NCBI RefSeq assembly: GCF_001522585.2
Contig: NZ_CP013372.1
Location: forward strand, 1,736,001-1,800,000
Length of the DNA: 64,000 bases
Direction: 5' to 3'
From: Burkholderia sp. NRF60-BP8
GTDB taxonomy: Bacteria; Pseudomonadota; Gammaproteobacteria; Burkholderiales; Burkholderiaceae
In this document: in pieces, positions 1-64,000 of the stretch
How the letters are laid out: each line of letters opens with the position of its first letter
Numbering within the stretch: position 1 is the first letter of the stretch
Translations under genes and position numbers: made by a program
Notes under the pieces: model-generated
Told to the model about the DNA's origin: nothing
Seen by the model: the letters and a program-made list of their open reading frames with translations, nothing else
Databases searched by the model: none

Positions 1-1
1 G

Positions 2-643
2 TCTCGCAAGAACGTCGACGTGATCACGACCGGCATCGATCGCATCGAAGCCGACGCGGTCGTGACGACCGACGGCAAGCGTCATGAAGTCGACTGCCTG
101 ATCTACGGTACCGGCTTCCAGGTGGCCGACCCGTATCCGCGCGGGGCGATCATCGGCCGCGGCGGCCTCGACATCGTCGACGCGTGGCGCGACGGCGCGC
201 ATGCGTATCTCGGCACGACGCTGCCGGGCTATCCGAACTTCTTCATGATCGTCGGCCCGAACACGGGCCTCGGTCACAACTCGATGGTGTTCATGATCGA
301 GTCGCAGATCGAGTACATCCTCGGCGCGCTGCAGGCGATGCACCGCGAACGCGCCGATGCGATCGAGGTGCGCCCGCTCGTCGAGGCGCAGTTCAACAAC
401 GACCTGCAGGGCAAGCTGAAAAAGGCGATCTGGTCGACGGGCGGCTGCAAGAGCTGGTACCTCGACCCGCGCACCGGCAAGAACACGACACTGTGGCCGG
501 GCTTCACGTGGCGCTTCAGGCAGGCAACCGCGCACTTCTCGATCGCCGATTACCACGCGTATCGCGCGCCGCAGCACGACACGACCGCGCGGCCCGTCGC
601 CGCGCCCGCCGCTTCCGCTTCCACGTCCGCCGAAGCGGCCTGA
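2..643 (+). CDS. Flavin-containing monooxygenase, C-terminal part (5' end outside window)
   Basis: The frame is open from the window edge, so this is the C-terminal ~213 residues of a longer protein. It contains the stretches YGTGFQ, VGPNTGLGHNS and MIESQIEY, which are typical of the C-terminal half of FAD/NADPH-dependent group B monooxygenases (FMO and Baeyer-Villiger type). The nucleotide-binding Rossmann motifs would lie upstream of the window. It is followed after 21 bp by an SDR, then a ferritin-like hydrolase and an alpha/beta hydrolase on the same strand. This suggests a lipid or ketone oxidation operon in which the monooxygenase inserts oxygen and the hydrolases open the product. Substrate unknown; the Baeyer-Villiger assignment is inference. 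Confidence 0.85.
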   Translation, partial: SRKNVDVITTGIDRIEADAVVTTDGKRHEVDCLIYGTGFQVADPYPRGAIIGRGGLDIVDAWRDGAHAYLGTTLPGYPNFFMIVGPNTGLGHNSMVFMIESQIEYILGALQAMHRERADAIEVRPLVEAQFNNDLQGKLKKAIWSTGGCKSWYLDPRTGKNTTLWPGFTWRFRQATAHFSIADYHAYRAPQHDTTARPVAAPAASASTSAEAA

Positions 644-664
644 GCCAGACAAGGAGCCACCGAC

Positions 665-1591
665 ATGAAAGATTTCGCCAACAAGGTCGCCGCGGTCACG
701 GGCGCCGGCTCGGGCATGGGCCGCGCGCTCGCGATCCAGCTCGCGCAGGCCGGCTGCCACGTGTCGCTCGCCGACAAGAACGGCGTCGGCCTCGCCGAAA
801 CCGAACGGATCGTCCGCGCGATCGCGCCGAACGTGCGCGTGTCGACGCGCGTGCTCGACGTCGGCGATCGCGACGCGATGTTCGCGTGGGCCGACGACAC
901 CGCGAAGGAGCACGGCAAGGTCAACCTGATCTTCAACAATGCGGGCGTCGCGCTGTCGAGCACGATCGAGGGCATGGAATACGGCGATCTCGAGTGGATC
1001 GTGAACATCAACTTCTGGGGCGTCGTGCACGGCACGAAGGCGTTCCTGCCGCACCTGAAGGCATCGGGCGACGGCCACGTGATCAACACGTCGAGCATCT
1101 TCGGGATCTTCGCGCAGCCTGGCATGAGCGGCTACAACGCGACCAAGTTCGCGGTGCGCGGCTTCACCGAATCGCTGCGCCAGGAACTCGACATGATGAA
1201 GTGCGGCGTGTCGGCCACCTGCGTGCATCCGGGCGGCATCCGCACGAACATCGCGCAATCGAGCCGCGTCGCGAAGAACATGGTCGGCTTCATCGTCGAG
1301 AGCGAACAGCAAGGCAAGGACAGCTTCGAGAAGTTCTTCATCACGACCGCCGACGACGCCGCGCGCACGATCCTCGCCGGCGTGCGCAAGAACAAGCGCC
1401 GCGTGCTGATCGGCCGCGACGCGAAGGGCGCCGACTGGATGGCGCGCATCCTGCCGGCCGCCTACCAGGCGCTCGTCGTGCTCGCGACGCGCCGCGAGGC
1501 CGCGAAGGCCCGCCGCCATGCCGCACGAGGCACGTCGGCGCCGGTGCACGCCACCTACAACAATGCAGGCAACCAGGGAGAACAATCATGA
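665..1591 (+). CDS. Short-chain dehydrogenase/reductase
   Basis: A 308-residue classical SDR. It has the cofactor motif TGAGSGMG (residues 12-19), NNAG (91-94), catalytic Ser144 and the Tyr157-x3-Lys161 pair (YNATK). It is longer than the usual 250 residues, with a basic C-terminal tail. SDRs of this type interconvert alcohols and ketones using NAD(P)H. The stop overlaps the start of the next gene (ATGA), so the two are translationally coupled. Its position after a flavin monooxygenase fits oxidation of an alcohol to the ketone used by that enzyme. Substrate cannot be read from sequence. Confidence 0.9.
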   Translation: MKDFANKVAAVTGAGSGMGRALAIQLAQAGCHVSLADKNGVGLAETERIVRAIAPNVRVSTRVLDVGDRDAMFAWADDTAKEHGKVNLIFNNAGVALSSTIEGMEYGDLEWIVNINFWGVVHGTKAFLPHLKASGDGHVINTSSIFGIFAQPGMSGYNATKFAVRGFTESLRQELDMMKCGVSATCVHPGGIRTNIAQSSRVAKNMVGFIVESEQQGKDSFEKFFITTADDAARTILAGVRKNKRRVLIGRDAKGADWMARILPAAYQALVVLATRREAAKARRHAARGTSAPVHATYNNAGNQGEQS

Positions 1592-2493
1592 CGACACCGA
1601 ACATGATGCCCGTGCGGCGCGACATCCGTTTCGCGCTGCCGCCCGAACGCGCGAAGGACTGGCATGTGCAAGGCGTGCCGGTCACGCATTTCATGAACGC
1701 GCTGTCGCTGCTGTTCCCGGCCGGCGAACGCTTCTTCATGGATTCGGTGCGCCACTACCGCGACCGGATCGAGGACCCCGAGCTGAAGAAGCAGGTGCTC
1801 GGCTTCATCGGGCAGGAAGCGATGCACACGCGCGAACACATCGAGTACAACGACCTGCTGCAAGCGTCCGGCCTGCCCGCGCACAAGCTCGACAAGCGCC
1901 TGTGGACGATCCTCGGCTGGTTCAAGAAGGTGCTGCCGCACTCGATGCAGCTGGCGATCACGATCGCGCTCGAGCACTACACGGCGATCCTCGCGAACCA
2001 GTTGCTGTCGGGCCACGAGCACCGGATCGACGGCTCCGTCGAAGGCTACCAGCAGATGTGGATGTGGCACGCGATGGAGGAAACCGAGCACAAGGCGGTG
2101 TCCTACGACGTGTGGCGCACCGTGATGAAGCCGGGCCTCGGCAGCTATCTGCTGCGCACCGGCACGATGCTGACGACGACCGTGTTCTTCTGGGCCATCG
2201 TGTTCGACTTCCACGTGCGGCTGATGCTCGCCCACCGCCGCGAACACGGCAAGTTCGGCGGCATGTGGCGCCTCGTGAAGTATCTGTACAGCCCGAAGAA
2301 CGGTGTGTTCCCGAGCATCGCGCGCGAATGGCTCGACTATTTCCGCCCAGGCTTCCACCCGTGGGATCACGACAACCATCAGTACTTGCAGGAGCTCGAC
2401 ACGCTGCTCGAGAACATCGACGCGACCAACGCGCGCTATGCGGCGCAGGCCGCCCCGCGCCGCGTGCCGCTGCATTCGGTGGCGCAGGCATGA
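1588..2493 (+). CDS. Ferritin-like predicted metal-dependent hydrolase (PF10118 type)
   Basis: A 301-residue protein with repeated Glu/His helix motifs (ALEHYTAIL, QEAMHTREH, MEETEHKAV) that look like a di-metal four-helix-bundle site. It resembles the predicted metal-dependent hydrolase family PF10118, which often sits beside flavin monooxygenases and SDRs in Burkholderia and actinobacteria. There is no signal peptide. A hydrophobic stretch near residues 185-205 could associate with the membrane. The start overlaps the upstream SDR stop by four bases. The biochemical activity of the family is poorly defined; an oxidative lipid role is possible. Confidence 0.75.
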   Translation: MTTPNMMPVRRDIRFALPPERAKDWHVQGVPVTHFMNALSLLFPAGERFFMDSVRHYRDRIEDPELKKQVLGFIGQEAMHTREHIEYNDLLQASGLPAHKLDKRLWTILGWFKKVLPHSMQLAITIALEHYTAILANQLLSGHEHRIDGSVEGYQQMWMWHAMEETEHKAVSYDVWRTVMKPGLGSYLLRTGTMLTTTVFFWAIVFDFHVRLMLAHRREHGKFGGMWRLVKYLYSPKNGVFPSIAREWLDYFRPGFHPWDHDNHQYLQELDTLLENIDATNARYAAQAAPRRVPLHSVAQA

Positions 2494-2497
2494 CGCC

Positions 2498-3412
2498 ATG
2501 GCGCGCGCTCACGAGATGCTGACGGTCCGGTCCGGCGACGTGAAACTCGCCGTCTACGTAAGCGGCTCGCGTCGCGCGCCGCCGCTGATCCTCGTGCATG
2601 GCTATCCCGACTCGGCGGCCGTGTGGGCGCCGATCCGCGCGCGGCTCGCGAAACGCTACCGCGTGATCGCATACGACGTGCGCGGCGCCGGTGCATCGGA
2701 TGCGCCGCGCCGCCGTGCCGACTACACGCTCGAACGGCTCGCCGGCGACCTGAAGGCAGTGGCCGATGCGACCTGCGGCGGCCGGCCGTTCCACCTGGTC
2801 GGCCACGACTGGGGCTCGATCCAGTGCTGGGAAGCCGTGACCGATCCCGCGTTCCGCGGCCGCATCGCGTCGTACACGTCGATCTCGGGCCCGTGCCTCG
2901 ATCACGTGTTCCGCGCGAAGATGCGCGTCAAGCAGAGCCTGAAGTCGTGGTACATCGCGTTCTTCCACCTGCCGCTCGTACCGTCGCTGGTGTGGCGGCT
3001 CGGCGGTGCGGCGCTGTGGCCGCGCTGGCTCCAGCTCACCGAACGCGTGCGCGCCGAGCGCGATCCCGTGCAACTGAAGAACGCGCTGAACGGGATGCAG
3101 ATGTACCGCGCGAATTTTCTCGCGCGAGCCCGCAGGCCGCGGGAGCGGTACGCGCAGGCGCCGGTGCAGATCCTGGTTCCGACGCGCGATCGCTACGTGA
3201 CGCCCGAGATGTCGGTCGATCTCGATCGCTGGCTGGGCGATCACGTGCGCGAGGAAATCGACGGCACGCACTGGATCGTGCTGCGTCACCCGGACATGAT
3301 CGCATCGCGGATCGACCGCTTCGCGTCCGCGCAGGAGCGGCCGGCGGCGACGAACGCCGCGGTTCAGCGCGCCGTCGGCGGTGCCGGCAGGCGTCTGAAC
3401 AGCGTCTCGTAA
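2498..3412 (+). CDS. Alpha/beta hydrolase, Asp-nucleophile (epoxide hydrolase-like)
   Basis: A 304-residue alpha/beta-hydrolase fold protein. The oxyanion motif HGYPDS is near residue 34 and the nucleophile elbow is GHDWGS with Asp104 in place of Ser. An Asp nucleophile is characteristic of epoxide hydrolases and haloalkane dehalogenases. A late His lies in the GTHW segment. It begins 4 bp after the preceding stop; an alternative start is Met7 at 2516. Last gene of the monooxygenase operon, where it may hydrolyse an epoxide or activated product. Its last 49 bp overlap the convergent gene on the other strand, so both 3' ends are coding in both directions. Confidence 0.85.
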   Translation: MARAHEMLTVRSGDVKLAVYVSGSRRAPPLILVHGYPDSAAVWAPIRARLAKRYRVIAYDVRGAGASDAPRRRADYTLERLAGDLKAVADATCGGRPFHLVGHDWGSIQCWEAVTDPAFRGRIASYTSISGPCLDHVFRAKMRVKQSLKSWYIAFFHLPLVPSLVWRLGGAALWPRWLQLTERVRAERDPVQLKNALNGMQMYRANFLARARRPRERYAQAPVQILVPTRDRYVTPEMSVDLDRWLGDHVREEIDGTHWIVLRHPDMIASRIDRFASAQERPAATNAAVQRAVGGAGRRLNSVS

Positions 3413-3927
3413 TCGACGACGAGCCCGTCGTCGTCGATGTCCATCTCCGCGGTGAAATTCCGGAAGATCCCTTCGTAGCGATAGCGGCGGCCCGGCTCGA
3501 TGCACGCATAAGCCTGCTTGACCGGCTTGACGGTCAGGTCCGGCGTCGAGATGTACGCGACGTCGATCGGCCGCCGCTCGCCACGCGCGAGCCCGAGGCG
3601 GCCGATCGGCAGCGAATTCGTGAACGGCGTCGCCGCGATGTCGATGTCGATGCAACCCTCCAGTTCCGGCAGTGCGCGGCCTGAACCGTCGCGCCAATGC
3701 CCGGCGCCGTCGCCGTGCAATTCGAGCGTGCCGCCGCCCATCACCTTGAGCACCGCGTAAGTCACGCGCCATTGCGCATCGCACTCGACGCGATACGCAA
3801 GCCCATACGCGCGACCGTACCGCTGGCCGACCACCGCGCTTTCGACGACGATCGCGCCGCCGCGCCGGTCGAACGTCAGATGTTCGACCCCGTCGCCTTC
3901 GAGCGACGCCCATCGCACTTCACGCAT
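3364..3927 (-). CDS. Putative glycolipid-binding protein (PF06475 type)
   Basis: A 187-residue protein matching the general layout of the putative glycolipid-binding family PF06475: N-terminal REVRW, central DIDIAATPFTNSLPI and a C-terminal YRYEG segment. I placed the start at MREVRW because a strong GGGAGG ribosome site lies just upstream; an 18-residue longer reading has no such site. There is no signal peptide, so it is likely cytoplasmic. It is convergent with the alpha/beta hydrolase and overlaps its 3' end by 49 bp. The family is structurally a spiral beta-roll; its ligand is not established. Confidence 0.75.
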   Translation of the reverse strand: MREVRWASLEGDGVEHLTFDRRGGAIVVESAVVGQRYGRAYGLAYRVECDAQWRVTYAVLKVMGGGTLELHGDGAGHWRDGSGRALPELEGCIDIDIAATPFTNSLPIGRLGLARGERRPIDVAYISTPDLTVKPVKQAYACIEPGRRYRYEGIFRNFTAEMDIDDDGLVVDYETLFRRLPAPPTAR

Positions 3928-3945
3928 CGTTCCGCCTCCCGGTTT

Positions 3946-3983
3946 CCCCATTGCGGGGCATCGTCGCGCAAATCCCGGCAATC
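3946..3983 (+). repeat. Imperfect direct repeat, copy 1
   Basis: Sequence beginning CCCCATTGCGGGGCATCG, with a short CCCC/GGGG hairpin. About 30 of 38 positions match the copy at 4240-4276 in the same orientation. It lies just upstream of the minus-strand glycolipid-binding gene. Confidence 0.6.
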
Positions 3984-4239
3984 GGGAATGCTACCGTCAA
4001 AGAGTCCAGCGTGCGTCATTTGCGTTCGACGTCTACGTCCGGCCCCTCAAACGCTGACCGGATAGCTTCCACGACTCGCGCCGCTCCGTGCTCATCCTCG
4101 AACTGACAATTCCACGATCCCACACGAAAACATTAACGCGCTAGCTCACGCGAAAACGACAACAATGGCGCGAATATGTTAACAAACCGTATAAAGCTCG
4201 CTAAAACGCTAACAAACATCCAAATACACACCTGTCACG

Positions 4240-4276
4240 CCCCATTTCGGGGCACCGACCACAAATCCCGACTATC
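4240..4276 (+). repeat. Imperfect direct repeat, copy 2
   Basis: Begins CCCCATTTCGGGGCACCG and shares CCCATT-CGGGGCA-CG and CAAATCCCG with copy 1 at 3946-3983. It lies upstream of the urea transporter gene. The two copies bracket the AT-rich segment. Confidence 0.6.
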
Positions 4277-4344
4277 CAGAATTCCCTATTCCGGTGCATG
4301 AGATTGTGTCCTATGCTCGCGGCTCATCCTGTTCCGCCGCCATC

Positions 4345-5235
4345 ATGCCTACCGCCCGCCCTGCCTCGCCGCCGATCGACCTGCGCATGCTGCTGCGCGG
4401 CATCGGGCAGGTCGTGCTGCAGGCGAACGCGCTGACCGGCACGCTGCTGCTCACCGCGCTCGCGCTGACCGACCTGCGGCTCGCGTGCGCGGCGCTGGTC
4501 GGCTCGGCCGCCGCCAGCATGACGGCCGTGTTGACGGGCGCCGAGCGCCGCGACGTCGAACAGGGACTACATGGCTTCAACGGCGCGCTGGCCGCGCTGA
4601 TCGCCGTGCTGTTCGCGCCCCATCCACTCGCCGCCGTCGCGCTGGTGCCGCTGGCGGCGATCGGCGCGGCGCTCTTGCAACGCGCGATGCGGGTGTCGCT
4701 CGCCCGCTGGCGCCAGTGCCCGTATTCGAGCCCGTGCCTGGCCGTCACCGCGCTGTGGTTCCCGTTCATCGCGTTGCAGCATGCGGACGGCGCGACCGCC
4801 AGCCCGACGCTGACGCCGGCTTCCATCACCGACGCGCTGCTGTCGGCTGTCGCCCAGACCACCTTCGCGCACGGCGCATGGGCCGGCGTGCTGGTCGTGG
4901 CCGGCCTCGCCGTCGCATCCCGCCGCGCGACCGCGTTCGCGGTCGGCGGCGCGGCCGTGTCGACCGTGCTGCTGGTCGCGCTCGGCGCAAGCGGCGCATC
5001 GTTCGCCGGCGGCCTGCTCGGCTTCAACGGCGCGCTCGCCGCGCTCGCGCTGATGCCGCGCGGGCCGCGTGCGGCGCTCGCGGCCGCCGCACTCGCCGCG
5101 CTCATTCAATGGCTCGCGATGCGCGCGGGCATCCCCGTGTTCACGGCCCCGTTCGCGCTCGCGTCGTGGGCGACCGTGGCCGTCGCGCGCCGCCTCACCC
5201 TCGGAGAACCCGATGTCGTTCGCACACCGTCCTGA
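4345..5235 (+). CDS. Urea transporter (UT family)
   Basis: A hydrophobic protein of about 296 residues with two internally similar halves, each carrying the signature GFNGALAAL (once near residue 75, once near 230). This duplicated motif is the hallmark of UT/Yut-type urea channels (PF03253). It should allow passive urea passage across the inner membrane. An upstream ATG at 4294 would add 17 residues that do not look like part of the family, so I prefer 4345; neither start has a strong ribosome site. Its end overlaps the class II aldolase gene by 23 bp, indicating co-transcription. No urease genes are in the window. Confidence 0.88.
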   Translation: MPTARPASPPIDLRMLLRGIGQVVLQANALTGTLLLTALALTDLRLACAALVGSAAASMTAVLTGAERRDVEQGLHGFNGALAALIAVLFAPHPLAAVALVPLAAIGAALLQRAMRVSLARWRQCPYSSPCLAVTALWFPFIALQHADGATASPTLTPASITDALLSAVAQTTFAHGAWAGVLVVAGLAVASRRATAFAVGGAAVSTVLLVALGASGASFAGGLLGFNGALAALALMPRGPRAALAAAALAALIQWLAMRAGIPVFTAPFALASWATVAVARRLTLGEPDVVRTPS

Positions 5236-5986
5236 TGCCGTGAAGCCCGGCGGCCCGATCTCGGACGCCGAGCGCCGGCTGCGCGTCGACCTCGCCGCCG
5301 CGTACCGGCTCGTCGCGCTGAACGGTTGGGACGACCTGATCTACACGCATCTGTCCGCGACCGTACCCGGCGAGCCCGGCCACTTCCTGATCAACCCATT
5401 CGGCCTCACGTTCGACGAGGTTTGCGCATCGAACCTCGTGAAGATCGACCTGGCCGGCCAGCGGATCGGCGGCGGCGAGCACGCCGTCAACGTGACCGGT
5501 TTCGCGCTGCATGCGGCCGTGCACGCCGCGCGCGCCGACGCCGTCTGCGTGATGCATCTGCACAATACGGCCGGCATCGCCGTGTCGATCCAGCGCGACG
5601 GGCTGCTGCCGGCGTCGCAGCATGCGTTGCGTTTTCATGGCGATCTCGCGTACCACGACTACGAAGCACTCGCGTTCTCGCCGGCCGAAGGCATGCGGCT
5701 GACCGCGAGCCTCGGCGCGAAATCCGCGATGCTGCTGCGCAATCACGGCACGCTGACGGTCGGCCGCACCGTCGCCGAAGCCTATGTGCTGATGGATACG
5801 CTGATCAAGGCGTGCGACATCCAGGTGCGCGCGCAGGCCGGCGGCGGGCCGCTCGTGCTGCCGGAGCCGGACGTCGCCGAGCGCACCGCCGAACAACTGC
5901 GCGACGGCGGCGCGATCGAAGGCGAACTGGAATGGCCGGCGCTGCTGCGCCGGCTCGACCGGATCGATCCGTCGTATCGCGACTGA
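5213..5986 (+). CDS. Class II aldolase/adducin family protein
   Basis: A 257-residue protein of the class II aldolase/adducin fold. It has the N-terminal NGWDDLIYTHLSA segment, the metal-binding pair MHLHNTAG, and a later LLRNHGTLT motif with the third His. The family includes fuculose-1-phosphate aldolase and many decarboxylases or aldolases of unknown substrate. The start overlaps the urea transporter by 23 bp and follows a GGAGAA ribosome site. A tautomerase-like gene follows 64 bp later, so the operon may handle a small oxo-acid. Substrate unknown. Confidence 0.88.
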   Translation: MSFAHRPDAVKPGGPISDAERRLRVDLAAAYRLVALNGWDDLIYTHLSATVPGEPGHFLINPFGLTFDEVCASNLVKIDLAGQRIGGGEHAVNVTGFALHAAVHAARADAVCVMHLHNTAGIAVSIQRDGLLPASQHALRFHGDLAYHDYEALAFSPAEGMRLTASLGAKSAMLLRNHGTLTVGRTVAEAYVLMDTLIKACDIQVRAQAGGGPLVLPEPDVAERTAEQLRDGGAIEGELEWPALLRRLDRIDPSYRD

Positions 5987-6050
5987 CGTTGCCTGCGCAC
6001 CCGACCGAATCGTTCATCGTCAATCGTTCAATCCCAACGGAGCATCTGTC

Positions 6051-6239
6051 ATGCCGACTTTCAATATCCAGCTGTTCGAAGGCCGCACCGTCGAGCAAAA
6101 GCGCGCATTCGTCGAAGCGATCACGCGCGTCACGTGCGAGACGCTCGGCTGCACGCCGGGCTCGGTCGATATCATCCTGACCGACGTGAAGAAGGAGAAC
6201 TGGGCGACGGCCGGGAAGCTGTGGAGCGACGAGGGCTGA
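6051..6239 (+). CDS. 4-oxalocrotonate tautomerase family protein
   Basis: A 62-residue protein beginning MPTFNIQLFEGR. Pro2 becomes the N-terminal catalytic base after Met removal, and an Arg follows at position 12, as in 4-oxalocrotonate tautomerases. Length fits the short subgroup that forms hexamers. These enzymes interconvert keto and enol forms of oxo-acids, and some members hydrate or dehalogenate. It follows an aldolase-like gene on the same strand. A small gene such as this cannot be assigned a substrate without assay. Confidence 0.88.
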   Translation: MPTFNIQLFEGRTVEQKRAFVEAITRVTCETLGCTPGSVDIILTDVKKENWATAGKLWSDEG

Positions 6240-6431
6240 GCGCCGAGGGCAGCGTCGCTTCGGCGCCGCACGCCCTGCGCTGAACGTTGCACCGCGGGAT
6301 GCCCGCGACGACCACTGCATGCGGGCGCCTCACGCCCGCCGCCATTGTGCACCCGCACATCGCTTTGTCACGCAATCGGCGCATAATGCCGGACAGACGC
6401 AGCAGCCAATGGCCACCCGACGGAGACCGCC

Positions 6432-9400
6432 ATGGAAGCGAAGAACGAGGAAGTCGTCGCACACCTGCTCTCCGACGTCGTCGAATTCGCGCGCGCGCGC
6501 CTGCCCGAAGCCACGTTCCGGATCGTCGAGCCTTTCCTGCGTCACTACTACGATTTCGTCGACGCCGACGATCTGCAGAACCGCAGCATCGCCGACCTGT
6601 ACGGCGCCGCGATGGCGCACTGGCAAACCGCCCAAAAGTTCGTGCCCGGCAGCGAACGCCTGCGCGTGTACAACCCGATCCTCGAACAGCACGGCTGGCA
6701 TTCCGACCACACGGTGATCGAGATCGTCAACGACGACATGCCGTTCCTGGTCGATTCGGTGACGATGGCCGTCAACCGTCTCGGGCTCGCGCTGCATTCG
6801 GCGCTGCATCCGGTGTTCCGCATCTGGCGCGGCGCCGGCGGCGGCATCGAGCGGGTCGACGCGGGTGGCGCGACCTCCAGCGACAGCCAATCGCAACTCG
6901 CGTCGTTCATCCATTTCGAAGTCGACCGCTGCGGCGACGCCGCGCTGCTCGACACGCTGCGCGAGGACATCGCGCGGGTGCTCGGCGACGTGCGCGCGTC
7001 GGTCGAGGACTGGCCGAAGATCGTCGACATCGCGCGCGCGACGATCAAGGAGATGAAGTCGCGCGAATCGACCGCGGAGGACATCGAGGCGCGCGCGTTC
7101 CTCGAATGGATGGCCGCCGATCACTTCACGTTCCTCGGTCAGCGCGACTACGCGCTCGTATCCGACGGCACGGGCTTCGGCCTGCGCGGCATCGAGGGCT
7201 CGGGCTTCGGCATCCTGCGCGAATCGCTGCGCACGTCCGATGCGCCCGACGTGACGCCGCTGCCGCAAGCCGCCGCCGACATCATCACCGGCGCGTGGCC
7301 GATCTTCCTGACCAAGGCGAATTCGCGCGCGACCGTGCACCGCCCCGGCTATCTCGACTACGTCGGCGTGAAACTCGTCGGCGCCGACGGCAAGGTCGCC
7401 GGCGAGCGCCGCTTCATCGGGCTCTACACGTCGACCGCATACATGGTGTCGACCGCCGAGATCCCGATCGTGCGCCGCAAGTGCGCGAACATCCTGCGGC
7501 GCGCGGGCTTCTTGCCGAAGGGGCATCTCGGCAAGTCGCTCGTGACGGTGCTCGAAACCTATCCGCGCGACGAACTGTTCCAGGCCGACGAAGACCAGCT
7601 CTACGACATCGCGCTCGGCATCCTGCGCCTGCAGGAACACCAGCGTACGCGCCTGTTCGTGCGCCGCGACCGCTTCGACCGCTTCGTGTCCTGCCTCGTG
7701 TTCGTGCCGCGCGACAAGTACAACACCGACCTGCGCCGGCGCATCGCGAAGCTGCTCGTCGATGCGTACAACGGCGTGAACGTCGAATTCACGCCGCTGC
7801 TGTCGGAATCGGCGATCGCGCGGATTCATTTCGTCGTGCATGCGGAACCGGGCACGATGCCCGACGTCGACACGCGCGAGCTCGAAACGCGGCTCGTGCA
7901 GGTCACGCGCCGCTGGCAGGACGATCTCGCCGACGCGCTGCTCGACGCCTTCGGCGAAGAGCAAGGCAACCGTCTGCTGCAGCGCTACGCGGAATCGTTC
8001 CCGGCCGGCTATCGCGACGACTATCCGGCGCGCACGGCCGTGCGCGACATCGAGCTGATCGAGCGCGTGAAGGATTCGGGGCAGCTCGCGATGAACCTGT
8101 ACCGGCCGATCGAGGCCGAGCCGCGCGCGTTCCGCTTCAAGGTGTATCGCGCGGGCGACCCGATCGCGCTGTCGCGCAGCCTGCCGATGCTCGAACACCT
8201 CGGCGTGCGCGTCGACGAGGAGCGGCCGTACCGGATCCAGACGCAGGACGCCACGCATGCGTGGGTACACGATTTCGGGCTGGAGCTCGCCGACGACACC
8301 GAATTCGACATCGAGCGCGTGAAAGGCCTGTTCGAGGATGCGTTCGACCGGATCTGGAGCGGCCGGATCGAGAACGACGACTTCAACCGTCTCGTGCTGC
8401 GCGCGCACCTGAGCGCACGCGAAGTGACGATCCTGCGCGCGTATGCGAAATACCTGCGACAGGTCGGCTCGACCTTCAGCGACGCCTATATCGAACGCGC
8501 GCTGACCGGCAATCCGGCGATCGCGCGGCAACTCGTCGAGCTGTTCCTGCTGCGCTTCGACCCGCACATCGGCAACACGCGCGACGTGCAGGCCGAGCGG
8601 CTTCTGAAGGCGATCGAAGGCGCGCTCGACCAGGTGCCGAACCTCGACGAGGACCGCATCCTGCGCCAGTTCCTCGGCGTGATCAACGCGACCGAGCGCA
8701 CGAACTACTTCCTCGCCGACGCGAACGGCGAATCGAAGCCGTACCTGTCGTTCAAGTTCGATCCGGCGAAGGTGCCCGGCCTGCCCGAACCGAAGCCGAT
8801 GTTCGAGATCTGGGTGTATTCGCCGCGTGTCGAGGGCGTGCACCTGCGCGGCGGGCGCGTCGCGCGCGGCGGCCTGCGCTGGTCGGATCGCCGCGAGGAT
8901 TTCCGCACCGAGGTGCTCGGGCTGATGAAGGCGCAGATGGTGAAGAACGTCGTGATCGTGCCGGTCGGCTCGAAGGGCGGCTTCGTCGTGAAGAACCCGC
9001 CGCCGCCGAGCGATCGCGAAGCATGGATGCGCGAAGGCATCGCGTGCTACCAGACGTTCCTGCGCGGGCTGCTCGACCTCACCGACAACCTCGCCGGCAA
9101 CGCGATCGTGCCGCCGCCCGACGTCGTGCGCCACGACCCCGACGATCCGTACCTGGTCGTCGCCGCCGACAAGGGCACGGCCACCTTCTCCGACTACGCG
9201 AACGCGATCTCGCACGAATACGGCTTCTGGCTCGACGACGCGTTCGCGTCCGGCGGCTCGGTCGGCTACGACCACAAGAAGATGGCGATCACCGCGCGCG
9301 GCGCGTGGGAATCGGTGAAGCGGCACTTCCGCGAAATGGGCGTCGACACGCAGACCACCGACTTCACCGTGGTCGGCATCGGCGACATGTCGGGCGACGT

Positions 9401-11273
9401 GTTCGGCAACGGGATGCTGCTGTCGCCGCATATCCGGCTCGTCGCCGCGTTCGATCACCGGCACGTGTTCCTCGACCCGAACCCCGACCCGGCGACGAGC
9501 TTCGCGGAGCGCCAGCGCATGTTCGCGCTCGAACGCTCGAGCTGGGCCGACTACGACGCGGCCGCGATTTCGCCGGGCGGCGGCGTGTATCCGCGCACCG
9601 CGAAGACGATCCCGCTGTCGCCGGCCGTGCAGGCCGCGCTCGGCATCGACGCGCACGCGCTGCCGCCGACCGAGCTGATCCGCGCGATCCTGCAGGCGCC
9701 GGTCGACCTGCTGTACAACGGCGGCATCGGCACCTACGTGAAGGCGGCGCGCGAAACCCATGCGCAGGTCGGCGACCGCGCGAACGACGCGGTGCGCGTG
9801 AACGGCGCGGACCTGCGCTGCAAGGTCGTCGGCGAAGGCGGCAATCTCGGCTGCACGCAGTTCGGCCGCATCGAGTTCGCGCAGCGCGGCGGCCGCATCA
9901 ACACCGATGCGATCGACAACTCGGCCGGCGTCGATTGTTCGGATCACGAAGTCAACATCAAGATCCTGCTCGGGCTCGTCGTGTCCGACGGCGAGATGAC
10001 CGAGAAGCAGCGCAATGCGCTGCTCGCCGAGATGACCGACGAAGTCGGGCTGCTCGTGCTGCGCGACAACTACTACCAGACGCAGGCGCTGTCGATCGCG
10101 GGCCGCCATGCGGTCGAACTGCTCGACGCCGAGGCCCGCCTGATGCGCTGGCTCGAACGCGCGGGCCGCCTGAACCGCGTAATCGAATTCCTGCCGACCG
10201 ACGACGAAGTCGCCGAGCGGCAAGCCGCGAAGCTCGGCCTCACGTCGCCGGAACGCGCGGTGCTGCTCGCGTACAGCAAGATGTGGCTCTACGACGCGCT
10301 GCTCGAATCCGACGTGCCCGAGGATCCGCTGGTGGCCGCGATGCTCGTCGACTATTTTCCGAAGCCGCTGCAACAGCGCTTCAGCGAGCCGATGCGCCGC
10401 CATCCGCTGCGCCGTGAAATTCTCGCGACGCACCTGACCAACGCGCTCGTGAACCGCGTCGGCTGCGCATTCGTGCACCGGCTGATGGAGGAAACCGACG
10501 CGAAGCCCGGCGACATCGTCCGCGCGTGCATCATGGCGCGCGACGTGTTCGACCTCGACGCGGTATGGCGCGACATCGATGCGCTCGACAACCGCGTCGC
10601 CGACGACGTGCAGGCGCGCATGTTCGTCGACGTCGCGCGGCTGCTGGAGCGCGCGGCGCTGTGGTTCCTGCGGCACCTGCAGTCGGGGGCGGTGGCCGAC
10701 GGCGGCGTCGCCGGATTGATCGCGCGCTGCCGCGACGCGGTGCAGCGCATCGCACCGCAACTGCCGTCGCTGCTGCCGGCCGACGATCTCGATGCGCTGT
10801 CCGAGCGGCAACGCGTGCTGGTCGATGCCGGCGTCGACGCCGCGCTTGCCGGGCGCGTCGCGAGCGGCGACATCTCGGCCGCGCTGCTCGACATCGCCGA
10901 AGTGGCCGCGACCTGCCATCGCAGTCTCGAACTGGTCGCGGGCGTCTATTTCTCGCTCGGCACGCTGCTCAACTACGGGTGGATCGGCGAACGCGCGGCC
11001 ACGCTGCCGACGCCGACGCATTGGGACATGCTCGCGCGCGCGGCCGCGCTCGCGGAAGTCGCGCGGCTCAAGCGCACGCTCGCGACCAGCGCGCTCGCGG
11101 AATCGCCGGATTCGACCACGCCGGACACGATCGTCGGCGCGTGGCGCGCGCGCCGCGAGACCGCGCTCGCGCGCTACGAGCACCTGCTCGCCGATCTGCG
11201 CGCATCCGGCGGCACCAGCCTCGCGGTGCTGCTCGTGGTCGTGCGCGAGATGGCGGTGCTCGAACGCGCGTGA
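6432..11273 (+). CDS. gdhB: NAD-specific glutamate dehydrogenase, large GDH-180 type
   Basis: A 1613-residue protein, the size of the NAD-dependent GDH-180 family. A long N-terminal regulatory half precedes the catalytic core. The core carries GGLRWSDRREDFR (about residue 813) and the Lys-containing segment MVKNVVIVPVGSKGGF. A nucleotide-binding region follows with VVGIGDMSGDVFGNGM and later VVGEGGNLG. It converts glutamate to 2-oxoglutarate plus ammonium using NAD and usually works catabolically. It starts at the ATG of MEAKNEE in an otherwise ordinary upstream region. It stands alone as a monocistron and ends 25 bp from a convergent methyltransferase gene. No truncation is seen. Confidence 0.97.
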   Translation: MEAKNEEVVAHLLSDVVEFARARLPEATFRIVEPFLRHYYDFVDADDLQNRSIADLYGAAMAHWQTAQKFVPGSERLRVYNPILEQHGWHSDHTVIEIVNDDMPFLVDSVTMAVNRLGLALHSALHPVFRIWRGAGGGIERVDAGGATSSDSQSQLASFIHFEVDRCGDAALLDTLREDIARVLGDVRASVEDWPKIVDIARATIKEMKSRESTAEDIEARAFLEWMAADHFTFLGQRDYALVSDGTGFGLRGIEGSGFGILRESLRTSDAPDVTPLPQAAADIITGAWPIFLTKANSRATVHRPGYLDYVGVKLVGADGKVAGERRFIGLYTSTAYMVSTAEIPIVRRKCANILRRAGFLPKGHLGKSLVTVLETYPRDELFQADEDQLYDIALGILRLQEHQRTRLFVRRDRFDRFVSCLVFVPRDKYNTDLRRRIAKLLVDAYNGVNVEFTPLLSESAIARIHFVVHAEPGTMPDVDTRELETRLVQVTRRWQDDLADALLDAFGEEQGNRLLQRYAESFPAGYRDDYPARTAVRDIELIERVKDSGQLAMNLYRPIEAEPRAFRFKVYRAGDPIALSRSLPMLEHLGVRVDEERPYRIQTQDATHAWVHDFGLELADDTEFDIERVKGLFEDAFDRIWSGRIENDDFNRLVLRAHLSAREVTILRAYAKYLRQVGSTFSDAYIERALTGNPAIARQLVELFLLRFDPHIGNTRDVQAERLLKAIEGALDQVPNLDEDRILRQFLGVINATERTNYFLADANGESKPYLSFKFDPAKVPGLPEPKPMFEIWVYSPRVEGVHLRGGRVARGGLRWSDRREDFRTEVLGLMKAQMVKNVVIVPVGSKGGFVVKNPPPPSDREAWMREGIACYQTFLRGLLDLTDNLAGNAIVPPPDVVRHDPDDPYLVVAADKGTATFSDYANAISHEYGFWLDDAFASGGSVGYDHKKMAITARGAWESVKRHFREMGVDTQTTDFTVVGIGDMSGDVFGNGMLLSPHIRLVAAFDHRHVFLDPNPDPATSFAERQRMFALERSSWADYDAAAISPGGGVYPRTAKTIPLSPAVQAALGIDAHALPPTELIRAILQAPVDLLYNGGIGTYVKAARETHAQVGDRANDAVRVNGADLRCKVVGEGGNLGCTQFGRIEFAQRGGRINTDAIDNSAGVDCSDHEVNIKILLGLVVSDGEMTEKQRNALLAEMTDEVGLLVLRDNYYQTQALSIAGRHAVELLDAEARLMRWLERAGRLNRVIEFLPTDDEVAERQAAKLGLTSPERAVLLAYSKMWLYDALLESDVPEDPLVAAMLVDYFPKPLQQRFSEPMRRHPLRREILATHLTNALVNRVGCAFVHRLMEETDAKPGDIVRACIMARDVFDLDAVWRDIDALDNRVADDVQARMFVDVARLLERAALWFLRHLQSGAVADGGVAGLIARCRDAVQRIAPQLPSLLPADDLDALSERQRVLVDAGVDAALAGRVASGDISAALLDIAEVAATCHRSLELVAGVYFSLGTLLNYGWIGERAATLPTPTHWDMLARAAALAEVARLKRTLATSALAESPDSTTPDTIVGAWRARRETALARYEHLLADLRASGGTSLAVLLVVVREMAVLERA

Positions 11274-11298
11274 AGCTCGCACGCGCGGCACGCGGCGG

Positions 11299-12159
11299 TC
11301 ACACCGTCGCGACGAGCAGTTCCTCTGCGCGATTCGGCGGGCGCAGCCCGTCGGTACGATCGGCGAAATAGCGGCGTGTGAGATCCGCCGCCGACACGTG
11401 TTCGGCCCGCGTGAAACCGGCTTGCGTCGCGAGCGCGCAAATCTGCGCCGGCGTGAAGAAGCTGATGAACGGCGTGCCGCTCTCGCGCGCGCCCTTGGCG
11501 GCCATTTCGAGACCCGGGCGCACGTCCGGATCGGCATGCTCGAGCGGCAGCAGGAAGGTCATCGCGAACGTCGAGCCCGGCGCGAGCGCCGCCGCCTCGC
11601 GCAACGCCGCCACGTTCGCTTCGTGCGTCAGGTACATGCTCACGCCGGTGGACACCACGACCGCCGGTTTGTCCGCATCGAAGCCCGCCCGCACGAGCGC
11701 GTCGCGCCACGACTGCTTCGCTTCGAAATCGACCGGCACGAAGCGCAGCCAGTCCGGCACGCCGAAGCCGAGTTCGGTCAGGCGACGGCGTTTCCACGCC
11801 TGAGGCGCGGGCGGATCGACCTCGAAGACGGTCAGTCGCGACGCCATCTCGGGCCGGCGCTGCACGAAACTGTCGAGGCCCGCGCCCAGGATCACGTACT
11901 GGTTCACGCCCCGCGCGGCCTCGTCGACGACGAGATCCTCGATGAAGCGCGCCCGCGCGACGATCGATGCACGAAACGGCCGCGTGAAGCGCTGATCCAT
12001 GTCGCCGCGCTGCTGCCAGCCGGGCCGCGGCGCGAGCAGACGCAGGCCGACTTCATCGGCGAGCACGTGCGGCGGCTCGTCGAGTTCGACGTGCAGCGCG
12101 CGCCACAGCGCGACGCGCTCGGCGGTGCTGTCGGGAGCATCCTGATGGCGGTCGGTCAT
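11299..12159 (-). CDS. SAM-dependent methyltransferase, class I (TIGR00027/LCM-like)
   Basis: A 286-residue protein with the SAM-binding motif VILGAGLDSF (about residues 89-98), the signature of the TIGR00027 / leucine-carboxyl-methyltransferase-like family (PF04072). I chose the inner ATG because GAGGGG lies just upstream of it; a start six codons earlier would place that ribosome site inside the gene. It follows the VOC gene by 10 bp and so is the third gene of an RHH-VOC-methyltransferase unit. The methyl acceptor is unknown; related proteins are annotated as O-methyltransferases of secondary metabolites. Confidence 0.88.
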   Translation of the reverse strand: MTDRHQDAPDSTAERVALWRALHVELDEPPHVLADEVGLRLLAPRPGWQQRGDMDQRFTRPFRASIVARARFIEDLVVDEAARGVNQYVILGAGLDSFVQRRPEMASRLTVFEVDPPAPQAWKRRRLTELGFGVPDWLRFVPVDFEAKQSWRDALVRAGFDADKPAVVVSTGVSMYLTHEANVAALREAAALAPGSTFAMTFLLPLEHADPDVRPGLEMAAKGARESGTPFISFFTPAQICALATQAGFTRAEHVSAADLTRRYFADRTDGLRPPNRAEELLVATV

Positions 12160-12169
12160 CGTCGTCCCC

Positions 12170-12520
12170 TCATGCACCGGGCTTGCCCGGCGCCTGCAGG
12201 CGCCATACGCGGCCGTCGGGATCGCGCACGGTCATGTCGCGCGTGCCCCAGTGCGTGTCCTCGAACGGCGTGACGACGTCGACGATCGGCTGCGGCTGCA
12301 CGGCCTGCTCGTCGGCGACTTTGAGTACGACCTGCATGTCGGGCGTCTCGCTCGCCGGCACCTCGGCGATGAACAGGAACGGGCCGTCGCCGCTGCGCAA
12401 CTGGCCTGACTGATGATCGGTTTCGAACTCCAGCGTGAAGCCCAGCGCCTGGAAAAACTTCGCCGACTTGCCCCAGTTGTGCGTGGTCAGGTACACGGCT
12501 TCGATTCGCTCGGATGACAT
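12170..12520 (-). CDS. VOC (glyoxalase/bleomycin-resistance) superfamily protein
   Basis: A 116-residue single-domain vicinal-oxygen-chelate protein with the C-terminal RDPDGRVWRLQ typical of the fold. The start at MSSERIEAVY is set by a near-perfect GGAGGAG six bases upstream, which lies inside the last codons of the RHH gene, so the two overlap or abut. Members bind metals or hydrophobic ligands and act as isomerases, dioxygenases or resistance proteins. The canonical metal ligands are not all evident here. Cotranscribed with the RHH regulator and the methyltransferase, which suggests an inducible response to a small molecule. Confidence 0.85.
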   Translation of the reverse strand: MSSERIEAVYLTTHNWGKSAKFFQALGFTLEFETDHQSGQLRSGDGPFLFIAEVPASETPDMQVVLKVADEQAVQPQPIVDVVTPFEDTHWGTRDMTVRDPDGRVWRLQAPGKPGA

Positions 12521-12521
12521 G

Positions 12522-12698
12522 TCACTCCTCCTTGTTGGATGACCCGGCCCCCGGTCGCGGAGCGGCCAGATATGCACGCAATGCGTCGGCCACCAGCGCG
12601 GACAGCGACTGCTCCGTTTCGATGGCGCGATGCTTGACCTGCCGGATCAGACTCAGCGGCAAGTACACGTTGAATTGCTTCACTTCTTCGTCGGTCAT
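12522..12698 (-). CDS. Small ribbon-helix-helix (CopG/MetJ-like) regulator
   Basis: A 58-residue protein. It begins [18 protein letters not shown] and continues with the helix [16 protein letters not shown]. The KQFNVYLP beta strand followed by two short helices is the ribbon-helix-helix DNA-binding fold. The start codon is directly preceded by a repeat-rich promoter with no Shine-Dalgarno sequence, so translation may be leaderless. Its last codons carry the ribosome site of the VOC gene. It probably represses its own operon through the TTGCTAG-type repeats at 12701-12726. No partner toxin gene is adjacent, so an antitoxin role is not supported. Confidence 0.8.
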
Positions 12699-12700
12699 GG

Positions 12701-12726
12701 TTGCTAGTATGCTAGCAAACTAGCAA
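12701..12726. promoter_or_regulatory. Triple TTGCTAG/CTAGCAA operator of the RHH operon
   Basis: Reading + strand: TTGCTAG at 12701-12707, then TGCTAGCAA at 12710-12718, then CTAGCAA at 12720-12726. These are alternating inverted copies of one seven-base box, spaced about one DNA turn. They fill the space between the predicted -35 and -10 of the minus-strand promoter. This is the arrangement expected for cooperative binding of an RHH dimer; the assignment to the adjacent regulator is inference. Confidence 0.65.
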
Positions 12727-12733
12727 AAGTCAA
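12704..12733 (-). promoter_or_regulatory. Predicted promoter of RHH-VOC-methyltransferase operon
   Basis: On the minus strand, -35 TTGACT (12733-12728), an 18-base spacer and -10 TACTAG (12709-12704). The -10 ends only five bases before the ATG at 12698, so transcription should begin at or very near the start codon. That would give a leaderless message. Confidence 0.55.
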
Positions 12734-12789
12734 CCGACGGCAGCGGCGAAAGGGCCGAGAGGGCCGCCGTCGGATATCGGCCGGCCGCG

Positions 12790-13620
12790 TTACTTCGCGC
12801 TGCGCGCCGCGAGCCGCGCGAACAGCGCGTCGAGATCGAATCCCGCCGTATCGATGCCGATCGTGTCGCGCAGGCACGCCGCCCAGTCGGCGGCATCGTC
12901 GAACGTGACGGTGCGCCCGGCTCCCGCCGCGTCGCGCAGCGTCAGCACGGTGTTGAGCAACGCCGCGCGGCCGTCCGGCAGCACACGGCACGCGATCAGG
13001 TCGTTCACGAAGATCGATTCGGGATACGTGGACGTAAACCAGTTCGCGGCTTCGTAATCGATCCACTCGGCCGGCTTCAGCGAGAAGCGGTAGGTCGTCT
13101 GCCAGCCGTCGGGGATCTCGAACTGCATGTCGAATTCGCCATCGACCGGCGCATCGATCACGCGAAACGCGCCGTGCGGCGTCAGTTGCCGCTCGCCCGG
13201 CGCGAACCGCAGCGGCGCGGTCAGCGTCGCGCTGCCGAAGCCGATGTCCGCAAGCCACGTCGCGCCGTCGAGATCGATGCGCAGCAGCATGTGCGTCTGC
13301 GCGGTGACGATCTCGGGCGGCCGCATCCAGCGCACGCGCGCGATCAGCGGCGTCACGCGAAAGCCGATCGTCGTGAGCGCGGTGTAGAACAGCTTGTTGA
13401 GTTCGAAGCAGTAGCCGCCGCGCCGGCCTTCGATCACCTTGTCGACGAGCGCGGGCAGGTCGAGCGCGACCCGCGCGCCGGTCAGCGGATTGAGGTTTTC
13501 GAACGGAATCGCCTGCGGATGCAGCAGATGCAGCCGGCGCAGTACGTCCAGCGTCGGTTCGGCCGGGCCGTCGTAGCCGATGCGGGAGAAATAGCGCGAG
13601 AGGTCGAACGAGTCAGTCAT
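12790..13620 (-). CDS. nat: Arylamine N-acetyltransferase
   Basis: A 276-residue protein of the normal NAT length. The catalytic triad is visible: Cys71 in RRGGYCFE, His110 in TAQTHMLL, and Asp125 in WLADIGFG. The N-terminal motif IPFENLNP is also present. NATs transfer acetyl groups from acetyl-CoA to arylamines and arylhydrazines, or form amides in ansamycin-like pathways. Cytosolic, no signal peptide. The gene stands alone on the minus strand, 57 bp downstream of the RHH promoter. The start at MTDSFDL matches the family; upstream in-frame sequence is not homologous. Confidence 0.95.
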   Translation of the reverse strand: MTDSFDLSRYFSRIGYDGPAEPTLDVLRRLHLLHPQAIPFENLNPLTGARVALDLPALVDKVIEGRRGGYCFELNKLFYTALTTIGFRVTPLIARVRWMRPPEIVTAQTHMLLRIDLDGATWLADIGFGSATLTAPLRFAPGERQLTPHGAFRVIDAPVDGEFDMQFEIPDGWQTTYRFSLKPAEWIDYEAANWFTSTYPESIFVNDLIACRVLPDGRAALLNTVLTLRDAAGAGRTVTFDDAADWAACLRDTIGIDTAGFDLDALFARLAARSAK

Positions 13621-13748
13621 GAGAACCGGCACCGATGAAGGAACACGCCACGATAGCATCGCGCGAAATCCCCATGTTGTGCGGGGCCATGGTTCGTCGC
13701 CGGCGCGCACGATGCCGGCCACCGCATCGCGCACGCCTGCCCGCGGCG

Positions 13749-14435
13749 TTACGGCAGTAGCTTCAGCGCGGACGACGCGACCGACGGCACCGAAATGCCC
13801 TGGCTCGTCGCGAATTGCACGGCCTGGCCGAGCGTCGCGGCAAGCGACTGCAACTGGCCCGGCGCGCTTTGCGCGATATACGACGCGGCCTGCATGTTCT
13901 GCGGATTCAGGCCCGATTGCAGCAGCGACGCCGCGCTCGTCGAACCGAGCGTGCCGAGCCCCGACTGCAGTTGCGAATACTGCGTGAGGCCCTGCCCCAG
14001 CGACGCGAGGCCGTTGCTGAACGCCTGCTTGTCGATCGGGCCGTGCGTGGCGCCGCCGCTCGCGAATGCCTGGCCGAGCGCCTGCGACACCGATTGCTGC
14101 GCGCCGCCCATCTGCGACAGCGTGGCCGGCGACAGCGCATCGCCGCCGGACAGCTGGCTCGCGGCCTGCTGCGCTTGTCCGGCCGCCCCCGTCAGCCCCA
14201 TCGCCGACGCGAGCGACGACTGACCGTTCAGCACCTGCTGGTTCGCACCGACATAGGCCTGCAGCAACTGCGCGACACCGCCCTGCGCAGGCGCGGCCTG
14301 CTGCTGCCCGCCGCCGAGCAGCGACGCGCCGATCGACTGCAGGTCGAGCTGCGCGTGCGCGGCGCCGCTCACCAGGATGCCGAACGCGATGCCTGCCGAG
14401 GCCAGATGCCGGCCCGTCGCGCGAATGTGCTTCAT
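13749..14435 (-). CDS. Exported Gln/Ala/Ser-rich protein of unknown function
   Basis: A 228-residue protein with a clear Sec signal peptide (basic MKHIRATGRH, hydrophobic core, cleavage near AAHA-Q). The mature part is low-complexity, rich in Gln, Ala, Ser, Gly and Leu (many AQQ, SLGQ, LQS segments) with no Cys. It looks like a helical periplasmic or secreted protein. I recognise no family. The start at MKHIR is chosen because the signal peptide begins there. It is transcribed alone, upstream of the NAT gene with a 128 bp gap. Confidence 0.75.
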   Translation of the reverse strand: MKHIRATGRHLASAGIAFGILVSGAAHAQLDLQSIGASLLGGGQQQAAPAQGGVAQLLQAYVGANQQVLNGQSSLASAMGLTGAAGQAQQAASQLSGGDALSPATLSQMGGAQQSVSQALGQAFASGGATHGPIDKQAFSNGLASLGQGLTQYSQLQSGLGTLGSTSAASLLQSGLNPQNMQAASYIAQSAPGQLQSLAATLGQAVQFATSQGISVPSVASSALKLLP

Positions 14436-14790
14436 GTGTTTCCCTCGTGCCCGAATGATCGAGGCGATATTGTCGAAGCGCGTCGCGCGCCGCCGCAACG
14501 ACTGAAACACATCGAAACGAAATCGGGCCACGCCGCCGCTTGCAATTCGGCGGCCGACAGGCCCCGTCGCGCAGATTCCCGTGCGGTTGCCGCGCGATGC
14601 CGCGCACGTCCCGCGATTCTTTCTCCGGTTGCATCAATGGACGCCAGCCCCGGCCTGCGCCGGCGACGCGACGCAACGCGTCCGCCGCGCGCTTCGCGTC
14701 GAGCGATGCAAACGAAACGGGCAGCCCGTCGCCGCCCGTTTCGTCACCCGTTTCGCCGCCCGGCTTACGGGCTGCCTGCCGGCCGCGGTA
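14436..14790. other. Intergenic spacer with one strong hairpin
   Basis: 355 bp between the secreted-protein gene and the amidase gene. The only structure I see is the 11 bp inverted repeat at 14712-14744. No convincing coding region is present on either strand. Confidence 0.5.
14712..14744 (-). terminator. Hairpin downstream of amidase
   Basis: Inverted repeat ACGAAACGGGC / GCCCGTTTCGT with an 11-base loop, 47 bp past the amidase stop on the minus strand. There is no U-tract after the stem, so it could be a weak or factor-assisted terminator. Confidence 0.4.
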
Positions 14791-16275
14791 TTACGCTGCC
14801 ATCCACGCCGGCACCCGCCGGGCCACCCAGTCGGCCGCCTGCTCGTAGCCGCGCGCAAGCTGCAGCACGGCGAGATCGGCGCGCGGACGACCGATCAGTT
14901 GCATCCCCATCGGCAAGCCCGCGTCGTTGAAACCGACCGGCACGTTGATCACCGGGCAGCCGGCCAGCGTCCACGGCACGACCGTTTCCATCCAGCGGTG
15001 ATAGGTGTCCATCGCGCGGCCCGCGATCTCCTTCGGCCAGCGCTGGTCGACGTCGAACGGGAAGACCTGCGCGGTCGGCGCCGCGATGAAGTCGTAACGA
15101 TCGAAGAAGCTCAGCGCCGCCTGATGCCACGCGGTTCGTTCAACGCTCGCGTCGAACACCGCCGCGCCCTGCATCGCGAGCAACCCCTCGACCTCGTAGA
15201 TCGCCTCGGGCTTCAGCAGCGCGCGCCGCGCCGGGTCGCGATAGTGCGCGAGCAGCCCGCCGCCCGACAACAGGTGCCGGTGCACGAGCCACAGGCGCCA
15301 GATCCGGTCGGGCGCGAACGCCGGCAGCGCCGCATCGACGTCGCAGCCGATCTCGCGCAGCGTCGCCAGCCCATGCTCGCACTGCGCGAGCACGCCGGCC
15401 TCGGTCGCGAGATAGCCGTTCCAGTCGCCGACCCACGCGACGCGCTTGCCGCGCAGATCCGCGTCGAGCGGCTGCGCGAACGCCGCCGGATCTTCCGCGA
15501 GCGACAGCGGATCGTTGCGGTCGTAGCCGGCCTGGATCGCGAGCAGTTGCGCGACGTCGCCGACCGTGCGGCCCATCGGCCCTTCGATGCCGAGCTGCTG
15601 CATGAACACGTCGACGCCCGGCCAGCGCGGCACGCGGCCTTGCGACGGACGGAAGCCGTAGATGTTGCAGAACGCGGCCGGATTACGCAGCGAACCGCCG
15701 AAATCGCTGCCGTCCGCCACCGGCAGCATCCGCGACGCGAGCGCCGCCGCCGTGCCGCCGCTGCTGCCGCCCGCGCTCTTCGTCAGGTCGTACGGGTTGC
15801 GCGTCGCGCCATAAACCTCGTTGAACGTGTGCGAACCGAGCCCGAACTCGGGCGTATTGGTCTTGCCGATGAAGATCGCGCCGGCCGCGCGCATCCGCGC
15901 GACGCCGACGGAGTCGGCCTGCGGCACGTTCTCGCGGAAGATCGGCGAACCGTAGGTCGTGCGCAGCCCCTTCGTCATCGCCAGATCCTTCGGCGCTTGC
16001 GGCATCCCGTGCAGCCAGCCGCGGTACTCGCCGCGCGCCAGCTCCGCGTCCTTTTGCGCGGCTTCCGCCAGCAGCGCATCGCGCTCGCGCAGCGCGACGA
16101 TCGCGTTGACCGCGCCATTCACGCGCTCCATGTGATCGAGATACGCACGCATCGTCTCGACGCACGAGACCGCCTTGCCGCGGATCGCCGACGCGAGCTC
16201 GCCGGCCGACAGGCGCACGATCGGATCGACGGAAATGGAAGCGGGAGCGAGAAACTGCGGGGCGCCGTGCGGCAT
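14791..16275 (-). CDS. Amidase (amidase-signature family)
   Basis: A 494-residue amidase-signature hydrolase. The Ser-cisSer-Lys triad is present: Lys96 in APKDLAMT, cis-Ser171 in SAGGSSGG and nucleophile Ser195 in DFGGSLRNPA. The spacings match fatty acid amide hydrolase and GatA. It cleaves an amide to acid and ammonia; substrate not predictable. Start at MPHGAPQ after a CAGGAG ribosome site. It is monocistronic and divergent from uspA. No GatB or GatC neighbour, so it is not the tRNA amidotransferase subunit. Confidence 0.92.
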   Translation of the reverse strand: MPHGAPQFLAPASISVDPIVRLSAGELASAIRGKAVSCVETMRAYLDHMERVNGAVNAIVALRERDALLAEAAQKDAELARGEYRGWLHGMPQAPKDLAMTKGLRTTYGSPIFRENVPQADSVGVARMRAAGAIFIGKTNTPEFGLGSHTFNEVYGATRNPYDLTKSAGGSSGGTAAALASRMLPVADGSDFGGSLRNPAAFCNIYGFRPSQGRVPRWPGVDVFMQQLGIEGPMGRTVGDVAQLLAIQAGYDRNDPLSLAEDPAAFAQPLDADLRGKRVAWVGDWNGYLATEAGVLAQCEHGLATLREIGCDVDAALPAFAPDRIWRLWLVHRHLLSGGGLLAHYRDPARRALLKPEAIYEVEGLLAMQGAAVFDASVERTAWHQAALSFFDRYDFIAAPTAQVFPFDVDQRWPKEIAGRAMDTYHRWMETVVPWTLAGCPVINVPVGFNDAGLPMGMQLIGRPRADLAVLQLARGYEQAADWVARRVPAWMAA

Positions 16276-16617
16276 GCGGGTCTCCTGGGATGCGGTATCG
16301 GATGGCGCGCCGCCGGGCGGCGGCCGACGCTCTACTCTACGCGACGCGCCCCGTACGACCTCCGATATTTTGCGGCGCAATTCATTGCGGATCCGACTGA
16401 ATCGCGCTCGCGGCGAGAGTCCGCACCGACCGGCCGGGGCCGGTGCTAGCGCTCGCTGCCATTTATGCGCATAAACTTAAATTTCTTATATTTTTAATTG
16501 GTGCGTCACGAGGCTGCGTGCGTTAACGACATTTTTATGCGGCCGGCCGATCTCTTTAGATCGTTTCGTCCTGCCGCCCGCTACGCTGGAAGCACTTCGT
16601 TTCCGGGTTCATCGTCC
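16276..16617. promoter_or_regulatory. Divergent promoter region of amidase and uspA
   Basis: 342 bp without a gene. The AT-rich part, about 16460-16500, holds the perfect 14-base palindrome TTTATGCGCATAAA (16462-16475) and probable -10 elements for the uspA direction. I see no other structure. Confidence 0.5.
16462..16475. promoter_or_regulatory. Perfect palindrome TTTATGCGCATAAA upstream of uspA
   Basis: A 14-base perfect inverted repeat in an AT-rich promoter region, 142 bp before the uspA start. It is a plausible operator. It differs from the FNR/ANR consensus TTGAT-N4-ATCAA, so I do not assign a regulator. Confidence 0.45.
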
Positions 16618-17052
16618 ATGCTCAAGCTGCTGGTTCCGGTCGGCCATTCGCCGCGCTCGCTTCAGGCCGTTCGGCACGCAACGTTTCTGTATCGCGAGCG
16701 CTGCGCGTCGGAGGTCGTGCTGATCAACGTGCAGGCACCGCTCGAATCGACGCGGCTCGAAGCTTATTACCCGCTGGCGCGGTTGCGCGCGATCGAGACA
16801 CGATTCGCGACCGACGATCTCGCGATGGCCGAGCGGCTCCTGCGCGATGCGGACGTGAAATACAGCGTCGTGATGAAGGTCGGGCCGGTAGCCGATACGA
16901 TCGCGGCCACGGCAGCCGAAACCGGGTGCGACGAGATCGTCGTGACCGTGCCGGGACGCGATCCGCTGCACGCGTTGATGTCGGTGTTTCGGCGCAGCGT
17001 GACGGCCCGGCTGTTGCGGATTTCGAATGTGCCGGTGACGGCGGTGCAATGA
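16618..17052 (+). CDS. Universal stress protein (UspA family)
   Basis: A 144-residue single-domain Usp protein. It starts MLKLLVPVGHSPRSLQAVRHA and ends VTARLLRISNVPVTAV. The second half has the G-x2-A-type stretch ETGCDEIVVTVPGRDP, though the ATP-binding GxGGxG loop is not intact, so ATP binding is uncertain. Such proteins support survival under starvation, anoxia or oxidative stress. It is preceded by an AT-rich promoter with a palindrome and followed by a GC-rich hairpin. Likely monocistronic. Confidence 0.85.
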   Translation: MLKLLVPVGHSPRSLQAVRHATFLYRERCASEVVLINVQAPLESTRLEAYYPLARLRAIETRFATDDLAMAERLLRDADVKYSVVMKVGPVADTIAATAAETGCDEIVVTVPGRDPLHALMSVFRRSVTARLLRISNVPVTAVQ

Positions 17053-17069
17053 CGGGAACGGCGCGTCAC

Positions 17070-17090
17070 GCGTGCGCATCGTGCGCACGC
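17070..17090. terminator. GC-rich hairpin between convergent genes
   Basis: GCGTGCGC, loop ATCGT, GCGCACGC: an 8 bp perfect stem between the end of uspA and the end of the small minus-strand gene at 17101. No T-run follows, so terminator function is only likely by position. Confidence 0.4.
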
Positions 17091-17100
17091 CGTCGCGCGG

Positions 17101-17211
17101 TCAATCGATGACCTTGCGCCAGAACACGAAATAGGCGGCTGCCGAAGACGCCAGCAGCAGGATGGCCCACATCGGAGCAAGACTGATCAGGACGGACGAG
17201 ACGTTCAACAT
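17101..17211 (-). CDS. Small single-pass membrane protein (36 aa)
   Basis: A 36-residue reading frame, MLNVSSVLISLAPMWAIL followed by a hydrophobic helix and the C-terminal WRKVID. The central ~22 residues are a good transmembrane segment with basic residues on the C-terminal side. A GAGGAAT ribosome site lies at ideal spacing before the ATG, which is why I accept it despite its length. No family recognised. Small proteins of this form often act as subunits or regulators of membrane complexes. Confidence 0.5.
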   Translation of the reverse strand: MLNVSSVLISLAPMWAILLLASSAAAYFVFWRKVID

Positions 17212-17524
17212 TTGGATTCCTCACTATTTCGACAGCGATCTTCAACACCTGCCTGCTTGCCGGACCCGATGCGTCGACCTGCATCGCGTTCCGTCAAATC
17301 ATGCATTCATGCTATCGCTTTGAACGGCCGTGCGACCGCCGCCGCCGGCCCGCACCCTGACATTCGTCAAACTCGCGCGCATTGCCCGCCCATCGCACGG
17401 CGACGGAAAAACAGGACAGGATCGTCCTGCCTCGCCGCCGCTTTCAGCAGACGTTTACCGGGGGAAGCCCCAAGTGCTTCGTCGAACGTGTCCGCGTTAC
17501 GCTTGAGCAACGAGGAGACGAATC
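17212..17524. other. Intergenic region with a short inverted repeat
   Basis: 313 bp between the divergent small membrane protein and the secreted 82-residue protein. It contains CAGGAC-N6-GTCCTG at 17412-17429 as a candidate operator. No convincing gene is visible. Confidence 0.4.
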
Positions 17525-17773
17525 ATGAGACGAGCCGTACATATCGCCGTTTTCGCCCTGCTGGCCTATCTCATCGGCGATCGCGCGATCCTGCACGCGC
17601 AGGGCCGAGACGCCAGCCCGCTCGCGTGCGAGCAAGGCGCCGCGCAGGTGAGGGCCGATGCGCTCGGTCGCGGCTTCGGCGAAACCGCCGCCGGCAGCCA
17701 GAGCGAGGCCTTCATGTCGGGCTGCCTGGTGACGGGACGGAGCGATCAGGACGTCGCGATGGCCGCCCGCTGA
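17525..17773 (+). CDS. Small exported protein of unknown function
   Basis: An 82-residue protein with a probable signal peptide or N-terminal anchor (MRRAVHIAVFALLAYLIGD). The polar remainder has two Cys (in LACEQ and SGCLV) that could form a disulphide in the periplasm. A good ribosome site (CGAGGAGACG) precedes the ATG. No family recognised. It sits 125 bp upstream of the NTF2-like gene on the same strand. Confidence 0.6.
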   Translation: MRRAVHIAVFALLAYLIGDRAILHAQGRDASPLACEQGAAQVRADALGRGFGETAAGSQSEAFMSGCLVTGRSDQDVAMAAR

Positions 17774-17898
17774 CGCGTATCATCCGGCGGCGAGCCGGCT
17801 ACGCCCGACGTCGCGAGCACGGGTGTCGGTTCACGCTGCGTGCCCCACTGCCCCGATACGGACGCCACCGTCCACCCTCCCTGCCCCGTTAGCCCGAC

Positions 17899-18372
17899 AT
17901 GACCGATCCGAACACCGCGTTGATCCAGCGCTTCTACACGGCCTTCCAGCAGCGCGACATCGACGCGATGCTCGCGTGCTATGCCGACGACGTCGTCTTC
18001 AGCGATCCCGCATTCGGCGAACTGCGCGGCGAACTCGCGCACGACATGTGGCGGATGCTGGTCGCGCGGGCCCAGGCGTTCTCGCTGACGTTCGGCGAAG
18101 TCGCCGCGGACGACCAGGCCGGGCGCGCGACGTGGAGCGCGCACTACCGGTTCGCCGCGACCGGACGGAGCGTGGTCAACCGGATCGACGCGCGTTTCCG
18201 GTTTCGCGACGGACGCATCGTCGAACATCGCGACCATTTCGACCTGTGGCGCTGGGCCCGTCAGGCGCTCGGGATGAAAGGCGCCCTGCTCGGCTGGACG
18301 CCTTTCATGCAGCGCGCGATCCGCGCGCAGGCACGGAAAAATCTCGACGCGTATCGCGCCAAACGGACATGA
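17899..18372 (+). CDS. NTF2/SnoaL-like domain protein
   Basis: A 157-residue protein of the cone-shaped NTF2-like (SnoaL) fold. The N-terminal ALIQRFYTAFQQRDIDAMLACYADDVVFSDP is the typical opening, and FRFRDGRIVEHRDHFDLWRW is the typical closing strand. These proteins bind small hydrophobic ligands and include isomerases and hydratases; the polar pocket residues D and H are compatible with catalysis. Cytosolic. A 16 bp gap separates it from a convergent gene. Specific function unknown. Confidence 0.85.
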   Translation: MTDPNTALIQRFYTAFQQRDIDAMLACYADDVVFSDPAFGELRGELAHDMWRMLVARAQAFSLTFGEVAADDQAGRATWSAHYRFAATGRSVVNRIDARFRFRDGRIVEHRDHFDLWRWARQALGMKGALLGWTPFMQRAIRAQARKNLDAYRAKRT

Positions 18373-18387
18373 GCCGCGGCCGCTCCG

Positions 18388-19164
18388 CTACGGCTTCATC
18401 GTCGCGTTGATCAGGTCGTAGGCCATGTCCGGCGCCACGCCGTCCGGGTTCTCGAGGCCGTTCTGGCGATACCAGCTTTCATCGGCCTCCGGATGCGGAC
18501 CGGCCAGGCCGACGCGCCCTTTGCCGTAGCGGTACGTGGCGGCCGCGATGTCCTTGTTCGGGTAGATCGCCAGCACGATCCCGCCGGAGCCGAGCGGCGC
18601 GACCGGGAGCCGCGCGCCGTCCTGATAGTAGATCCAGCGTTTTTTCCCGCGCCAGACGACCGGCGTCACCGTATCGGCGGTGCCGTGAAGCGTCGAGCCT
18701 GGCCGGTCGACCTCGGAGTCGATATCGCCGGCAACCAGCCCGAAACCCTGCTCGCCGGCCAGGTAGGCACCCATGCACAGTCCGAGATATCGGCCGCCGT
18801 TCGCTACGTAATGCCGCACGGCCCTGATTGCGGGGCGGCCGATGCTGGCTGCCGCGCCGGGAATATCCTGCCCGCCGCCGGGCTGCACATAGAGCGCCGC
18901 ACCGGCCAGCGCGGCGGGCGTGATCTCGAGCTTTTCCGCCGGCCCCACGTAGATCACGCGGAACCGGTAGTCCGATTCCCGCAGGCGTCTGGCGATGGTT
19001 TCGGGGCACCCGTCGCACGCGGCAGGCCCGCGATAGACCAGCGCGACCGGCTGGCTCGCCGCGTCGCGCGCCGTGTTGCGCGCTGGGTCGCCGGGCGTGG
19101 CCGCGTGAACGGCCGGCGACGCGACGAGCGCCACCATCAGGAAAATCGCGTCTATCGAGCGCAT
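18388..19164 (-). CDS. Exported BPL_N / glutamine amidotransferase-like protein
   Basis: A 258-residue protein with a signal peptide (MRSIDAIFLMVALVASPAVHA). The domain resembles the N-terminal region of eukaryotic biotin-protein ligase (PF09825), a class I glutamine-amidotransferase-like fold. The nucleophile elbow is YLGLCMGAYLAG with Cys; the oxyanion-side YVQPGGGQD motif is also present. The start is set by the signal peptide. Periplasmic location is unusual for this fold but common for the bacterial BPL_N group. Activity unknown. Confidence 0.8.
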   Translation of the reverse strand: MRSIDAIFLMVALVASPAVHAATPGDPARNTARDAASQPVALVYRGPAACDGCPETIARRLRESDYRFRVIYVGPAEKLEITPAALAGAALYVQPGGGQDIPGAAASIGRPAIRAVRHYVANGGRYLGLCMGAYLAGEQGFGLVAGDIDSEVDRPGSTLHGTADTVTPVVWRGKKRWIYYQDGARLPVAPLGSGGIVLAIYPNKDIAAATYRYGKGRVGLAGPHPEADESWYRQNGLENPDGVAPDMAYDLINATMKP

Positions 19165-19572
19165 GTCGTGGATCGCCGGAGTCAAGGAAATCGCTGCCGC
19201 CCGGGCCGAATCGACGGGCGCGCGACCGCTTTCGCCTCCCGTTCCGACACCCGACTGCACGTTGCGTGACAGCGAGCGTAACGGCCCGAACGCGCCCCGT
19301 GTGTACCGTTTCCTGCGGGCTTGTGCAGATATGTGCGACATCGGGGACCTGAACCGACACCCTGCACCCGGCCGCCCGGCCGCGCCCGACAAGGCCGGCT
19401 CCCGCCATGCAACCACGTCTTCCGTGTTTCGCACCGACAACTCTTATATAAGACATAAGACATTTGACGTTCCACCCCGTTGAGATTAGAATTCCGCTCA
19501 AAGCAGTGCCTGGAATCGCCCCGGAGTGCCGGCAAGGCCTTCCCCTCAAACGCAATATCAGCAGGTCTCCCC
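19165..19572. promoter_or_regulatory. Divergent control region of acnB
   Basis: 408 bp between the BPL_N-like gene and acnB. The AT-rich segment 19441-19495 contains the palindrome CTTATATAAG (19443-19452), followed by a second ATAAGAC, giving two direct ATAAGAC boxes. This is a likely operator and promoter of acnB. The rest is GC-rich and without features I can name. Confidence 0.5.
19443..19461. promoter_or_regulatory. ATAAGAC double box upstream of acnB
   Basis: CTTATATAAG palindrome followed by ACATAAGAC, about 112 bp before the acnB start. The repeated ATAAGAC suggests binding of a dimeric regulator, possibly GntR-type. The regulator identity is a guess from motif style. Confidence 0.4.
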
Positions 19573-22158
19573 ATGCTTGAAAACTTTCGTGCTCACGTGG
19601 CCGCCCGCGCCGCGCTCGGTATTCCTCCCCTGCCGCTGACGGCTCAGCAGACCGCCGAACTGGTCGAGTTGCTGACGAATCCGCCCGCCGGCGAAGAGCA
19701 GACGCTGCTCGAGCTGATCACCCATCGCGTGCCCGCCGGCGTCGACGAAGCCGCCCGCGTGAAGGCCGGCTTCCTGGCCGCCGTCGCGAAGGGCGAGACG
19801 GCCTGCCCGCTGATCTCGCGTGCGCGCGCCACCGAGCTGCTCGGCACGATGCTCGGCGGCTACAACATCCAGCCGCTGATCGAACTGCTGTCCGACGAAG
19901 CCGTCGCCGCGGTAGCCGCCGACGCGCTGAAGAAAACCCTGCTGATGTTCGACCAGTTCCATGACGTGAAGGAACTCGCCGACAAGGGCAACGCGCACGC
20001 GAAGGCCGTGTTGCAGAGCTGGGCCGACGCCGAATGGTTCACGAGCCGTCCGGAAGTGCCGGAAAGCCTGACCATCACCGTGTTCAAGGTCACGGGCGAA
20101 ACCAACACCGACGACCTGTCGCCGGCGCCCGACGCCACCACCCGCCCGGACATCCCGATGCACGCGCTGGCGATGCTGAAGAACGCGCGCCCGGGCATCA
20201 CGCCGGAAGAAGACGGCAAGCGCGGGCCGGTCAAGTTCATCGAATCGCTGAAGGAAAAGGGTCACCTGGTCGCGTACGTGGGCGACGTGGTCGGCACCGG
20301 CTCCTCGCGCAAGTCGGCCACCAACTCGGTGCTGTGGTTCACCGGCGAAGACATCCCGTTCGTCCCGAACAAGCGCTTCGGCGGCGTGTGCCTCGGCGGC
20401 AAGATCGCCCCGATCTTCTACAACACGATGGAAGATGCGGGCGCGCTGCCGATCGAGCTCGACGTGTCGCAAATGAACATGGGCGACGTGGTCGAACTGC
20501 GCCCGTACGAAGGCAAGGCGCTGAAGGACGGCAAGGTCATCGCCGAATTCCAGGTGAAGTCCGACGTGCTGTTCGACGAAGTGCGCGCCGGCGGCCGCAT
20601 TCCGCTGATCATCGGCCGCGGCCTGACCGCGAAGGCGCGTGAGGCGCTCGGCCTGCCGCCGTCGACGCTGTTCCGCCTGCCGCACCAGCCGGCCGACAGC
20701 GGCAAGGGCTTCTCGCTCGCGCAGAAGATGGTCGGCCGCGCGTGCGGCCTGCCGGAAGGCCAGGGCGTGCGCCCGGGCACGTACTGCGAACCGAAGATGA
20801 CCTCGGTCGGCTCGCAGGACACCACGGGCCCGATGACCCGCGACGAACTGAAGGACCTCGCCTGCCTCGGCTTCTCGGCCGATCTCGTGATGCAGTCGTT
20901 CTGCCATACCGCCGCGTATCCGAAGCCGGTCGACGTGAAGACGCACCAGACGCTGCCGAACTTCATCAGCACGCGCGGCGGCATCGCGCTGCGCCCGGGC
21001 GACGGCGTGATCCACTCGTGGCTGAACCGCATGCTGCTGCCCGACACCGTCGGCACCGGCGGCGATTCGCACACGCGCTTCCCGATCGGCATCAGCTTCC
21101 CGGCAGGCTCGGGCCTCGTCGCGTTCGCGGCCGCCACCGGCACGATGCCGCTGGACATGCCGGAATCGGTGCTGGTCCGCTTCAAGGGCAAGATGCAGCC
21201 GGGCGTCACGCTGCGCGACCTCGTCAACGCGATCCCGCTGTACGCGATCAAGCAAGGCATGCTGACGGTCGCCAAGCAAGGCAAGAAGAACATCTTCTCG
21301 GGCCGCATTCTCGAAATCGAAGGCCTGCCCGACCTGAAGGTCGAGCAAGCGTTCGAGCTGTCGGATGCGTCCGCCGAGCGTTCGGCCGCCGGTTGCACGG
21401 TGCGCCTGAACAAGGAACCGATCATCGAGTACCTGAACAGCAACATCACGCTGCTCAAGTGGATGATCGCGCAGGGCTACCAGGATCCGCGCAGCCTGCA
21501 GCGCCGCATCGCGGCGATGGAACAATGGCTGGCCGACCCGCAACTGCTCGCGCCGGATGCCGACGCCGAATACGCGGCCGTCATCGAGATCGACCTCGCC
21601 GACATCCACGAGCCGATCGTCGCATGCCCGAACGATCCGGACGACGTGAAGACGCTGTCGGACGTCGCCGGCGCGAAGATCGACGAAGTGTTCATCGGCT
21701 CGTGCATGACCAACATCGGTCACTTCCGTGCCGCGTCGAAGCTGCTGGAAGGCAAGCGCGACATTCCGGTCAAGCTGTGGGTCGCGCCGCCGACCAAGAT
21801 GGATCAGAAGCAGCTGACGGAAGAAGGTCACTACGGCGTGTTCGGCACGGCCGGGGCCCGCACCGAAATGCCGGGCTGCTCGCTGTGCATGGGCAACCAG
21901 GCACAGGTGCGCGAAGGCGCGACGGTGATGTCGACGTCGACCCGCAACTTCCCGAACCGCCTCGGCAAGAACACGAACGTGTACCTCGGCTCGGCGGAAC
22001 TGGCGGCGATCTGCTCGCGTCTGGGCAAGATCCCGACCAAGGAAGAGTACATGGCCGACATGGGCGTGCTCACCGCGAACGGCGACAAGATCTACCAGTA
22101 CATGAACTTCGACCAGATCGAAGACTTCAAGGAAGTGGCCGACACCGTGCAGCTGTAA
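19573..22158 (+). CDS. acnB: Aconitate hydratase B
   Basis: An 861-residue AcnB, full length for the family. The order is N-terminal HEAT-like domain, mobile swivel domain (about 170-390), then the catalytic core. The 4Fe-4S ligands are Cys711 (SCMTN), Cys769 and Cys772 (CSLCMGN), at positions nearly identical to E. coli AcnB. It interconverts citrate and isocitrate in the TCA cycle and may act on 2-methylcis-aconitate. The start at MLENFRAHV matches family N-termini. Strong terminator downstream, so it is monocistronic. Confidence 0.97.
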
Positions 22159-22207
22159 GCACGCAGTCGGGCTGCGGCGGGCGGTCGACGTCGCAGCGCA
22201 CCGAAAG

Positions 22208-22242
22208 GCGCCGCAGGCCGACAGGCTGCGGCGCTTTTTTTC
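22208..22242 (+). terminator. Rho-independent terminator of acnB
   Basis: GCGCCGCAG (22208-22216), nine-base loop, CTGCGGCGC (22226-22234), then eight T residues. It lies 50 bp after the acnB stop; a textbook intrinsic terminator. Confidence 0.93.
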
Positions 22243-22272
22243 GTCCGTCGGCGACCGGACGCGCCCGTCCCG

Positions 22273-22785
22273 TCAGTCGTACAGCGCGTGCAGCCGCTCG
22301 ACCACGTCGAACGGCAAGCCTTCGTCATACCCGTCGGCTTCGTCGAGATCGACGTACTCGCGCCCGTCGGTCGGCTGCAGCATCATTGCCGGCACGGGCC
22401 GCGCGACCGGCACGTCCGGATAATCGTTCGGCCCCGCGCCATCGAAGTCGTGCGGATCGAACCAGATACCGTGATTGGCGTAGTAGCCGTCGGCGTAACG
22501 TTGCTCGATTTCGCGAAGCAACCGAAACGTATCGAGTTGATACGACGCGTCGCCCAGATCGCTTTCGTTCGCATACTGCACGAACCACGCGGCGCCGAGA
22601 TTCCAGTAGATCAGCAATGCGGTCGCGCGATCTACGTTGCGGTTGTCCAGCAGCCAGCGCAACGCACGGCCGTTGCCGTCGTAATTGGAGCGTGCGGCGA
22701 ACCGGTGCCACTGTTCGGGCGTCGCGCCTTCGAGCCAGGTCCGGACGATGTCCCACGCCTTCTGTTCGATGTCGGTGTCATCCAT
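22273..22785 (-). CDS. DUF4274 family protein
   Basis: A 170-residue acidic cytosolic protein. The N-terminal half, EQWHRFAARSNYDGNGRALRWLL followed by RATALLIYWNLG, matches the DUF4274 pattern often seen in immunity-like or polymorphic-toxin-associated proteins. The C-terminal half is Asp/Tyr rich. No toxin gene is adjacent, so an immunity role is speculation. Monocistronic, preceded by the PPC-domain gene on the same strand with a 73 bp gap. Confidence 0.7.
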   Translation of the reverse strand: MDDTDIEQKAWDIVRTWLEGATPEQWHRFAARSNYDGNGRALRWLLDNRNVDRATALLIYWNLGAAWFVQYANESDLGDASYQLDTFRLLREIEQRYADGYYANHGIWFDPHDFDGAGPNDYPDVPVARPVPAMMLQPTDGREYVDLDEADGYDEGLPFDVVERLHALYD

Positions 22786-22858
22786 GGATTGCGCCTTGCG
22801 GAATGAGCGGTAACGGGAAACGTCTTCGATGGCCGGTGATTCTAGCGCCGCTGCCCAT

Positions 22859-23272
22859 TCATGCCGCGCCGCCGCCCGGCTCGCGACGGATCACCAGTTC
22901 GTTGAAGCCGGTGCCCGCATCGAGCTCGCGCGAGAAGCGATGTGCGGGCAGCAGCGCGAGCAGGATCTCGGCCGTCGTGCGCACCACGCAGCCGCTCGCC
23001 ACGTGGCCGCCCATCACGCGGCCGGCGGCATCGGAGATCGACATATGAAGGTGTGCGCCGTCCGGCGATACGGAGCCGGCCAGCGTCAGGATTTCGAGGT
23101 CGCCGCGCAGTTCGGTCGGTTGATCGACGCCGGCGAAGCGCAACTGCGCGACGCTCAGGCTGCCGATGCCCTGGATCACGAAGGCCGCATGCACTTCATG
23201 TTGGTGGAGCGCTGCCTCGATGGCGCCGCGCAGATCGTCGCCGGGGGAAAGACGCAAAGGATGGGCTTGCAT
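22859..23272 (-). CDS. PPC-domain (DUF296) protein
   Basis: A 137-residue protein of the plants-and-prokaryotes-conserved fold (DUF296). It has HAAFVIQGIGSLSVAQLRF and HLHMSISDAAGRVMGGH, the core strands that form trimers. In plants the domain follows AT-hooks; the bacterial form stands alone and may bind small molecules or nucleotides. The start at MQAHPLRLSPG matches the family. A perfect inverted repeat GGTCGAT-N6-ATCGACC lies 14-33 bp upstream of the start, which suggests tight repression. Confidence 0.85.
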   Translation of the reverse strand: MQAHPLRLSPGDDLRGAIEAALHQHEVHAAFVIQGIGSLSVAQLRFAGVDQPTELRGDLEILTLAGSVSPDGAHLHMSISDAAGRVMGGHVASGCVVRTTAEILLALLPAHRFSRELDAGTGFNELVIRREPGGGAA

Positions 23273-23580
23273 GGTCGAGAACCTGGGTCGATCGTGGTAT
23301 CGACCAAGCGTACGTTCGCCCCGTGAATCCGGCAAGTCGTCCGCGCTCGATAATCCCGCGCGTCGGGGTCGTCCCCGCGTCGCTTCATCCGCTACCGTTC
23401 GACTCCGACCACCCGCGCATACGAGCCCCTGCGGTATGGCTTCGCACCGGCCGCAGCGCATCGGTTCGTTGACGGACGGAACACACATGCGTCCGGACGA
23501 AAACCGACCCTGACCTATGCAAGAATCGGTTCCTCGAGGCAAGCCCTGCTTCATCCCCCTTTCATCGAACGCCCCGTCGA
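23273..23580. other. Intergenic region, PPC gene promoter
   Basis: 308 bp between the divergent PPC-domain gene and the membrane-protein gene. It holds the inverted repeat at 23286-23305. Nothing else with clear signal; the small open frames here lack ribosome sites and family resemblance. Confidence 0.4.
23286..23305. promoter_or_regulatory. Inverted repeat GGTCGAT-N6-ATCGACC
   Basis: Perfect 7 bp arms with a six-base spacer, 14 bp from the start codon of the PPC-domain gene on the minus strand. Position over the expected transcription start suggests an operator. Confidence 0.5.
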
Positions 23581-24483
23581 ATGCCCAAATGCCAGAATAC
23601 GTATGAGCGCTTCCACACCCCGAGCGACGAAATTGCCGCGCGGGAAGTCGCGGCGATGAGCGATGAGGAGCGTGCGCGCGCCCAGTCGGCGGGGAGCGTG
23701 CATGTCCGAAACTGGCTCGCCATTCTGGTGATGCCGGTCGCCGTCGGGCCTTTGATCGCGGTGTTCGCGTATATGGCGGGCATGCTCGCCTACCGCGGAA
23801 TGGTCGATCCGGCCTTCGATATCGATCGTGCGGTTGGCGAAACATCCGTCACCGTCATAGGGGTCACGGCGCTCTTCATCGCAGTCTGGATCGGCCTGAA
23901 CTGGTACGTCGCGACGTACGGTACCCGACAGCGGTACTGGCGTGAAATGCCGTTCAACGGGCGTGTCGAACTGGAGCGCCATACGCTCCGTGCGGCGATC
24001 ATCGTGTGGTCGGACGACTACGATCCGGAACCCCTCTACGTCGAGGAATGGATCGACGGCAAGCTCAAATCCAGCAAGGCCCGACTAAGGCAGTGGATCC
24101 TGGCCCGGACGTCCGTCGGTCATTGGCTGGTGCTGGATCATCGAATTGCGGCAGACAGTGGGTACGGGCCGCCCACGCTCCCCTTGGAAACGAAACGGTT
24201 GGTCCCGCAGCAAGAACTGGCAATCGCATTTGCGCCACGCACCAATGTCCGCATCGGATTGAGATGGAGTGGACCGGCGGCGCCATCGACCGTGACTTCC
24301 TGCCTGCTGTCTCACGCCGAATGTGAGCGTCTGGCTGCGGCGGCTCACCACTATGGTTTTTTTCCGCCGGACCAATATGGCGTCGTGGCTGCCTCCGATG
24401 CCGACTGGGTCGAGGAACTCGCGGCCCGGGCATTGGAGCGCGACGTGCCTGTCGACGGGGCGCCCGGGCGAGCGCTGACGTAA
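23581..24483 (+). CDS. Two-pass membrane protein of unknown function
   Basis: A 300-residue protein with two hydrophobic helices (about residues 46-70 and 90-112). A long hydrophilic C-terminal domain follows, with ERHTLRAAIIVWSDDYDPEPLYVEEW. No signal peptide, no Cys-rich motif. Codon use is more relaxed and local GC lower than in neighbours (many A/T third positions), which hints at acquisition. I recognise no family. It stands alone between the PPC gene and a decayed ADP-ribosylglycohydrolase. Confidence 0.65.
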   Translation: MPKCQNTYERFHTPSDEIAAREVAAMSDEERARAQSAGSVHVRNWLAILVMPVAVGPLIAVFAYMAGMLAYRGMVDPAFDIDRAVGETSVTVIGVTALFIAVWIGLNWYVATYGTRQRYWREMPFNGRVELERHTLRAAIIVWSDDYDPEPLYVEEWIDGKLKSSKARLRQWILARTSVGHWLVLDHRIAADSGYGPPTLPLETKRLVPQQELAIAFAPRTNVRIGLRWSGPAAPSTVTSCLLSHAECERLAAAAHHYGFFPPDQYGVVAASDADWVEELAARALERDVPVDGAPGRALT

Positions 24484-24633
24484 TCGTCGCAGGTCGTTGC
24501 AACGTCGACCGCGGCCGCCACAGCGAGTCTGAAAACGACGCCAATTGCCGGCGGCCGCATAATAGCGGGGTTCATCTCGAGGTCTTGTGCACGGCCTTCC
24601 GCGACGCATCCGCCCCAACCCGGATTCTTTGTG

Positions 24634-24891
24634 ATGACAGCGATTCCGAACCGACGATCCCGCCTGCGCGGCGGCCTGCTTGGCCTGCTGATCGGCGACG
24701 CGCTCGGCGTGCCGTACGAATTCCACGACGCCGCGTCGATTCCGCCGCCCGCCGCGATCGACATGGCGCCGCCGCCGGGCTTCGCGCGCACGCACGACGG
24801 CGTGCCGTACGGCGAGCAGGCGTTGCCCGCACGATGGGTGGCGACGCTGCGCGGGAAAGACCAGGCCGAGGGCTGGCTCGCGAGGTGGTGA
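24634..24891 (+). pseudogene. ADP-ribosylglycohydrolase with internal deletion
   Basis: An in-frame product of 85 residues that joins two ends of an ADP-ribosylglycohydrolase (DraG/ARH family). Residues ~10-30 are the N-terminal signature GGLLGLLIGDALGVPYEF. Residues ~56-85, ALPARWVATLRGKD, resemble the extreme C-terminus of the family. The ~200 residues between, including the WSDDT and DTDT metal-binding motifs, are absent. It cannot be catalytic. An ATG at 24634 or a GTG one codon earlier would start it; no ribosome site is seen. Likely a deletion remnant, possibly via short homology around GVPYG. Confidence 0.7.
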
Positions 24892-24923
24892 ACACCGCCG
24901 CCGGTCGCCCCTGACTCGAATAC

Positions 24924-24943
24924 GGCGGCCCGATCGGGCCGCC
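24924..24943. other. Perfect 20-base palindrome upstream of ridA-like gene
   Basis: GGCGGCCCGA and its exact complement, 20 bases in all. It lies between the decayed gene and the RidA gene. It could be a GC hairpin ending transcription from upstream; no T-run follows. Confidence 0.4.
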
Positions 24944-24977
24944 CCGACCCACCGCATCAACCTGAGAGGATGCTCCG

Positions 24978-25376
24978 ATGCTGCGTGCCATCAATCCCCC
25001 CGGCGCCACGATTCCCGGCATTTCGCAAGCGATACTCGTCGAAGGCGGTCAACCGCTGTATTTGTCCGGCCATGTCCCGTTCGATGCCGCTGGCGCCGTC
25101 GTCGGCGCCGATCATGCGGCGCAGCTCGATCAGGTGTTCCGGAATATCGCTGATACGCTTCGCACCGCGGGCGTCGGCTTCGAATCCGTCGCGCGTCTGA
25201 CGATCTATGTCCGCGATTTCGATTCGAGCCTGTTGCCGCAGATTCGCGCGGTGCGCGACCGCTGGGTCAACACCGCGTGCCCGCCCGCGAGCGCGCTCGT
25301 CGGCGTGGCGTCGTTGTTCCGCCCGGACGTACTGGTCGAAGTGGACGCATTCGCGATCGTTCCTGCCGCGAAATAA
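24978..25376 (+). CDS. RidA (YjgF/YER057c/UK114) family protein
   Basis: A 132-residue single-domain protein of the Rid family. The stretches GQPLYLSGHVPFDAAG, QLDQVFRNIADTL and RDRWVNTACPPASALVGVASL are typical, and the conserved Arg before the NxxxPA-like segment is present (RWVNTACPPAS). RidA deaminates reactive enamine or imine intermediates and protects PLP enzymes. A GAGAGGATG ribosome site precedes the start. Convergent with a GNAT gene 15 bp away. Confidence 0.9.
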   Translation: MLRAINPPGATIPGISQAILVEGGQPLYLSGHVPFDAAGAVVGADHAAQLDQVFRNIADTLRTAGVGFESVARLTIYVRDFDSSLLPQIRAVRDRWVNTACPPASALVGVASLFRPDVLVEVDAFAIVPAAK

Positions 25377-25391
25377 CCCACCGCAGCGGCC

Positions 25392-25940
25392 TCAGCGGCG
25401 ATCGCTCGCCAGCAACCCGTACAGCGCACTGTCCGACACTTCGTCGCCGACGATCCAGCGCTCGCGCAACAGCCCTTCCCGGACGAAGCCGAGCCGTTCG
25501 AGCAACCGCGCCGACGCGACGTTGCGCGGATCGATATCGGCCTCGATCCGGTTCAGCCGCAGCGTGCCGAAGGCATGATCGACCAACGCCGACGCCGCTT
25601 CGCGCATGTATCCGCCGCGCCAGAACGCGCGCCGCAGGCAAAAGCCGATCTCGGCACGCCGGCATTGCGCGTTCGCATGGAACAGCACGCACTCGCCGAG
25701 CGCTTCGCCGGTTTCCCGCAGTTCGAGCACGCAGACCAGGCTCTCGCCGCTCGCGGACATCTGCACGTTGCGCGCGACGCGCGCCTCGGCCTGCTCGATT
25801 TCCGTCATCGGCGAGAACGAGAAATAGCGCATCGCTTCCGCATCGGACCAGATCTCGAAGAAGGTCGGTGCGTCGGCGTCGCGAAGCGGCCGCAGCACGA
25901 GGCGGGAGGTATTCAGCGTGACGGGTTCGAACAGGGGCAT
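25392..25940 (-). CDS. GNAT acetyltransferase, RimJ/RimL-like
   Basis: A 182-residue GNAT protein beginning MPLFEPVTLNTSRLVLRPLRDADAP, the classic RimJ/RimL opening. The core continues with GFCLRRAFWRGGYMREA (acetyl-CoA-binding helix region) and ends VASARLLERLGFVREGLLRERW. These enzymes acetylate protein N-termini or small amines. Cytosolic. Start set by family alignment. Monocistronic, convergent with the RidA gene. Confidence 0.9.
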   Translation of the reverse strand: MPLFEPVTLNTSRLVLRPLRDADAPTFFEIWSDAEAMRYFSFSPMTEIEQAEARVARNVQMSASGESLVCVLELRETGEALGECVLFHANAQCRRAEIGFCLRRAFWRGGYMREAASALVDHAFGTLRLNRIEADIDPRNVASARLLERLGFVREGLLRERWIVGDEVSDSALYGLLASDRR

Positions 25941-26042
25941 GGCAGCGGTCTGACGAAAATCGGGACCGTGAATTAGAACACGCGAACCGTGCGTCAACCA
26001 GCGCGCCCGCTGCAGCGCCCGACATGGAACGGCCGACGGCCG

Positions 26043-26077
26043 TGAAACAAAAGGCCCGGGCAGCGTCTCCCGGGCCT
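26043..26077 (-). terminator. Rho-independent terminator of the catabolic operon
   Basis: On the minus strand AGGCCCGGG, eight-base loop, CCCGGGCCT, then TTTTGTTT. It lies 31 bp after the MFS stop and closes the operon that begins at 39454. Confidence 0.93.
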
Positions 26078-26107
26078 GAGCACCTCGTCCATGACTGCGG
26101 GTCACGC

Positions 26108-27508
26108 TTACGCCTCGAGCGCCTCCAGCACCTTCCCCTTCGTCTCGATCCCGACGAAGTGCACGGTCAGCGCCGCGATCAGCGGCACCACGCCGATCAG
26201 ATAGAACGCCGGCGCGAGGTTCCCGCCGATGATCGCGTGCGGCACGACCATCGGCGCGACGAACGACGCGATCTTCAGCCACGCGCTGCCGAGCCCGCAG
26301 CCCGACGCGCGGATGCTCGTCGGATACTGCTCGGGCGTATAGACGTACGCGGTGATGAACCCCGACGCCATCAGCCCGAGCGACAGCGAACAGAAGACCG
26401 CGACCACGTACACCGACGACGCGTGATAGATGCCGGCGAGCGCCAGCGACAGCGCGCACAGCACGAACGACCACACGATCACCGGCTTGCGGCCGAGCTT
26501 GTCGACCAGCAACGCGGAGGCCAGCGAGCCGAGCACGCCCATCACCGAGCCGATCACCGCGAGGTTCAGCGCGAGCTGCAGCGGCGCGTGATAGAAGTTC
26601 TTGTAGATCGTCGGCAGCCACGTCGACAGCCCGTACTGGATGAACCCGCAGGTCGCCCACAACGTCGCCACCGCGAGCGTGCGCTTGCGATACGCGGCGC
26701 TGAACAGGTCGGTCATCCTGCGCTTCGGATGCTGGCGCACCATCTCGTCGAACGCGGCCGCCTGCGTGACCGGCGGCAGCTCGCCGCGCACCGATCCTTC
26801 GAACACGCCGACCGCGCGCCCGGCCTCCGCGAGCCGCCCGCGCGACGCGAGCCAGCGCGGCGATTCCGGCACGAGGCGCGTGAGCACGAGCGACAGGATC
26901 ACCGGCAGCCCGCCGACGAAGTACATGATTTCCCAGCCGAAGCGCGGCACGAGCCACGCGCCGAGCGCCATCGACACGAGCAGGCCGATCGGGAACACGA
27001 TCTCGTACAACAGCACGAAGCGGCCGCGGCCATGCGCGCGCGTGATTTCGTTGATGTACGTGGCCGCGACCGGCAATTCGCCGCCGAGCCCGAGCCCCTG
27101 CAGGATCCGCAGCAGCACGAACACCTCGAACGTCGGCGCGAAGCCGCACGCGATGCTCGTGATGCCGATCACGGCCGAGCTCCACGCGATGGCTTTCACG
27201 CGGCCATGCTTTTCCGCGAGCGCGGGAAACAGGAATGCGCCGATCAGCTGGCCGATCGCGCCGGACGCGATCAGCATGCCGATCTGCGTCGGCGACAGCC
27301 CCCATTTGTGAATCAGCAGCGGCAGCGTCGCCGCGATCGTGATCACGTCGAAGCCGTCGAAGAACGTCGCGGTGCCGATCAGCACGCGTGCGCGGACCTG
27401 CATCGCGTTGGCCGGAAGCCGCTCGAGCCGCGCGATGATCGCGCCGGGCGTGGAGGCGGCAGCTTCCATCGTGGCGCTGCCGGCCACGACGTTGTCGAAA
27501 GTGCTCAT
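26108..27508 (-). CDS. MFS transporter, probable aromatic/organic acid importer
   Basis: A 466-residue major facilitator with 12 predicted membrane helices. The signature loops are present: GRVKAI-type between helices 2 and 3, GGELPVAATYINE in helix 5, and PESPRWL after helix 6, giving it the look of the AAHS/sugar-porter branch. The start MSTFDNVV follows an AGGAGA site. It is the last gene of the catabolic operon, 37 bp after the ferredoxin reductase gene, and ends before a strong terminator. Its place suggests import of the pathway substrate. Confidence 0.9.
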   Translation of the reverse strand: MSTFDNVVAGSATMEAAASTPGAIIARLERLPANAMQVRARVLIGTATFFDGFDVITIAATLPLLIHKWGLSPTQIGMLIASGAIGQLIGAFLFPALAEKHGRVKAIAWSSAVIGITSIACGFAPTFEVFVLLRILQGLGLGGELPVAATYINEITRAHGRGRFVLLYEIVFPIGLLVSMALGAWLVPRFGWEIMYFVGGLPVILSLVLTRLVPESPRWLASRGRLAEAGRAVGVFEGSVRGELPPVTQAAAFDEMVRQHPKRRMTDLFSAAYRKRTLAVATLWATCGFIQYGLSTWLPTIYKNFYHAPLQLALNLAVIGSVMGVLGSLASALLVDKLGRKPVIVWSFVLCALSLALAGIYHASSVYVVAVFCSLSLGLMASGFITAYVYTPEQYPTSIRASGCGLGSAWLKIASFVAPMVVPHAIIGGNLAPAFYLIGVVPLIAALTVHFVGIETKGKVLEALEA

Positions 27509-27545
27509 GCGGGGTGTCTCCTGGATCTCTTTCCGGTTGGGCCGG

Positions 27546-28790
27546 TCAGGCAAGCGCTTGGGTCGTGTCTGCCAGGGCTTCCGTATCCACTGCCCGGCCC
27601 TGGTTCATCCACTTGCGCGCGAGCTTCAGCTCGCGCGCGTTGTTCACGGCGATGACACCTCTCACATGTCCGTCGCCCACGAAAAACAGCGTCGCACGAC
27701 GCGCGGCGAGATCGCCGCGCACGACGAGCTGCGCATCGACCGGCAGATCGCCGAGGATCTGCAGGTTCACGTCGTACTGATCGGACCAGAACCACGGAAT
27801 CTCCGCGTACGGTTCACGCACGCCGAGCACGGCTTTCGCGGCCGCGATCGCCTGGTTCTGCGCGTTCGCCCACGATTCGAGCCGCACGCGCCGCTTCAGC
27901 CAGCCGTTGTGATGGTTCGCGACGTCGCCGCACGCGAAGATCGCGGGGTCGCTGGTCGCGCCGTATTCGTCGACGACGATGCCGTCGTCGACCGCGAGCC
28001 CCGCGTCGCTCGCCAGCGACGCATTCAGCGCGAGACCGATGCCGGCCACCGCGAAATCGGCGTCGATCGTCGTGCCGTCGGCGAGCGTCGCGCGCACCTT
28101 CGATGCGTCGCCGGGCTGCGCATCGAGCGATTCAAGCGCCGCGCCAAGTCGCACGTCGACGCCGTTCGAACGATGCAGGTCGAGCAGGAAGTCGGACACG
28201 ATTTGCGGCACCGAACGCCCGCACAGCCGCGGCGCGCCTTCGACCACGACGGCATCGACGCCGAGCTTGCGCGCGGTCGCCGCGACTTCGAGGCCGATCC
28301 AGCCGCCGCCGATCACGAGCACGCGCCGGCTCGCCCGCAGCTTCTCGCCGAGCGCGGCGGCTTCGTCGAGCGTGCGCAAATAATGCAGGTTCGGCGTGTT
28401 GACGAGCGCATCGGGCAAGCGGCGCGACGTGCCGCCGGTCGCGATCACGAGCCGGTCGTATTCGATCTCGCGGCCGCTTTCGGTCGTCACCACGCGGCGC
28501 GTGCGATCGATCGACGCCGCGCGCTCCGGCTGCCATGCCTCGACGTTCAGCGCACCGAATTCGTCCGGGCGCACGACGCGCACGGTCTCGATGTCGGCGT
28601 CGCCGGCCAGCACGGCCTTCGACAGCGGCGGGCGCTCGTACGGCAGGTGCGGCTCGTCGGCGATCATCACGAGACGGCCCGCATACCCTTGCGCGCGCAA
28701 CGTCTTCAACACCCAGCCGGCGGCCTGGCCGCCGCCGATCACGACGACCGTGCCCGGTGCGGGCCGCGCGGGCGTATTCGCTTCGGTCAT
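27546..28790 (-). CDS. FAD-dependent ferredoxin reductase of the Rieske oxygenase
   Basis: A 414-residue FAD/NADH oxidoreductase. The FAD motif is VIGGGQAAG (about 17-25). A second NADH motif, VIGGGWIGLEVA, is near residue 156. The domain order and length match the ferredoxin-NAD reductases of aromatic ring-hydroxylating systems (BphA4/HcaD type). It passes electrons from NADH to the Rieske ferredoxin encoded at 39137. It overlaps the extradiol dioxygenase gene by four bases (ATGA). Confidence 0.92.
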   Translation of the reverse strand: MTEANTPARPAPGTVVVIGGGQAAGWVLKTLRAQGYAGRLVMIADEPHLPYERPPLSKAVLAGDADIETVRVVRPDEFGALNVEAWQPERAASIDRTRRVVTTESGREIEYDRLVIATGGTSRRLPDALVNTPNLHYLRTLDEAAALGEKLRASRRVLVIGGGWIGLEVAATARKLGVDAVVVEGAPRLCGRSVPQIVSDFLLDLHRSNGVDVRLGAALESLDAQPGDASKVRATLADGTTIDADFAVAGIGLALNASLASDAGLAVDDGIVVDEYGATSDPAIFACGDVANHHNGWLKRRVRLESWANAQNQAIAAAKAVLGVREPYAEIPWFWSDQYDVNLQILGDLPVDAQLVVRGDLAARRATLFFVGDGHVRGVIAVNNARELKLARKWMNQGRAVDTEALADTTQALA

Positions 28791-29749
28791 GATTTGCGCT
28801 CCGTCATGAACTTGCCTTCCGGCGCCTTCGCGTGCTTCTGCCGGCGCGTGTTGCCGTCCAGGCCGCCGTCGACGGCCCACTCGGCGAACACGGTCGGCCC
28901 CGGTTCGAATTCGCGCGGTTGCCAGTCGGGCGTCAGCACGTCTTCGTCCGCGTAGTACTCGATCAGCGCGCCGGCCGGATTCTGGAAGTACCAGAAGTAC
29001 GCGGACGACACCGGGTGACGCCCTGGGCCGAGTTGCGTTTCCCAGCCGCAGCGGTCGATGTGCATGCCGCCGCCGAATACTTCGTGGATGTCGCGCACGG
29101 TGAATGCGACGTGGTTCAGGCCGCGTTTGCCGTTCGGCAGCGCGAGCAGGAACAGGTCGTGATGGCCGCCGTGCGGCGCGCAGCGCATGAACGCGCCGCG
29201 GCCCGGATAACGGTCCGACGTCTCGAAGCCGAGCAGTTCGTGATAGAACCTTTCCTGCGCGTCGAGGCAGTTCGTGAAGAACACGACATGCCCGACCTCG
29301 ACCGGCTCTGCACGCGCATAGATCGGGCTCGGCTGGTCCACGCGCAGCGTCCGCCCCCAGACGTTCGACGGCGAGCCCGTGATGTCGAGTGCGCGCTTGC
29401 GCGTGACTTCGATGCGGATCGCCATCCCGTTCGGATCGATGCAGCCGAGTGCATCGTCCTGCGCGTAATAGCCGGGCTGGCCGGCCAGCTTCGTGCGCAA
29501 TGCGTCGAGTTCGCCCTGCGTCGCGACGCCCCACGTGACTTCCCGCAGCGTCGGGCCTGCTTCGAACGCGGGCGGCAGCGACGGATCGTCGGCTTTCACG
29601 ACCAGCACGGTGCAACCGTTCAGCGTCTCGAAGCGCGCACGCGTGTCGTTGTGCGCGACTTCCTTCAGCCCCCAGTCGGCGAAAAAGCGCCGGCAGGTGG
29701 CGAGGTCGTCGACGCCGTACGTGATCTGCTCGATTCCCAAAATGCTCAT
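28787..29749 (-). CDS. Type I extradiol (VOC) dioxygenase
   Basis: A 320-residue two-domain vicinal-oxygen-chelate protein. The C-terminal domain holds a complete 2-His-1-carboxylate iron site, by position His154 (VEVGHVVFF), His213 (GLNHVAF) and Glu264 (ALIEYYAD), as in BphC-type extradiol dioxygenases. The N-terminal domain is the usual degenerate copy. It should cleave a catecholic ring next to the diol (meta cleavage). It lies between the aldehyde dehydrogenase and ferredoxin reductase genes. The natural catechol is unknown. Confidence 0.88.
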   Translation of the reverse strand: MSILGIEQITYGVDDLATCRRFFADWGLKEVAHNDTRARFETLNGCTVLVVKADDPSLPPAFEAGPTLREVTWGVATQGELDALRTKLAGQPGYYAQDDALGCIDPNGMAIRIEVTRKRALDITGSPSNVWGRTLRVDQPSPIYARAEPVEVGHVVFFTNCLDAQERFYHELLGFETSDRYPGRGAFMRCAPHGGHHDLFLLALPNGKRGLNHVAFTVRDIHEVFGGGMHIDRCGWETQLGPGRHPVSSAYFWYFQNPAGALIEYYADEDVLTPDWQPREFEPGPTVFAEWAVDGGLDGNTRRQKHAKAPEGKFMTERKS

Positions 29750-29767
29750 TGCGTCATTCCCCTTCGC

Positions 29768-31258
29768 TCAGTTTGCCCACGGCAGCGGCGCGTCGTTCAA
29801 GCCCCAGTAGAGGCTCTTCTGCTGCATGTATTCGCGGATGCCGAGGCGCCCCTTCTCGCGTCCCATCCCGCTCTCCTTCCAACCCGAGAACGGCGTGGAG
29901 ATCGAGAACAGCTTATACGTGTTGATCCAGACGGTGCCCGTCTCCAGCGCGCGCGCGATGCGCCATGCGCGCTTGTAGTCGCGCGTCCAGATGCCCGCAG
30001 CGAGCCCGAATACGCTGTCGTTCGCCTGTGCGATCAACGACGCCTCGTCGTCGAACGGCATCGCGACCAGCACCGGCCCGAAGATTTCCTCCTGGCAGAT
30101 GCGCGCGCTGTTCGGCAAGCCTTCGAGAATCGTCGGCTGATAGAAGAAGCCGTTCTCGCGCCCGTCGCCCGCCGTCCGCTCGCCGCCGCACAGCAGACGG
30201 CCGCCTTCTTCCAGCCCGAGCGCCACGTAGCGTTCGACCGATTCGCGATGCTTCGCGGTGATCAGCGGACCCATCTGCGTGTCGGGCCGCGTCGGGTCGC
30301 CCACGCGCAGCTTGCGTGCACCGGCCACCAGGCGCTTCATGAATTCGTCGTATATCGCGCGCTGCACGAACAGTCGCGAACCGGCGATGCACGCTTCGCC
30401 CGACGAGCTGAAGATGCCGTACAGCACGCCGTTGACCGCGTGGTCGAGATCGGCGTCGTCGCACACGATCGTCGGCGACTTGCCGCCGAGTTCGAGCGAC
30501 ACCGGCATCAGCTTCTCGGCCGCGATGCGCGCGATGCCGCGGCCCACTTCGGTGCCGCCGGTAAACGACACCTTCTTCACGAGCGGATGACGCACGAGCA
30601 CGTCGCCGATCACCGAGCCCTTGCCCGGCAACACGCTCAGCACGCCCTTCGGTACGCCCGCTTCCTCGCAGATGCGCGCCAGCGCGAGCGATACGAGCGG
30701 CGTGACCTCGGCCGGCTTGAGCACCACCGCATTGCCGCCGGCCAGCGCCGGCGCGAGCTTCTGCGCGTCGGACGCGATCGGCGAATTCCACGGGGTGATC
30801 GCCGCGATCACGCCGATCGGCTCGTACACGCTCATCGTCAGGTAGTCGCCGCGCGACGGCGTCAGCTCCTCGTCGAGCGTTTCGAGGCAGGCCGCGAAAT
30901 AGCGGAACGTGTTCGCGGCGCTGGCCACCAGCACGCGCGTCTCGCCGATCGGCTTGCCGTTGTCGCGGCGCTGCAGGTGCGCGAGCGCCTCGTGGCGCTG
31001 CATGATGAGATCCGCGATGCGGTACAGCACCTGCGCGCGCTGATGCGGCTTCAGCCCGGCCCAGTCGGCGCGGCGCCATGCGGCGTCGGCCGCCACGACG
31101 GCGTCGGCCGCGTCTTCCGCGTTCGCCGTCGATACTTCCATGTTCAGCGACTGGTCGGCCGGATAGATGCTCGCGTAAGGCGCTCCGCGGCCGCGCCGCC
31201 ACTCGCCGCCGATCAGGATGTCGCCGTCGGGTACGAGGCTCGTATCGAAAGGAGTCAT
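29768..31258 (-). CDS. Aldehyde dehydrogenase, NAD(P)-dependent
   Basis: A 496-residue ALDH. Catalytic residues are in place: Asn158 (TPWNSP), Glu256 (LELGGKSP) and Cys290 (GEACIAGS). Full length for the family. It oxidises an aldehyde to the carboxylate and in this operon probably handles an aldehyde released by the hydrolase or ThDP enzyme. Start at MTPFDTSL. A 72 bp gap to the preceding aspartate dehydrogenase gene is the largest in the operon but shows no terminator. Confidence 0.93.
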   Translation of the reverse strand: MTPFDTSLVPDGDILIGGEWRRGRGAPYASIYPADQSLNMEVSTANAEDAADAVVAADAAWRRADWAGLKPHQRAQVLYRIADLIMQRHEALAHLQRRDNGKPIGETRVLVASAANTFRYFAACLETLDEELTPSRGDYLTMSVYEPIGVIAAITPWNSPIASDAQKLAPALAGGNAVVLKPAEVTPLVSLALARICEEAGVPKGVLSVLPGKGSVIGDVLVRHPLVKKVSFTGGTEVGRGIARIAAEKLMPVSLELGGKSPTIVCDDADLDHAVNGVLYGIFSSSGEACIAGSRLFVQRAIYDEFMKRLVAGARKLRVGDPTRPDTQMGPLITAKHRESVERYVALGLEEGGRLLCGGERTAGDGRENGFFYQPTILEGLPNSARICQEEIFGPVLVAMPFDDEASLIAQANDSVFGLAAGIWTRDYKRAWRIARALETGTVWINTYKLFSISTPFSGWKESGMGREKGRLGIREYMQQKSLYWGLNDAPLPWAN

Positions 31259-31330
31259 GTCACAAGTCCCACAAATCTGTCTCTGCACATCCGCCCTCGC
31301 CGTGGCGTGGGCGGACGCTCGATGGTCCGG

Positions 31331-33810
<2,480 letters not shown>

Positions 33811-33818
<8 letters not shown>

Positions 33819-34608
33819 GGCGTGCAAAGCCTCCAGAAACGTCGATATGGCTGCCCGTCGTGTAGGACGACAGATACGTTGCGAGATAAAAAAGCGCCCA
33901 GGCGGCCTCGTCGGGCTTGCCGAAGCGATTCAGCGGAATGTTCTTCTTGCGGGCGAGCGCGCCGGTCCAGTCCTCCCAGCTTTCGCCGGGCTGCGCCTGC
34001 GTGTCGTAGCGGCGGCGCCACTGCCCCGACTCGACGATGCCGATCAGGATCGAGTTCACGCGGATGCGCTGCGGCGCCAGTTCGGTCGCGAGCGATTTCA
34101 CGAGGCTCAGCACGCCGGCACGCGCCGACGACGTCGCGACCATGTGCGGCTCCGGCTGCAACGCGAGCAGCGAATTCACGCAGGTGATCGTCGGCGCCTG
34201 CGCGTCGCGCAGCAGCGGCAGGAACGCGCGCGTCGGGCGGATGATGCTGAAGTACTTCAGTTCGAGTTCTTCGCGCCACGCGTCGTCGGTCGTGTCGGCG
34301 AAGGTCGATACGCGGCCCTGGCCGGCGTTGTTGACGAGCATGTCGGCGCGGCCGAAACGCGCGGACACCGCTTGCGCGAAGCCGGCCACGTCGGTTTCGT
34401 CGAGCACGTTGCAGCGCGTGGCCAGCAGTTGCGCATCGGCGTACTTGTCGCGCAGCATCGCGTCGGCGCGTGCGAGACGGTCGCCGTCGCGGCCGCAAAT
34501 CGCGACCGACGCGCCCGCCTGCAGGAACCGTTCGGCCGTCGCGAGGCCGATGCCGGACGAACCGCCCGTCACCACCGCCACCTGCCCGGTCAGATCGATC
34601 TGGATCAT
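33811..34608 (-). CDS. SDR with replaced active-site Tyr and Lys
   Basis: A 265-residue SDR with an intact cofactor motif TGGSSGIG (14-21) and NNAG (93-96). At the catalytic positions, Ser146 is kept, but the residue 13 places on is Thr159 and the one four after that is Arg163, in place of Tyr and Lys. The region reads VATSSARAG. It therefore probably lacks normal dehydrogenase chemistry or uses a different mechanism. It overlaps the IclR gene by four bases. Related proteins annotated simply as SDR oxidoreductases may share this change. Confidence 0.88.
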
Positions 34609-35462
34609 CGGAGTCCTAAAGCCTTGAGAAACGTGTGCTCGTCATCCGAGCGGTAATTGAGCCGCCGCGACAATTCCGCCGCCGCGCGCTGCACCTTGTC
34701 GATCAGCCCGTCGGCGATCAGCGCCGCGTCGATCTCCGGACGCGGCACCGTCACCGTGATGCACGCGACGATCCGCTGCGTCTCGTTGCGCACCGGCGCC
34801 GTGACGACCGAGATCCCGCGCTCGAACGACGAATTGCTGACGCCGTATCCACGCAGCGCATCTTCGCGGATCACTTCGTACAACGCATCGACCGTCTCCG
34901 GCGTCGCGCTCGTCATCCGGCTCAGCGCGCCTTCCGGATACAGCGCACGCAGTTCCTTCAGCGACAGGTCGCCCATCAGCACGTGGCCATGCGTCGTCGC
35001 GTGCGCGGGCAGCCGTGTGCCGACGTTCACGCGGATCGAGCTGAACACCGGCGACTGGCTCTGCGCCTTCGCGACGAACACCACGTCGCGGCCGTCGCGG
35101 ATCACGATGTGCGTCGTGAAGCCGGTCGCATCGCGCAGGCTCTCGATCACCGGCAGGCCGAGATCGGTCAGCTCCAGCGAGCTCAGATATTCGAAGCCGA
35201 GCCGCAGCACGGCGACGCCGAGCTTGTAGTTGCGATCCTTGTCCGCGCGCTCGAGAAAGCCGAGCGATTCGAGCGTCTGCAGCAGACGGAACACCGTCGT
35301 GCGCGGAATGCCGAGCCGCTTCGACAACTCGGGCGCGCCGAGCACCGGCTCGCGCGGCGAGAATTCGGCGAGAATGCGCAGCCCGCGCTCGAGGCCCGGC
35401 ACCACGTAGCTGGCTTCGGCCTTCGCGCTTTCGGATGCGTTTCGTTGCAGCGGTTCGCTCAT
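34605..35462 (-). CDS. IclR family transcriptional regulator of the catabolic operon
   Basis: A 285-residue IclR protein. The N-terminal winged helix has APELSKRLGIPRTTVFRLLQTLESLGFL; the C-terminal effector domain has GTRLPAHATTHGHVLM. It is encoded inside the operon it likely controls, overlapping its neighbours on both sides by four bases. The shared TGTTCC-N6-GGAACA palindrome at the operon and porin promoters is the probable binding site. The effector would be a pathway aromatic. Highly similar to the IclR at 41093. Confidence 0.93.
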   Translation of the reverse strand: MSEPLQRNASESAKAEASYVVPGLERGLRILAEFSPREPVLGAPELSKRLGIPRTTVFRLLQTLESLGFLERADKDRNYKLGVAVLRLGFEYLSSLELTDLGLPVIESLRDATGFTTHIVIRDGRDVVFVAKAQSQSPVFSSIRVNVGTRLPAHATTHGHVLMGDLSLKELRALYPEGALSRMTSATPETVDALYEVIREDALRGYGVSNSSFERGISVVTAPVRNETQRIVACITVTVPRPEIDAALIADGLIDKVQRAAAELSRRLNYRSDDEHTFLKALGLR

Positions 35463-36355
35463 GCCATTCCCCACTGCGTATCGCACTGACGGCAGAACGC
35501 ATCGATCAGCGCCGAATAAGCGGCCGGCGCCTCCACGTAACCCGCGTGCCCGGCCTGCGGAATCACCTGCAGCCCGACGTGCGCGGCCGCGGCGATCCGC
35601 TCGCACGCGGCGGGCGGCGTGATCGCGTCGTTCGCGCCGACGGCCACCGCCGCGCGGCCGCGGAAGCCGGCGAGATCGGCCGCGAGATCGGCGTTCGCGA
35701 GCAGATGCGTGGCCTGCGCGTAGCCGGCCGGCACGATGCGCGCCATGTTCCAGCGCACCCACGCCCGTGCCTCCTCGTTCGCGAAACCGGACAGCATGTT
35801 GCCGCTGCGCTGCTCGGCGAGCCCGGCCGGGCCGAGTTCCGCGAGCATCGCGAGCCGCGCGTCGCGGCGCGTGTCGCGCGTTTCGGCCGGTGCGCTGCCG
35901 TAACCGCCCGCGGGCGAGATCAGCAGCAGGCCGGCGATGCGCGCGGGCATCACGCGGACCAACCCGCCCGCGACGATCGCGCCGAGCGAATGACCGACCA
36001 GCACGCAGCGTTCGATGCCGAGTGCCTCGAGCCATGCGTTCAGCGATGCCGCGTAATCGGCGGCGGCCGGCGACGCGCCGTGCACGGGCGTCGACACGCC
36101 GTAACCGGGCGCATCCCACGCAAGCACGCGTCGCGACGCGCCGAGCGTGTCGAGCTGGCGGACCCACGATGCGGCGCCCGAGCCGATGCCGTGCAGCAGC
36201 ACGACGGGTAGCGCGCGGCCCGCATGCTGCGCGCCGGCCTCGCGGTAGCCGATCGTGCCCGCCGCGCCGGCTGCGCAACGCTGCTCGGGAAACTGCCCGA
36301 GCAGCGCGGCGAAGGCCGCGGTGCGGTCGCGTTCACGTTTGTCGATGACACGCAT
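35459..36355 (-). CDS. Alpha/beta hydrolase, probable meta-cleavage product hydrolase
   Basis: A 298-residue alpha/beta-hydrolase with the oxyanion motif LLHGIGSG (about 53-60), the nucleophile Ser123 in LVGHSLGA, and a late catalytic His in IPQAGHAGYVEAP. The pattern is like MCP hydrolases (BphD-like) that split ring-fission products. In an operon with an extradiol dioxygenase this is the expected next step. Overlaps the IclR gene by four bases. Confidence 0.85.
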   Translation of the reverse strand: MRVIDKRERDRTAAFAALLGQFPEQRCAAGAAGTIGYREAGAQHAGRALPVVLLHGIGSGAASWVRQLDTLGASRRVLAWDAPGYGVSTPVHGASPAAADYAASLNAWLEALGIERCVLVGHSLGAIVAGGLVRVMPARIAGLLLISPAGGYGSAPAETRDTRRDARLAMLAELGPAGLAEQRSGNMLSGFANEEARAWVRWNMARIVPAGYAQATHLLANADLAADLAGFRGRAAVAVGANDAITPPAACERIAAAAHVGLQVIPQAGHAGYVEAPAAYSALIDAFCRQCDTQWGMA

Positions 36356-36373
36356 TGCTTCACCCGCTCCGTC

Positions 36374-36901
36374 TCAACGCTTGATCTTCGCGAGCGGCGA
36401 ATCGGGCGGATACGTCGGCGTGATCGGCTTCGGCGAACCGAGCATCACGCACATCAGCGCGTCTTCCTCGCCGATGTTGATTTCCGTGCGATACACGCCC
36501 GGCGGCACCGAGATCAGGTCGCGCTCGCCGAGGATCGCTTCCCAGGTCTCGCCATCGCGCTCGCAGATCACCTTCATCTTGCCGCGCAGCACGAAGAAGA
36601 TTTCCTCGACGTCGACATGGATGTGGCTCGGCCCGATGTTGCCGGCCGGGATGACCATCGTCGAGAACGTGAAGTTGCCGGCCGGCACCGTGTTGACGTC
36701 CTTCGCGACGCCCGTGCCGCCCGTGCCGACATAGCGCATCTGCGCACGGCGGTACTTCGGGTCGTAGTCGGCCTGGAACTTCAGTGCGTCCCAGTCGTAG
36801 CGCCGCGTCGCATAGCGCGCGACACGCCCTTCCATCCAGTCGTTGAAGCTTGCGCCTTCCGGCTGGTCCCACGACTTGCGTTCGAGATCGGCGTCCGCCA
36901 T
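36374..36901 (-). CDS. Cupin domain protein
   Basis: A 175-residue protein with one cupin barrel: PSHIHVDVEEIFFVLRG gives motif 1 with two His and a Glu, and a second motif region continues toward the C-terminus. Metal binding is likely. Start placed at MADADLE because GGAGAG lies just before it. In aromatic operons cupins serve as isomerases, dioxygenases or accessory proteins. Here it sits between the SDR and the hydrolase gene; its reaction is not predictable. Confidence 0.85.
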   Translation of the reverse strand: MADADLERKSWDQPEGASFNDWMEGRVARYATRRYDWDALKFQADYDPKYRRAQMRYVGTGGTGVAKDVNTVPAGNFTFSTMVIPAGNIGPSHIHVDVEEIFFVLRGKMKVICERDGETWEAILGERDLISVPPGVYRTEINIGEEDALMCVMLGSPKPITPTYPPDSPLAKIKR

Positions 36902-36935
36902 CGTCCTCTCCTTCATTGCGAGTGAAAACTTCGAT

Positions 36936-37706
36936 TCAATTCATCACGAAGCCGCCGTTCACCGGCAGCAATTGACCCGTCACGAAGCGCGCGCCGTCCG
37001 ACAGCAGGAACAGCACGGGGCCCGTCACGTCGTCGGGCACCTGCGCGCGTGCGAGCGCGCGGCCCTGCAGGTAGAACGCGTGGCGTTCCGCCGGCACGTA
37101 CGCGGTCGCCTCGACTTCGGTGAGCCCCGGCGCGATCGCGTTGACCGTCACGCCATGCGCGCCGAACTCGCGTGCCTGCGCGTGCGTCATCGCGATCACC
37201 GCGCCCTTGCTGGCGACGTACGCGAGCAGCTTCGGCGCGCCCCACAGCGCGGTGTCCGATGCCAGATTCACGATCGCGCCGCGGCCCGACTGCGCGAGGT
37301 GCGGCAACGCCGCATTGCTGACGAGCCACACGCCGCGCACGTTCACGTTCATCACGGCGTCCCACGTCGACACGTCGAGCTCCGTCGACAGCTTGCCGCC
37401 CGAGTTCGTGATCGCCGCGTTGTTGATCAGCGCGTCGATACCGCCGAGCGCCGCCGCGCCCTGCGCGACGAATGCGTCGATGCTGGCCGGGTCGGCGAGG
37501 TCGAGTGCGAAGAAATGCGCGGTGTGGCCGGCGCGGGCGAGCTGCGCGGCCAGCGCGCGGCCCTCTTCCGCCAGCACGTCGCCGAACGCGACCTGCGCGC
37601 CCGCTTCGACCAGCGCCTTCACGAATGCGGCGCCGAGACCGCGCGCGCCGCCCGTGACGAGCACGCGGCGACCGGGCAGCGCCACGACCGGAGCGCGCTC
37701 AGCCAT
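36936..37706 (-). CDS. SDR, probable cis-dihydrodiol dehydrogenase
   Basis: A 256-residue classical SDR with TGGARGLG (18-25), NNAA and the active-site Ser with YVASK. The catalytic Tyr-x3-Lys pair is intact, unlike the other SDR of this operon. Directly downstream of the Rieske oxygenase with an 8 bp overlap, it is well placed to oxidise a cis-dihydrodiol to a catechol with NAD. The specific diol is unknown. Confidence 0.88.
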   Translation of the reverse strand: MAERAPVVALPGRRVLVTGGARGLGAAFVKALVEAGAQVAFGDVLAEEGRALAAQLARAGHTAHFFALDLADPASIDAFVAQGAAALGGIDALINNAAITNSGGKLSTELDVSTWDAVMNVNVRGVWLVSNAALPHLAQSGRGAIVNLASDTALWGAPKLLAYVASKGAVIAMTHAQAREFGAHGVTVNAIAPGLTEVEATAYVPAERHAFYLQGRALARAQVPDDVTGPVLFLLSDGARFVTGQLLPVNGGFVMN

Positions 37707-38769
37707 TCGCGGGCTCCGAAGCGGCGTGTGCCGCGCGATGCGCGTCGAGCGCGGACAGATGCTCCTGCGCCCGCTGGCGCAGCATCCGGCGCACGCGCGT
37801 GATGCCGACGTCGTGCTGGTACAGGTATTCGTGATCGCGCGCATGCGGCGCGAGGCTTTCGAGGACGTAGCGGTCCTGTTCGAGCACGTCCCAGTGCAAG
37901 CCTTCGAGACGGTTGCGGTACATGAAGCGCCACACGTCGCGCTGCCAGCCGCTGACCTTGCGGGTACGCCAGAAATAGACCTGGCAGTGGTCGCCGTCGA
38001 CCGGCGTCGCGAAGCCGATGATCCCGAAGTTGCCGCCGGGGCCGAACTTCTGCTTGTACGGAATCGCGAGGCGCATCCACAGGCAGCCCGTTTCGCCGAG
38101 TTCGACCCAGTCGAAGTTCACGTCGCGCTGGCCGATCTTCTCGAACATCAGGCCCGTATCCGTCTTGCGCACGCGCATGTCGGCCTGCTTGTCGCCTTCG
38201 GCCATCGAGTGCGACGTCGCGTGCAGGTAGGCGCCGTGCATCGGGTCCATCACGTTGTCGATCGCGTACTGGTAATTGCACTTCCAGTTCGACACGCACA
38301 GGAAATGGCCGTACTCGTCGGCCACGAGCTCTTCCGGCAGGTTCAGCGGCGCCGGCTCGCCGTGCGCTTCGTCGCCGAACCACAGGAAGATCGCGCCGGC
38401 CTTCTCTTCGACCGGATACGACTTCACGCACTTCATGCCTTCGAGCGGACAGTTCGACACGGCCGGCACGCGGTTGACCGTGCCGCCGCCGTCGACTTCG
38501 ATGCCGTGATACCAGCACGCGATGTTGCCGCCGAGGTTCCAGCCGAGCGACAGGCGCGCGCCGCGGTGCGGGCAGCGATCTTCCAGCGCATGGACTTTGC
38601 CTTCGTGATCGCGCCACAGCACGATCTGCTCGGACAGGCGCGTGAGACCGACGGGTGCGTTCGACACCTGCCAGCTCGGCGCGACGGGATACCAGTAATT
38701 CTTGATGCCGCGGTCGAGGTAATCGCGGACCGGGTCGCGTTGGGCTTCGTATTGTGCGGGGGACGTCAT
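37699..38769 (-). CDS. Rieske non-heme iron oxygenase, catalytic subunit
   Basis: A 356-residue oxygenase. The Rieske 2Fe-2S site is Cys66-x-His68 (CPHRG) and Cys85-x2-His88 (CWYHG). The mononuclear iron ligands are in the segment NVMDPMHGAYLH: Asp175, His178 and His183. It has the length of alpha-only oxygenases (phthalate/vanillate demethylase type); no beta-subunit gene is present. Electrons should come from the ferredoxin (39137) and reductase (27546) of the same operon. Substrate unknown. Confidence 0.93.
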   Translation of the reverse strand: MTSPAQYEAQRDPVRDYLDRGIKNYWYPVAPSWQVSNAPVGLTRLSEQIVLWRDHEGKVHALEDRCPHRGARLSLGWNLGGNIACWYHGIEVDGGGTVNRVPAVSNCPLEGMKCVKSYPVEEKAGAIFLWFGDEAHGEPAPLNLPEELVADEYGHFLCVSNWKCNYQYAIDNVMDPMHGAYLHATSHSMAEGDKQADMRVRKTDTGLMFEKIGQRDVNFDWVELGETGCLWMRLAIPYKQKFGPGGNFGIIGFATPVDGDHCQVYFWRTRKVSGWQRDVWRFMYRNRLEGLHWDVLEQDRYVLESLAPHARDHEYLYQHDVGITRVRRMLRQRAQEHLSALDAHRAAHAASEPANG

Positions 38770-38823
38770 CAGTGTGCTCCGGATGCGGTTGTCGTCGGGT
38801 CGGCGGTCACGCGGCGCGCGCGC

Positions 38824-39135
38824 TCATTCCGCCAGCGAGGCCATTTCGGCGCGAAAGCGCTCGGCAGTCCACGCGGTGCCGTCCGGCGCGCGAAAGCCGA
38901 TGCGGTTCAGGCCCGCGACGACATCGTCCAGCTCGGTCGCGCCGCTCTCGAACACGCGTTCGAGCGCATCGCCGAGGTCGTTCTCGTACTGGGTCGGTTC
39001 GGCCTTGCGGTTCTGCCAGACCTGGTTCTCGACCTGGCCGGGGATCTCGATCTGCCCCTTGCCCGCGACGTTGTTCGGCTGCGGCGCCACCCACGGCTTC
39101 AGGAAGGGATTGAAGTTGACGGTCGCTTCTTTCAT
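38824..39135 (-). CDS. Small recombinase-like helical domain protein
   Basis: A 103-residue acidic protein. Its C-terminal part ELDDVVAGLNRIGFRAPDGTAWTAERFRAEM resembles the helical segment following the catalytic domain of serine recombinases (TLRxIAxxLNxRGIxTPRGxxW). It has no recombinase active site. It lies between ferredoxin and oxygenase genes with a 1 bp gap on one side. A role as an accessory of the oxygenase is possible; DNA rearrangement is not supported. Confidence 0.7.
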   Translation of the reverse strand: MKEATVNFNPFLKPWVAPQPNNVAGKGQIEIPGQVENQVWQNRKAEPTQYENDLGDALERVFESGATELDDVVAGLNRIGFRAPDGTAWTAERFRAEMASLAE

Positions 39136-39136
39136 G

Positions 39137-39454
39137 TCATTCCACCTTGATCTGGATTTCCTCGCCGGCGAGGCGCACCGCGTACTGCTTCAGCGCACGT
39201 CCGCCCGGCCCCTTCAGGCATTCGCCCGTCTTGATGTCGAACACGGCCTCGTGCAGCGGGCATTCGACCGTGCCTTCGTCGACGAACCCCTGCGTCAGCA
39301 GCGCGTACGCATGCGGGCACACGTTCTCGAGCGCATACACGTCGTCGCCGACGCGGTAGATCCCGATTTCCACGCCGTCGGTCCGCTTGAACTCGATCGG
39401 CGTGTCTTCCGACAGCGCGCCGGCGTGACCGGCGCAAATCCATTGCTCAGACAT
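39137..39454 (-). CDS. Rieske ferredoxin of the oxygenase system
   Basis: A 105-residue Rieske ferredoxin with Cys46-x-His48 (CPHAY) and Cys65-x2-His68 (CPLHE). This is the typical size of ferredoxins that feed aromatic dioxygenases. Start MSEQWICAG follows a GAAGGAAGG ribosome site. It is the first gene of the catabolic operon. Its promoter carries an IclR-type palindrome at 39487. Confidence 0.93.
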   Translation of the reverse strand: MSEQWICAGHAGALSEDTPIEFKRTDGVEIGIYRVGDDVYALENVCPHAYALLTQGFVDEGTVECPLHEAVFDIKTGECLKGPGGRALKQYAVRLAGEEIQIKVE

Positions 39455-39486
39455 CTCGCACCCTTCCTTCTGATCGACTCTCGGTT

Positions 39487-39504
39487 TGTTCCATATCAGG
39501 AACA
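39487..39504. promoter_or_regulatory. IclR-type operator of the catabolic operon
   Basis: TGTTCC ATATCA GGAACA, a perfect 6+6 inverted repeat with a six-base spacer, extended by T and A to TTGTTCC/GGAACAA. It lies 11-28 bases after the predicted start of transcription on the minus strand, which fits repression by the operon's IclR regulator. Confidence 0.8.
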
Positions 39505-39521
39505 ACAGTTTATGGATGGTG

Positions 39522-39551
39522 ATTATAGGAGCGAGCTTCCTCGAGTAAAAC
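39522..39551 (-). promoter_or_regulatory. Predicted promoter of the catabolic operon
   Basis: A consensus -10 TATAAT on the minus strand (39527-39522), with a weak -35 TTTTAC about 17 bases upstream. Transcription should begin near 39515 and cross the IclR palindrome. Confidence 0.6.
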
Positions 39552-39723
39552 AAAAAGCTGCATGTCCTAGGGAAAACACCGACCGGCGGGTCGACGATCG
39601 TCGCGGCCTACCTCGTCAAATGTGATTTTTTGTTTGGTTGCGGGGATTTAAGTCCGTTTTTCAGGATTCTCGAGCCCATGTTGCAGATCAGCGCCCACCC
39701 GATCCGGCCCGATAAATTTATTT

Positions 39724-39751
39724 TTGATCACCCGTCGGACACCTCTATACT
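39724..39751 (+). promoter_or_regulatory. Predicted porin promoter
   Basis: -35 TTGATC (39724-39729), a 16-base spacer and -10 TATACT (39746-39751). Transcription should begin near 39758, just before the IclR-type palindrome at 39772. Confidence 0.55.
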
Positions 39752-39771
39752 TCATTCCACTAGAGGCACGT

Positions 39772-39789
39772 TGTTCCTTGTATGGAACA
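39772..39789. promoter_or_regulatory. IclR-type operator of the porin gene
   Basis: TGTTCC TTGTAT GGAACA: the same arms and spacer length as the operator at 39487. It lies downstream of the predicted porin start of transcription, as in the operon promoter. Confidence 0.8.
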
Positions 39790-39889
39790 TAAAAATGCCC
39801 GTTCGGCGATGAACATGCGCGACGGCCGGCCGTCCCTGCGCAGCCCCGTCACAACACGTTTTCATCAGGTTGGAGAGTCAGGAGACAAA

Positions 39890-40969
39890 ATGGTCAAGCA
39901 TGCGGTAGCAGCGGCAGTCATCGGAATGGGCGCCGTGTCGGGCGCGTGGGCGCAGAGCAGCGTGGTGCTGTACGGCAGCCTGGATGCGGGTGTCGCGTAC
40001 GTGAACAACGTCGGCGGCCACGCGAAGTGGGCGATGATCCAGGGCAATACGCAGCCCGATCGCTGGGGCCTGAAAGGCAAGGAAGATCTCGGTAACGGGC
40101 TGTCGGCGATCTTCCAGCTGGAGAACGGCTTCTATACGAACAACGGCCAGTTCGCGACCGCGAACACGATCTGGAACCGCGCGGCGTTCGTCGGCCTCAG
40201 CGCCGAGCGCTACGGCACGCTGACGCTCGGCCGCCAGACGCCGCTGGCGTTCGACTATCTCGATCCGCTCAGCACCGCGTACCTCGCGATGAGCTGGTAC
40301 GCGTTCCACCCGGGCAACATCGACGGGCTCGCCGCGACCGGCAACGTGCCGTACAACAACGCGGTCAAGTACCGTTCGCCGAGCGTCGCGGGCTTCTCGG
40401 CCGCGGCGACGCTCGCGCTCGGCAACACGACGAATTTCTCGACCGGCAAATCGGTCGGCGTCGCGCTGAACTATGCGAACGGGCCGTTCAAGGCGTCGGC
40501 CGTCTACTCGAACGAGCACGACCGCTCGATCCTGATCGGCCAGACGGGCATCGCGTCGTTCCAGGGGCAGAACACCGCGAACGGCTACCTCGCGAACAAG
40601 GTCGAGAACATCGGCGCGGGCGCGTCGTACCAGATCGGCGACTTCCTCGTGCACGGCCTCTATACGCGCGTGAAGATGCAGTCGAACGGGTTTTCCGACA
40701 CGTTCCAGAGCTACGACGCGGGCGTGAACTACCGCAGCAGCGCGTTCAACACGATCGCGGGCGGCGCGGCGACCACGACGCTGGCCGGCCGCCGCTGGAC
40801 TCAGGTCGAACTCGGCGACATCTACGCGTTGTCGAAGCGCACGCAGTTGTATGCGAACGTGCTTTACGAACACGGTTCGGGTGGCGCCAAGGCCGCGTTC
40901 TTCACGGCCGGCACGTCGAGCACCGCGAACCAGGTGATCGTGCTGACCGGCATCCACCACTCGTTCTGA
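39890..40969 (+). CDS. Outer-membrane porin (betaproteobacterial OmpC-like)
   Basis: A 359-residue porin. A signal peptide (MVKHAVAAAVIGMGAVSGAWA) is followed by SSVVLYGSLDAGVAYV, the normal mature start of Burkholderia porins. The C-terminal Phe ends the last beta strand (IHHSF), as needed for BAM insertion. The ribosome site is CAGGAGA. It is divergent from the catabolic operon and shares its IclR palindrome, so it is probably the outer-membrane entry for the same substrate. Followed by a bidirectional terminator. Confidence 0.93.
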   Translation: MVKHAVAAAVIGMGAVSGAWAQSSVVLYGSLDAGVAYVNNVGGHAKWAMIQGNTQPDRWGLKGKEDLGNGLSAIFQLENGFYTNNGQFATANTIWNRAAFVGLSAERYGTLTLGRQTPLAFDYLDPLSTAYLAMSWYAFHPGNIDGLAATGNVPYNNAVKYRSPSVAGFSAAATLALGNTTNFSTGKSVGVALNYANGPFKASAVYSNEHDRSILIGQTGIASFQGQNTANGYLANKVENIGAGASYQIGDFLVHGLYTRVKMQSNGFSDTFQSYDAGVNYRSSAFNTIAGGAATTTLAGRRWTQVELGDIYALSKRTQLYANVLYEHGSGGAKAAFFTAGTSSTANQVIVLTGIHHSF

Positions 40970-41006
40970 GCGACGGCGGACGCGGTTGCCCCGGTGCCGC
41001 AAACGA

Positions 41007-41032
41007 AAAGAGCAGCCCGCGGGCTGCTCTTT
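41007..41032. terminator. Bidirectional terminator between porin and IclR genes
   Basis: AAAGAGCAGCC, four-base loop, GGCTGCTCTTT: an 11 bp stem whose A/T ends provide a T-rich tract in both directions. It closes the porin gene (+) and the IclR gene (-). Confidence 0.9.
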
Positions 41033-41092
41033 CTCGTTGGCGACGGGTTGCCGGCGATCGGCGAAGCCGCGCGAGGCGGCTCGTTCGGTGGA

Positions 41093-41986
41093 TCAGAACA
41101 TCGCGACCTTGTGGCGCGCATGCGCGAACGTCGGGTCGCTTTCGAGCGGCCGATAGTTCAGCCGTTGCGACAGGTCGACCGCCGCGCCGCACACGGCTTC
41201 GACGAGCCGCTCCTTCTCGCCGGCGTCGCCGATCTCCGAGCGCGGCACCGTCGCGGTGATCGCCGCGACGATGGAGCCCGAGTGATCGCGCACGGGCGCG
41301 GTCACGGCCGAAATGCCGCTCTCGAACGCCGCCTCGCTGACCGCGTAGCCGAGCCGCGCGTAATGACGCACGCGTTCGTACAGTTCGTCCACGGTGCCGG
41401 GCGTGCGCTCGGTGAACTGTTCGAGTTTCTTCTCCGGATAGAGCTGCCGCAACGCGTCGCGCGTCAGGTCGCCCATCAGCACGTGGCCGTGCACGGTCGC
41501 ATGCGCGGGCAGGCGCGTGCCGACGTGCACCTTCACCGAACCGAACATCGACGCATTGCTCTGCGCCTTCGCGACGAACACCACGTCACGCTGGTCGCGG
41601 ATCAGCAGGTGCGTCGACAGGCCGGTGGAATCGCGCAGCCGTTCGAGCACGGGCGCGCCGAGATCGGTCAGTTCGAGCGAATTCAGGTATTCGAAGCCGA
41701 GCCGCAGCACGCCGACGCCGAGCCGGAAATAGCGATCGCCGTTCACGCGTTCGAGAAAACCGAGCGCTTCGAGCGTCTGCAGCAGGCGGAACGTGGTCGT
41801 GCGCGGAATGCCGATGCGCTTCGACAGCTCGGGCGCGCCGAGCACCGGCTCGCGCGCGGAGAATTCGGCGAGGATTCGCAGCCCGCGTTCGAGGCCGGGC
41901 ACCAGATACGACGACGCGCCGCCGGACGGCTCGTCGTCGCCGGGCGCTGCCGGATCGGGTGCATCGCTCATCGTTGTCTTGACCAT
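41093..41986 (-). CDS. IclR family transcriptional regulator, paralogue
   Basis: A 297-residue IclR protein, clearly paralogous to the one at 34605. The helix-turn-helix ELSKRIGIPRTTTFRLLQTLEALGFL differs from it at only a few positions, and the effector domain keeps GTRLPAHATVHGHVLMGDL. The start could also be the ATG five codons later. It probably recognises the same or a similar palindrome, but none is seen in its own upstream region. It could be a second regulator of the operon and porin. Confidence 0.9.
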   Translation of the reverse strand: MVKTTMSDAPDPAAPGDDEPSGGASSYLVPGLERGLRILAEFSAREPVLGAPELSKRIGIPRTTTFRLLQTLEALGFLERVNGDRYFRLGVGVLRLGFEYLNSLELTDLGAPVLERLRDSTGLSTHLLIRDQRDVVFVAKAQSNASMFGSVKVHVGTRLPAHATVHGHVLMGDLTRDALRQLYPEKKLEQFTERTPGTVDELYERVRHYARLGYAVSEAAFESGISAVTAPVRDHSGSIVAAITATVPRSEIGDAGEKERLVEAVCGAAVDLSQRLNYRPLESDPTFAHARHKVAMF

Positions 41987-42274
41987 GTGGACATGGACGG
42001 AAGGAAGTCGGTCACGAAACAGGTCATCGATCGTCGTGGATATTCGGTCATGCTACCTCAGTGCGCGCATGGCTCGCACCGGCGCGCGGCGCCGCGAGGC
42101 GGCATGCGCGCCCACGCCGCGATGACGCGTCACTCAAGGTCGAGAGGATAGCAGCGTTGGACGGCGCGACGCCATGCGGATATCGCCGAACGGCGGGAAA
42201 GCGGCCGCGCGGCGCCGGCGCGCGGCCGCCAACGGGTCACGGCGGAAACGGCGCGAGATTCGACGCCCGACGGC

Positions 42275-42754
42275 CTACAGGCGCGACAGATAAACGCGAA
42301 TGGTCGTGCGGTCGTACGTAAAACCGCCGGCCGGATCCGGCTGCAGCACCCGTGCCAGATCGACAGGATGCAGCCATCCGGCGCCCAGCAGGCCGCCGTT
42401 GATCCCGCGGATCCGGGTGCCGCCCACGGCGATCGCGGCGTGAAAGACATTGCCGCCGCGGGCGAAACCGACCGCAGTGCCCGCCGGAATGCTCGCGCGT
42501 CCGTCCCATTGATCGCCGGTCTCGAAGTTGAAGCGCGTCTTCCACAGCTGACCGATCGTGTCGAGCAGCACACCGGGCGCGATCATCGTGTCGGCGCGCA
42601 GCAGATACCGGACATACGCCGCGGCGTCGTAGCACACGCCGCCGGACACGTACTCGTCGATGTTCGCCATCCCGAACATCAATGCTTGCGCGTGTTTTTG
42701 CCGCTCGGCGATGCCGGATTGGGCGACATGCCCGCCTAACTGGGTCAGTTGCAC
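42275..42754 (-). CDS. Putative NlpC/P60- or papain-like cysteine hydrolase
   Basis: A 159-residue protein without signal peptide. A Cys at the head of a helix (GGVCYDAAAYVRYLL, Cys41), a His on a strand (FHAAIAV, His105) and an Asn (GINGG, Asn120) make a Cys-His-Asn arrangement like NlpC/P60 or papain-like hydrolases. The start is GTG with a perfect GAGGAG site. No closer family recognised. Stand-alone, 99 bp past the end of the envelope operon. A role as a peptidase or effector is possible; sequence support is modest. Confidence 0.55.
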   Translation of the reverse strand: MQLTQLGGHVAQSGIAERQKHAQALMFGMANIDEYVSGGVCYDAAAYVRYLLRADTMIAPGVLLDTIGQLWKTRFNFETGDQWDGRASIPAGTAVGFARGGNVFHAAIAVGGTRIRGINGGLLGAGWLHPVDLARVLQPDPAGGFTYDRTTIRVYLSRL

Positions 42755-42853
42755 GGATAGCTCCTCTCAGGAAAGCGGGACGTCATTGTCCCGCCGATGC
42801 GATCTCTTCATATCTTATTACGATATCCGTCGATCTCTACCCGGCCCGGCACG

Positions 42854-43333
42854 TCACGGCATGCGCGCCGCCGACGCCGGTGCGGCCGCCGCCGCGTCGG
42901 GATTGGGCGCGAGCCGCAGGCGCACGCGCAACGGCTGCAGCATGTCCGGCGGCGGCGGCTCGGTCAGCGGGCCGGCCGTCAGCAGTTGTCGCAGCGTCGC
43001 GTCCGCGTCCGGATCGCCGAGCGACGCGAATTCGACGCGCGTGACGACGCCGTTCGCGCCGATCCACGCACGCACGACGATCGCGGGCGGCGGCGCATCG
43101 GCGCGCGCGTTCAGCACGCGCGTCTCGAGATAGCGGTGGAGCCGATCGGCCGCGTCGCCGTCCGCTTCGAGCCACGTCTGGAACTGCTGCCCGGCGAGCT
43201 GGCCATAGCGGATCCACGCTTGCGGCACGTCGGCCGTCTGCGCGACGGCCGGGGCCGCGCCCGCGGCCAGCACCGACGCGACGACGATCGCCCCCAGCCA
43301 TCCCGATGCGCGCTGCTTGCGCATTCGCTTCAT
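42854..43333 (-). CDS. Exported TonB-C-like protein
   Basis: A 159-residue protein with a signal peptide (MKRMRKQRASGWLGAIVVASVLA, cleavage near AVA-Q). The mature part has AIVVRAWIGANGVVTRVEF and ends DMLQPLRVRLRL, the pattern of the TonB C-terminal fold. It shares this layout with the protein at 47118. It overlaps the DegQ-like protease gene by four bases and is the last gene of the envelope operon. Without an N-terminal anchor it cannot act as an ordinary TonB. Confidence 0.75.
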   Translation of the reverse strand: MKRMRKQRASGWLGAIVVASVLAAGAAPAVAQTADVPQAWIRYGQLAGQQFQTWLEADGDAADRLHRYLETRVLNARADAPPPAIVVRAWIGANGVVTRVEFASLGDPDADATLRQLLTAGPLTEPPPPDMLQPLRVRLRLAPNPDAAAAAPASAARMP

Positions 43334-44772
43334 CCCGCCTCCCGTTTCGACGACGAATCCGCCCGGCCGATCTCGATCGGCACATACAGCCGCGTGCCGC
43401 CACGCTGCACCAGCAGCGCGACGTTGCCGTGCGCGGCATCGATTCCGGCCATCAGCGCGCCGATGCTCGCGACCGGCACGCCATTGACCGACAGCACGGC
43501 ATCGCCGGGCTGCAACCCCGCGCGCGCCGCCTGGCCGCTCGCCTGTTCGACGACGAGGGCCTGGCCGACGCCGAGCCGCTGGCGCTCCTGCTCCGTCGCA
43601 GCCCGCAGCGCGAGCCCGAACCGCGCAGGCCCCTGTTCGCCGCCCGCCGACGCCGTGCCGCTGTCGAACGCGCCGACCGTCGCGATCACGTGCATCGCCC
43701 GGCCCGCGCGCCACACGAGCAGATCGGTTTGCCGGCCCGCCCGCATGGCCGCAACCATGCCGAGCAAATCCGCCGATTCCGCGACCGGCTTGCCGTCGAC
43801 CGCGAGCACGACGTCGCCCGCCTTCAGGCCCGCGCGCGCGGCCGGGCCGTCCGGCTCGACCATCGTGATCAGCGCACCGTCCGGGCTCGCGAGGCCGAAC
43901 GAACGCGCGAGCGCCTGGCTCACTTCCTGCAGGGCCACGCCGAGCCGGCCGCGCGTGACCTTGCCGGTGCGCAGCAACTGATCCTTCACGTCGAGCGCGA
44001 TGTCGATCGGAATCGCGAACGCGAGCCCCTGGTAGCCGCCCGTCTTCGAGAAGATCATCGAGTTGATCGCGATCACGCGGCCGCTCAGGTCGAACAGCGG
44101 GCCGCCCGAATTGCCGGGATTGATCGGCACGTCGGTCTGGATGAACGGAATCGCCTGCTCGCCGGGCAGGGAACGCGATTTCGCGCTGACGATGCCCTGC
44201 GTGACCGTATTCGCGAACCCGTACGGCGACCCGATGGCCATCACCCAGTCGCCGACCTCGGTGCGCGCCGGGTCGCCGGTCGCGACGACCGGCAGGTCGT
44301 GCGCGTCGATGCGGATCACCGCGACGTCGGATACGGGATCGCTGCCGATCACGCGCCCCTTGAACTGGCGCTTGTCGGTCAGCTTCACGTCGATGGCGAG
44401 CGCGTCGCCGACCACGTGCCGGTTGGTCAGGATCACGCCGTCCGCGCTCACGATGAAGCCGGAGCCGAGGCTCACCTCCTCGCGGTTGCCGATCACGCGC
44501 CGCGCGAGAAACGGCGCGAGCGGATGATCGGGCGCGATGCCGGGCGGCAACTGGATCCCCATCTGCGTGACTTCGCGCGTGACGCTGATGTTGACGACCG
44601 CCGGCCCGACGCGCCGCACGAGCGCCGCGAAGTTCGGCAGCGCAACCGTGGGCGTGCCGGCCCCCTGCACCGCGCGCTCGGCGCCGGTGGCCGCGCCGCA
44701 TGCGCAGGCGAGCGTCACAGCGAGCCCGGCCGCGAGCGCCGCCCCGCTGCCGATGTGCTTGCCCGATTTCAC
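43330..44772 (-). CDS. DegQ/HtrA-like periplasmic serine protease
   Basis: A 480-residue trypsin-like protease with two PDZ domains. The triad is His119 (TNRHVV), Asp149 (SDVAV) and Ser222 (NPGNSGGPL). A signal peptide is present (start at GTG, with GAGGAG just before it). PDZ1 is about residues 280-365 and PDZ2 about 385-470. Such proteases remove or refold damaged envelope proteins. In this operon it may serve the outer-membrane pores. Overlaps the following gene by four bases. Confidence 0.93.
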   Translation of the reverse strand: MKSGKHIGSGAALAAGLAVTLACACGAATGAERAVQGAGTPTVALPNFAALVRRVGPAVVNISVTREVTQMGIQLPPGIAPDHPLAPFLARRVIGNREEVSLGSGFIVSADGVILTNRHVVGDALAIDVKLTDKRQFKGRVIGSDPVSDVAVIRIDAHDLPVVATGDPARTEVGDWVMAIGSPYGFANTVTQGIVSAKSRSLPGEQAIPFIQTDVPINPGNSGGPLFDLSGRVIAINSMIFSKTGGYQGLAFAIPIDIALDVKDQLLRTGKVTRGRLGVALQEVSQALARSFGLASPDGALITMVEPDGPAARAGLKAGDVVLAVDGKPVAESADLLGMVAAMRAGRQTDLLVWRAGRAMHVIATVGAFDSGTASAGGEQGPARFGLALRAATEQERQRLGVGQALVVEQASGQAARAGLQPGDAVLSVNGVPVASIGALMAGIDAAHGNVALLVQRGGTRLYVPIEIGRADSSSKREAG

Positions 44773-44875
44773 GTTGCTGCTCCTCGTCGGTTCGCGCCGG
44801 TGCGCCACCGGCCCATGCCCGTTCCCCAACCGTTGGTCCGCCGCACCGTTCGCGTGCGGCGGCTGCACGAGCGCT

Positions 44876-45241
44876 TCACTTCGGCGGCACGGCAACCGGC
44901 GCATTCGGCCGTTGCGGCGTCACGGATTTGCCCCAGTTCGCGCCGAAGCGATTCCGCTCGGTCGACAGGTTGAACGTGCCGAGACGGTTCGACGGCTGCT
45001 TCGACAGCCGCTCCGAATCCGTTTGCGACGCGCCCGCCTGCGGCTCGGCCTTCGGCTTCAGTTGTTCGCTCAGGCAGTCGTACGACAGCGCGCGCTTGCC
45101 GTCGACTTCCGCGTCGACGCACACCGGCTTCGCGGCCGAGCCGGGCTCGGTCGCCGCCGCGCGGCCGCCCTGCGCATGCGCGCCGGCCGCCAGCAGCAGG
45201 CAGACGATCGCCGCCGCGATGCCGTTTCGTCGCCGCTTCAT
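44876..45241 (-). CDS. Small exported protein of unknown function
   Basis: A 121-residue protein with signal peptide (MKRRRNGIAAAIVCLLLAAGAHAQ). The mature part has two Cys (PVCVDAEV, YDCLSEQ) that may form a disulphide, followed by an extended, Pro-rich C-terminal end. GGAGGCG precedes the chosen start. No family recognised. Within the envelope operon, 103 bp before the protease gene. Confidence 0.65.
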   Translation of the reverse strand: MKRRRNGIAAAIVCLLLAAGAHAQGGRAAATEPGSAAKPVCVDAEVDGKRALSYDCLSEQLKPKAEPQAGASQTDSERLSKQPSNRLGTFNLSTERNRFGANWGKSVTPQRPNAPVAVPPK

Positions 45242-45281
45242 CCGCGCCTCCATCGGTAACGACGCCATCGCGCGCATGCCG

Positions 45282-46172
45282 TCATGCTCCCGTGCCGGCC
45301 GCCGGCGCACGGGCCAGGAAGCGCCCGAACGCCGCGCGATCGGCTGCGTCGACGGCCGGTTCGCCCGCATCGACATGCCGCGCCCATGCCTCGCGCATGC
45401 CGTCGACCGGCTGCCACGCGTGCACTTGCGCGCCGGTCGGATACGGCGTGACGAGCGGCTCCCGGTAGTCGACGCGAAACAGCGGCGCCGCGTCGTTGCC
45501 GGCCGTCCACAAATCGCCGACGTCGCGCACGCTCGCGTCGAACCAGAAGCGCACCCAGCGAACGGCTGGCGGGCGCGCATCGTCGGCCGGCGTACCGGCG
45601 GCCGGCATACCGGCTCCGGGCGTACCGGCTCCGGGCATACGGACGCCCGGCGCAGCGATGCCCGACGCATCCGGCACGCGCAGGAAACCGGCCAGGACGA
45701 GCAGCACGGCGGCGAGATCGTCGTCGCGCAACGTCCTGTACGACCAGAGATCCGCGACATCCGCGCACGAGATCACCGCGATGAAGCGCCCGATCGTGAG
45801 CGCGGGCCACGCGCGTCGCATCAGCGCGTAATGCCGCGGCCACTGCGCGATGAAACGGTCCCGATGACGAGCCGCGACCTGCACGTCGCGCGAGCCGCGA
45901 ATCGTCGGCTCCTCCGGTTGATACTGGCGTGTGGTGAGCACGCACTGCGCGGAACATCGCGCGCTGCGGTGCCGCGCATAGCCGCCCGCGCCGGGCAGCG
46001 GCTCCAGCGCGCCGAAGCACAGCGGACAATGCGTCGGCCACTCGCCGGGCCGGCCCGGCCACGGGTTCGCCTTCGGCATGCGCGGACGGTCGGAGGCGGC
46101 GGCGGAGCGACGACGCCCCGGCGTACGCGCGTCGGGCGCCTCGACGCGCGGCGTCGAACGGAGCGTGGCCAT
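45282..46172 (-). CDS. Unknown protein with CxxC pairs and internal repeat
   Basis: A 296-residue protein with CPLC near residue 49 and C-x3-C about 25 residues on, possibly a zinc site. A low-complexity segment (about residues 175-195) is made of five-residue units such as GAGTP and GAGMP, encoded by four 15-bp repeats at 45589-45648. No signal peptide. It lies 8 bp after the parvulin stop, inside the envelope operon. Function unknown; a later start at Met32 is possible. Confidence 0.6.
   Translation of the reverse strand: MATLRSTPRVEAPDARTPGRRRSAAASDRPRMPKANPWPGRPGEWPTHCPLCFGALEPLPGAGGYARHRSARCSAQCVLTTRQYQPEEPTIRGSRDVQVAARHRDRFIAQWPRHYALMRRAWPALTIGRFIAVISCADVADLWSYRTLRDDDLAAVLLVLAGFLRVPDASGIAAPGVRMPGAGTPGAGMPAAGTPADDARPPAVRWVRFWFDASVRDVGDLWTAGNDAAPLFRVDYREPLVTPYPTGAQVHAWQPVDGMREAWARHVDAGEPAVDAADRAAFGRFLARAPAAGTGA
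45589..45648 (-). repeat. Four 15-bp tandem repeats in coding region
   Basis: Four imperfect units of the form GGC(A/G)TACCGGCTCCG on the + strand. They encode pentapeptide repeats (GVRMP, GAGTP, GAGMP, AAGTP) and keep the frame. Copy number could vary between strains. Confidence 0.7.
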
Positions 46173-46180
46173 GAGCGCGC

Positions 46181-47071
46181 CTACCGGGCCGACGCGAGCG
46201 CTTTCTTCAGCGCGTCTTCGTTGATCGGGGCGTTCGCGGCCAGCTTCGCGAGATACGCCTGGGCATTCTGCTGCGTGCGCTGGGCGCGCAGCATCGCGCG
46301 CAGTTGCTCCTTCACGTCGGCCAGCGGACGCGGCGCGGCCGCGCGTATCTCGATCAGCTTCACGACGTGGAAACCGGCCGGTGTCTGGATCGGCGCGGAG
46401 ACCTGGCCCGGCTTCAACGCGTCGGCGGCCTGACGGACCGCCGGCACCATCAGCTGCTCGGGCACGAAACCGAGATCACCGCCGTTCGCGGCGCTCGCCT
46501 TGTCCTGCGAGTTCGCCTTCGCCAGCGCCGCGAAATCGCCGTTGCGCGCGCGGCTCGCGAGATCGGCGGCCTGCTTGCGCGCCTTGTCGAGCGTCGCGGC
46601 ATCCGCGTTCGGCGGCACCGCGACATAGATCTGCGCGACGTGCAGCGCACGCGGCGCCGTGAACGCCGCGCGGTTCTTGTCGTAGGCCGACTGGAGCTCC
46701 GCGTCCGACGGGTAGTCGGCCGGCGGCGCATTCACCGACGCGAGATAGCTGCGCACGACGATTTCGCGCTGCGCCTGCTCGACGGCTGCCTGCACCTGCG
46801 GCTGCCGGTCCCAGCCCTTCGACTTCGCCTCGGCCAGCACGGCCTTCTGCGCGAGCGTCGAGCGCACGACCTGGTCCAGCGCCGCGGGATCGGCCGCGAG
46901 GCGCTCGCGCCCTTCCGCGCTCACGGTCTTCAACAGCCCGGCGATGTCGGCCTGCGTGACCGACGCCTGCGCGGCGTTCGCGATCACGTCGTCCTGCGCG
47001 CATGCCGCGAGCGGCACGCCCAGCGCGAGAGCGCCCGCCACCATCGCCAGCATCTTCATCTTCGTCATCAT
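46181..47071 (-). CDS. Parvulin-type peptidyl-prolyl isomerase
   Basis: A 296-residue exported protein with a signal peptide and possible lipobox (VPLAACAQ). The parvulin (PpiC) domain is visible as ALHVAQIYVAVP followed by GGDLGFVPEQLMVPAVRQAADALKPGQVSAPIQTPAGFHVVKL. An N-terminal helical region (SurA-like) precedes it. It should act as a periplasmic chaperone or isomerase for outer-membrane proteins. Member of the envelope operon. Confidence 0.9.
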   Translation of the reverse strand: MMTKMKMLAMVAGALALGVPLAACAQDDVIANAAQASVTQADIAGLLKTVSAEGRERLAADPAALDQVVRSTLAQKAVLAEAKSKGWDRQPQVQAAVEQAQREIVVRSYLASVNAPPADYPSDAELQSAYDKNRAAFTAPRALHVAQIYVAVPPNADAATLDKARKQAADLASRARNGDFAALAKANSQDKASAANGGDLGFVPEQLMVPAVRQAADALKPGQVSAPIQTPAGFHVVKLIEIRAAAPRPLADVKEQLRAMLRAQRTQQNAQAYLAKLAANAPINEDALKKALASAR

Positions 47072-47117
47072 CGTTCGACTGCCCTCTCGATTGCTTCTTT
47101 CAAATACGGACGCCGTA

Positions 47118-47537
47118 TCAGCGTGCGTCCGTCAGCGCCACACGCAGCACGAGCGGTTGCGTCATCCCGCGCGGCGGCACCATGCCGATCTCCCTGCCGG
47201 CAAACGCTGCGTGCAGTGCGGCGTCGAGCACCGCCTGCCCGGCCGCCGCGCTGTCGACCCGCGTCACCCGCCCGCGCTGGTCGAGCCATGCGCGCACCGG
47301 CAGCACGGGCCCGTCGTCGCCGGCATCGGCCCGCGCGTCGGCCCAACGTTCGATGTCCGCGCGCAGTCGGCCCGCGGCCGCATCGTCGCCATCGAGCGCC
47401 GTCTGCAGCCACTGCGCGACGTGTTGCGCGTACGTGCGCCACGCGACAGGCGCGTCACCCGCGGCCGTCGCGTCGGCTCGCGTGCGGCCCGGCAGCCACG
47501 CGCGCAGCGCGGCACCGAGCCGGTGCGCGACGATCAC
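47118..47537 (-). CDS. TonB-C-like small protein
   Basis: A 139-residue protein starting at a GTG that overlaps the upstream stop (GTGA). Its C-terminal half has VLPVRAWLDQRGRVTRVD and ends PPRGMTQPLVLRVAL, close to the layout of the TonB-C-like protein at 42854. No signal peptide or anchor is seen with this start. It may be cytoplasmic or use a non-classical route. Confidence 0.65.
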   Translation of the reverse strand: MIVAHRLGAALRAWLPGRTRADATAAGDAPVAWRTYAQHVAQWLQTALDGDDAAAGRLRADIERWADARADAGDDGPVLPVRAWLDQRGRVTRVDSAAAGQAVLDAALHAAFAGREIGMVPPRGMTQPLVLRVALTDAR

Positions 47538-48106
47538 GATTGCGCGGCCGCTTCGACGGAGGCGGCCGTGGCGCGCGGCTCGCCGGCCGCCGCCCGCGCC
47601 GCCGCTTCCTGCTCGGCCATCGCGGGGCGGTTGCGCAGGTGCAGCAGGAATTCCTGGATCAACCGATCCCACAGCTCGACCGTCGAGCGCAGATAGCGCT
47701 CGGACACGCCGCCCGCGACGACGACGTCCATCTCCAGCGCAAGAAACTGCCCGTGGCTCGCAAGACGCGCGAAGCGCTTGGTGCGGTTCCAGTCCGCGAC
47801 GAGTTCGGCCGGCAATTCGCCCTGCACTTGCAGCACGCACGACAGCGTGTAGTCGATGTACGGCAGCGCGGCGAGCGGCGTGTCGGCGCCCTGCGGCGCG
47901 AGCGGCGCCGCCGGGTTGCCGAAGCGCACCGCGAAGCCGATGCCCTGGCTCGCGCTCATCAGTTGCACCGAGCCGTTCTGCTCGGCGGCCGTCACGCGGT
48001 AGCCGGCACGGCGCAGCACGTCGGCCAGATGGTCCGCGCTGATCGCTTCGATCGGCGCATCGTGTGCCGCGCGTTCGGCGCCGGCGTTCGGTTGCTGGTC
48101 TTGCAT
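47534..48106 (-). CDS. YbjN-like protein
   Basis: A 190-residue acidic protein with the YbjN-like core: ADHLADVLRRAGYRV at the start, LPYIDYTLSCVLQV and then WNRTKRFARLA. In the family the domain resembles a class I secretion chaperone. Start at MQDQQPN after GGGAGA; a longer reading lacks a ribosome site. It overlaps the TonB-C-like gene. A role as chaperone for the exported proteins of this operon fits the fold. Confidence 0.75.
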   Translation of the reverse strand: MQDQQPNAGAERAAHDAPIEAISADHLADVLRRAGYRVTAAEQNGSVQLMSASQGIGFAVRFGNPAAPLAPQGADTPLAALPYIDYTLSCVLQVQGELPAELVADWNRTKRFARLASHGQFLALEMDVVVAGGVSERYLRSTVELWDRLIQEFLLHLRNRPAMAEQEAAARAAAGEPRATAASVEAAAQS

Positions 48107-48165
48107 GTCGAGGTTCTCCCTGTTCGACGAGTCGATGGATTCCAATGCGATATCGGGCGGCACGC

Positions 48166-48843
48166 TCACGGCGCGCTCGCCGCCGATGCCGGTGCGGGTG
48201 CCGTGGTGGCCGCACGCGCGGCCGGATCGTACTTTCCCGCATACAACGCATCGCCGTAGCGCTGCGCGAGATCGTCGTACTTCACGCGGGCCGACTGCGC
48301 GAACGGCTGCCTCGACGCGAGGAACGTGCCGATCCCGACATGCTCGTACGCGTCGAGAATCTCGTGCCCGACGCGATACAGCTCGGCATTGTGTGCCTGG
48401 CAGGTTTTCAGTTGCGTGTCACGCGCGGCGACGTCCTTCTGCAGTTGCGCGTGCTGCGCATCGCGGGCGCGCGACACGGCAAGCAAGTCCTCATAGGACG
48501 CCTTGTATTTCGCGAGCGACTTCGCGTCCTGCTCGCGGCCGGCCCGCTCCTGCGCGAGCGCGCGCTTCGCGGCCGCCTCGGCGCCCGAGTCGCCGCGCGC
48601 CGCTGCAAGCTGGCCCTGCATCGCCTTCAGTTGCGCGAGCGCATCGTCGCGCTGCTTCTCGGCCGCCGCCTTGTCGCTCTGCAATTGCGCCTGACTGTCC
48701 TGCAACTGGCGCAGCTCCTGCACGGTCGAGCGCAGCTGGCTGCGCAGCTTGTCCTCGATGCTCTGCGCGTGCGCGCCGACGGCCGCGAACAACAGCGCGG
48801 CGGCGACGGCGGCCGCCGGCATCGTGCGAGTGATCGTATTCAT
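48166..48843 (-). CDS. Periplasmic coiled-coil protein
   Basis: A 225-residue exported protein: signal peptide MNTITRTMPAAAVAAALLFAAVGAHA, then about 110 residues of coiled coil rich in Gln, Lys, Glu and Ala (QLRSTVQELRQLQDSQAQLQ), then a globular end with one Cys and an Ala/Pro tail. The coiled coil suggests an oligomeric periplasmic spacer or adaptor. 12 bp after the porin stop. No family recognised with certainty. Confidence 0.75.
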   Translation of the reverse strand: MNTITRTMPAAAVAAALLFAAVGAHAQSIEDKLRSQLRSTVQELRQLQDSQAQLQSDKAAAEKQRDDALAQLKAMQGQLAAARGDSGAEAAAKRALAQERAGREQDAKSLAKYKASYEDLLAVSRARDAQHAQLQKDVAARDTQLKTCQAHNAELYRVGHEILDAYEHVGIGTFLASRQPFAQSARVKYDDLAQRYGDALYAGKYDPAARAATTAPAPASAASAP

Positions 48844-48855
48844 GCGCGGCTCCGG

Positions 48856-50667
48856 TCAGAAGCGAGCATTGAGCTCGATCTGCAGCACGTCGATCGACAC
48901 CGGCGGCCCGTACACTTCCTTCGAGCTCAGGTAGCGGGCCGACACCCACGTGTCGCGCGCGACCGCATAGGCTGCGCCGATCACGTAGCCGCGTGCGTTG
49001 GTGCCGCCGAGATGGAAATCGGGATCGTTGAACGCGTCGAGCACGGCGTCCGGCTGCAGGTACTTGTACGCGATCGAGAAATTCCACTGGCCCTTCTCGC
49101 GCGGCTCCGGCTCGCCGACCGTCGCCTTCGCGAGGAAGCCGTTCGGGCCGCTGCGATAGTCGGCCCGCGTCGCGTTCACCGACGTCGCTTCGTAGTTGTT
49201 GACCGGCAACGACGCCGCCGCGAACGCCTTGTTGTCGTTGTACGCGAGGTTGCGCACGTATTCGCCGTCCAGGCGCAGCTTGAAGCGGTCGGCCACGACG
49301 GTATCCCACTGCGCCTTCAGGTCGAGCAACCGGTAGTTGTATGCGAGCCCGAAGAGCTGCGGCTGCGGTGTCATCCCCGGCGCGAGGTTCGGGTTCTGCA
49401 CGATGTTGCGCAGCGCGATCAGCGTGTTGCCGCCCTGCATGAACGCGGGCGCCTCGTTGTCGGTGCTGCAGTTGGTCGCGCCGAGATACAGCGCGCACGG
49501 CGACGACAGCGTGCCGCGCATGTTCTGGAAGTCGTAGTACGCGACCGCACCGCGCAGCCGGTTCTTCGCGTCGATCTTCCAGTCGGCGCCGAACTGCGCG
49601 CCGAACATCCACTTCGTGTCGCTGCCGGCCTTGTCGGTGCTGTTCGACGGGAAGTTCTCGCCCGTGTACTGGATCGGGAACACGCCGAGCGTGCCGAACA
49701 GCGTGACGTCCGGATTCCACGGCAGCGCATGGCGCAGGTTCGCCGCGAGCCCGTCCATCATCAGGTCGTCGGAGAACACGAGGTCCGACTTGAAGAACGG
49801 ATTGTCGAAGCGGCCGGCCGTCAGGTTCAGCCACGGCGTCGGCTTGTACGCGAAGAACGCCTTGTTCAGCCAGATGTTCTTCTTCGCGAAGCCGCCGCCG
49901 GCGGTGGCCGTGGTCGACACCGGCCCGTTGTCGTTGCCGCTCGCGAGCTGGATGCCGGCCGTCATTTCGTCGGACAGCGTCGCGGTCACGCCGAGCCGCG
50001 CACGGTAGCGCAGCAGGTTGTTGCGGTTCTGCGTGGTGTTCTGCGTCGGCAACTGCGTCGTGTTGGTGTTCGGGTTGATGTCGAACCCGTTGCCCTGGTT
50101 GATCGCCGCGAAGTTCGTGACGTTGTTCGCGTTGCGGCTGCCGTAGAAGTGATACTCGTCGCGCACGCGCAGGTCGCCGTCGAGCTTGATGCGCGACACC
50201 CAGTCGGGGAACGTGTTCGGCTGCGCCCAGTTCTCGGCCTTCGCCTGTGCGATCACTTCCTGCTTCACCTGGTCGCGGATCTGGTCGCGCACAAGTTGCG
50301 GCACGTAAGGCACCGCGACGTCGCCCGGCTGCGTCGGCGGATTGACCACGCCGCCCGCGACGACCGGTGCGCCCGACCCGCGCGCGGCCCGCGCCTGCAC
50401 GGCCTCGGTGCGCGCCTCGCTGATCAGCTCGTTCGCATTCTGCTGCGTGAGCACGCCGCGCTTGACGAGCAGGTTGATCAGGTTGATCACCACGCTTTCC
50501 GTCGGCGCGGCCTTCCCCGATGCCGCCTGCGCCTCGAGCGATTGCGCCTGTGCGACGGACGCGCACGTCAGCCCCAGCGTCAGCACCGCCGCGCCGACGC
50601 GCGACAGGCGCGCGGGCGGCGCGCCGTTGCAGGGCACCCCGCCCCGTCCGTTCATCTTCCGAGTCAT
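48856..50667 (-). CDS. Large putative porin (Porin_5 type)
   Basis: A 603-residue outer-membrane protein. A signal peptide is followed by an N-terminal helical segment (NLINLLVKRGVLTQQNANELI) that resembles an oligomerisation helix, then a long beta barrel ending in ELNARF, the C-terminal Phe signature. The pattern matches the putative porin family PF16930. It lies between tonB and the coiled-coil gene; it may be the Ton-linked or TpsB-linked outer-membrane channel of this system. Confidence 0.88.
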   Translation of the reverse strand: MTRKMNGRGGVPCNGAPPARLSRVGAAVLTLGLTCASVAQAQSLEAQAASGKAAPTESVVINLINLLVKRGVLTQQNANELISEARTEAVQARAARGSGAPVVAGGVVNPPTQPGDVAVPYVPQLVRDQIRDQVKQEVIAQAKAENWAQPNTFPDWVSRIKLDGDLRVRDEYHFYGSRNANNVTNFAAINQGNGFDINPNTNTTQLPTQNTTQNRNNLLRYRARLGVTATLSDEMTAGIQLASGNDNGPVSTTATAGGGFAKKNIWLNKAFFAYKPTPWLNLTAGRFDNPFFKSDLVFSDDLMMDGLAANLRHALPWNPDVTLFGTLGVFPIQYTGENFPSNSTDKAGSDTKWMFGAQFGADWKIDAKNRLRGAVAYYDFQNMRGTLSSPCALYLGATNCSTDNEAPAFMQGGNTLIALRNIVQNPNLAPGMTPQPQLFGLAYNYRLLDLKAQWDTVVADRFKLRLDGEYVRNLAYNDNKAFAAASLPVNNYEATSVNATRADYRSGPNGFLAKATVGEPEPREKGQWNFSIAYKYLQPDAVLDAFNDPDFHLGGTNARGYVIGAAYAVARDTWVSARYLSSKEVYGPPVSIDVLQIELNARF

Positions 50668-50758
50668 CTAGTGCTCCGAACAATTTTCGTTTCTTTTCCG
50701 GCAGGATCCGTGCGACGGACCTGCCCCATGATTCTTTCGTGGTCTCTCTCGCGCATCG

Positions 50759-51457
50759 TCATGCCGGCTTGCGTCCCTGGAGCTTGACGAGCACCGGGTA
50801 CGACGTCGCCGGCGGCGGCACTTCGTCGACCTTGCCGAGCGCCTCGACCGCCGCGACGACCGCCGCATCGATCTTCGCGTCGCCGGTCGACTGCGCGACC
50901 GTCACCTTCGTGATCCGCCCCGACGCATCCATCCACAGGTTCAGGCTGCCGGCGAACCGCGCGCCGCCGACCTCCTGCACGCCCTTGTCCTGTTCGATCG
51001 CGCGCTGCAGCACGTACACCATGTACTGCGCATAGCTCGCGTTGCCGAACTTGCCGCCCCCGCCGCTGCCGACCATGCCCGAGCCGTCGCCCGCGCCGAT
51101 GTTGAAGCTGTCGGTGCCGGCCTGCGCGGGCGCGTTCATCGTCATCTGCTTCGGCTGGTTGTCCGACGGCTTCGGCGCCTCGGACGGCTTCGGCGCGATC
51201 GTCGGCCGCTCGACCGGCGTCTTGACCTCTTCCTTCACCTTCTCGGGCGGCGGCTTCTGCTTCGGCGGCGGCGGGGGCGGCGGCAACGGGATCACCGTCG
51301 TCACCTGCGGCGCGCTCGCGCGCTTCACGCCCGCGGTGTCCCCCGCGAAATGCCAGATCAGCGCGGCGAGCCCGGCGAGCACGAGCGCGAGCGCAACCGG
51401 CTTCACGAAACGGCCGGGGCCTTTCTGCGGCGGGCCGCCGTTGTAGGTCATTTCCAT
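50759..51457 (-). CDS. tonB: TonB energy transducer
   Basis: A 232-residue TonB: N-terminal helix (KPVALALVLAGLAALIWHF), Pro-rich spacer (PLPPPPPPPKQKPPPEK), Gly-rich segment and the TonB C-terminal domain (FAGSLNLWMDASGRITKV). It spans the periplasm to transmit proton-motive energy to outer-membrane partners. Separated from exbD by 4 bp and followed by the porin. A dedicated TonB for this cluster is likely. Confidence 0.92.
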   Translation of the reverse strand: MEMTYNGGPPQKGPGRFVKPVALALVLAGLAALIWHFAGDTAGVKRASAPQVTTVIPLPPPPPPPKQKPPPEKVKEEVKTPVERPTIAPKPSEAPKPSDNQPKQMTMNAPAQAGTDSFNIGAGDGSGMVGSGGGGKFGNASYAQYMVYVLQRAIEQDKGVQEVGGARFAGSLNLWMDASGRITKVTVAQSTGDAKIDAAVVAAVEALGKVDEVPPPATSYPVLVKLQGRKPA

Positions 51458-51461
51458 CGCG

Positions 51462-51872
51462 TCAGCCGCCCTGCTTCGCCTTGCCGGTCACGAGCCCGAC
51501 CTGCGACAGGTCGAGCCGGCGCAGCAGGTCGAGCACGTCCATGACCTTCTGGTACTGCACGGCTGCGTCGCCCTTCAGCACGATCGGGAATTCCGGATTG
51601 GTCGCCTTCTCGGTGCGCAAGCGGCTTTCGAGCTCGTCCATCGTCACCGGATACGCGTCGAGGAACACCTGCCCCGAATCGGCGACCGTGATCGCCTTCG
51701 TCTTCGGTTTCGCGAGGCTCGCGGACGAGCTCGCCTTCGGCAGGTCGACCTTGATGCCCTGCACCGACGCGGTCGTCATGATGATGAAGATGATCAGCAG
51801 CACGTACGCGAGGTCGAGCATCGGCGTGATGTTGATGTCGTCGTACGGCTTGTCGTCGTCCTGAACCTGCAT
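51462..51872 (-). CDS. exbD: ExbD/TolR family biopolymer transporter
   Basis: A 136-residue ExbD: DINITPMLDLAYVLLIIFI holds the membrane Asp needed for proton flow, then a periplasmic domain ending VGLVTGKAKQGG. Length and layout fit ExbD. It lies between the ExbB-like gene and tonB, giving an ExbB-ExbD-TonB set. Confidence 0.93.
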   Translation of the reverse strand: MQVQDDDKPYDDINITPMLDLAYVLLIIFIIMTTASVQGIKVDLPKASSSASLAKPKTKAITVADSGQVFLDAYPVTMDELESRLRTEKATNPEFPIVLKGDAAVQYQKVMDVLDLLRRLDLSQVGLVTGKAKQGG

Positions 51873-51891
51873 GGTGGTCTCCTGCGTGCGT

Positions 51892-53697
51892 TCAGTCGGC
51901 CAGCACCGCGTGGTCGGGCGCGCGATGCGCTTCGGCCAGGCGCGTGACGAATTCGTCGACGAACACCTGCATGTTCGCGGTCACGTTCTTGTTGCGGATC
52001 AGCAGGTAGTTGTAGCCGAACAGCGCGGGAATCGCGACGAACAGGCCCGTGACGGTGGCGAGCAGCGCGGCCGCGATACCCGGTGCGATCGCGTTCACGT
52101 TCACGTCGCCGGCCGCCGCGATCGCCGCGAACGTGATCATCACGCCGACCACCGTGCCGAGCAGGCCGAGGAACGGGCCGCCCGAGATCGCGATCGTCAG
52201 CAGTACCATCGATTTCGACAGCCGCTGGTTCTCGCGCACGAGCGTCGCGTCCATCGACGCGCGGATCGCCTCGATCGATTCGGACGTGATCACCGTGCGG
52301 CCGTTGCCGTCCACGCGGCTGTGAATTTCATGCACGCCGGCCTTGTACAGCCGGTACAGCGACGACTGGTACAGGCGCCGTCCTTCCGCGCTGCCTTCGT
52401 CGACGTGCGCGAGGCCGATCAGGTGACGCCCGGCCACTTCGCGGAAACGCTGCACGAAATACTGGTTCGCCTTGTCGACGGTGCCGACGTAGCGTGCCTT
52501 CGTCCACATCACGATCCACGACACGAGCGCCATCCCGAGCAGGATCGTGATCACGACCCACGCGTCGACGGTCACCGACTGCACGATCACGCCGAAGTAG
52601 CCGAAGCCGAAGCCCGACTGCTTCTCGTCGGCGCCGTACGCGACCAGCTTCGATTCCGAGCCTTGCGCGAGCGCGTCGACCGCGATCGCGGCCGGCGAAC
52701 GCGCGATCTTCGACAGACGCAGTTCGTCGAGCGCGCCCGCATACGCGGCAAAGCCGGCCGGTGCGCCGGGCGCATCCGCGCCGATCGTCGTCACGCCGTT
52801 CAGCGCGGGCAGCGTTGCCGCGACCTGCGACACCTGCTTGCCGTTCGCGTAGACGGTCAGGTTCTTGCCGTCGGCCGTGACCGCGACATACGTCCACTGG
52901 TTCGCGGCGACCGGCGACGCGGCCGGCGTGCGCACCGGCGCCGGATTGCCGGCCGCGCCCTGGACTTCCGCGAACGGCACGCCGTTGTCGAGGCCGATCA
53001 GCAGCGCGTTCGCGCCGTCGCGGCGACCGTACAGCAGCGTGTTCGGCGCGAGCGCCGACGGCTTGACCCATGCGCTGAACGTGAAGCTGCCGCCGGCCGG
53101 CACGTTCAGCGACGGGCTCGCCGGCAGCGTCAGCGACCCCGTGCCGTCGAACCGCGCGCCCTTGCCGACGATGCCGTCCTCGATCGTGCGGAACGACGCG
53201 TTCTGCGCGTGGTTGCCGTACGCGGTCGCGTCCTTCGGCGGGGCGCCGGCCGCGCCGTTGAAGTGATAGACGAGCGTGTAGTCGGGGTCGAACGTCTCGG
53301 CCGGCTTGCCGCCGTCCGGCGCCTTCTTGTTGCCGTAGTACATCCAGATCGACTCCGCGGCGCCGGCCGGCAGCTTCGGCACGTCGACCCAGATCAGCGC
53401 GACGCCGAGCACCGGATCGTATTGCTCGACATGGAAGTTCAGCGGCGTCTTGTCGTCGGCCGCGACGAAGCGGATGTCGGCGCCGTTGTCGGCCAGCCCG
53501 TCGAACTGGAAGTTGCCCGAATGCAGGCGAATCAGCAGCGGCACGCGGCCGGCCGATTCCGCGAGGTTCGCGCCCTTCGGGCTCGCGTCGATCGTGATCG
53601 CCTTTCGGTACGACCAGTCGTTCTGCCACCATGCGTTCGCGATGCCGGGCAGCACGCCGAGCATCACCGCCAACAGGAAAAACAAGACTCGCTTCAC
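51892..53697 (-). CDS. ExbB/MotA-TolQ channel with N-terminal DUF2341-LamG region
   Basis: A 601-residue fusion. A signal peptide (start at GTG) leads to a DUF2341 region (about 60-125). A LamG/concanavalin-like domain follows (about 140-330, with FTFSAWVKP and GALDELRLS), then a membrane helix near 370 and a C-terminal MotA/TolQ/ExbB domain (about 430-590, with GGPFLGLLGTVVGVM and the helix PGIAAALLATVTGLFVAIPA). Normal ExbB has only the last part. The sugar-binding-like domain would face the periplasm. 19 bp before exbD. Confidence 0.9.
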   Translation of the reverse strand: MKRVLFFLLAVMLGVLPGIANAWWQNDWSYRKAITIDASPKGANLAESAGRVPLLIRLHSGNFQFDGLADNGADIRFVAADDKTPLNFHVEQYDPVLGVALIWVDVPKLPAGAAESIWMYYGNKKAPDGGKPAETFDPDYTLVYHFNGAAGAPPKDATAYGNHAQNASFRTIEDGIVGKGARFDGTGSLTLPASPSLNVPAGGSFTFSAWVKPSALAPNTLLYGRRDGANALLIGLDNGVPFAEVQGAAGNPAPVRTPAASPVAANQWTYVAVTADGKNLTVYANGKQVSQVAATLPALNGVTTIGADAPGAPAGFAAYAGALDELRLSKIARSPAAIAVDALAQGSESKLVAYGADEKQSGFGFGYFGVIVQSVTVDAWVVITILLGMALVSWIVMWTKARYVGTVDKANQYFVQRFREVAGRHLIGLAHVDEGSAEGRRLYQSSLYRLYKAGVHEIHSRVDGNGRTVITSESIEAIRASMDATLVRENQRLSKSMVLLTIAISGGPFLGLLGTVVGVMITFAAIAAAGDVNVNAIAPGIAAALLATVTGLFVAIPALFGYNYLLIRNKNVTANMQVFVDEFVTRLAEAHRAPDHAVLAD

Positions 53698-53762
53698 GAT
53701 CCACTCCCCGAATGGGCGGGCGCCGCGCTCGTCGCATCGCCCCGCCACGAACAAAAAATCCG

Positions 53763-55418
53763 TCAGAAACCCAGCCTTACGTAGAAATCGAACCGCGGGC
53801 TGTACTGCCGCGTGTAGACGCCGGCCTTCAACGGCCAGCCGGCCTCGAAATCCGCGCTCGCGTATTTCATGAGCTGCAGCCGCGTGCCGACGCCGACGCT
53901 CATCAGGTTGAAGCGCGACGTCTGCTCCGGCAGCGGGCTCAGCAGCCACAGGTGCGCCGCGTCGAAGAACGCATGGAAGCGCCATTCGTTCACCCGGCTG
54001 CCGACCGCGCCGCCGAGCCACTTCGACAGCGACGGGCTGCGCAACTCCAGCGACGCGATCACGCCGCTGTCGGCCGTGTCTTCCGCCTGCATGTAGCCGC
54101 GCACGCTGTTCATCCCGCCGGCGGCGAACTGCTCGCTCGACACGAGCGGCGAGTTCGAGATCTGCCCGCTCACGTGCGCATTGGCCTGCATGTCGTTCGC
54201 GAAGCGCTGCGTGTGATTCACGTCGAACTTGCCGTACACGAAATCTGGCGTCGCGTTGTAGCGCTTGTTGTCCCACGCGCCCCAGTCGCTGCCGAGGCCG
54301 CGGATGTTCGTCGTCAGCGACGCGGAGAACGACGTCTGCGAGTTCTTCAGGCTCAGCTGGCCGTTGTACGACAGCGTCACCGGCACGTAAGTGAGCGGCG
54401 CCGTCGAGCCGCCCTGGCCCGGCAGCGACACGTCTTCGTCGTAGTGCTTGCGGTCGATCTCGATGCTGACCGTATGCGCGTAGGTCTCCGTCGCCGGCAG
54501 CGAATAGATCGCGGTGAAGCCGTAGGTAGTGCCCTTGCCGAGCACGTTGGTGTTGCCGACCGACGCGACGTTGCTGTCCGAATGCACGACCGTCGCCAGA
54601 AAGCTCCAGCGCGAATCCTTGATCGGCGCGAGATACGAGAACGCGTAGACGCGCGCATCGTTCGGATGCTGCGGCGCGATCACGTAGGTGCCGGAAATCA
54701 CGTGGCCGAGCTGCCACAGATTCGAATAGCTGAGGCTCGCAGTCGTGCGCAGCGTCGACGTGCCGGGGCTGTTGTCGTTGTTCAGTTCGAGCGAGCCGTG
54801 CAGCGGGCTGTGATCGTCGACCTTCAGGTCGACGTCGACCGTCTGCGGCAGCGCGCCCGGCTTCAGCACCGGAATCACCTGGCGGTCCGCCGAGCGGTTC
54901 AGGTCGGTGAGCTGCTGCTGGGCCTGATTGAAATCGGGCACCTTGCCTTCGGCCAGCGCGGGCACCGCGTCGCGGATGTTCTGCGGCGAGTTGTATTGCG
55001 CGCCGTCCACGCGCAGACGCCCGACCTTCGCCTCGGTCACCTGCAGCAGGATCACGCCGTTCTTCACCTGCTGCTGCGGCAACTCGACGACGACCGACTG
55101 GTAGCCGCGATCCTGATACGCCTTCTGCAACGCATCGCGGGCCGCGTTCACGTCGGCGAGCGTGCGGCCCGGCCCTTCGAACGGATACACGGCCTTCTCG
55201 ATCTCGAGCGTCGGCAACGTCGTGTTGCCGCGCACCACGAAGGCATTCACGTCGAACGACTGCGGCGCGGCGGGCGCCGCCTTCGCGGCCGGCGCGGCAG
55301 CGTCCTGCGCATGAACGCCCGGAGCGACGCTCAAGCCTCCGGCCAGCACGGCACCGGCCAGGCATCGGCCATTCAGCCGCCATCGTTCGCGTGACTTGCG
55401 GTCTACTCTCGGCGGCAT
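53763..55418 (-). CDS. TpsB-type outer-membrane transporter (ShlB/FhaC/HecB family)
   Basis: A 551-residue protein with a signal peptide, two POTRA domains (about 53-130 and 135-205; SFDVNAFVVRGNTTLP and KVGRLRVDGAQYNSP), and a 16-strand barrel ending in YVRLGF. This is the architecture of two-partner secretion pores. No TpsA substrate lies nearby. First gene of the envelope operon, 65 bp before the ExbB fusion. It could secrete a distant TpsA or serve a different export task. Confidence 0.92.
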   Translation of the reverse strand: MPPRVDRKSRERWRLNGRCLAGAVLAGGLSVAPGVHAQDAAAPAAKAAPAAPQSFDVNAFVVRGNTTLPTLEIEKAVYPFEGPGRTLADVNAARDALQKAYQDRGYQSVVVELPQQQVKNGVILLQVTEAKVGRLRVDGAQYNSPQNIRDAVPALAEGKVPDFNQAQQQLTDLNRSADRQVIPVLKPGALPQTVDVDLKVDDHSPLHGSLELNNDNSPGTSTLRTTASLSYSNLWQLGHVISGTYVIAPQHPNDARVYAFSYLAPIKDSRWSFLATVVHSDSNVASVGNTNVLGKGTTYGFTAIYSLPATETYAHTVSIEIDRKHYDEDVSLPGQGGSTAPLTYVPVTLSYNGQLSLKNSQTSFSASLTTNIRGLGSDWGAWDNKRYNATPDFVYGKFDVNHTQRFANDMQANAHVSGQISNSPLVSSEQFAAGGMNSVRGYMQAEDTADSGVIASLELRSPSLSKWLGGAVGSRVNEWRFHAFFDAAHLWLLSPLPEQTSRFNLMSVGVGTRLQLMKYASADFEAGWPLKAGVYTRQYSPRFDFYVRLGF

Positions 55419-55504
55419 GCGCCATTCCCCTTTGTCGTTCCGGACCGCAGCGAAGCTGTCGCGACCCCGTCGCTCGCCCCGCTATCAGTTGCCTGTTTCA
55501 CTTT

Positions 55505-55525
55505 GATGACGATTGATTCGTCATC
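55505..55525. promoter_or_regulatory. Inverted repeat GATGACGA-N5-TCGTCATC upstream of TpsB gene
   Basis: Perfect 8 bp arms with a five-base loop between cysC and the TpsB gene. No T-run follows on the minus strand, so it is more likely an operator than a terminator. Confidence 0.5.
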
Positions 55526-55569
55526 CTTATCATGATCCGCGCAATGCCTTTCATGCCGTCGAGCCGAAC

Positions 55570-56217
55570 TTAGCCGCGATGCGTCGGCGCCGCCTGCGCA
55601 TCCGCTTGACAACCGAACTGCGTCACGGCGAATTGCAACAGCGTATCGACGCACGTCGCGAGCGATGCGCGGCCGGTATCGAGCGTGAGATCGGCTTTCA
55701 CCGGCGGTTCGTACGGCGCCGACACACCGGTGAATTCCGGCAGTGCGCCGCACCGCGCCTTCGCATACAGCCCTTTCGGATCCCGCGCCTCGCAGCACGC
55801 CAGCGGCGTGCTCACATACACCTCACGGAACGCCGGCCCGACGATCGCTCTCGCCGCATCGCGCATCGCCGCGAGCGGCGAAATGACCGCGACGATCGCC
55901 AGCGCGCCGGATTCGCTCGTCAGTGCCGCGACTTCCGCGATGCGCCGCACGTTTTCGAAACGGTCCTGCACCGTAAAACCGAGATCCCGATTCAGCCCCG
56001 TACGCAGCCGGTCGCCGTCGAGCACCACCGGATGCATGCGTCGTTCGCGCAGTCGCGCCGCTACCGCATCGGCCAGCGTCGTCTTGCCCGCCCCCGACAA
56101 GCCGGTGAGCCACAACACTCCGCCGGCCCGCCGTGGCGACACGCGCCGCTCGTCGCGGGGCACGTCTACCGATAAGGACGAAACGACGTCGGGAAACCCG
56201 CAACGATCGATCTTCAT
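55570..56217 (-). CDS. cysC: Adenylylsulfate kinase
   Basis: A 215-residue APS kinase. Walker A is GLSGAGKTT (39-47); further motifs are LDGDRLRTGLNRDLGF and the substrate segment DPKGLYAKARCG. It makes PAPS, the sulfuryl donor for sulfotransferases. It overlaps the TIGR03032 gene by four bases. The rest of the sulfate-assimilation genes are not here, so a dedicated role in sulfation of an exported product is possible. Confidence 0.95.
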   Translation of the reverse strand: MKIDRCGFPDVVSSLSVDVPRDERRVSPRRAGGVLWLTGLSGAGKTTLADAVAARLRERRMHPVVLDGDRLRTGLNRDLGFTVQDRFENVRRIAEVAALTSESGALAIVAVISPLAAMRDAARAIVGPAFREVYVSTPLACCEARDPKGLYAKARCGALPEFTGVSAPYEPPVKADLTLDTGRASLATCVDTLLQFAVTQFGCQADAQAAPTHRG

Positions 56218-57389
56218 CGCGCACGCTCCGCCGCCTTCGCGGGTTCGTCGTCCTCGCGCGGACGCGTCTGCCAGAAGCCGCCCTGCATCGTCACGATCGA
56301 CGGCGTCTCGGCCCATTGATGCGGGCTCAGGATTTCGGCACGCCGCACGTTCGGGATCACCTGCACGTCGAAGATCTCGTCGACGCCGTTGAAGAACTGC
56401 AGGATGCCGAGCACGTCGCCGGTGTTCGCGTCGAGCGCGGCGACCCCCGCGACCAGCGCATCCGATTCGCTTTCGATCGGCAGCCCCTGCGGGCCGCGTT
56501 TGTCGCGCAACTTCGACAGCCCGACGAACAGCACGCCCCCGTATTCGGCGAGACCGTGCGTGAAGCCCGGCAGTTTCGCGAGCACGCGCCGCGCGCCCGA
56601 CTGCGGATCGATCTGCAGCACGTGGCCGCGGCCGCCTTCGAGCACGTGCAGGCGTCCGCCGATCACGCGCGGCGAATGCGGCATCGACAGCCCCGATGCG
56701 ACGATCCGGCCGGACGGCACCTCCATCACGATGCCGCCGTCGGCCATCCCGCTGCGCCAGCCGAACGGCTCGTTGCTCATGCCGAGCGCCGTCGCGAACC
56801 GCACCTTGCCGTCGGCGAACGCCATGCCGTTCAGGTGGCAGCGATCGTCCGGCACGGTCTCCGTCACGAACGGCGGCTGCCAGATCGGCGTGAAGTTGAA
56901 ATAGCCGTCGATCACGCTGATGCAGGAATAGCGTGTGTTGACCGCGAGCACGATGTGCTTGTCGAACGCCATGTCGTGCAGGTCGAGATCGCCCGTGTAA
57001 TAGGCCATGCGCGGCACGAACATCGCGTCGTAGTGATCCGGTCGAGCAGGATAGCGCGGCGCGAGCGTCGATACGTTCGCGAACACCATCAGCTCGTGCA
57101 TCGTCGCGATCGCGAGCCGCTTGCCCGACACGGCCATCCCCATCGAGCGCGGCAACAGGCACGCGGACAGCGTGGGCACGCCGTCGTCGACGCCGATCAC
57201 GGCCACGCCGGACGGGCGGCGGCTCACGGCCAGCGAGCACCCGAGCGCCTCGAGCACCTGCAGGAAGCGCCCGGTGTCGCGCAGGTTGATGACTGGCGAC
57301 AACGCTTCCGCCTGCCGCGCCGATACGTCGTCCGTCGGCGCATCGGTTTCGCCCGCCGGCCGGATTTCCTCGAACTGTTCCACTGTCAT
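56214..57389 (-). CDS. TIGR03032/DUF4915 family protein
   Basis: A 391-residue protein that looks like a beta propeller, with repeated strands ending in short loops (GMAFADGKVRFATAL, GGRLHVLEGGRGHVLQIDP, YGGVLFVGLSKLRDKRG). It matches the TIGR03032 family, whose role is unknown but which often sits with sulfotransferases or TPR proteins. Start at MTVEQFEE. Coupled to cysC by a four-base overlap. Confidence 0.85.
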   Translation of the reverse strand: MTVEQFEEIRPAGETDAPTDDVSARQAEALSPVINLRDTGRFLQVLEALGCSLAVSRRPSGVAVIGVDDGVPTLSACLLPRSMGMAVSGKRLAIATMHELMVFANVSTLAPRYPARPDHYDAMFVPRMAYYTGDLDLHDMAFDKHIVLAVNTRYSCISVIDGYFNFTPIWQPPFVTETVPDDRCHLNGMAFADGKVRFATALGMSNEPFGWRSGMADGGIVMEVPSGRIVASGLSMPHSPRVIGGRLHVLEGGRGHVLQIDPQSGARRVLAKLPGFTHGLAEYGGVLFVGLSKLRDKRGPQGLPIESESDALVAGVAALDANTGDVLGILQFFNGVDEIFDVQVIPNVRRAEILSPHQWAETPSIVTMQGGFWQTRPREDDEPAKAAERAR

Positions 57390-57952
57390 GCACCTGTCGG
57401 CTTCACGCCGCCTGATGAGAAAAAATGCTCGCTTGCCTGCCGGCTCGATGCACGCGCATCGGTCGCGAACGGGGCCGCGTACGGCGCACCAAGTCGCAGC
57501 TCCCACTTACCTAGACGGAATGAAGCGCGCATTGCCGCAATGTTTTTTGCGTGACGTCGACCGATCCGCCGGCACGGGCAGCGGTCGACGCAAGCGGCCT
57601 GCATGCGTGCAGCCGCTCCCTCGCGCGAGATGCGGCGCATGACCTTGCGTGGCCCCCATTTCGTATACATGTCGTTGCCTGGCCGACGCGCGGCGCGTCG
57701 GCAGCCCGCCGGCAAACGAGTCGCCGTCCGGCCGGCCCGCGAGCGAAAACGCGACGGGCAGCGTGCGGCCCGACAATCCTCCGGTTTCAACCGGGAAGTT
57801 TTTGTGACATTCGACTGAAGATATTCACGAAACACGCGCGAAACACGGGGTGCGATCGTCGGGACCGTTTACGCCGCACCGCAAACCGCGAGCACGTGCG
57901 AAATCCTGCGGCTTGCAGCCGCCCGATTCGTCCTAGCTATTGAGAACGGAAC
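57390..57952. other. Divergent intergenic region without convincing gene
   Basis: 563 bp between the TIGR03032 gene and the membrane protein gene. It contains the palindrome-like CCGGTTTCAACCGG at 57781-57794 and AT-rich patches near 57800-57830 that may be promoters. Open frames here are short and Arg-rich shadows. Confidence 0.4.
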
Positions 57953-58540
57953 ATGTCAACGACAGGACACATCATGTCATTCGCCACGATGCTCGTACGG
58001 TGGCTCGCCGGGCGATTGGCCGGCGCCGCCGGCATGCCGGGCCAGCTGCATCCGCGCGCCGCCGCTCGTGCCGCGTCGAATCCGCCGCTGCGCTGGCGCT
58101 CGCCGTGGCTCGCGTGGCAACTGCTGTCGTGGTCCGTGCTCACGCTGCTCGCGCCGCCGGTCTGGACGATCGGCACGCTGCTGCTGATCAATCCGTCGAG
58201 CGATCAGCCGCTGTTCTGGGCGCTGGCGATGGCGATCGTGCCGGTCGCGAACGGGGTCGCGATCGTCGCGACGAACCAGCGGCATCACCGCACGCCGTTC
58301 ACCCGCCGCCCCGCGGTTGCAGCCCACACGTTCGCGATCGCGATGACCGTCGGCTGCACGCTGTTCGTGCTGCTGCTGTGGCGCTCGCACGCGATCGCCG
58401 ACCTGGTCGGTCCGCTTGCCGACGACGGCATGCGCCCCGCGACGCTCGCGTGCTGGGTCGCGGGGCTCGCCGCGCTGTTCGGCGTCGCGTCATCCGCGCA
58501 TGCGAGCATCGCGCATGCGTGGATGGCGTTCGAGGTGTGA
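57953..58540 (+). CDS. Multi-pass membrane protein of unknown function
   Basis: A 195-residue hydrophobic protein with about four membrane helices (around 55-75, 85-105, 122-142, 162-180). No signal peptide beyond these. A second ATG (MSFATM) is 8 codons in. It precedes the GspK-like gene by 34 bp and is probably cotranscribed. No family recognised. Confidence 0.65.
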   Translation: MSTTGHIMSFATMLVRWLAGRLAGAAGMPGQLHPRAAARAASNPPLRWRSPWLAWQLLSWSVLTLLAPPVWTIGTLLLINPSSDQPLFWALAMAIVPVANGVAIVATNQRHHRTPFTRRPAVAAHTFAIAMTVGCTLFVLLLWRSHAIADLVGPLADDGMRPATLACWVAGLAALFGVASSAHASIAHAWMAFEV

Positions 58541-58574
58541 GCGCGCCGCGCCGACACTGCGGAGGGGCACGCGG

Positions 58575-59570
58575 ATGCATCGATACGGGACGGGAAGGAC
58601 GGCATACGCACCGCGCGAACGCGGCATCGCGATCGTGACGGTGCTGCTCGTCGTCGCGCTGGCGGCCACGCTCGCGGCCAGCGTACTGTGGCGCCAGCAG
58701 GTCGCGACGCGCGACGTCGAGAACCAGCGGCTCGCGACACAGACGATGTGGATCGAGCGCGCGGCCGTCGAATGGGCACGCGCGACGCTGCGCGCGCAAA
58801 GCGCGACGTCGAACGTCACGTTCGTCGGCCAGACGTGGTCGGCGCCGGTCGCCGACGTGCAGCTCTCGGACCTGCTGCCGTCCGACGCGCTGGCGGTCAA
58901 TGCGGAGCTGTCGCGCGCGTGGATCTCGGGCAGCGTCGAGGACGCGCAGGCGCGCTTCAACCTGATGAACCTCGTGTCGCGCGCCGCGCCCGGCAAGCCG
59001 TGGCAGTCCAACGGCGAAGGCGTGCTGGCGTACCGGCGCCTGCTCGGCCAGTTGTCGCTCGATCCGGCGCTCGCGCAACCGACGGCCGACTACATGCTGC
59101 GCTCGCTGCGCGACGCGAACGGCCCGGGCGGCTGGCCGCTGCAGCTCGTGTCCGTCGACGATCTCGCACGTATTCCCGGCTACGACGCGCATGCGATCGA
59201 AGCGCTCGCGCCGTACGTCACGATCCTGCCCGACCTGACCGTCGTCAACGCGAACACCGCGACCGAACCCGTGCTCGTCGCCGCGATCCCGACGCTGTCG
59301 GCGAGCCAGGCCAAGCGGCTCGTCGACCGGCGCGCGACCGCCTACTTCGTGAGCACCGGCGACATCGCCGAATACCTGCTGCCCGCGCAGGGCGGCAACC
59401 CGACGTTGCCGGACGGCTCGGCCGTCGGCGTAAACAGCGGCTACTTCATCGTGCATTGCCGCGTGCATTCGGCGCGGATCAACGCGCGCGTGGACACGCT
59501 GATCGCACGCTACGGCAGCGGCAATTTCGCGTGGACGTCGGTGATCTGGGTGCGGCGGCTGACGAGTTGA
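58575..59570 (+). CDS. GspK-like minor pseudopilin of type II secretion
   Basis: A 331-residue protein with a pseudopilin N-terminus (RERGIAIVTVLLVVALAATLAASVLW), cleavable by a prepilin peptidase after Gly, and the GspK body (SVEDAQARFNLMNLV; TVVNANTATEPVL). GspK caps the pseudopilus tip. GGAGG precedes the start. No other gsp gene is in the window, so it is an orphan or the edge of a split cluster. Confidence 0.88.
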   Translation: MHRYGTGRTAYAPRERGIAIVTVLLVVALAATLAASVLWRQQVATRDVENQRLATQTMWIERAAVEWARATLRAQSATSNVTFVGQTWSAPVADVQLSDLLPSDALAVNAELSRAWISGSVEDAQARFNLMNLVSRAAPGKPWQSNGEGVLAYRRLLGQLSLDPALAQPTADYMLRSLRDANGPGGWPLQLVSVDDLARIPGYDAHAIEALAPYVTILPDLTVVNANTATEPVLVAAIPTLSASQAKRLVDRRATAYFVSTGDIAEYLLPAQGGNPTLPDGSAVGVNSGYFIVHCRVHSARINARVDTLIARYGSGNFAWTSVIWVRRLTS

Positions 59571-59637
59571 AGCCGGATGCGGCAGAGACGGGCGCGGCGA
59601 ACGCCGAGCCGGGCCGGCAACGTGCGGTCGGCGCCGG

Positions 59638-61272
59638 CTAATTCAGCGACGACTCGCTCAACGTCACCGGTCGCTGCCCCGGCGACGCCGCCGCATCGAA
59701 CGACAAGCGCGTGAAGCTCGTCTCGCGCACTTCGCCGAGCAGCCGGTTCCAGTCGTCGATCGACACGAGCAGCGCGATCGGCCGGTTGTACTTGGTGACC
59801 ATCACCAGTGCCTCGCCGGCGTGCCGCAGCGCCTTCGACGGATTGCTGCTGAAGTCGCGCGTCGCCATCGCGATCGTGCGCAGGCTGAACACGTTCGCGG
59901 CCGGATCGTCGCCGTTGTCGTGCAGCAGGCACTCGAGCGTCGCGGCGCGCAGCAATGCCTGCGACTTCGACGACAACCGGCTGTCGCGGCGGCGCCGCCG
60001 TTCGCTGCGCGGGTCGACGTGCACGGCGAGCATCCGCACGATCTGGCCGAGCGTCGTCGCGGGCAACCGGTCGTAACGCTGCCACCAGTCGGGCGGCAGC
60101 GCGATCATCATGCCCGCATAGGTGGCCGTGACGCCGTCGGCGATCAGCGACGGCAGGCGCGCGACGTCGCGCGCATCGAGATCGAGTGCGCCGTCAACGA
60201 CGCGCGTCATCGCGCTGAACGCGTTGTAGGCGAACGCGGCGATCCCGCTCGCCAGCAACGCCGCACGCGCGGGCACGGCGCCGAACGGCGTGCCGCCCGT
60301 CACGGACTCGAGCGCGAGCGGCAACGCGTCGCGCCAGCGTCGACGCGACAGCGCCACGATCTGCGGCGCGTCGAACCGCTCGGCCGGCAGATCGGTCAGC
60401 AGCGTGACGCTTTCGCCGGACGCCTCCGCGCCCTCCCATTCGATCTGGCGAAACGTGTCCGACGCGCCGCCTTCGCCGGACATCCCGACGGATCGTTCGC
60501 GAACGCGCCCGGCGCCGAACACGCCGGCGTCCCGCCAATCGCCGAGCGGTCGGCACGCAGTTGAACGGCCGTATTCGCGCAGCACGAACGCGCCGCCCCG
60601 GCGCGGCCAGCCGGACAGGATCGCATCCGTATCGAAGCGCCCGTCGACGATCCACAGCTCGCCGGGCCGGACCGCTTCGAGCAGCGCGCCGACGAATGCA
60701 CGCTCGTGCGACCGGCCGCGCTCGCAAGGCAGCAGGTCGACGATCATCCCGAGATCCGGGTCGTACACCGGCAGGACGCGCGCACCGCCGGCCGCCGCAT
60801 CGCGCGCCGGGTCGTCGCACGCGCGCCCGCAATCGCAACCGTCGGCTCGCGGCGCACAGGCCTCGCCAGCCCCATCGAGCACGCGCAGCCGCATCCCGTC
60901 GACGGCGCACGCACCGTCGACGCCGCGCACCGACGCGACCGGCAGCAGCAGGTCGACGCTGTCCCTGGCCAGCGCACGCCCCCAGCCGGACCGCCACCGG
61001 CTCATGCAATCGTGCAGCGCCGTCACGGCTGCGCCGAACCCCGGCGCGACGGCGCCGGCCGCATCCGGCATCCGCCGCCACGCGGCAATCGCCGCGATCG
61101 CGTCGACGGCAGCGGCGAACAGCGCCTCGCGGATCGACTCGCCGTCGGGCTCGTCGCCGGCGCCCGCCGCGGCGTCGACCCAGTCGTCGTGTAGCGCGCA
61201 TTGCAGGACGAGCCGCGCCATGATCGTCATCGGGCTCTGCTCGACGAAGCGTTCGACGATCGTGCGCATCAT
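59638..61272 (-). CDS. Degenerate IS4-type transposase fused to a Phd-like antitoxin domain
   Basis: A 544-residue protein. Residues ~120-430 follow the IS4-type DDE transposase layout: DGMRLRV (Asp125), VYDPDLGMIVDLLPCERG, GELWIVDGRFDTDAIL (Asp210), AFVLREYGR, LLTDLPAERFDA and RRRWRDA. The expected Glu of the RWxIE motif is Ala316, so it is probably not an active transposase. Residues ~463-515 (SLRTIAMATRDFSSNPSKAL then VMVTKYNRPIALLVSIDDW) look like a Phd/YefM antitoxin fold. No terminal inverted repeats or toxin seen. Start at ATGATG. Confidence 0.75.
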   Translation of the reverse strand: MMRTIVERFVEQSPMTIMARLVLQCALHDDWVDAAAGAGDEPDGESIREALFAAAVDAIAAIAAWRRMPDAAGAVAPGFGAAVTALHDCMSRWRSGWGRALARDSVDLLLPVASVRGVDGACAVDGMRLRVLDGAGEACAPRADGCDCGRACDDPARDAAAGGARVLPVYDPDLGMIVDLLPCERGRSHERAFVGALLEAVRPGELWIVDGRFDTDAILSGWPRRGGAFVLREYGRSTACRPLGDWRDAGVFGAGRVRERSVGMSGEGGASDTFRQIEWEGAEASGESVTLLTDLPAERFDAPQIVALSRRRWRDALPLALESVTGGTPFGAVPARAALLASGIAAFAYNAFSAMTRVVDGALDLDARDVARLPSLIADGVTATYAGMMIALPPDWWQRYDRLPATTLGQIVRMLAVHVDPRSERRRRRDSRLSSKSQALLRAATLECLLHDNGDDPAANVFSLRTIAMATRDFSSNPSKALRHAGEALVMVTKYNRPIALLVSIDDWNRLLGEVRETSFTRLSFDAAASPGQRPVTLSESSLN

Positions 61273-61454
61273 CGCGTTACCCCACACGGTCCGGTCGAGC
61301 GCGCGGGCCGCCGCACCGGCATGCGCTCGCGCGCGTCGAACCGCGTTCGCACTTGACGCAGCGCGATCGACCCCGCAGCATCGTGAGCGACCCGCTCCGC
61401 GCGACGCCGCGCCGTCGCGGCGGGCCACCCGCAATCAATGCACGAGGCACCGGC

Positions 61455-62267
61455 ATGTACGTAGATCCCCGCGTGGCGCACGGCCGCGCCCGGTTCGATC
61501 TGAGCGGCTCCCCGCGGCTCATCGCCGACGAGCGCCGCTGGGAAATCAGCGATGTCGTCACGCGCGGCCTCGACGATTTCAAGGGCGTGCGCAATCGCCG
61601 CAACCTGCTCCGCTTGCTCGAGCGTCAGATCGCGCCGAAACTCGTGCGCCTCGGGCTCGAACCGTACGTCGGCGCGCTCGGTCACGCAGAAGGGCTGTTC
61701 GTCCATTTCTCGACGATGAGCGCCGAGCACGGCTTGCGCGAATTCCAGCTTCAATTGACGGTGCCCGACCTCGTGCTGCGAAGTTTCGCGTCGAACGCGA
61801 TCCGGCCGCACGCGGTCGCGCGCTGCATGCAGCGCAACGGCGTGATGTCGCTTGCGGAGATCGAGCACGAGACGCGCATCGCGTTCGTCGCGGCGCGCGT
61901 GATGCGCTCGCTGGCGATCGCGGAAGGCTGGCAGCAGGTCGGCGTGCCGACGCCGCACGGGCTGTTCGTCGGCACGCTGACACCCGCGTGCGACGTCGCG
62001 ATGAATACCTATTTCCGCCCCGGCGACAACGATCGCCCGTCGCGCTGGAGCGGCTTCTCCGCCCTCTTCTCGACGATGCCGGACTGGCGCCCGGAACAGG
62101 TCCGGCACGGCGGCGAACTGCTGCAATGGATGGTCAACCATATCGTGGCCCTGCAAGAATCCGCACCGTTCGTCGAACGCTTTCCGTTTCTGCGCGAGCC
62201 GCTGCGCGATGCCGACGACCCGCTCGACGCCGCATGGACCGGCGCGCGCGCCGACCACCGTGCATGA
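61455..62267 (+). CDS. Conserved hypothetical protein
   Basis: A 270-residue cytosolic protein starting MYVDPRVAHGRARFD after a GAGG site. Segments such as FVHFSTMSAEHGLREFQLQL suggest a mixed alpha/beta fold with several His, but I recognise no family or catalytic motif. Divergent from the transposase-Phd gene and convergent with the DUF4880 gene. Confidence 0.6.
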   Translation: MYVDPRVAHGRARFDLSGSPRLIADERRWEISDVVTRGLDDFKGVRNRRNLLRLLERQIAPKLVRLGLEPYVGALGHAEGLFVHFSTMSAEHGLREFQLQLTVPDLVLRSFASNAIRPHAVARCMQRNGVMSLAEIEHETRIAFVAARVMRSLAIAEGWQQVGVPTPHGLFVGTLTPACDVAMNTYFRPGDNDRPSRWSGFSALFSTMPDWRPEQVRHGGELLQWMVNHIVALQESAPFVERFPFLREPLRDADDPLDAAWTGARADHRA

Positions 62268-62410
62268 CGGGCGATCCGGGGGCCCATTCCGGCCCCCGTT
62301 CCCCCGGTCTCCACGCCATCGCCCCTCTTCACGGCCCTCGCTCTCTCATATACAAGGTCGCAGCAGCCTCGCCTAACCCGCAGACTTTCTTGCAACGCCG
62401 ATGCGGCGCG

Positions 62411-62662
62411 TCAATGCGTGCGCGTGGGCCCGCCCGGCTCCGGGCGGCCGACCGTCTCCAGCACGGCCCACATCCAGATCAGCTCGCGCACCGTGCGTGC
62501 ATGCTCGTCGCTCTGCGCGCGCCACCGCCCGAAAGCGTCGCGTTCCCGTTCAGTCGTGTCGCCGGCGCGCAGCCACAGCAGCCAGCGCACCGCGCCCTCG
62601 CGGATCGCGTCGGCGCGCGTGTCCGCGTCGCCGGAATCCGTATCCCGTTGCGATTCGTTCAT
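62411..62662 (-). CDS. DUF4880-only protein (FecR N-terminal domain)
   Basis: An 83-residue protein. It carries AVRWLLWLRAGDTTERERDAFGRWRAQSDEHARTV, the DUF4880 module found at the N-terminus of FecR anti-sigma factors. There is no membrane helix or FecR periplasmic domain after it. It may be a free sigma-binding antagonist or the residue of a second fecR. It lies 308 bp downstream of the full FecR gene on the same strand. Confidence 0.65.
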   Translation of the reverse strand: MNESQRDTDSGDADTRADAIREGAVRWLLWLRAGDTTERERDAFGRWRAQSDEHARTVRELIWMWAVLETVGRPEPGGPTRTH

Positions 62663-62970
62663 GATCACGCCACCGCCCGAAGCTCCCTCGACACACATCC
62701 CCCCACCGCGCATCGCTGCGCGGCCGGGGCGCTTGCCACCCACGCCTCGGGTCCGACGACGCCCCACCGGGCCGTCACGCGTGACGACCCGGCGTTTGCC
62801 GGCCCTCATGGATAAGGTCGTATCGACGCGCCGTAACCCGCAGCGCGGGCAGCACCGCGGCAGGCGAAGCAACGGCCGGATGGAAACGGGAGAAAGGAAG
62901 GAAAGCGGAACGCGGGGAAAGCAGCTCGGCCCGGCTCAGCTCAGCTCAGCTCAGCTCAGCTCAGCTCAGC
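62663..62970. other. Intergenic region with microsatellite
   Basis: 308 bp between the FecR gene and the DUF4880 gene. It is mostly GC-rich, with an A/G-rich patch (62881-62920) and the pentanucleotide array at 62934-62980. No gene is visible. Confidence 0.5.
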
Positions 62971-62980
62971 TCAGCTCAGC
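62934..62980. repeat. (GCTCA)9 pentanucleotide microsatellite
   Basis: Nine perfect GCTCA units (TGAGC on the minus strand) plus a partial unit. On the minus strand the array begins in the last codons and stop (TGA) of the FecR gene. The unit of five bases makes it slippage-prone. Confidence 0.95.
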
Positions 62981-63981
62981 AGCACGATATTGCCGGGCAG
63001 GCGCGTGATGTGCGCGCCGTACAGGCGGCCGACCATGTCGATCACGTCGTCGAGCCGCGTGATCGGAAACTGCGCCTGCATTCGGTTCGCGCCGAGCGAC
63101 GCGCTGCGCAGGATGACCTTGCCGCGCCGGTAGCGGTTGATCTCGTCGACGACGTCCGACAGCGGCACGCCGTTGAACACCAGCATGCCGCGCCGCCACG
63201 CGCTGACGGCGCCCGGATCGGTCCGCGACACCGGCTGCACGCCGCGGTCGTCGTAGACGACCTGATCGTCGGCGCTCAGCGTACGCGCGCCGCGCGGATG
63301 TTCGAGCGTGACCGTGCCGGACAGGCAGGTCACGCAGACCTGCGCACCCGTACGCCGCACGTTGAAACGCGCGACCAGCGCCCGCATGCGGCCGCCGCCC
63401 GCCACCACCGTGACCGGCTGGATCGGCGTCGCGCGGCCGGCCGGCGGCGCGACCGCGTCGATCTCCGCCTCGCCCGCGACGACTTCGACGCCATGCGCGG
63501 CATCGCTCGCCGGCAGCACGTCGACGCGCGTTTGCGTATTCAGTTCGACCGTGACCCGCGACGACAGCGCGACGCTGCGCTGCTCGCCGGTACCCGTGTG
63601 GTAATCGGCCGCGATGTCGCCGAGCGACGGCCACAGCTGCAGCGGCGGCCGCACGACGAGCCACGACGCGCCCGCGGCGACCGCGAAGCCGATGAACGCG
63701 CGCCGCCCGGTGCGCATCGTGCGTTCGCGCCTGGCGACCTGTGCCCAGGCCGCGGCCGTGCGCTCCTCGTACGCGAGTTCGGTCGCGGCCGTGCGCAGCG
63801 AGCTCCAGGTGCCGCGCAGCAGATCGGCGGCTTGCGGACGATCCTTGCACCAGCGTTCGAACGCGTCGGCGTCGTCCTGGCTCGCGTCCCCCGAGCGCAG
63901 ACGCAGCAGCCACGCACTCGCTTCGTCGAGTTCGTCGTGGGCAGGTTGGGCCTGGGCTTTCGTCATCGTCCGGATGCTCAA
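62971..63981 (-). CDS. FecR-family anti-sigma factor
   Basis: A 336-residue FecR: DUF4880 module (ASAWLLRLRSGDASQDDADAFERW), a membrane helix (about 92-112), the FecR periplasmic domain (VELNTQTRVDVLP to VVYDDRG) and a C-terminal STN-like domain (GVPLSDVVDEINRYRRGKVIL). It should relay receptor occupancy to an ECF sigma factor, whose gene may lie just beyond the window. Its stop codon falls in the microsatellite. Start could also be five codons later. Confidence 0.9.
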   Translation of the reverse strand: MSIRTMTKAQAQPAHDELDEASAWLLRLRSGDASQDDADAFERWCKDRPQAADLLRGTWSSLRTAATELAYEERTAAAWAQVARRERTMRTGRRAFIGFAVAAGASWLVVRPPLQLWPSLGDIAADYHTGTGEQRSVALSSRVTVELNTQTRVDVLPASDAAHGVEVVAGEAEIDAVAPPAGRATPIQPVTVVAGGGRMRALVARFNVRRTGAQVCVTCLSGTVTLEHPRGARTLSADDQVVYDDRGVQPVSRTDPGAVSAWRRGMLVFNGVPLSDVVDEINRYRRGKVILRSASLGANRMQAQFPITRLDDVIDMVGRLYGAHITRLPGNIVLLS

Positions 63982-64000
63982 AATTTGCGCGGGCCGCCTC

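Follow-up and report, generated by a model that had tools for sequence, protein, structure and literature searches.

The genome of Burkholderia sp. NRF60-BP8 encodes, in the 64,000-nucleotide stretch of DNA analysed here (the window), a two-partner secretion pore (TpsB) together with an ExbB-ExbD-TonB motor, and the DUF2341-LamG-ExbB fusion of this motor pairs near-perfectly with a class of giant TpsA proteins that carry DUF3739 near the C-terminus. The pairing is new, while the gene set is already known from P. aeruginosa and is found here as a Burkholderia copy. Our main reading, which we hold at a probability of about 0.6, is that the locus forms an outer-membrane export station of the PdtAB/PUMA3 kind, in which a dedicated Ton motor aids the export or surface handling of the DUF3739 TpsA.

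The gene cluster and its TpsA

The thirteen tightly packed minus-strand genes of the preliminary description, running from TpsB to a TonB-C-like protein, were recovered from gene coordinates and Pfam matches, with intergenic gaps of 4-103 bp and three 4-bp overlaps. The cluster, its neighbours and the TpsA gene are as follows (PA numbers are P. aeruginosa counterparts; the window ends at C1:1800000):

53763..55418, minus: TpsB, Omp85/ShlB family, 551 aa (Pfam ShlB 86 bits, POTRA_2 63 bits)
51892..53697, minus: DUF2341-LamG-ExbB fusion, 601 aa (Pfam DUF2341, Laminin_G_3 and MotA_ExbB)
51462..51872, minus: ExbD, 136 aa, with the transmembrane Asp motif (Pfam 99.6 bits)
50759..51457, minus: TonB, 232 aa (Pfam TonB_2 24.4 bits, cut-off 22; NCBIfam TIGR01352 28.1 bits, cut-off 27.1)
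48856..50667, minus: Porin_5 putative porin, 603 aa, PA0696 (Pfam 634 bits)
48166..48843, minus: exported coiled-coil protein, 225 aa, PA0697 by position (no Pfam match over cut-off)
47534..48169, minus: YbjN-family protein, 211 aa, PA0698 (Pfam 34 bits)
47118..47537, minus: TonB-C-like protein 1, 139 aa (iterated profile; no Pfam or NCBIfam family)
46181..47071, minus: parvulin (PpiC-type) isomerase, 296 aa, PA0699 (Pfam Rotamase 83 bits)
45282..46172, minus: Cys-rich protein, 296 aa, lineage-specific operon tail (no Pfam or NCBIfam family)
44876..45241, minus: small exported protein, 121 aa, signal peptide by eye (ORF; no Pfam family)
43330..44772, minus: DegQ-like protease, 480 aa (Pfam Trypsin_2 and two PDZ)
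42854..43333, minus: TonB-C-like protein 2, 159 aa, signal peptide by eye (tblastn; no Pfam or NCBIfam family)
55570..56202, minus: CysC-type APS kinase, upstream of tpsB (Pfam APS_kinase 190 bits)
56214..57506, minus: DUF4915 protein, upstream of cysC (Pfam 321 bits)
59638..61272, minus: PhdA-like gene (DDE_Tnp_1 27.2 bits, cut-off 23; PhdYeFM_antitox 21.4 bits, below its cut-off of 29.8)
62971..63981, minus: FecR-type anti-sigma factor, VreR counterpart (Pfam FecR)
C1:1799978-1800526, from the window end outwards: ECF sigma gene, VreI-type (Pfam Sigma70_r4_2)
C1:1806489-1819376, minus: TpsA, 4,295 aa (ORF)

The start sites used are 44772 for DegQ, as the most likely one, a GTG at 53697 for the ExbB fusion and 45241 for the small exported gene. 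TonB combines a transmembrane helix (by eye), a proline-rich stretch and a C-terminal domain. An iterated profile of TonB-C-like protein 1 matches the TonB proteins of two related loci, L044 (74 bits) and L116 (57 bits), and tblastn aligns TonB-C-like protein 2 with the C-terminal parts of TonB genes in L045, L053, L054 and L056 (E 2e-4 to 2e-7). A consensus scan of positions 42500-57700, which is weak evidence in such DNA, gave no internal promoters above chance that would split the cluster: a single promoter-like site against a mean of 0.7 in shuffles, lying on the plus strand upstream of TpsB, and eight terminator-like sites against a mean of 8.9. A PBP_like_2 gene and T2SS genes also lie near the cluster.

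The absence of a TpsA gene from the window, as first reported, is literally true but misleading, being a window-edge effect, as the 4,295-aa TpsA lies 6.5 kb past the window end. Its N-terminal TPS domain (PF05860, 57 bits) maps to C1:1818348-1818803, and it carries DUF3739 near the C-terminus. With this TpsA located just beyond the edge, an orphan TpsB was rejected, and the two proteins are putative partners by position.

The system had been called undescribed; however, it matches the P. aeruginosa PUMA3-regulon unit phdA-pdtB-exbB2D2-tonB4-PA0696-PA0701 (PMC2729926, PMC7035377, PMC4971064), a gene set known in that species since 2009, when the same arrangement was also noted in B. vietnamiensis (PMC2729926). 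The published gene descriptions of the unit agree with the genes of the window (PMC7035377), and, judged from its domains and location, the gene at 59638..61272 is the counterpart of PA0691/PhdA. In P. aeruginosa, a single promoter drives transcription of the unit, which is controlled by phosphate starvation (PMC4971064); as late as 2020 the Ton part was described as 'still uncharacterized' (PMC7035377). A protein search with a Pseudomonas fusion returned no P. aeruginosa-named entry among the best 120 of 1,756. Scanning the window and two further loci (L138, L139) with a consensus, allowing up to 3 mismatches, gave no Pho box, and Pho-box control of the cluster finds no support in these sequences, where a strict match was missing.

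The FecR and ECF sigma genes adjoining the unit bring in the possibility that the role of the Ton motor is to signal from the cell surface to this VreR/VreI-type pair and not transport, in keeping with the description of PUMA3 as a cell-surface signalling system (PMC2729926). We consider this very improbable: the would-be receptor VreA is dispensable for sigma activation in P. aeruginosa (PMC7035377), and no VreA receptor-like protein was recognised between the FecR and PhdA-like genes.

Conservation of the unit and pairing with DUF3739 TpsA

The ExbB fusion served as the anchor for collecting related loci. Out of at least 168 confirmed relatives, the best 80 make up the named loci, which lean towards close relatives, and the 94 listed loci hold two duplicate pairs (L050/L099, L055/L084), leaving 92 distinct. 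TpsB lies in the same cluster as the fusion in 89 of the 94 (87/92 distinct), so that an ExbB-ExbD-TonB part regularly occurring without TpsB, which would have spoken against the proposed link, is not what is seen. Among the five exceptions, L056, L127 and L130 are truncated where short contigs end, and for L044 and L116 a TpsB of the same subfamily and a DUF3739 TpsA are located on another contig. The genome of L056 (G284) gave no ShlB match, though fusion and DUF3739 are present, which counts against our main reading.

The order TpsB-ExbB-ExbD-TonB-Porin_5-coiled coil was found again in distant bacteria, and therefore the arrangement is not due to chance; the association extends to Bradyrhizobium, Sphingomonas, Verrucomicrobia MAGs and an Anaeromyxobacter MAG. 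For L109, L114, L117, L118, L125, L128, L132, L133, L134 and L136, adjacency was read off by eye from agreeing contig coordinates and strands. A second layout has TpsA ahead of ExbB. Two genomes with a split cluster, G268 and G400 (L116), retain all core parts, and a scan with the fusion alignment gave no relatives on viral contigs. The gene-order comparison thus supports the view that TpsB and the Ton motor form one conserved unit.

The accessory genes are less constant. The coiled-coil protein occurs in 77 of the 94 listed loci, the parvulin in 46 and YbjN in 42, and the ExbD Asp motif is present in all 94. DegQ (6/94) and the Cys-rich protein (5/94) were found only in loci of the genus Burkholderia and of Paraburkholderia, and CysC and DUF4915 in 3/94 and 5/94, respectively. 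Conservation of the built-in quality control proposed at first is thus partial.

To what extent the fusion and its TpsA occur together was counted in two genome samples, which overlap in five positive genomes. Among 398 genomes of the phylum, the fusion (>200 bits, a cut-off separating 228.9 bits, the score of a fragment, from 104.6 bits) and DUF3739 were found in the same 14, while ShlB-type pores were found in 157. The 349 genomes of the order comprised 38 with both, one with DUF3739 only, three with the fusion only and 307 with neither (Fisher p 4e-46, a test that ignores relatedness). When the samples were pooled, DUF3739 occurred in 48 genomes, the fusion in 50 and both in 47.

Porin_5 is likewise present in 89 of the 94 listed loci, as a rule adjoining TonB, and since it is as constant as TpsB, co-occurrence cannot tell which outer-membrane protein is the client of the motor. 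The motor might instead power uptake through Porin_5, of a nutrient released near TpsA or of a phosphorus compound, with TpsA capturing a surface ligand like HxuA/HxuB/HxuC does for haem, a precedent given in PMC5422565. Import is the usual process energised by TonB systems, and the phosphate-starvation control of the P. aeruginosa unit (PMC4971064) and the nearby PBP_like_2 gene speak for uptake through the porin; the missing strict Pho box in the window, L138 and L139 speaks against it. The split clusters point both ways: G400 keeps the porin together with the motor, and TpsB and TpsA lie elsewhere, whereas in G268 the porin accompanies TpsB and TpsA, apart from ExbB-ExbD-TonB. To our knowledge, moreover, Porin_5 is not a family of plugged TonB-dependent transporters, and we regard uptake through the porin as unlikely, if still a serious competitor.

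Less probable again is that the genes are merely co-regulated, two-partner secretion being energy-free as in the rest of type V and the Ton motor fulfilling some separate envelope function during the same stress. An electrochemical gradient is considered unnecessary for type V translocation, and transport of TpsA into liposomes can proceed with no external energy (PMC5422565). A T2SS also belongs to the P. aeruginosa regulon (PMC2729926), and T2SS genes are near the window's cluster as well. However, the TpsB-Ton association persists in the Bradyrhizobium, Sphingomonas, Verrucomicrobia MAG and Anaeromyxobacter MAG loci, in which the CysC, DUF4915, Cys-rich and DegQ neighbours were not found, and the near one-to-one pairing of the fusion with a single TpsA class also argues against mere co-regulation. 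A P. aeruginosa mutant in a tonB homologue kept VreI-induced virulence in zebrafish; since the tpsA and tpsB mutants did likewise, this test says little (PMC2729926).

Pore, motor and a possible contact point

The AF2 model of TpsB (pLDDT 85.3) comprises a signal peptide, a short unstructured stretch, two POTRA domains and a barrel in which we counted 16 strands. Residues 1-49 score below 50, POTRA1 starts at residue 55, and in this one protein no plug helix is predicted before POTRA1, the only helix there being that of the signal peptide (10-29); such an N-terminal plug helix is a feature of solved type Vb members. In some relatives the low-complexity stretch at the N-terminus is longer. By eye, this end of TpsB is variable and shows no conserved TonB box, and a box at this place was therefore rejected. 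Foldseek ranks CdiB and FhaC at the top, which are also the closest by sequence. In a tree with 20 hand-picked others, two of which start late, the 43 Ton-linked TpsBs formed a single clade (support 0.998; L001 was excluded, having a partial ORF only). The PDB relatives of the ExbB fusion are LamG-fold chains at profile positions ~140-350 and TolQ/ExbB at ~367-581, suggesting lectin-fold domains ahead of a TolQ/ExbB-type proton channel.

Of 49 distinct TpsA tails, 42 carry a VxV-L-G-F-G-like motif (against a mean of 0.44 in shuffles of the 52 tails), the pattern having been derived from 32 tails, all matching, and 12 of 19 further distinct tails matching. C-terminal matches of 150 bits or less, namely one short L065 ORF and secondary matches, were dropped. 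The motif stretch has low AF2 confidence, and the predicted disorder may reflect a shallow alignment (24 rows). The motif does not fit the classical TonB box. A conserved Cys pair in the tail as a tether was rejected, since the pair is not conserved.

Gene content and order, co-occurrence and the TpsB clade are what the comparisons show; we infer the client of the motor, TpsB/TpsA rather than the porin, and the step that it drives. In the export station that we favour, which would serve the giant TpsA class, TpsA would pass through Sec and then the barrel of TpsB, and TonB would supply proton-motive force for a late step. This step might be to open or clear the pore, to draw the end of the chain through it, or to control the displayed adhesin. 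Porin_5, the coiled-coil protein, YbjN and the parvulin may assist, and in Burkholderia also DegQ. The contact point might, as a guess, be the conserved motif of the TpsA tail. A more specific version, tentative and rather doubtful at present, is a proton-motive-force-driven type Vb subclass in which the beta-strand motif of the flexible tail would stay periplasmic and be gripped by the dedicated TonB like the TonB box of a receptor, so that the motor with its lectin-fold ExbB could pull or control the adhesin via the plugless TpsB.

The strict pairing of TpsB and motor in the genomes examined questions the textbook view of motor-free export. A review of the field lists as an open question how very large proteins are driven across TpsB pores without ATP or a usable gradient (PMC5422565). 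The widespread, near-exclusive pairing of one giant TpsA class with a private Ton motor offers a natural setting for measuring export once the motor is taken away, with the DUF3739 link and the motif of the tail pointing to the substrate and the residues worth examining.

Comparison with known systems

PUMA3/PdtAB, compared from published descriptions only, shares with the window the gene order tpsB, exbB, exbD, tonB, porin, unknown exported protein, YbjN and PpiC, as well as an upstream PhdA-like gene, FecR and ECF sigma neighbours, nearby T2SS genes and a large TpsA in a separate unit. The window differs in having CysC and DUF4915 upstream of tpsB, a TonB-C-like gene between YbjN and PpiC, and a downstream tail of Cys-rich protein, small exported protein, DegQ and a second TonB-C-like protein. 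FhaC/FhaB and CdiB/CdiA likewise combine POTRA_2 and a ShlB barrel with a TpsA bearing a TPS domain; in contrast to these, the pore of the window has no predicted plug helix and falls, in the set compared, in a separate TpsB clade, its TpsA carries DUF3739, and a dedicated Ton motor is encoded in the unit.

The ExbB channel, the transmembrane Asp of ExbD and the C-terminal domain of TonB are shared with TonB-ExbB-ExbD import systems, whereas the ExbB of the window bears DUF2341-LamG and is linked to an exporter; Pfam gave no TonB-dependent receptor among the scanned genes of the unit. SiiE, the client of SiiAB, is a giant adhesin. A motor driven by proton-motive force and dedicated to secretion is also found in GldLM/SprB (type IX), where proton-driven adhesin secretion is known (PMC8986121), and in SiiAB (type I; PMC12204202). 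The secretion routes of these two are unrelated, while the window combines a type Vb TpsB pore with a Ton-type motor.

Gene content of the unit and its surroundings

As laid out in the preliminary description, thirteen consecutive genes lie on the minus strand at 42854-55418, with spacings of 4-103 bp or 4-bp overlaps. Pfam identified a TpsB pore, a DUF2341-LamG-ExbB fusion protein, ExbD, TonB, a Porin_5 porin, YbjN, a parvulin and a DegQ-like protease, and found no match above cut-off for the coiled-coil, Cys-rich, small exported and two TonB-C-like proteins. In a 2025 paper, DUF2341 is named as an appendage that ExbB-like proteins carry, with no known function (PMC12505986). The surroundings of the unit contain the following features:

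42275-42754, minus strand: 159-aa gene directly downstream of the unit, full-length match to NCBIfam T6SS_VF_TecA (328 bits, cut-off 220)
55570-57506, minus strand: CysC and DUF4915 genes, upstream of tpsB on the strand of the unit
59638-61272: PhdA-like gene, whose transposase-like product also matches Phd/YefM weakly
61224-62267, plus strand: ORF flanked by the PhdA-like gene and the FecR gene; its codon composition is gene-like, and it has no Pfam match
62411-62662, minus strand: DUF4880 alone in an 83-aa protein, downstream of the complete FecR gene, whose N-terminal domain is the same domain
62935-62980, minus strand: about nine copies of the 5-bp repeat GAGCT, beginning at the FecR stop codon
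62971-63981, minus strand: FecR anti-sigma factor

An ECF sigma factor gene lies at the end of the window and extends outside it, and K-, H-, F- and I-type T2SS genes are dispersed across the region. Judged by its family description, the gene directly downstream of the unit would encode a type VI effector deamidase.

That no TpsA gene is present holds literally for the window, but not for the 7.08-Mb genome. On the contig of the window (C1, with the window at 1736001-1800000), a search outside the window found a 4,295-aa TpsA ORF at C1:1806489-1819376, on the same strand as the unit, with a TPS domain at C1:1818348-1818803 and a DUF3739 domain close to its C-terminus (residues 4088-4196, 124 bits). 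Directly upstream of it are three TPR proteins (stretch L138:1443-8215, minus strand), of which one exceeds the cut-off for glycosyltransferase-9 and another falls just short of it. The three are candidates for adhesin modification, in which case one might speculate that the LamG fold of the ExbB fusion reads sugars. A PBP_like_2 protein (stretch L139:10755-12167, plus strand) adjoins T2SS genes and TpsA, and is possibly a T2SS cargo.

Conservation of the cluster and its pairing with DUF3739 TpsAs

The cluster was compared across 94 loci anchored on the ExbB fusion, consisting of 14 stretches from a phylum sample (13 genomes, the window's own genome excluded) and the best 80 of 168 named relatives; two duplicate pairs leave 92 distinct loci. 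In these 14 stretches and best 80 of 168 relatives, profiles found ExbD in 94, TonB in 92 and the Porin_5 porin in 89 of the 94 loci, TpsB and the coiled-coil protein each in 77 of the 94 fetched stretches, the parvulin in 46/94, YbjN in 42/94, DegQ in 6/94, the Cys-rich protein and DUF4915 in 5/94 each, and CysC (APS kinase) in 3/94. The ExbD Asp motif was present in all 94. The APS kinase/DUF4915 pair is a Burkholderia-side addition, for which a role in sulfation might be speculated. Gene order and strand, sought in other genomes as the preliminary description had suggested, are largely kept across the same loci, with exceptions that include L104, L116, L126, L129 and L131. Seventeen loci lack TpsB in the fetched stretch, and in 12 of them the pore lies farther out, past a giant TpsA. 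This places TpsB in the same cluster in 89/94 loci (87/92 distinct), thus the Ton motor (ExbB fusion, ExbD and TonB) does not regularly occur without TpsB, an outcome that had been named as speaking against a joint system.

Three of the loci without a clustered TpsB (L056, L127 and L130) are truncated by short contigs, and in L127 the end of a DUF3739 TpsA precedes ExbB. The remaining two, L044 and L116, come from genomes with a split cluster. In the split genome G268, one contig carries TpsB, the porin, the coiled-coil protein and a DUF3739 TpsA, and another carries ExbB-ExbD-TonB; in G400, ExbB-ExbD-TonB stand together with the coiled-coil protein and the porin, with TpsB and the DUF3739 TpsA elsewhere. 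Zero ShlB matches were found genome-wide in G284, the genome of L056, which fits poorly with the TpsB association and may reflect a gap in this draft genome. Several extra TonB-C-like ORFs, besides the operon TonB, surround the cluster in Bradyrhizobium (L084 and its duplicate L055) and Rhodoblastus (L092).

The cluster is linked to one TpsA class, the DUF3739 type. DUF3739 occurs in 14 of 398 phylum genomes, the same 14 that have the ExbB fusion (bits >200), and ShlB-type pores occur in 157 of the 398. Among 349 genomes of the order sample, DUF3739 was found in 39, the fusion in 41 and both in 38 (Fisher p = 4e-46, relatedness being ignored). The sole DUF3739-only genome, G531, has its DUF3739 at a contig edge, and the fusion-only genomes G454, G654 and G699 are assemblies of 160-520 contigs with completeness of 84%, 70% and 91%, respectively. 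A single fusion cluster can be accompanied by several DUF3739 TpsAs (three in G379, three in G200 and two in G284), and G155 has two of each.

The TpsB pore and the TpsA tail

The 43 Ton-linked TpsBs form one clade (support 0.998), separate from 20 hand-picked other TpsBs, and the TpsBs of both split genomes fall inside it. For the TpsB of the window, AF2 gave a model (pLDDT 85.3, alignment of 41 sequences) with two POTRA domains and a barrel on which 16 strands were counted, and CdiB and FhaC take the top Foldseek ranks. According to PMC5422565, a helix plugs the barrels of type Vb systems. A plug helix is not predicted here, because the only modelled helix before POTRA1, which starts at residue 55, is the signal peptide. 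By eye, no conserved TonB box was seen at the mature TpsB N-terminus.

Common to the C-termini of DUF3739 TpsAs are the end of a solenoid, a linker rich in Ala (27%) and a short motif, for example VEVLGFG. The tail pattern was derived from 32 tails, all of which match, and was found in 13 of 20 later tails (12 of 19 distinct new ones), amounting to 45/52 overall (42/49 distinct) against a shuffle mean of 0.44 of 52. By eye, the seven non-matching tails comprise near variants (L143, L152, L153, L156 and L158) and poor fits (L151 and L157). The AF2 model of the C-terminus from locus L086 (24 rows, mean pLDDT 73.8) is of low confidence from about residue 227, and pLDDT stays below 50 along the stretch that holds the motif, in which V270 and G276 are near-invariant. 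Because of this position in a low-confidence tail, the motif looks, in the model, less like a part of the solenoid than like a linear motif for recognition.

Possible role of the motor and relation to known clusters

The comparison shows a single conserved set of genes, a single class of TpsA and, among the TpsBs compared, a single clade. We infer that the Ton motor probably acts on the TpsB/TpsA exporter, and our guess is that TonB would grip the TpsA tail. The main rival reading is that the motor serves the Porin_5 porin instead, and this porin is as constant as TpsB (89/94 loci each, in the 14 stretches and best 80 of 168 relatives); since the splits in G268 and G400 differ, they do not indicate the outer-membrane partner of the motor. 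The published work bears on an energised exporter in both directions. In vitro, TpsA translocation proceeds without added energy, which disfavours an energised pore (PMC5422565), and proton-driven motors serve other secretion systems, which favours energised export (PMC8986121, PMC12204202). A zebrafish test is not decisive, because tonB-homologue, tpsA and tpsB mutants were all wild-type virulent (PMC2729926).

The unit had been proposed as an undescribed system, yet the operon is already known: the same cluster has been published for P. aeruginosa (PMC4971064) and B. vietnamiensis (PMC2729926). In P. aeruginosa, the phdA promoter transcribes phdA, pdtB, exbB2D2, tonB4 and PA0696-PA0701, and pdtA has a promoter of its own (PMC4971064). 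The arrangement in B. vietnamiensis is described in PMC2729926, and this is the layout at the present locus. The likeness to the PUMA3/PdtAB cluster is judged on published descriptions. In the open-licence literature searched, available as partial texts, we found neither a link between the Ton motor and DUF3739 TpsAs nor a discussion of Ton-driven type Vb export, and the term 'DUF3739' was absent. Relative to the known operon, what is new is the co-occurrence of its ExbB fusion with DUF3739 TpsAs.
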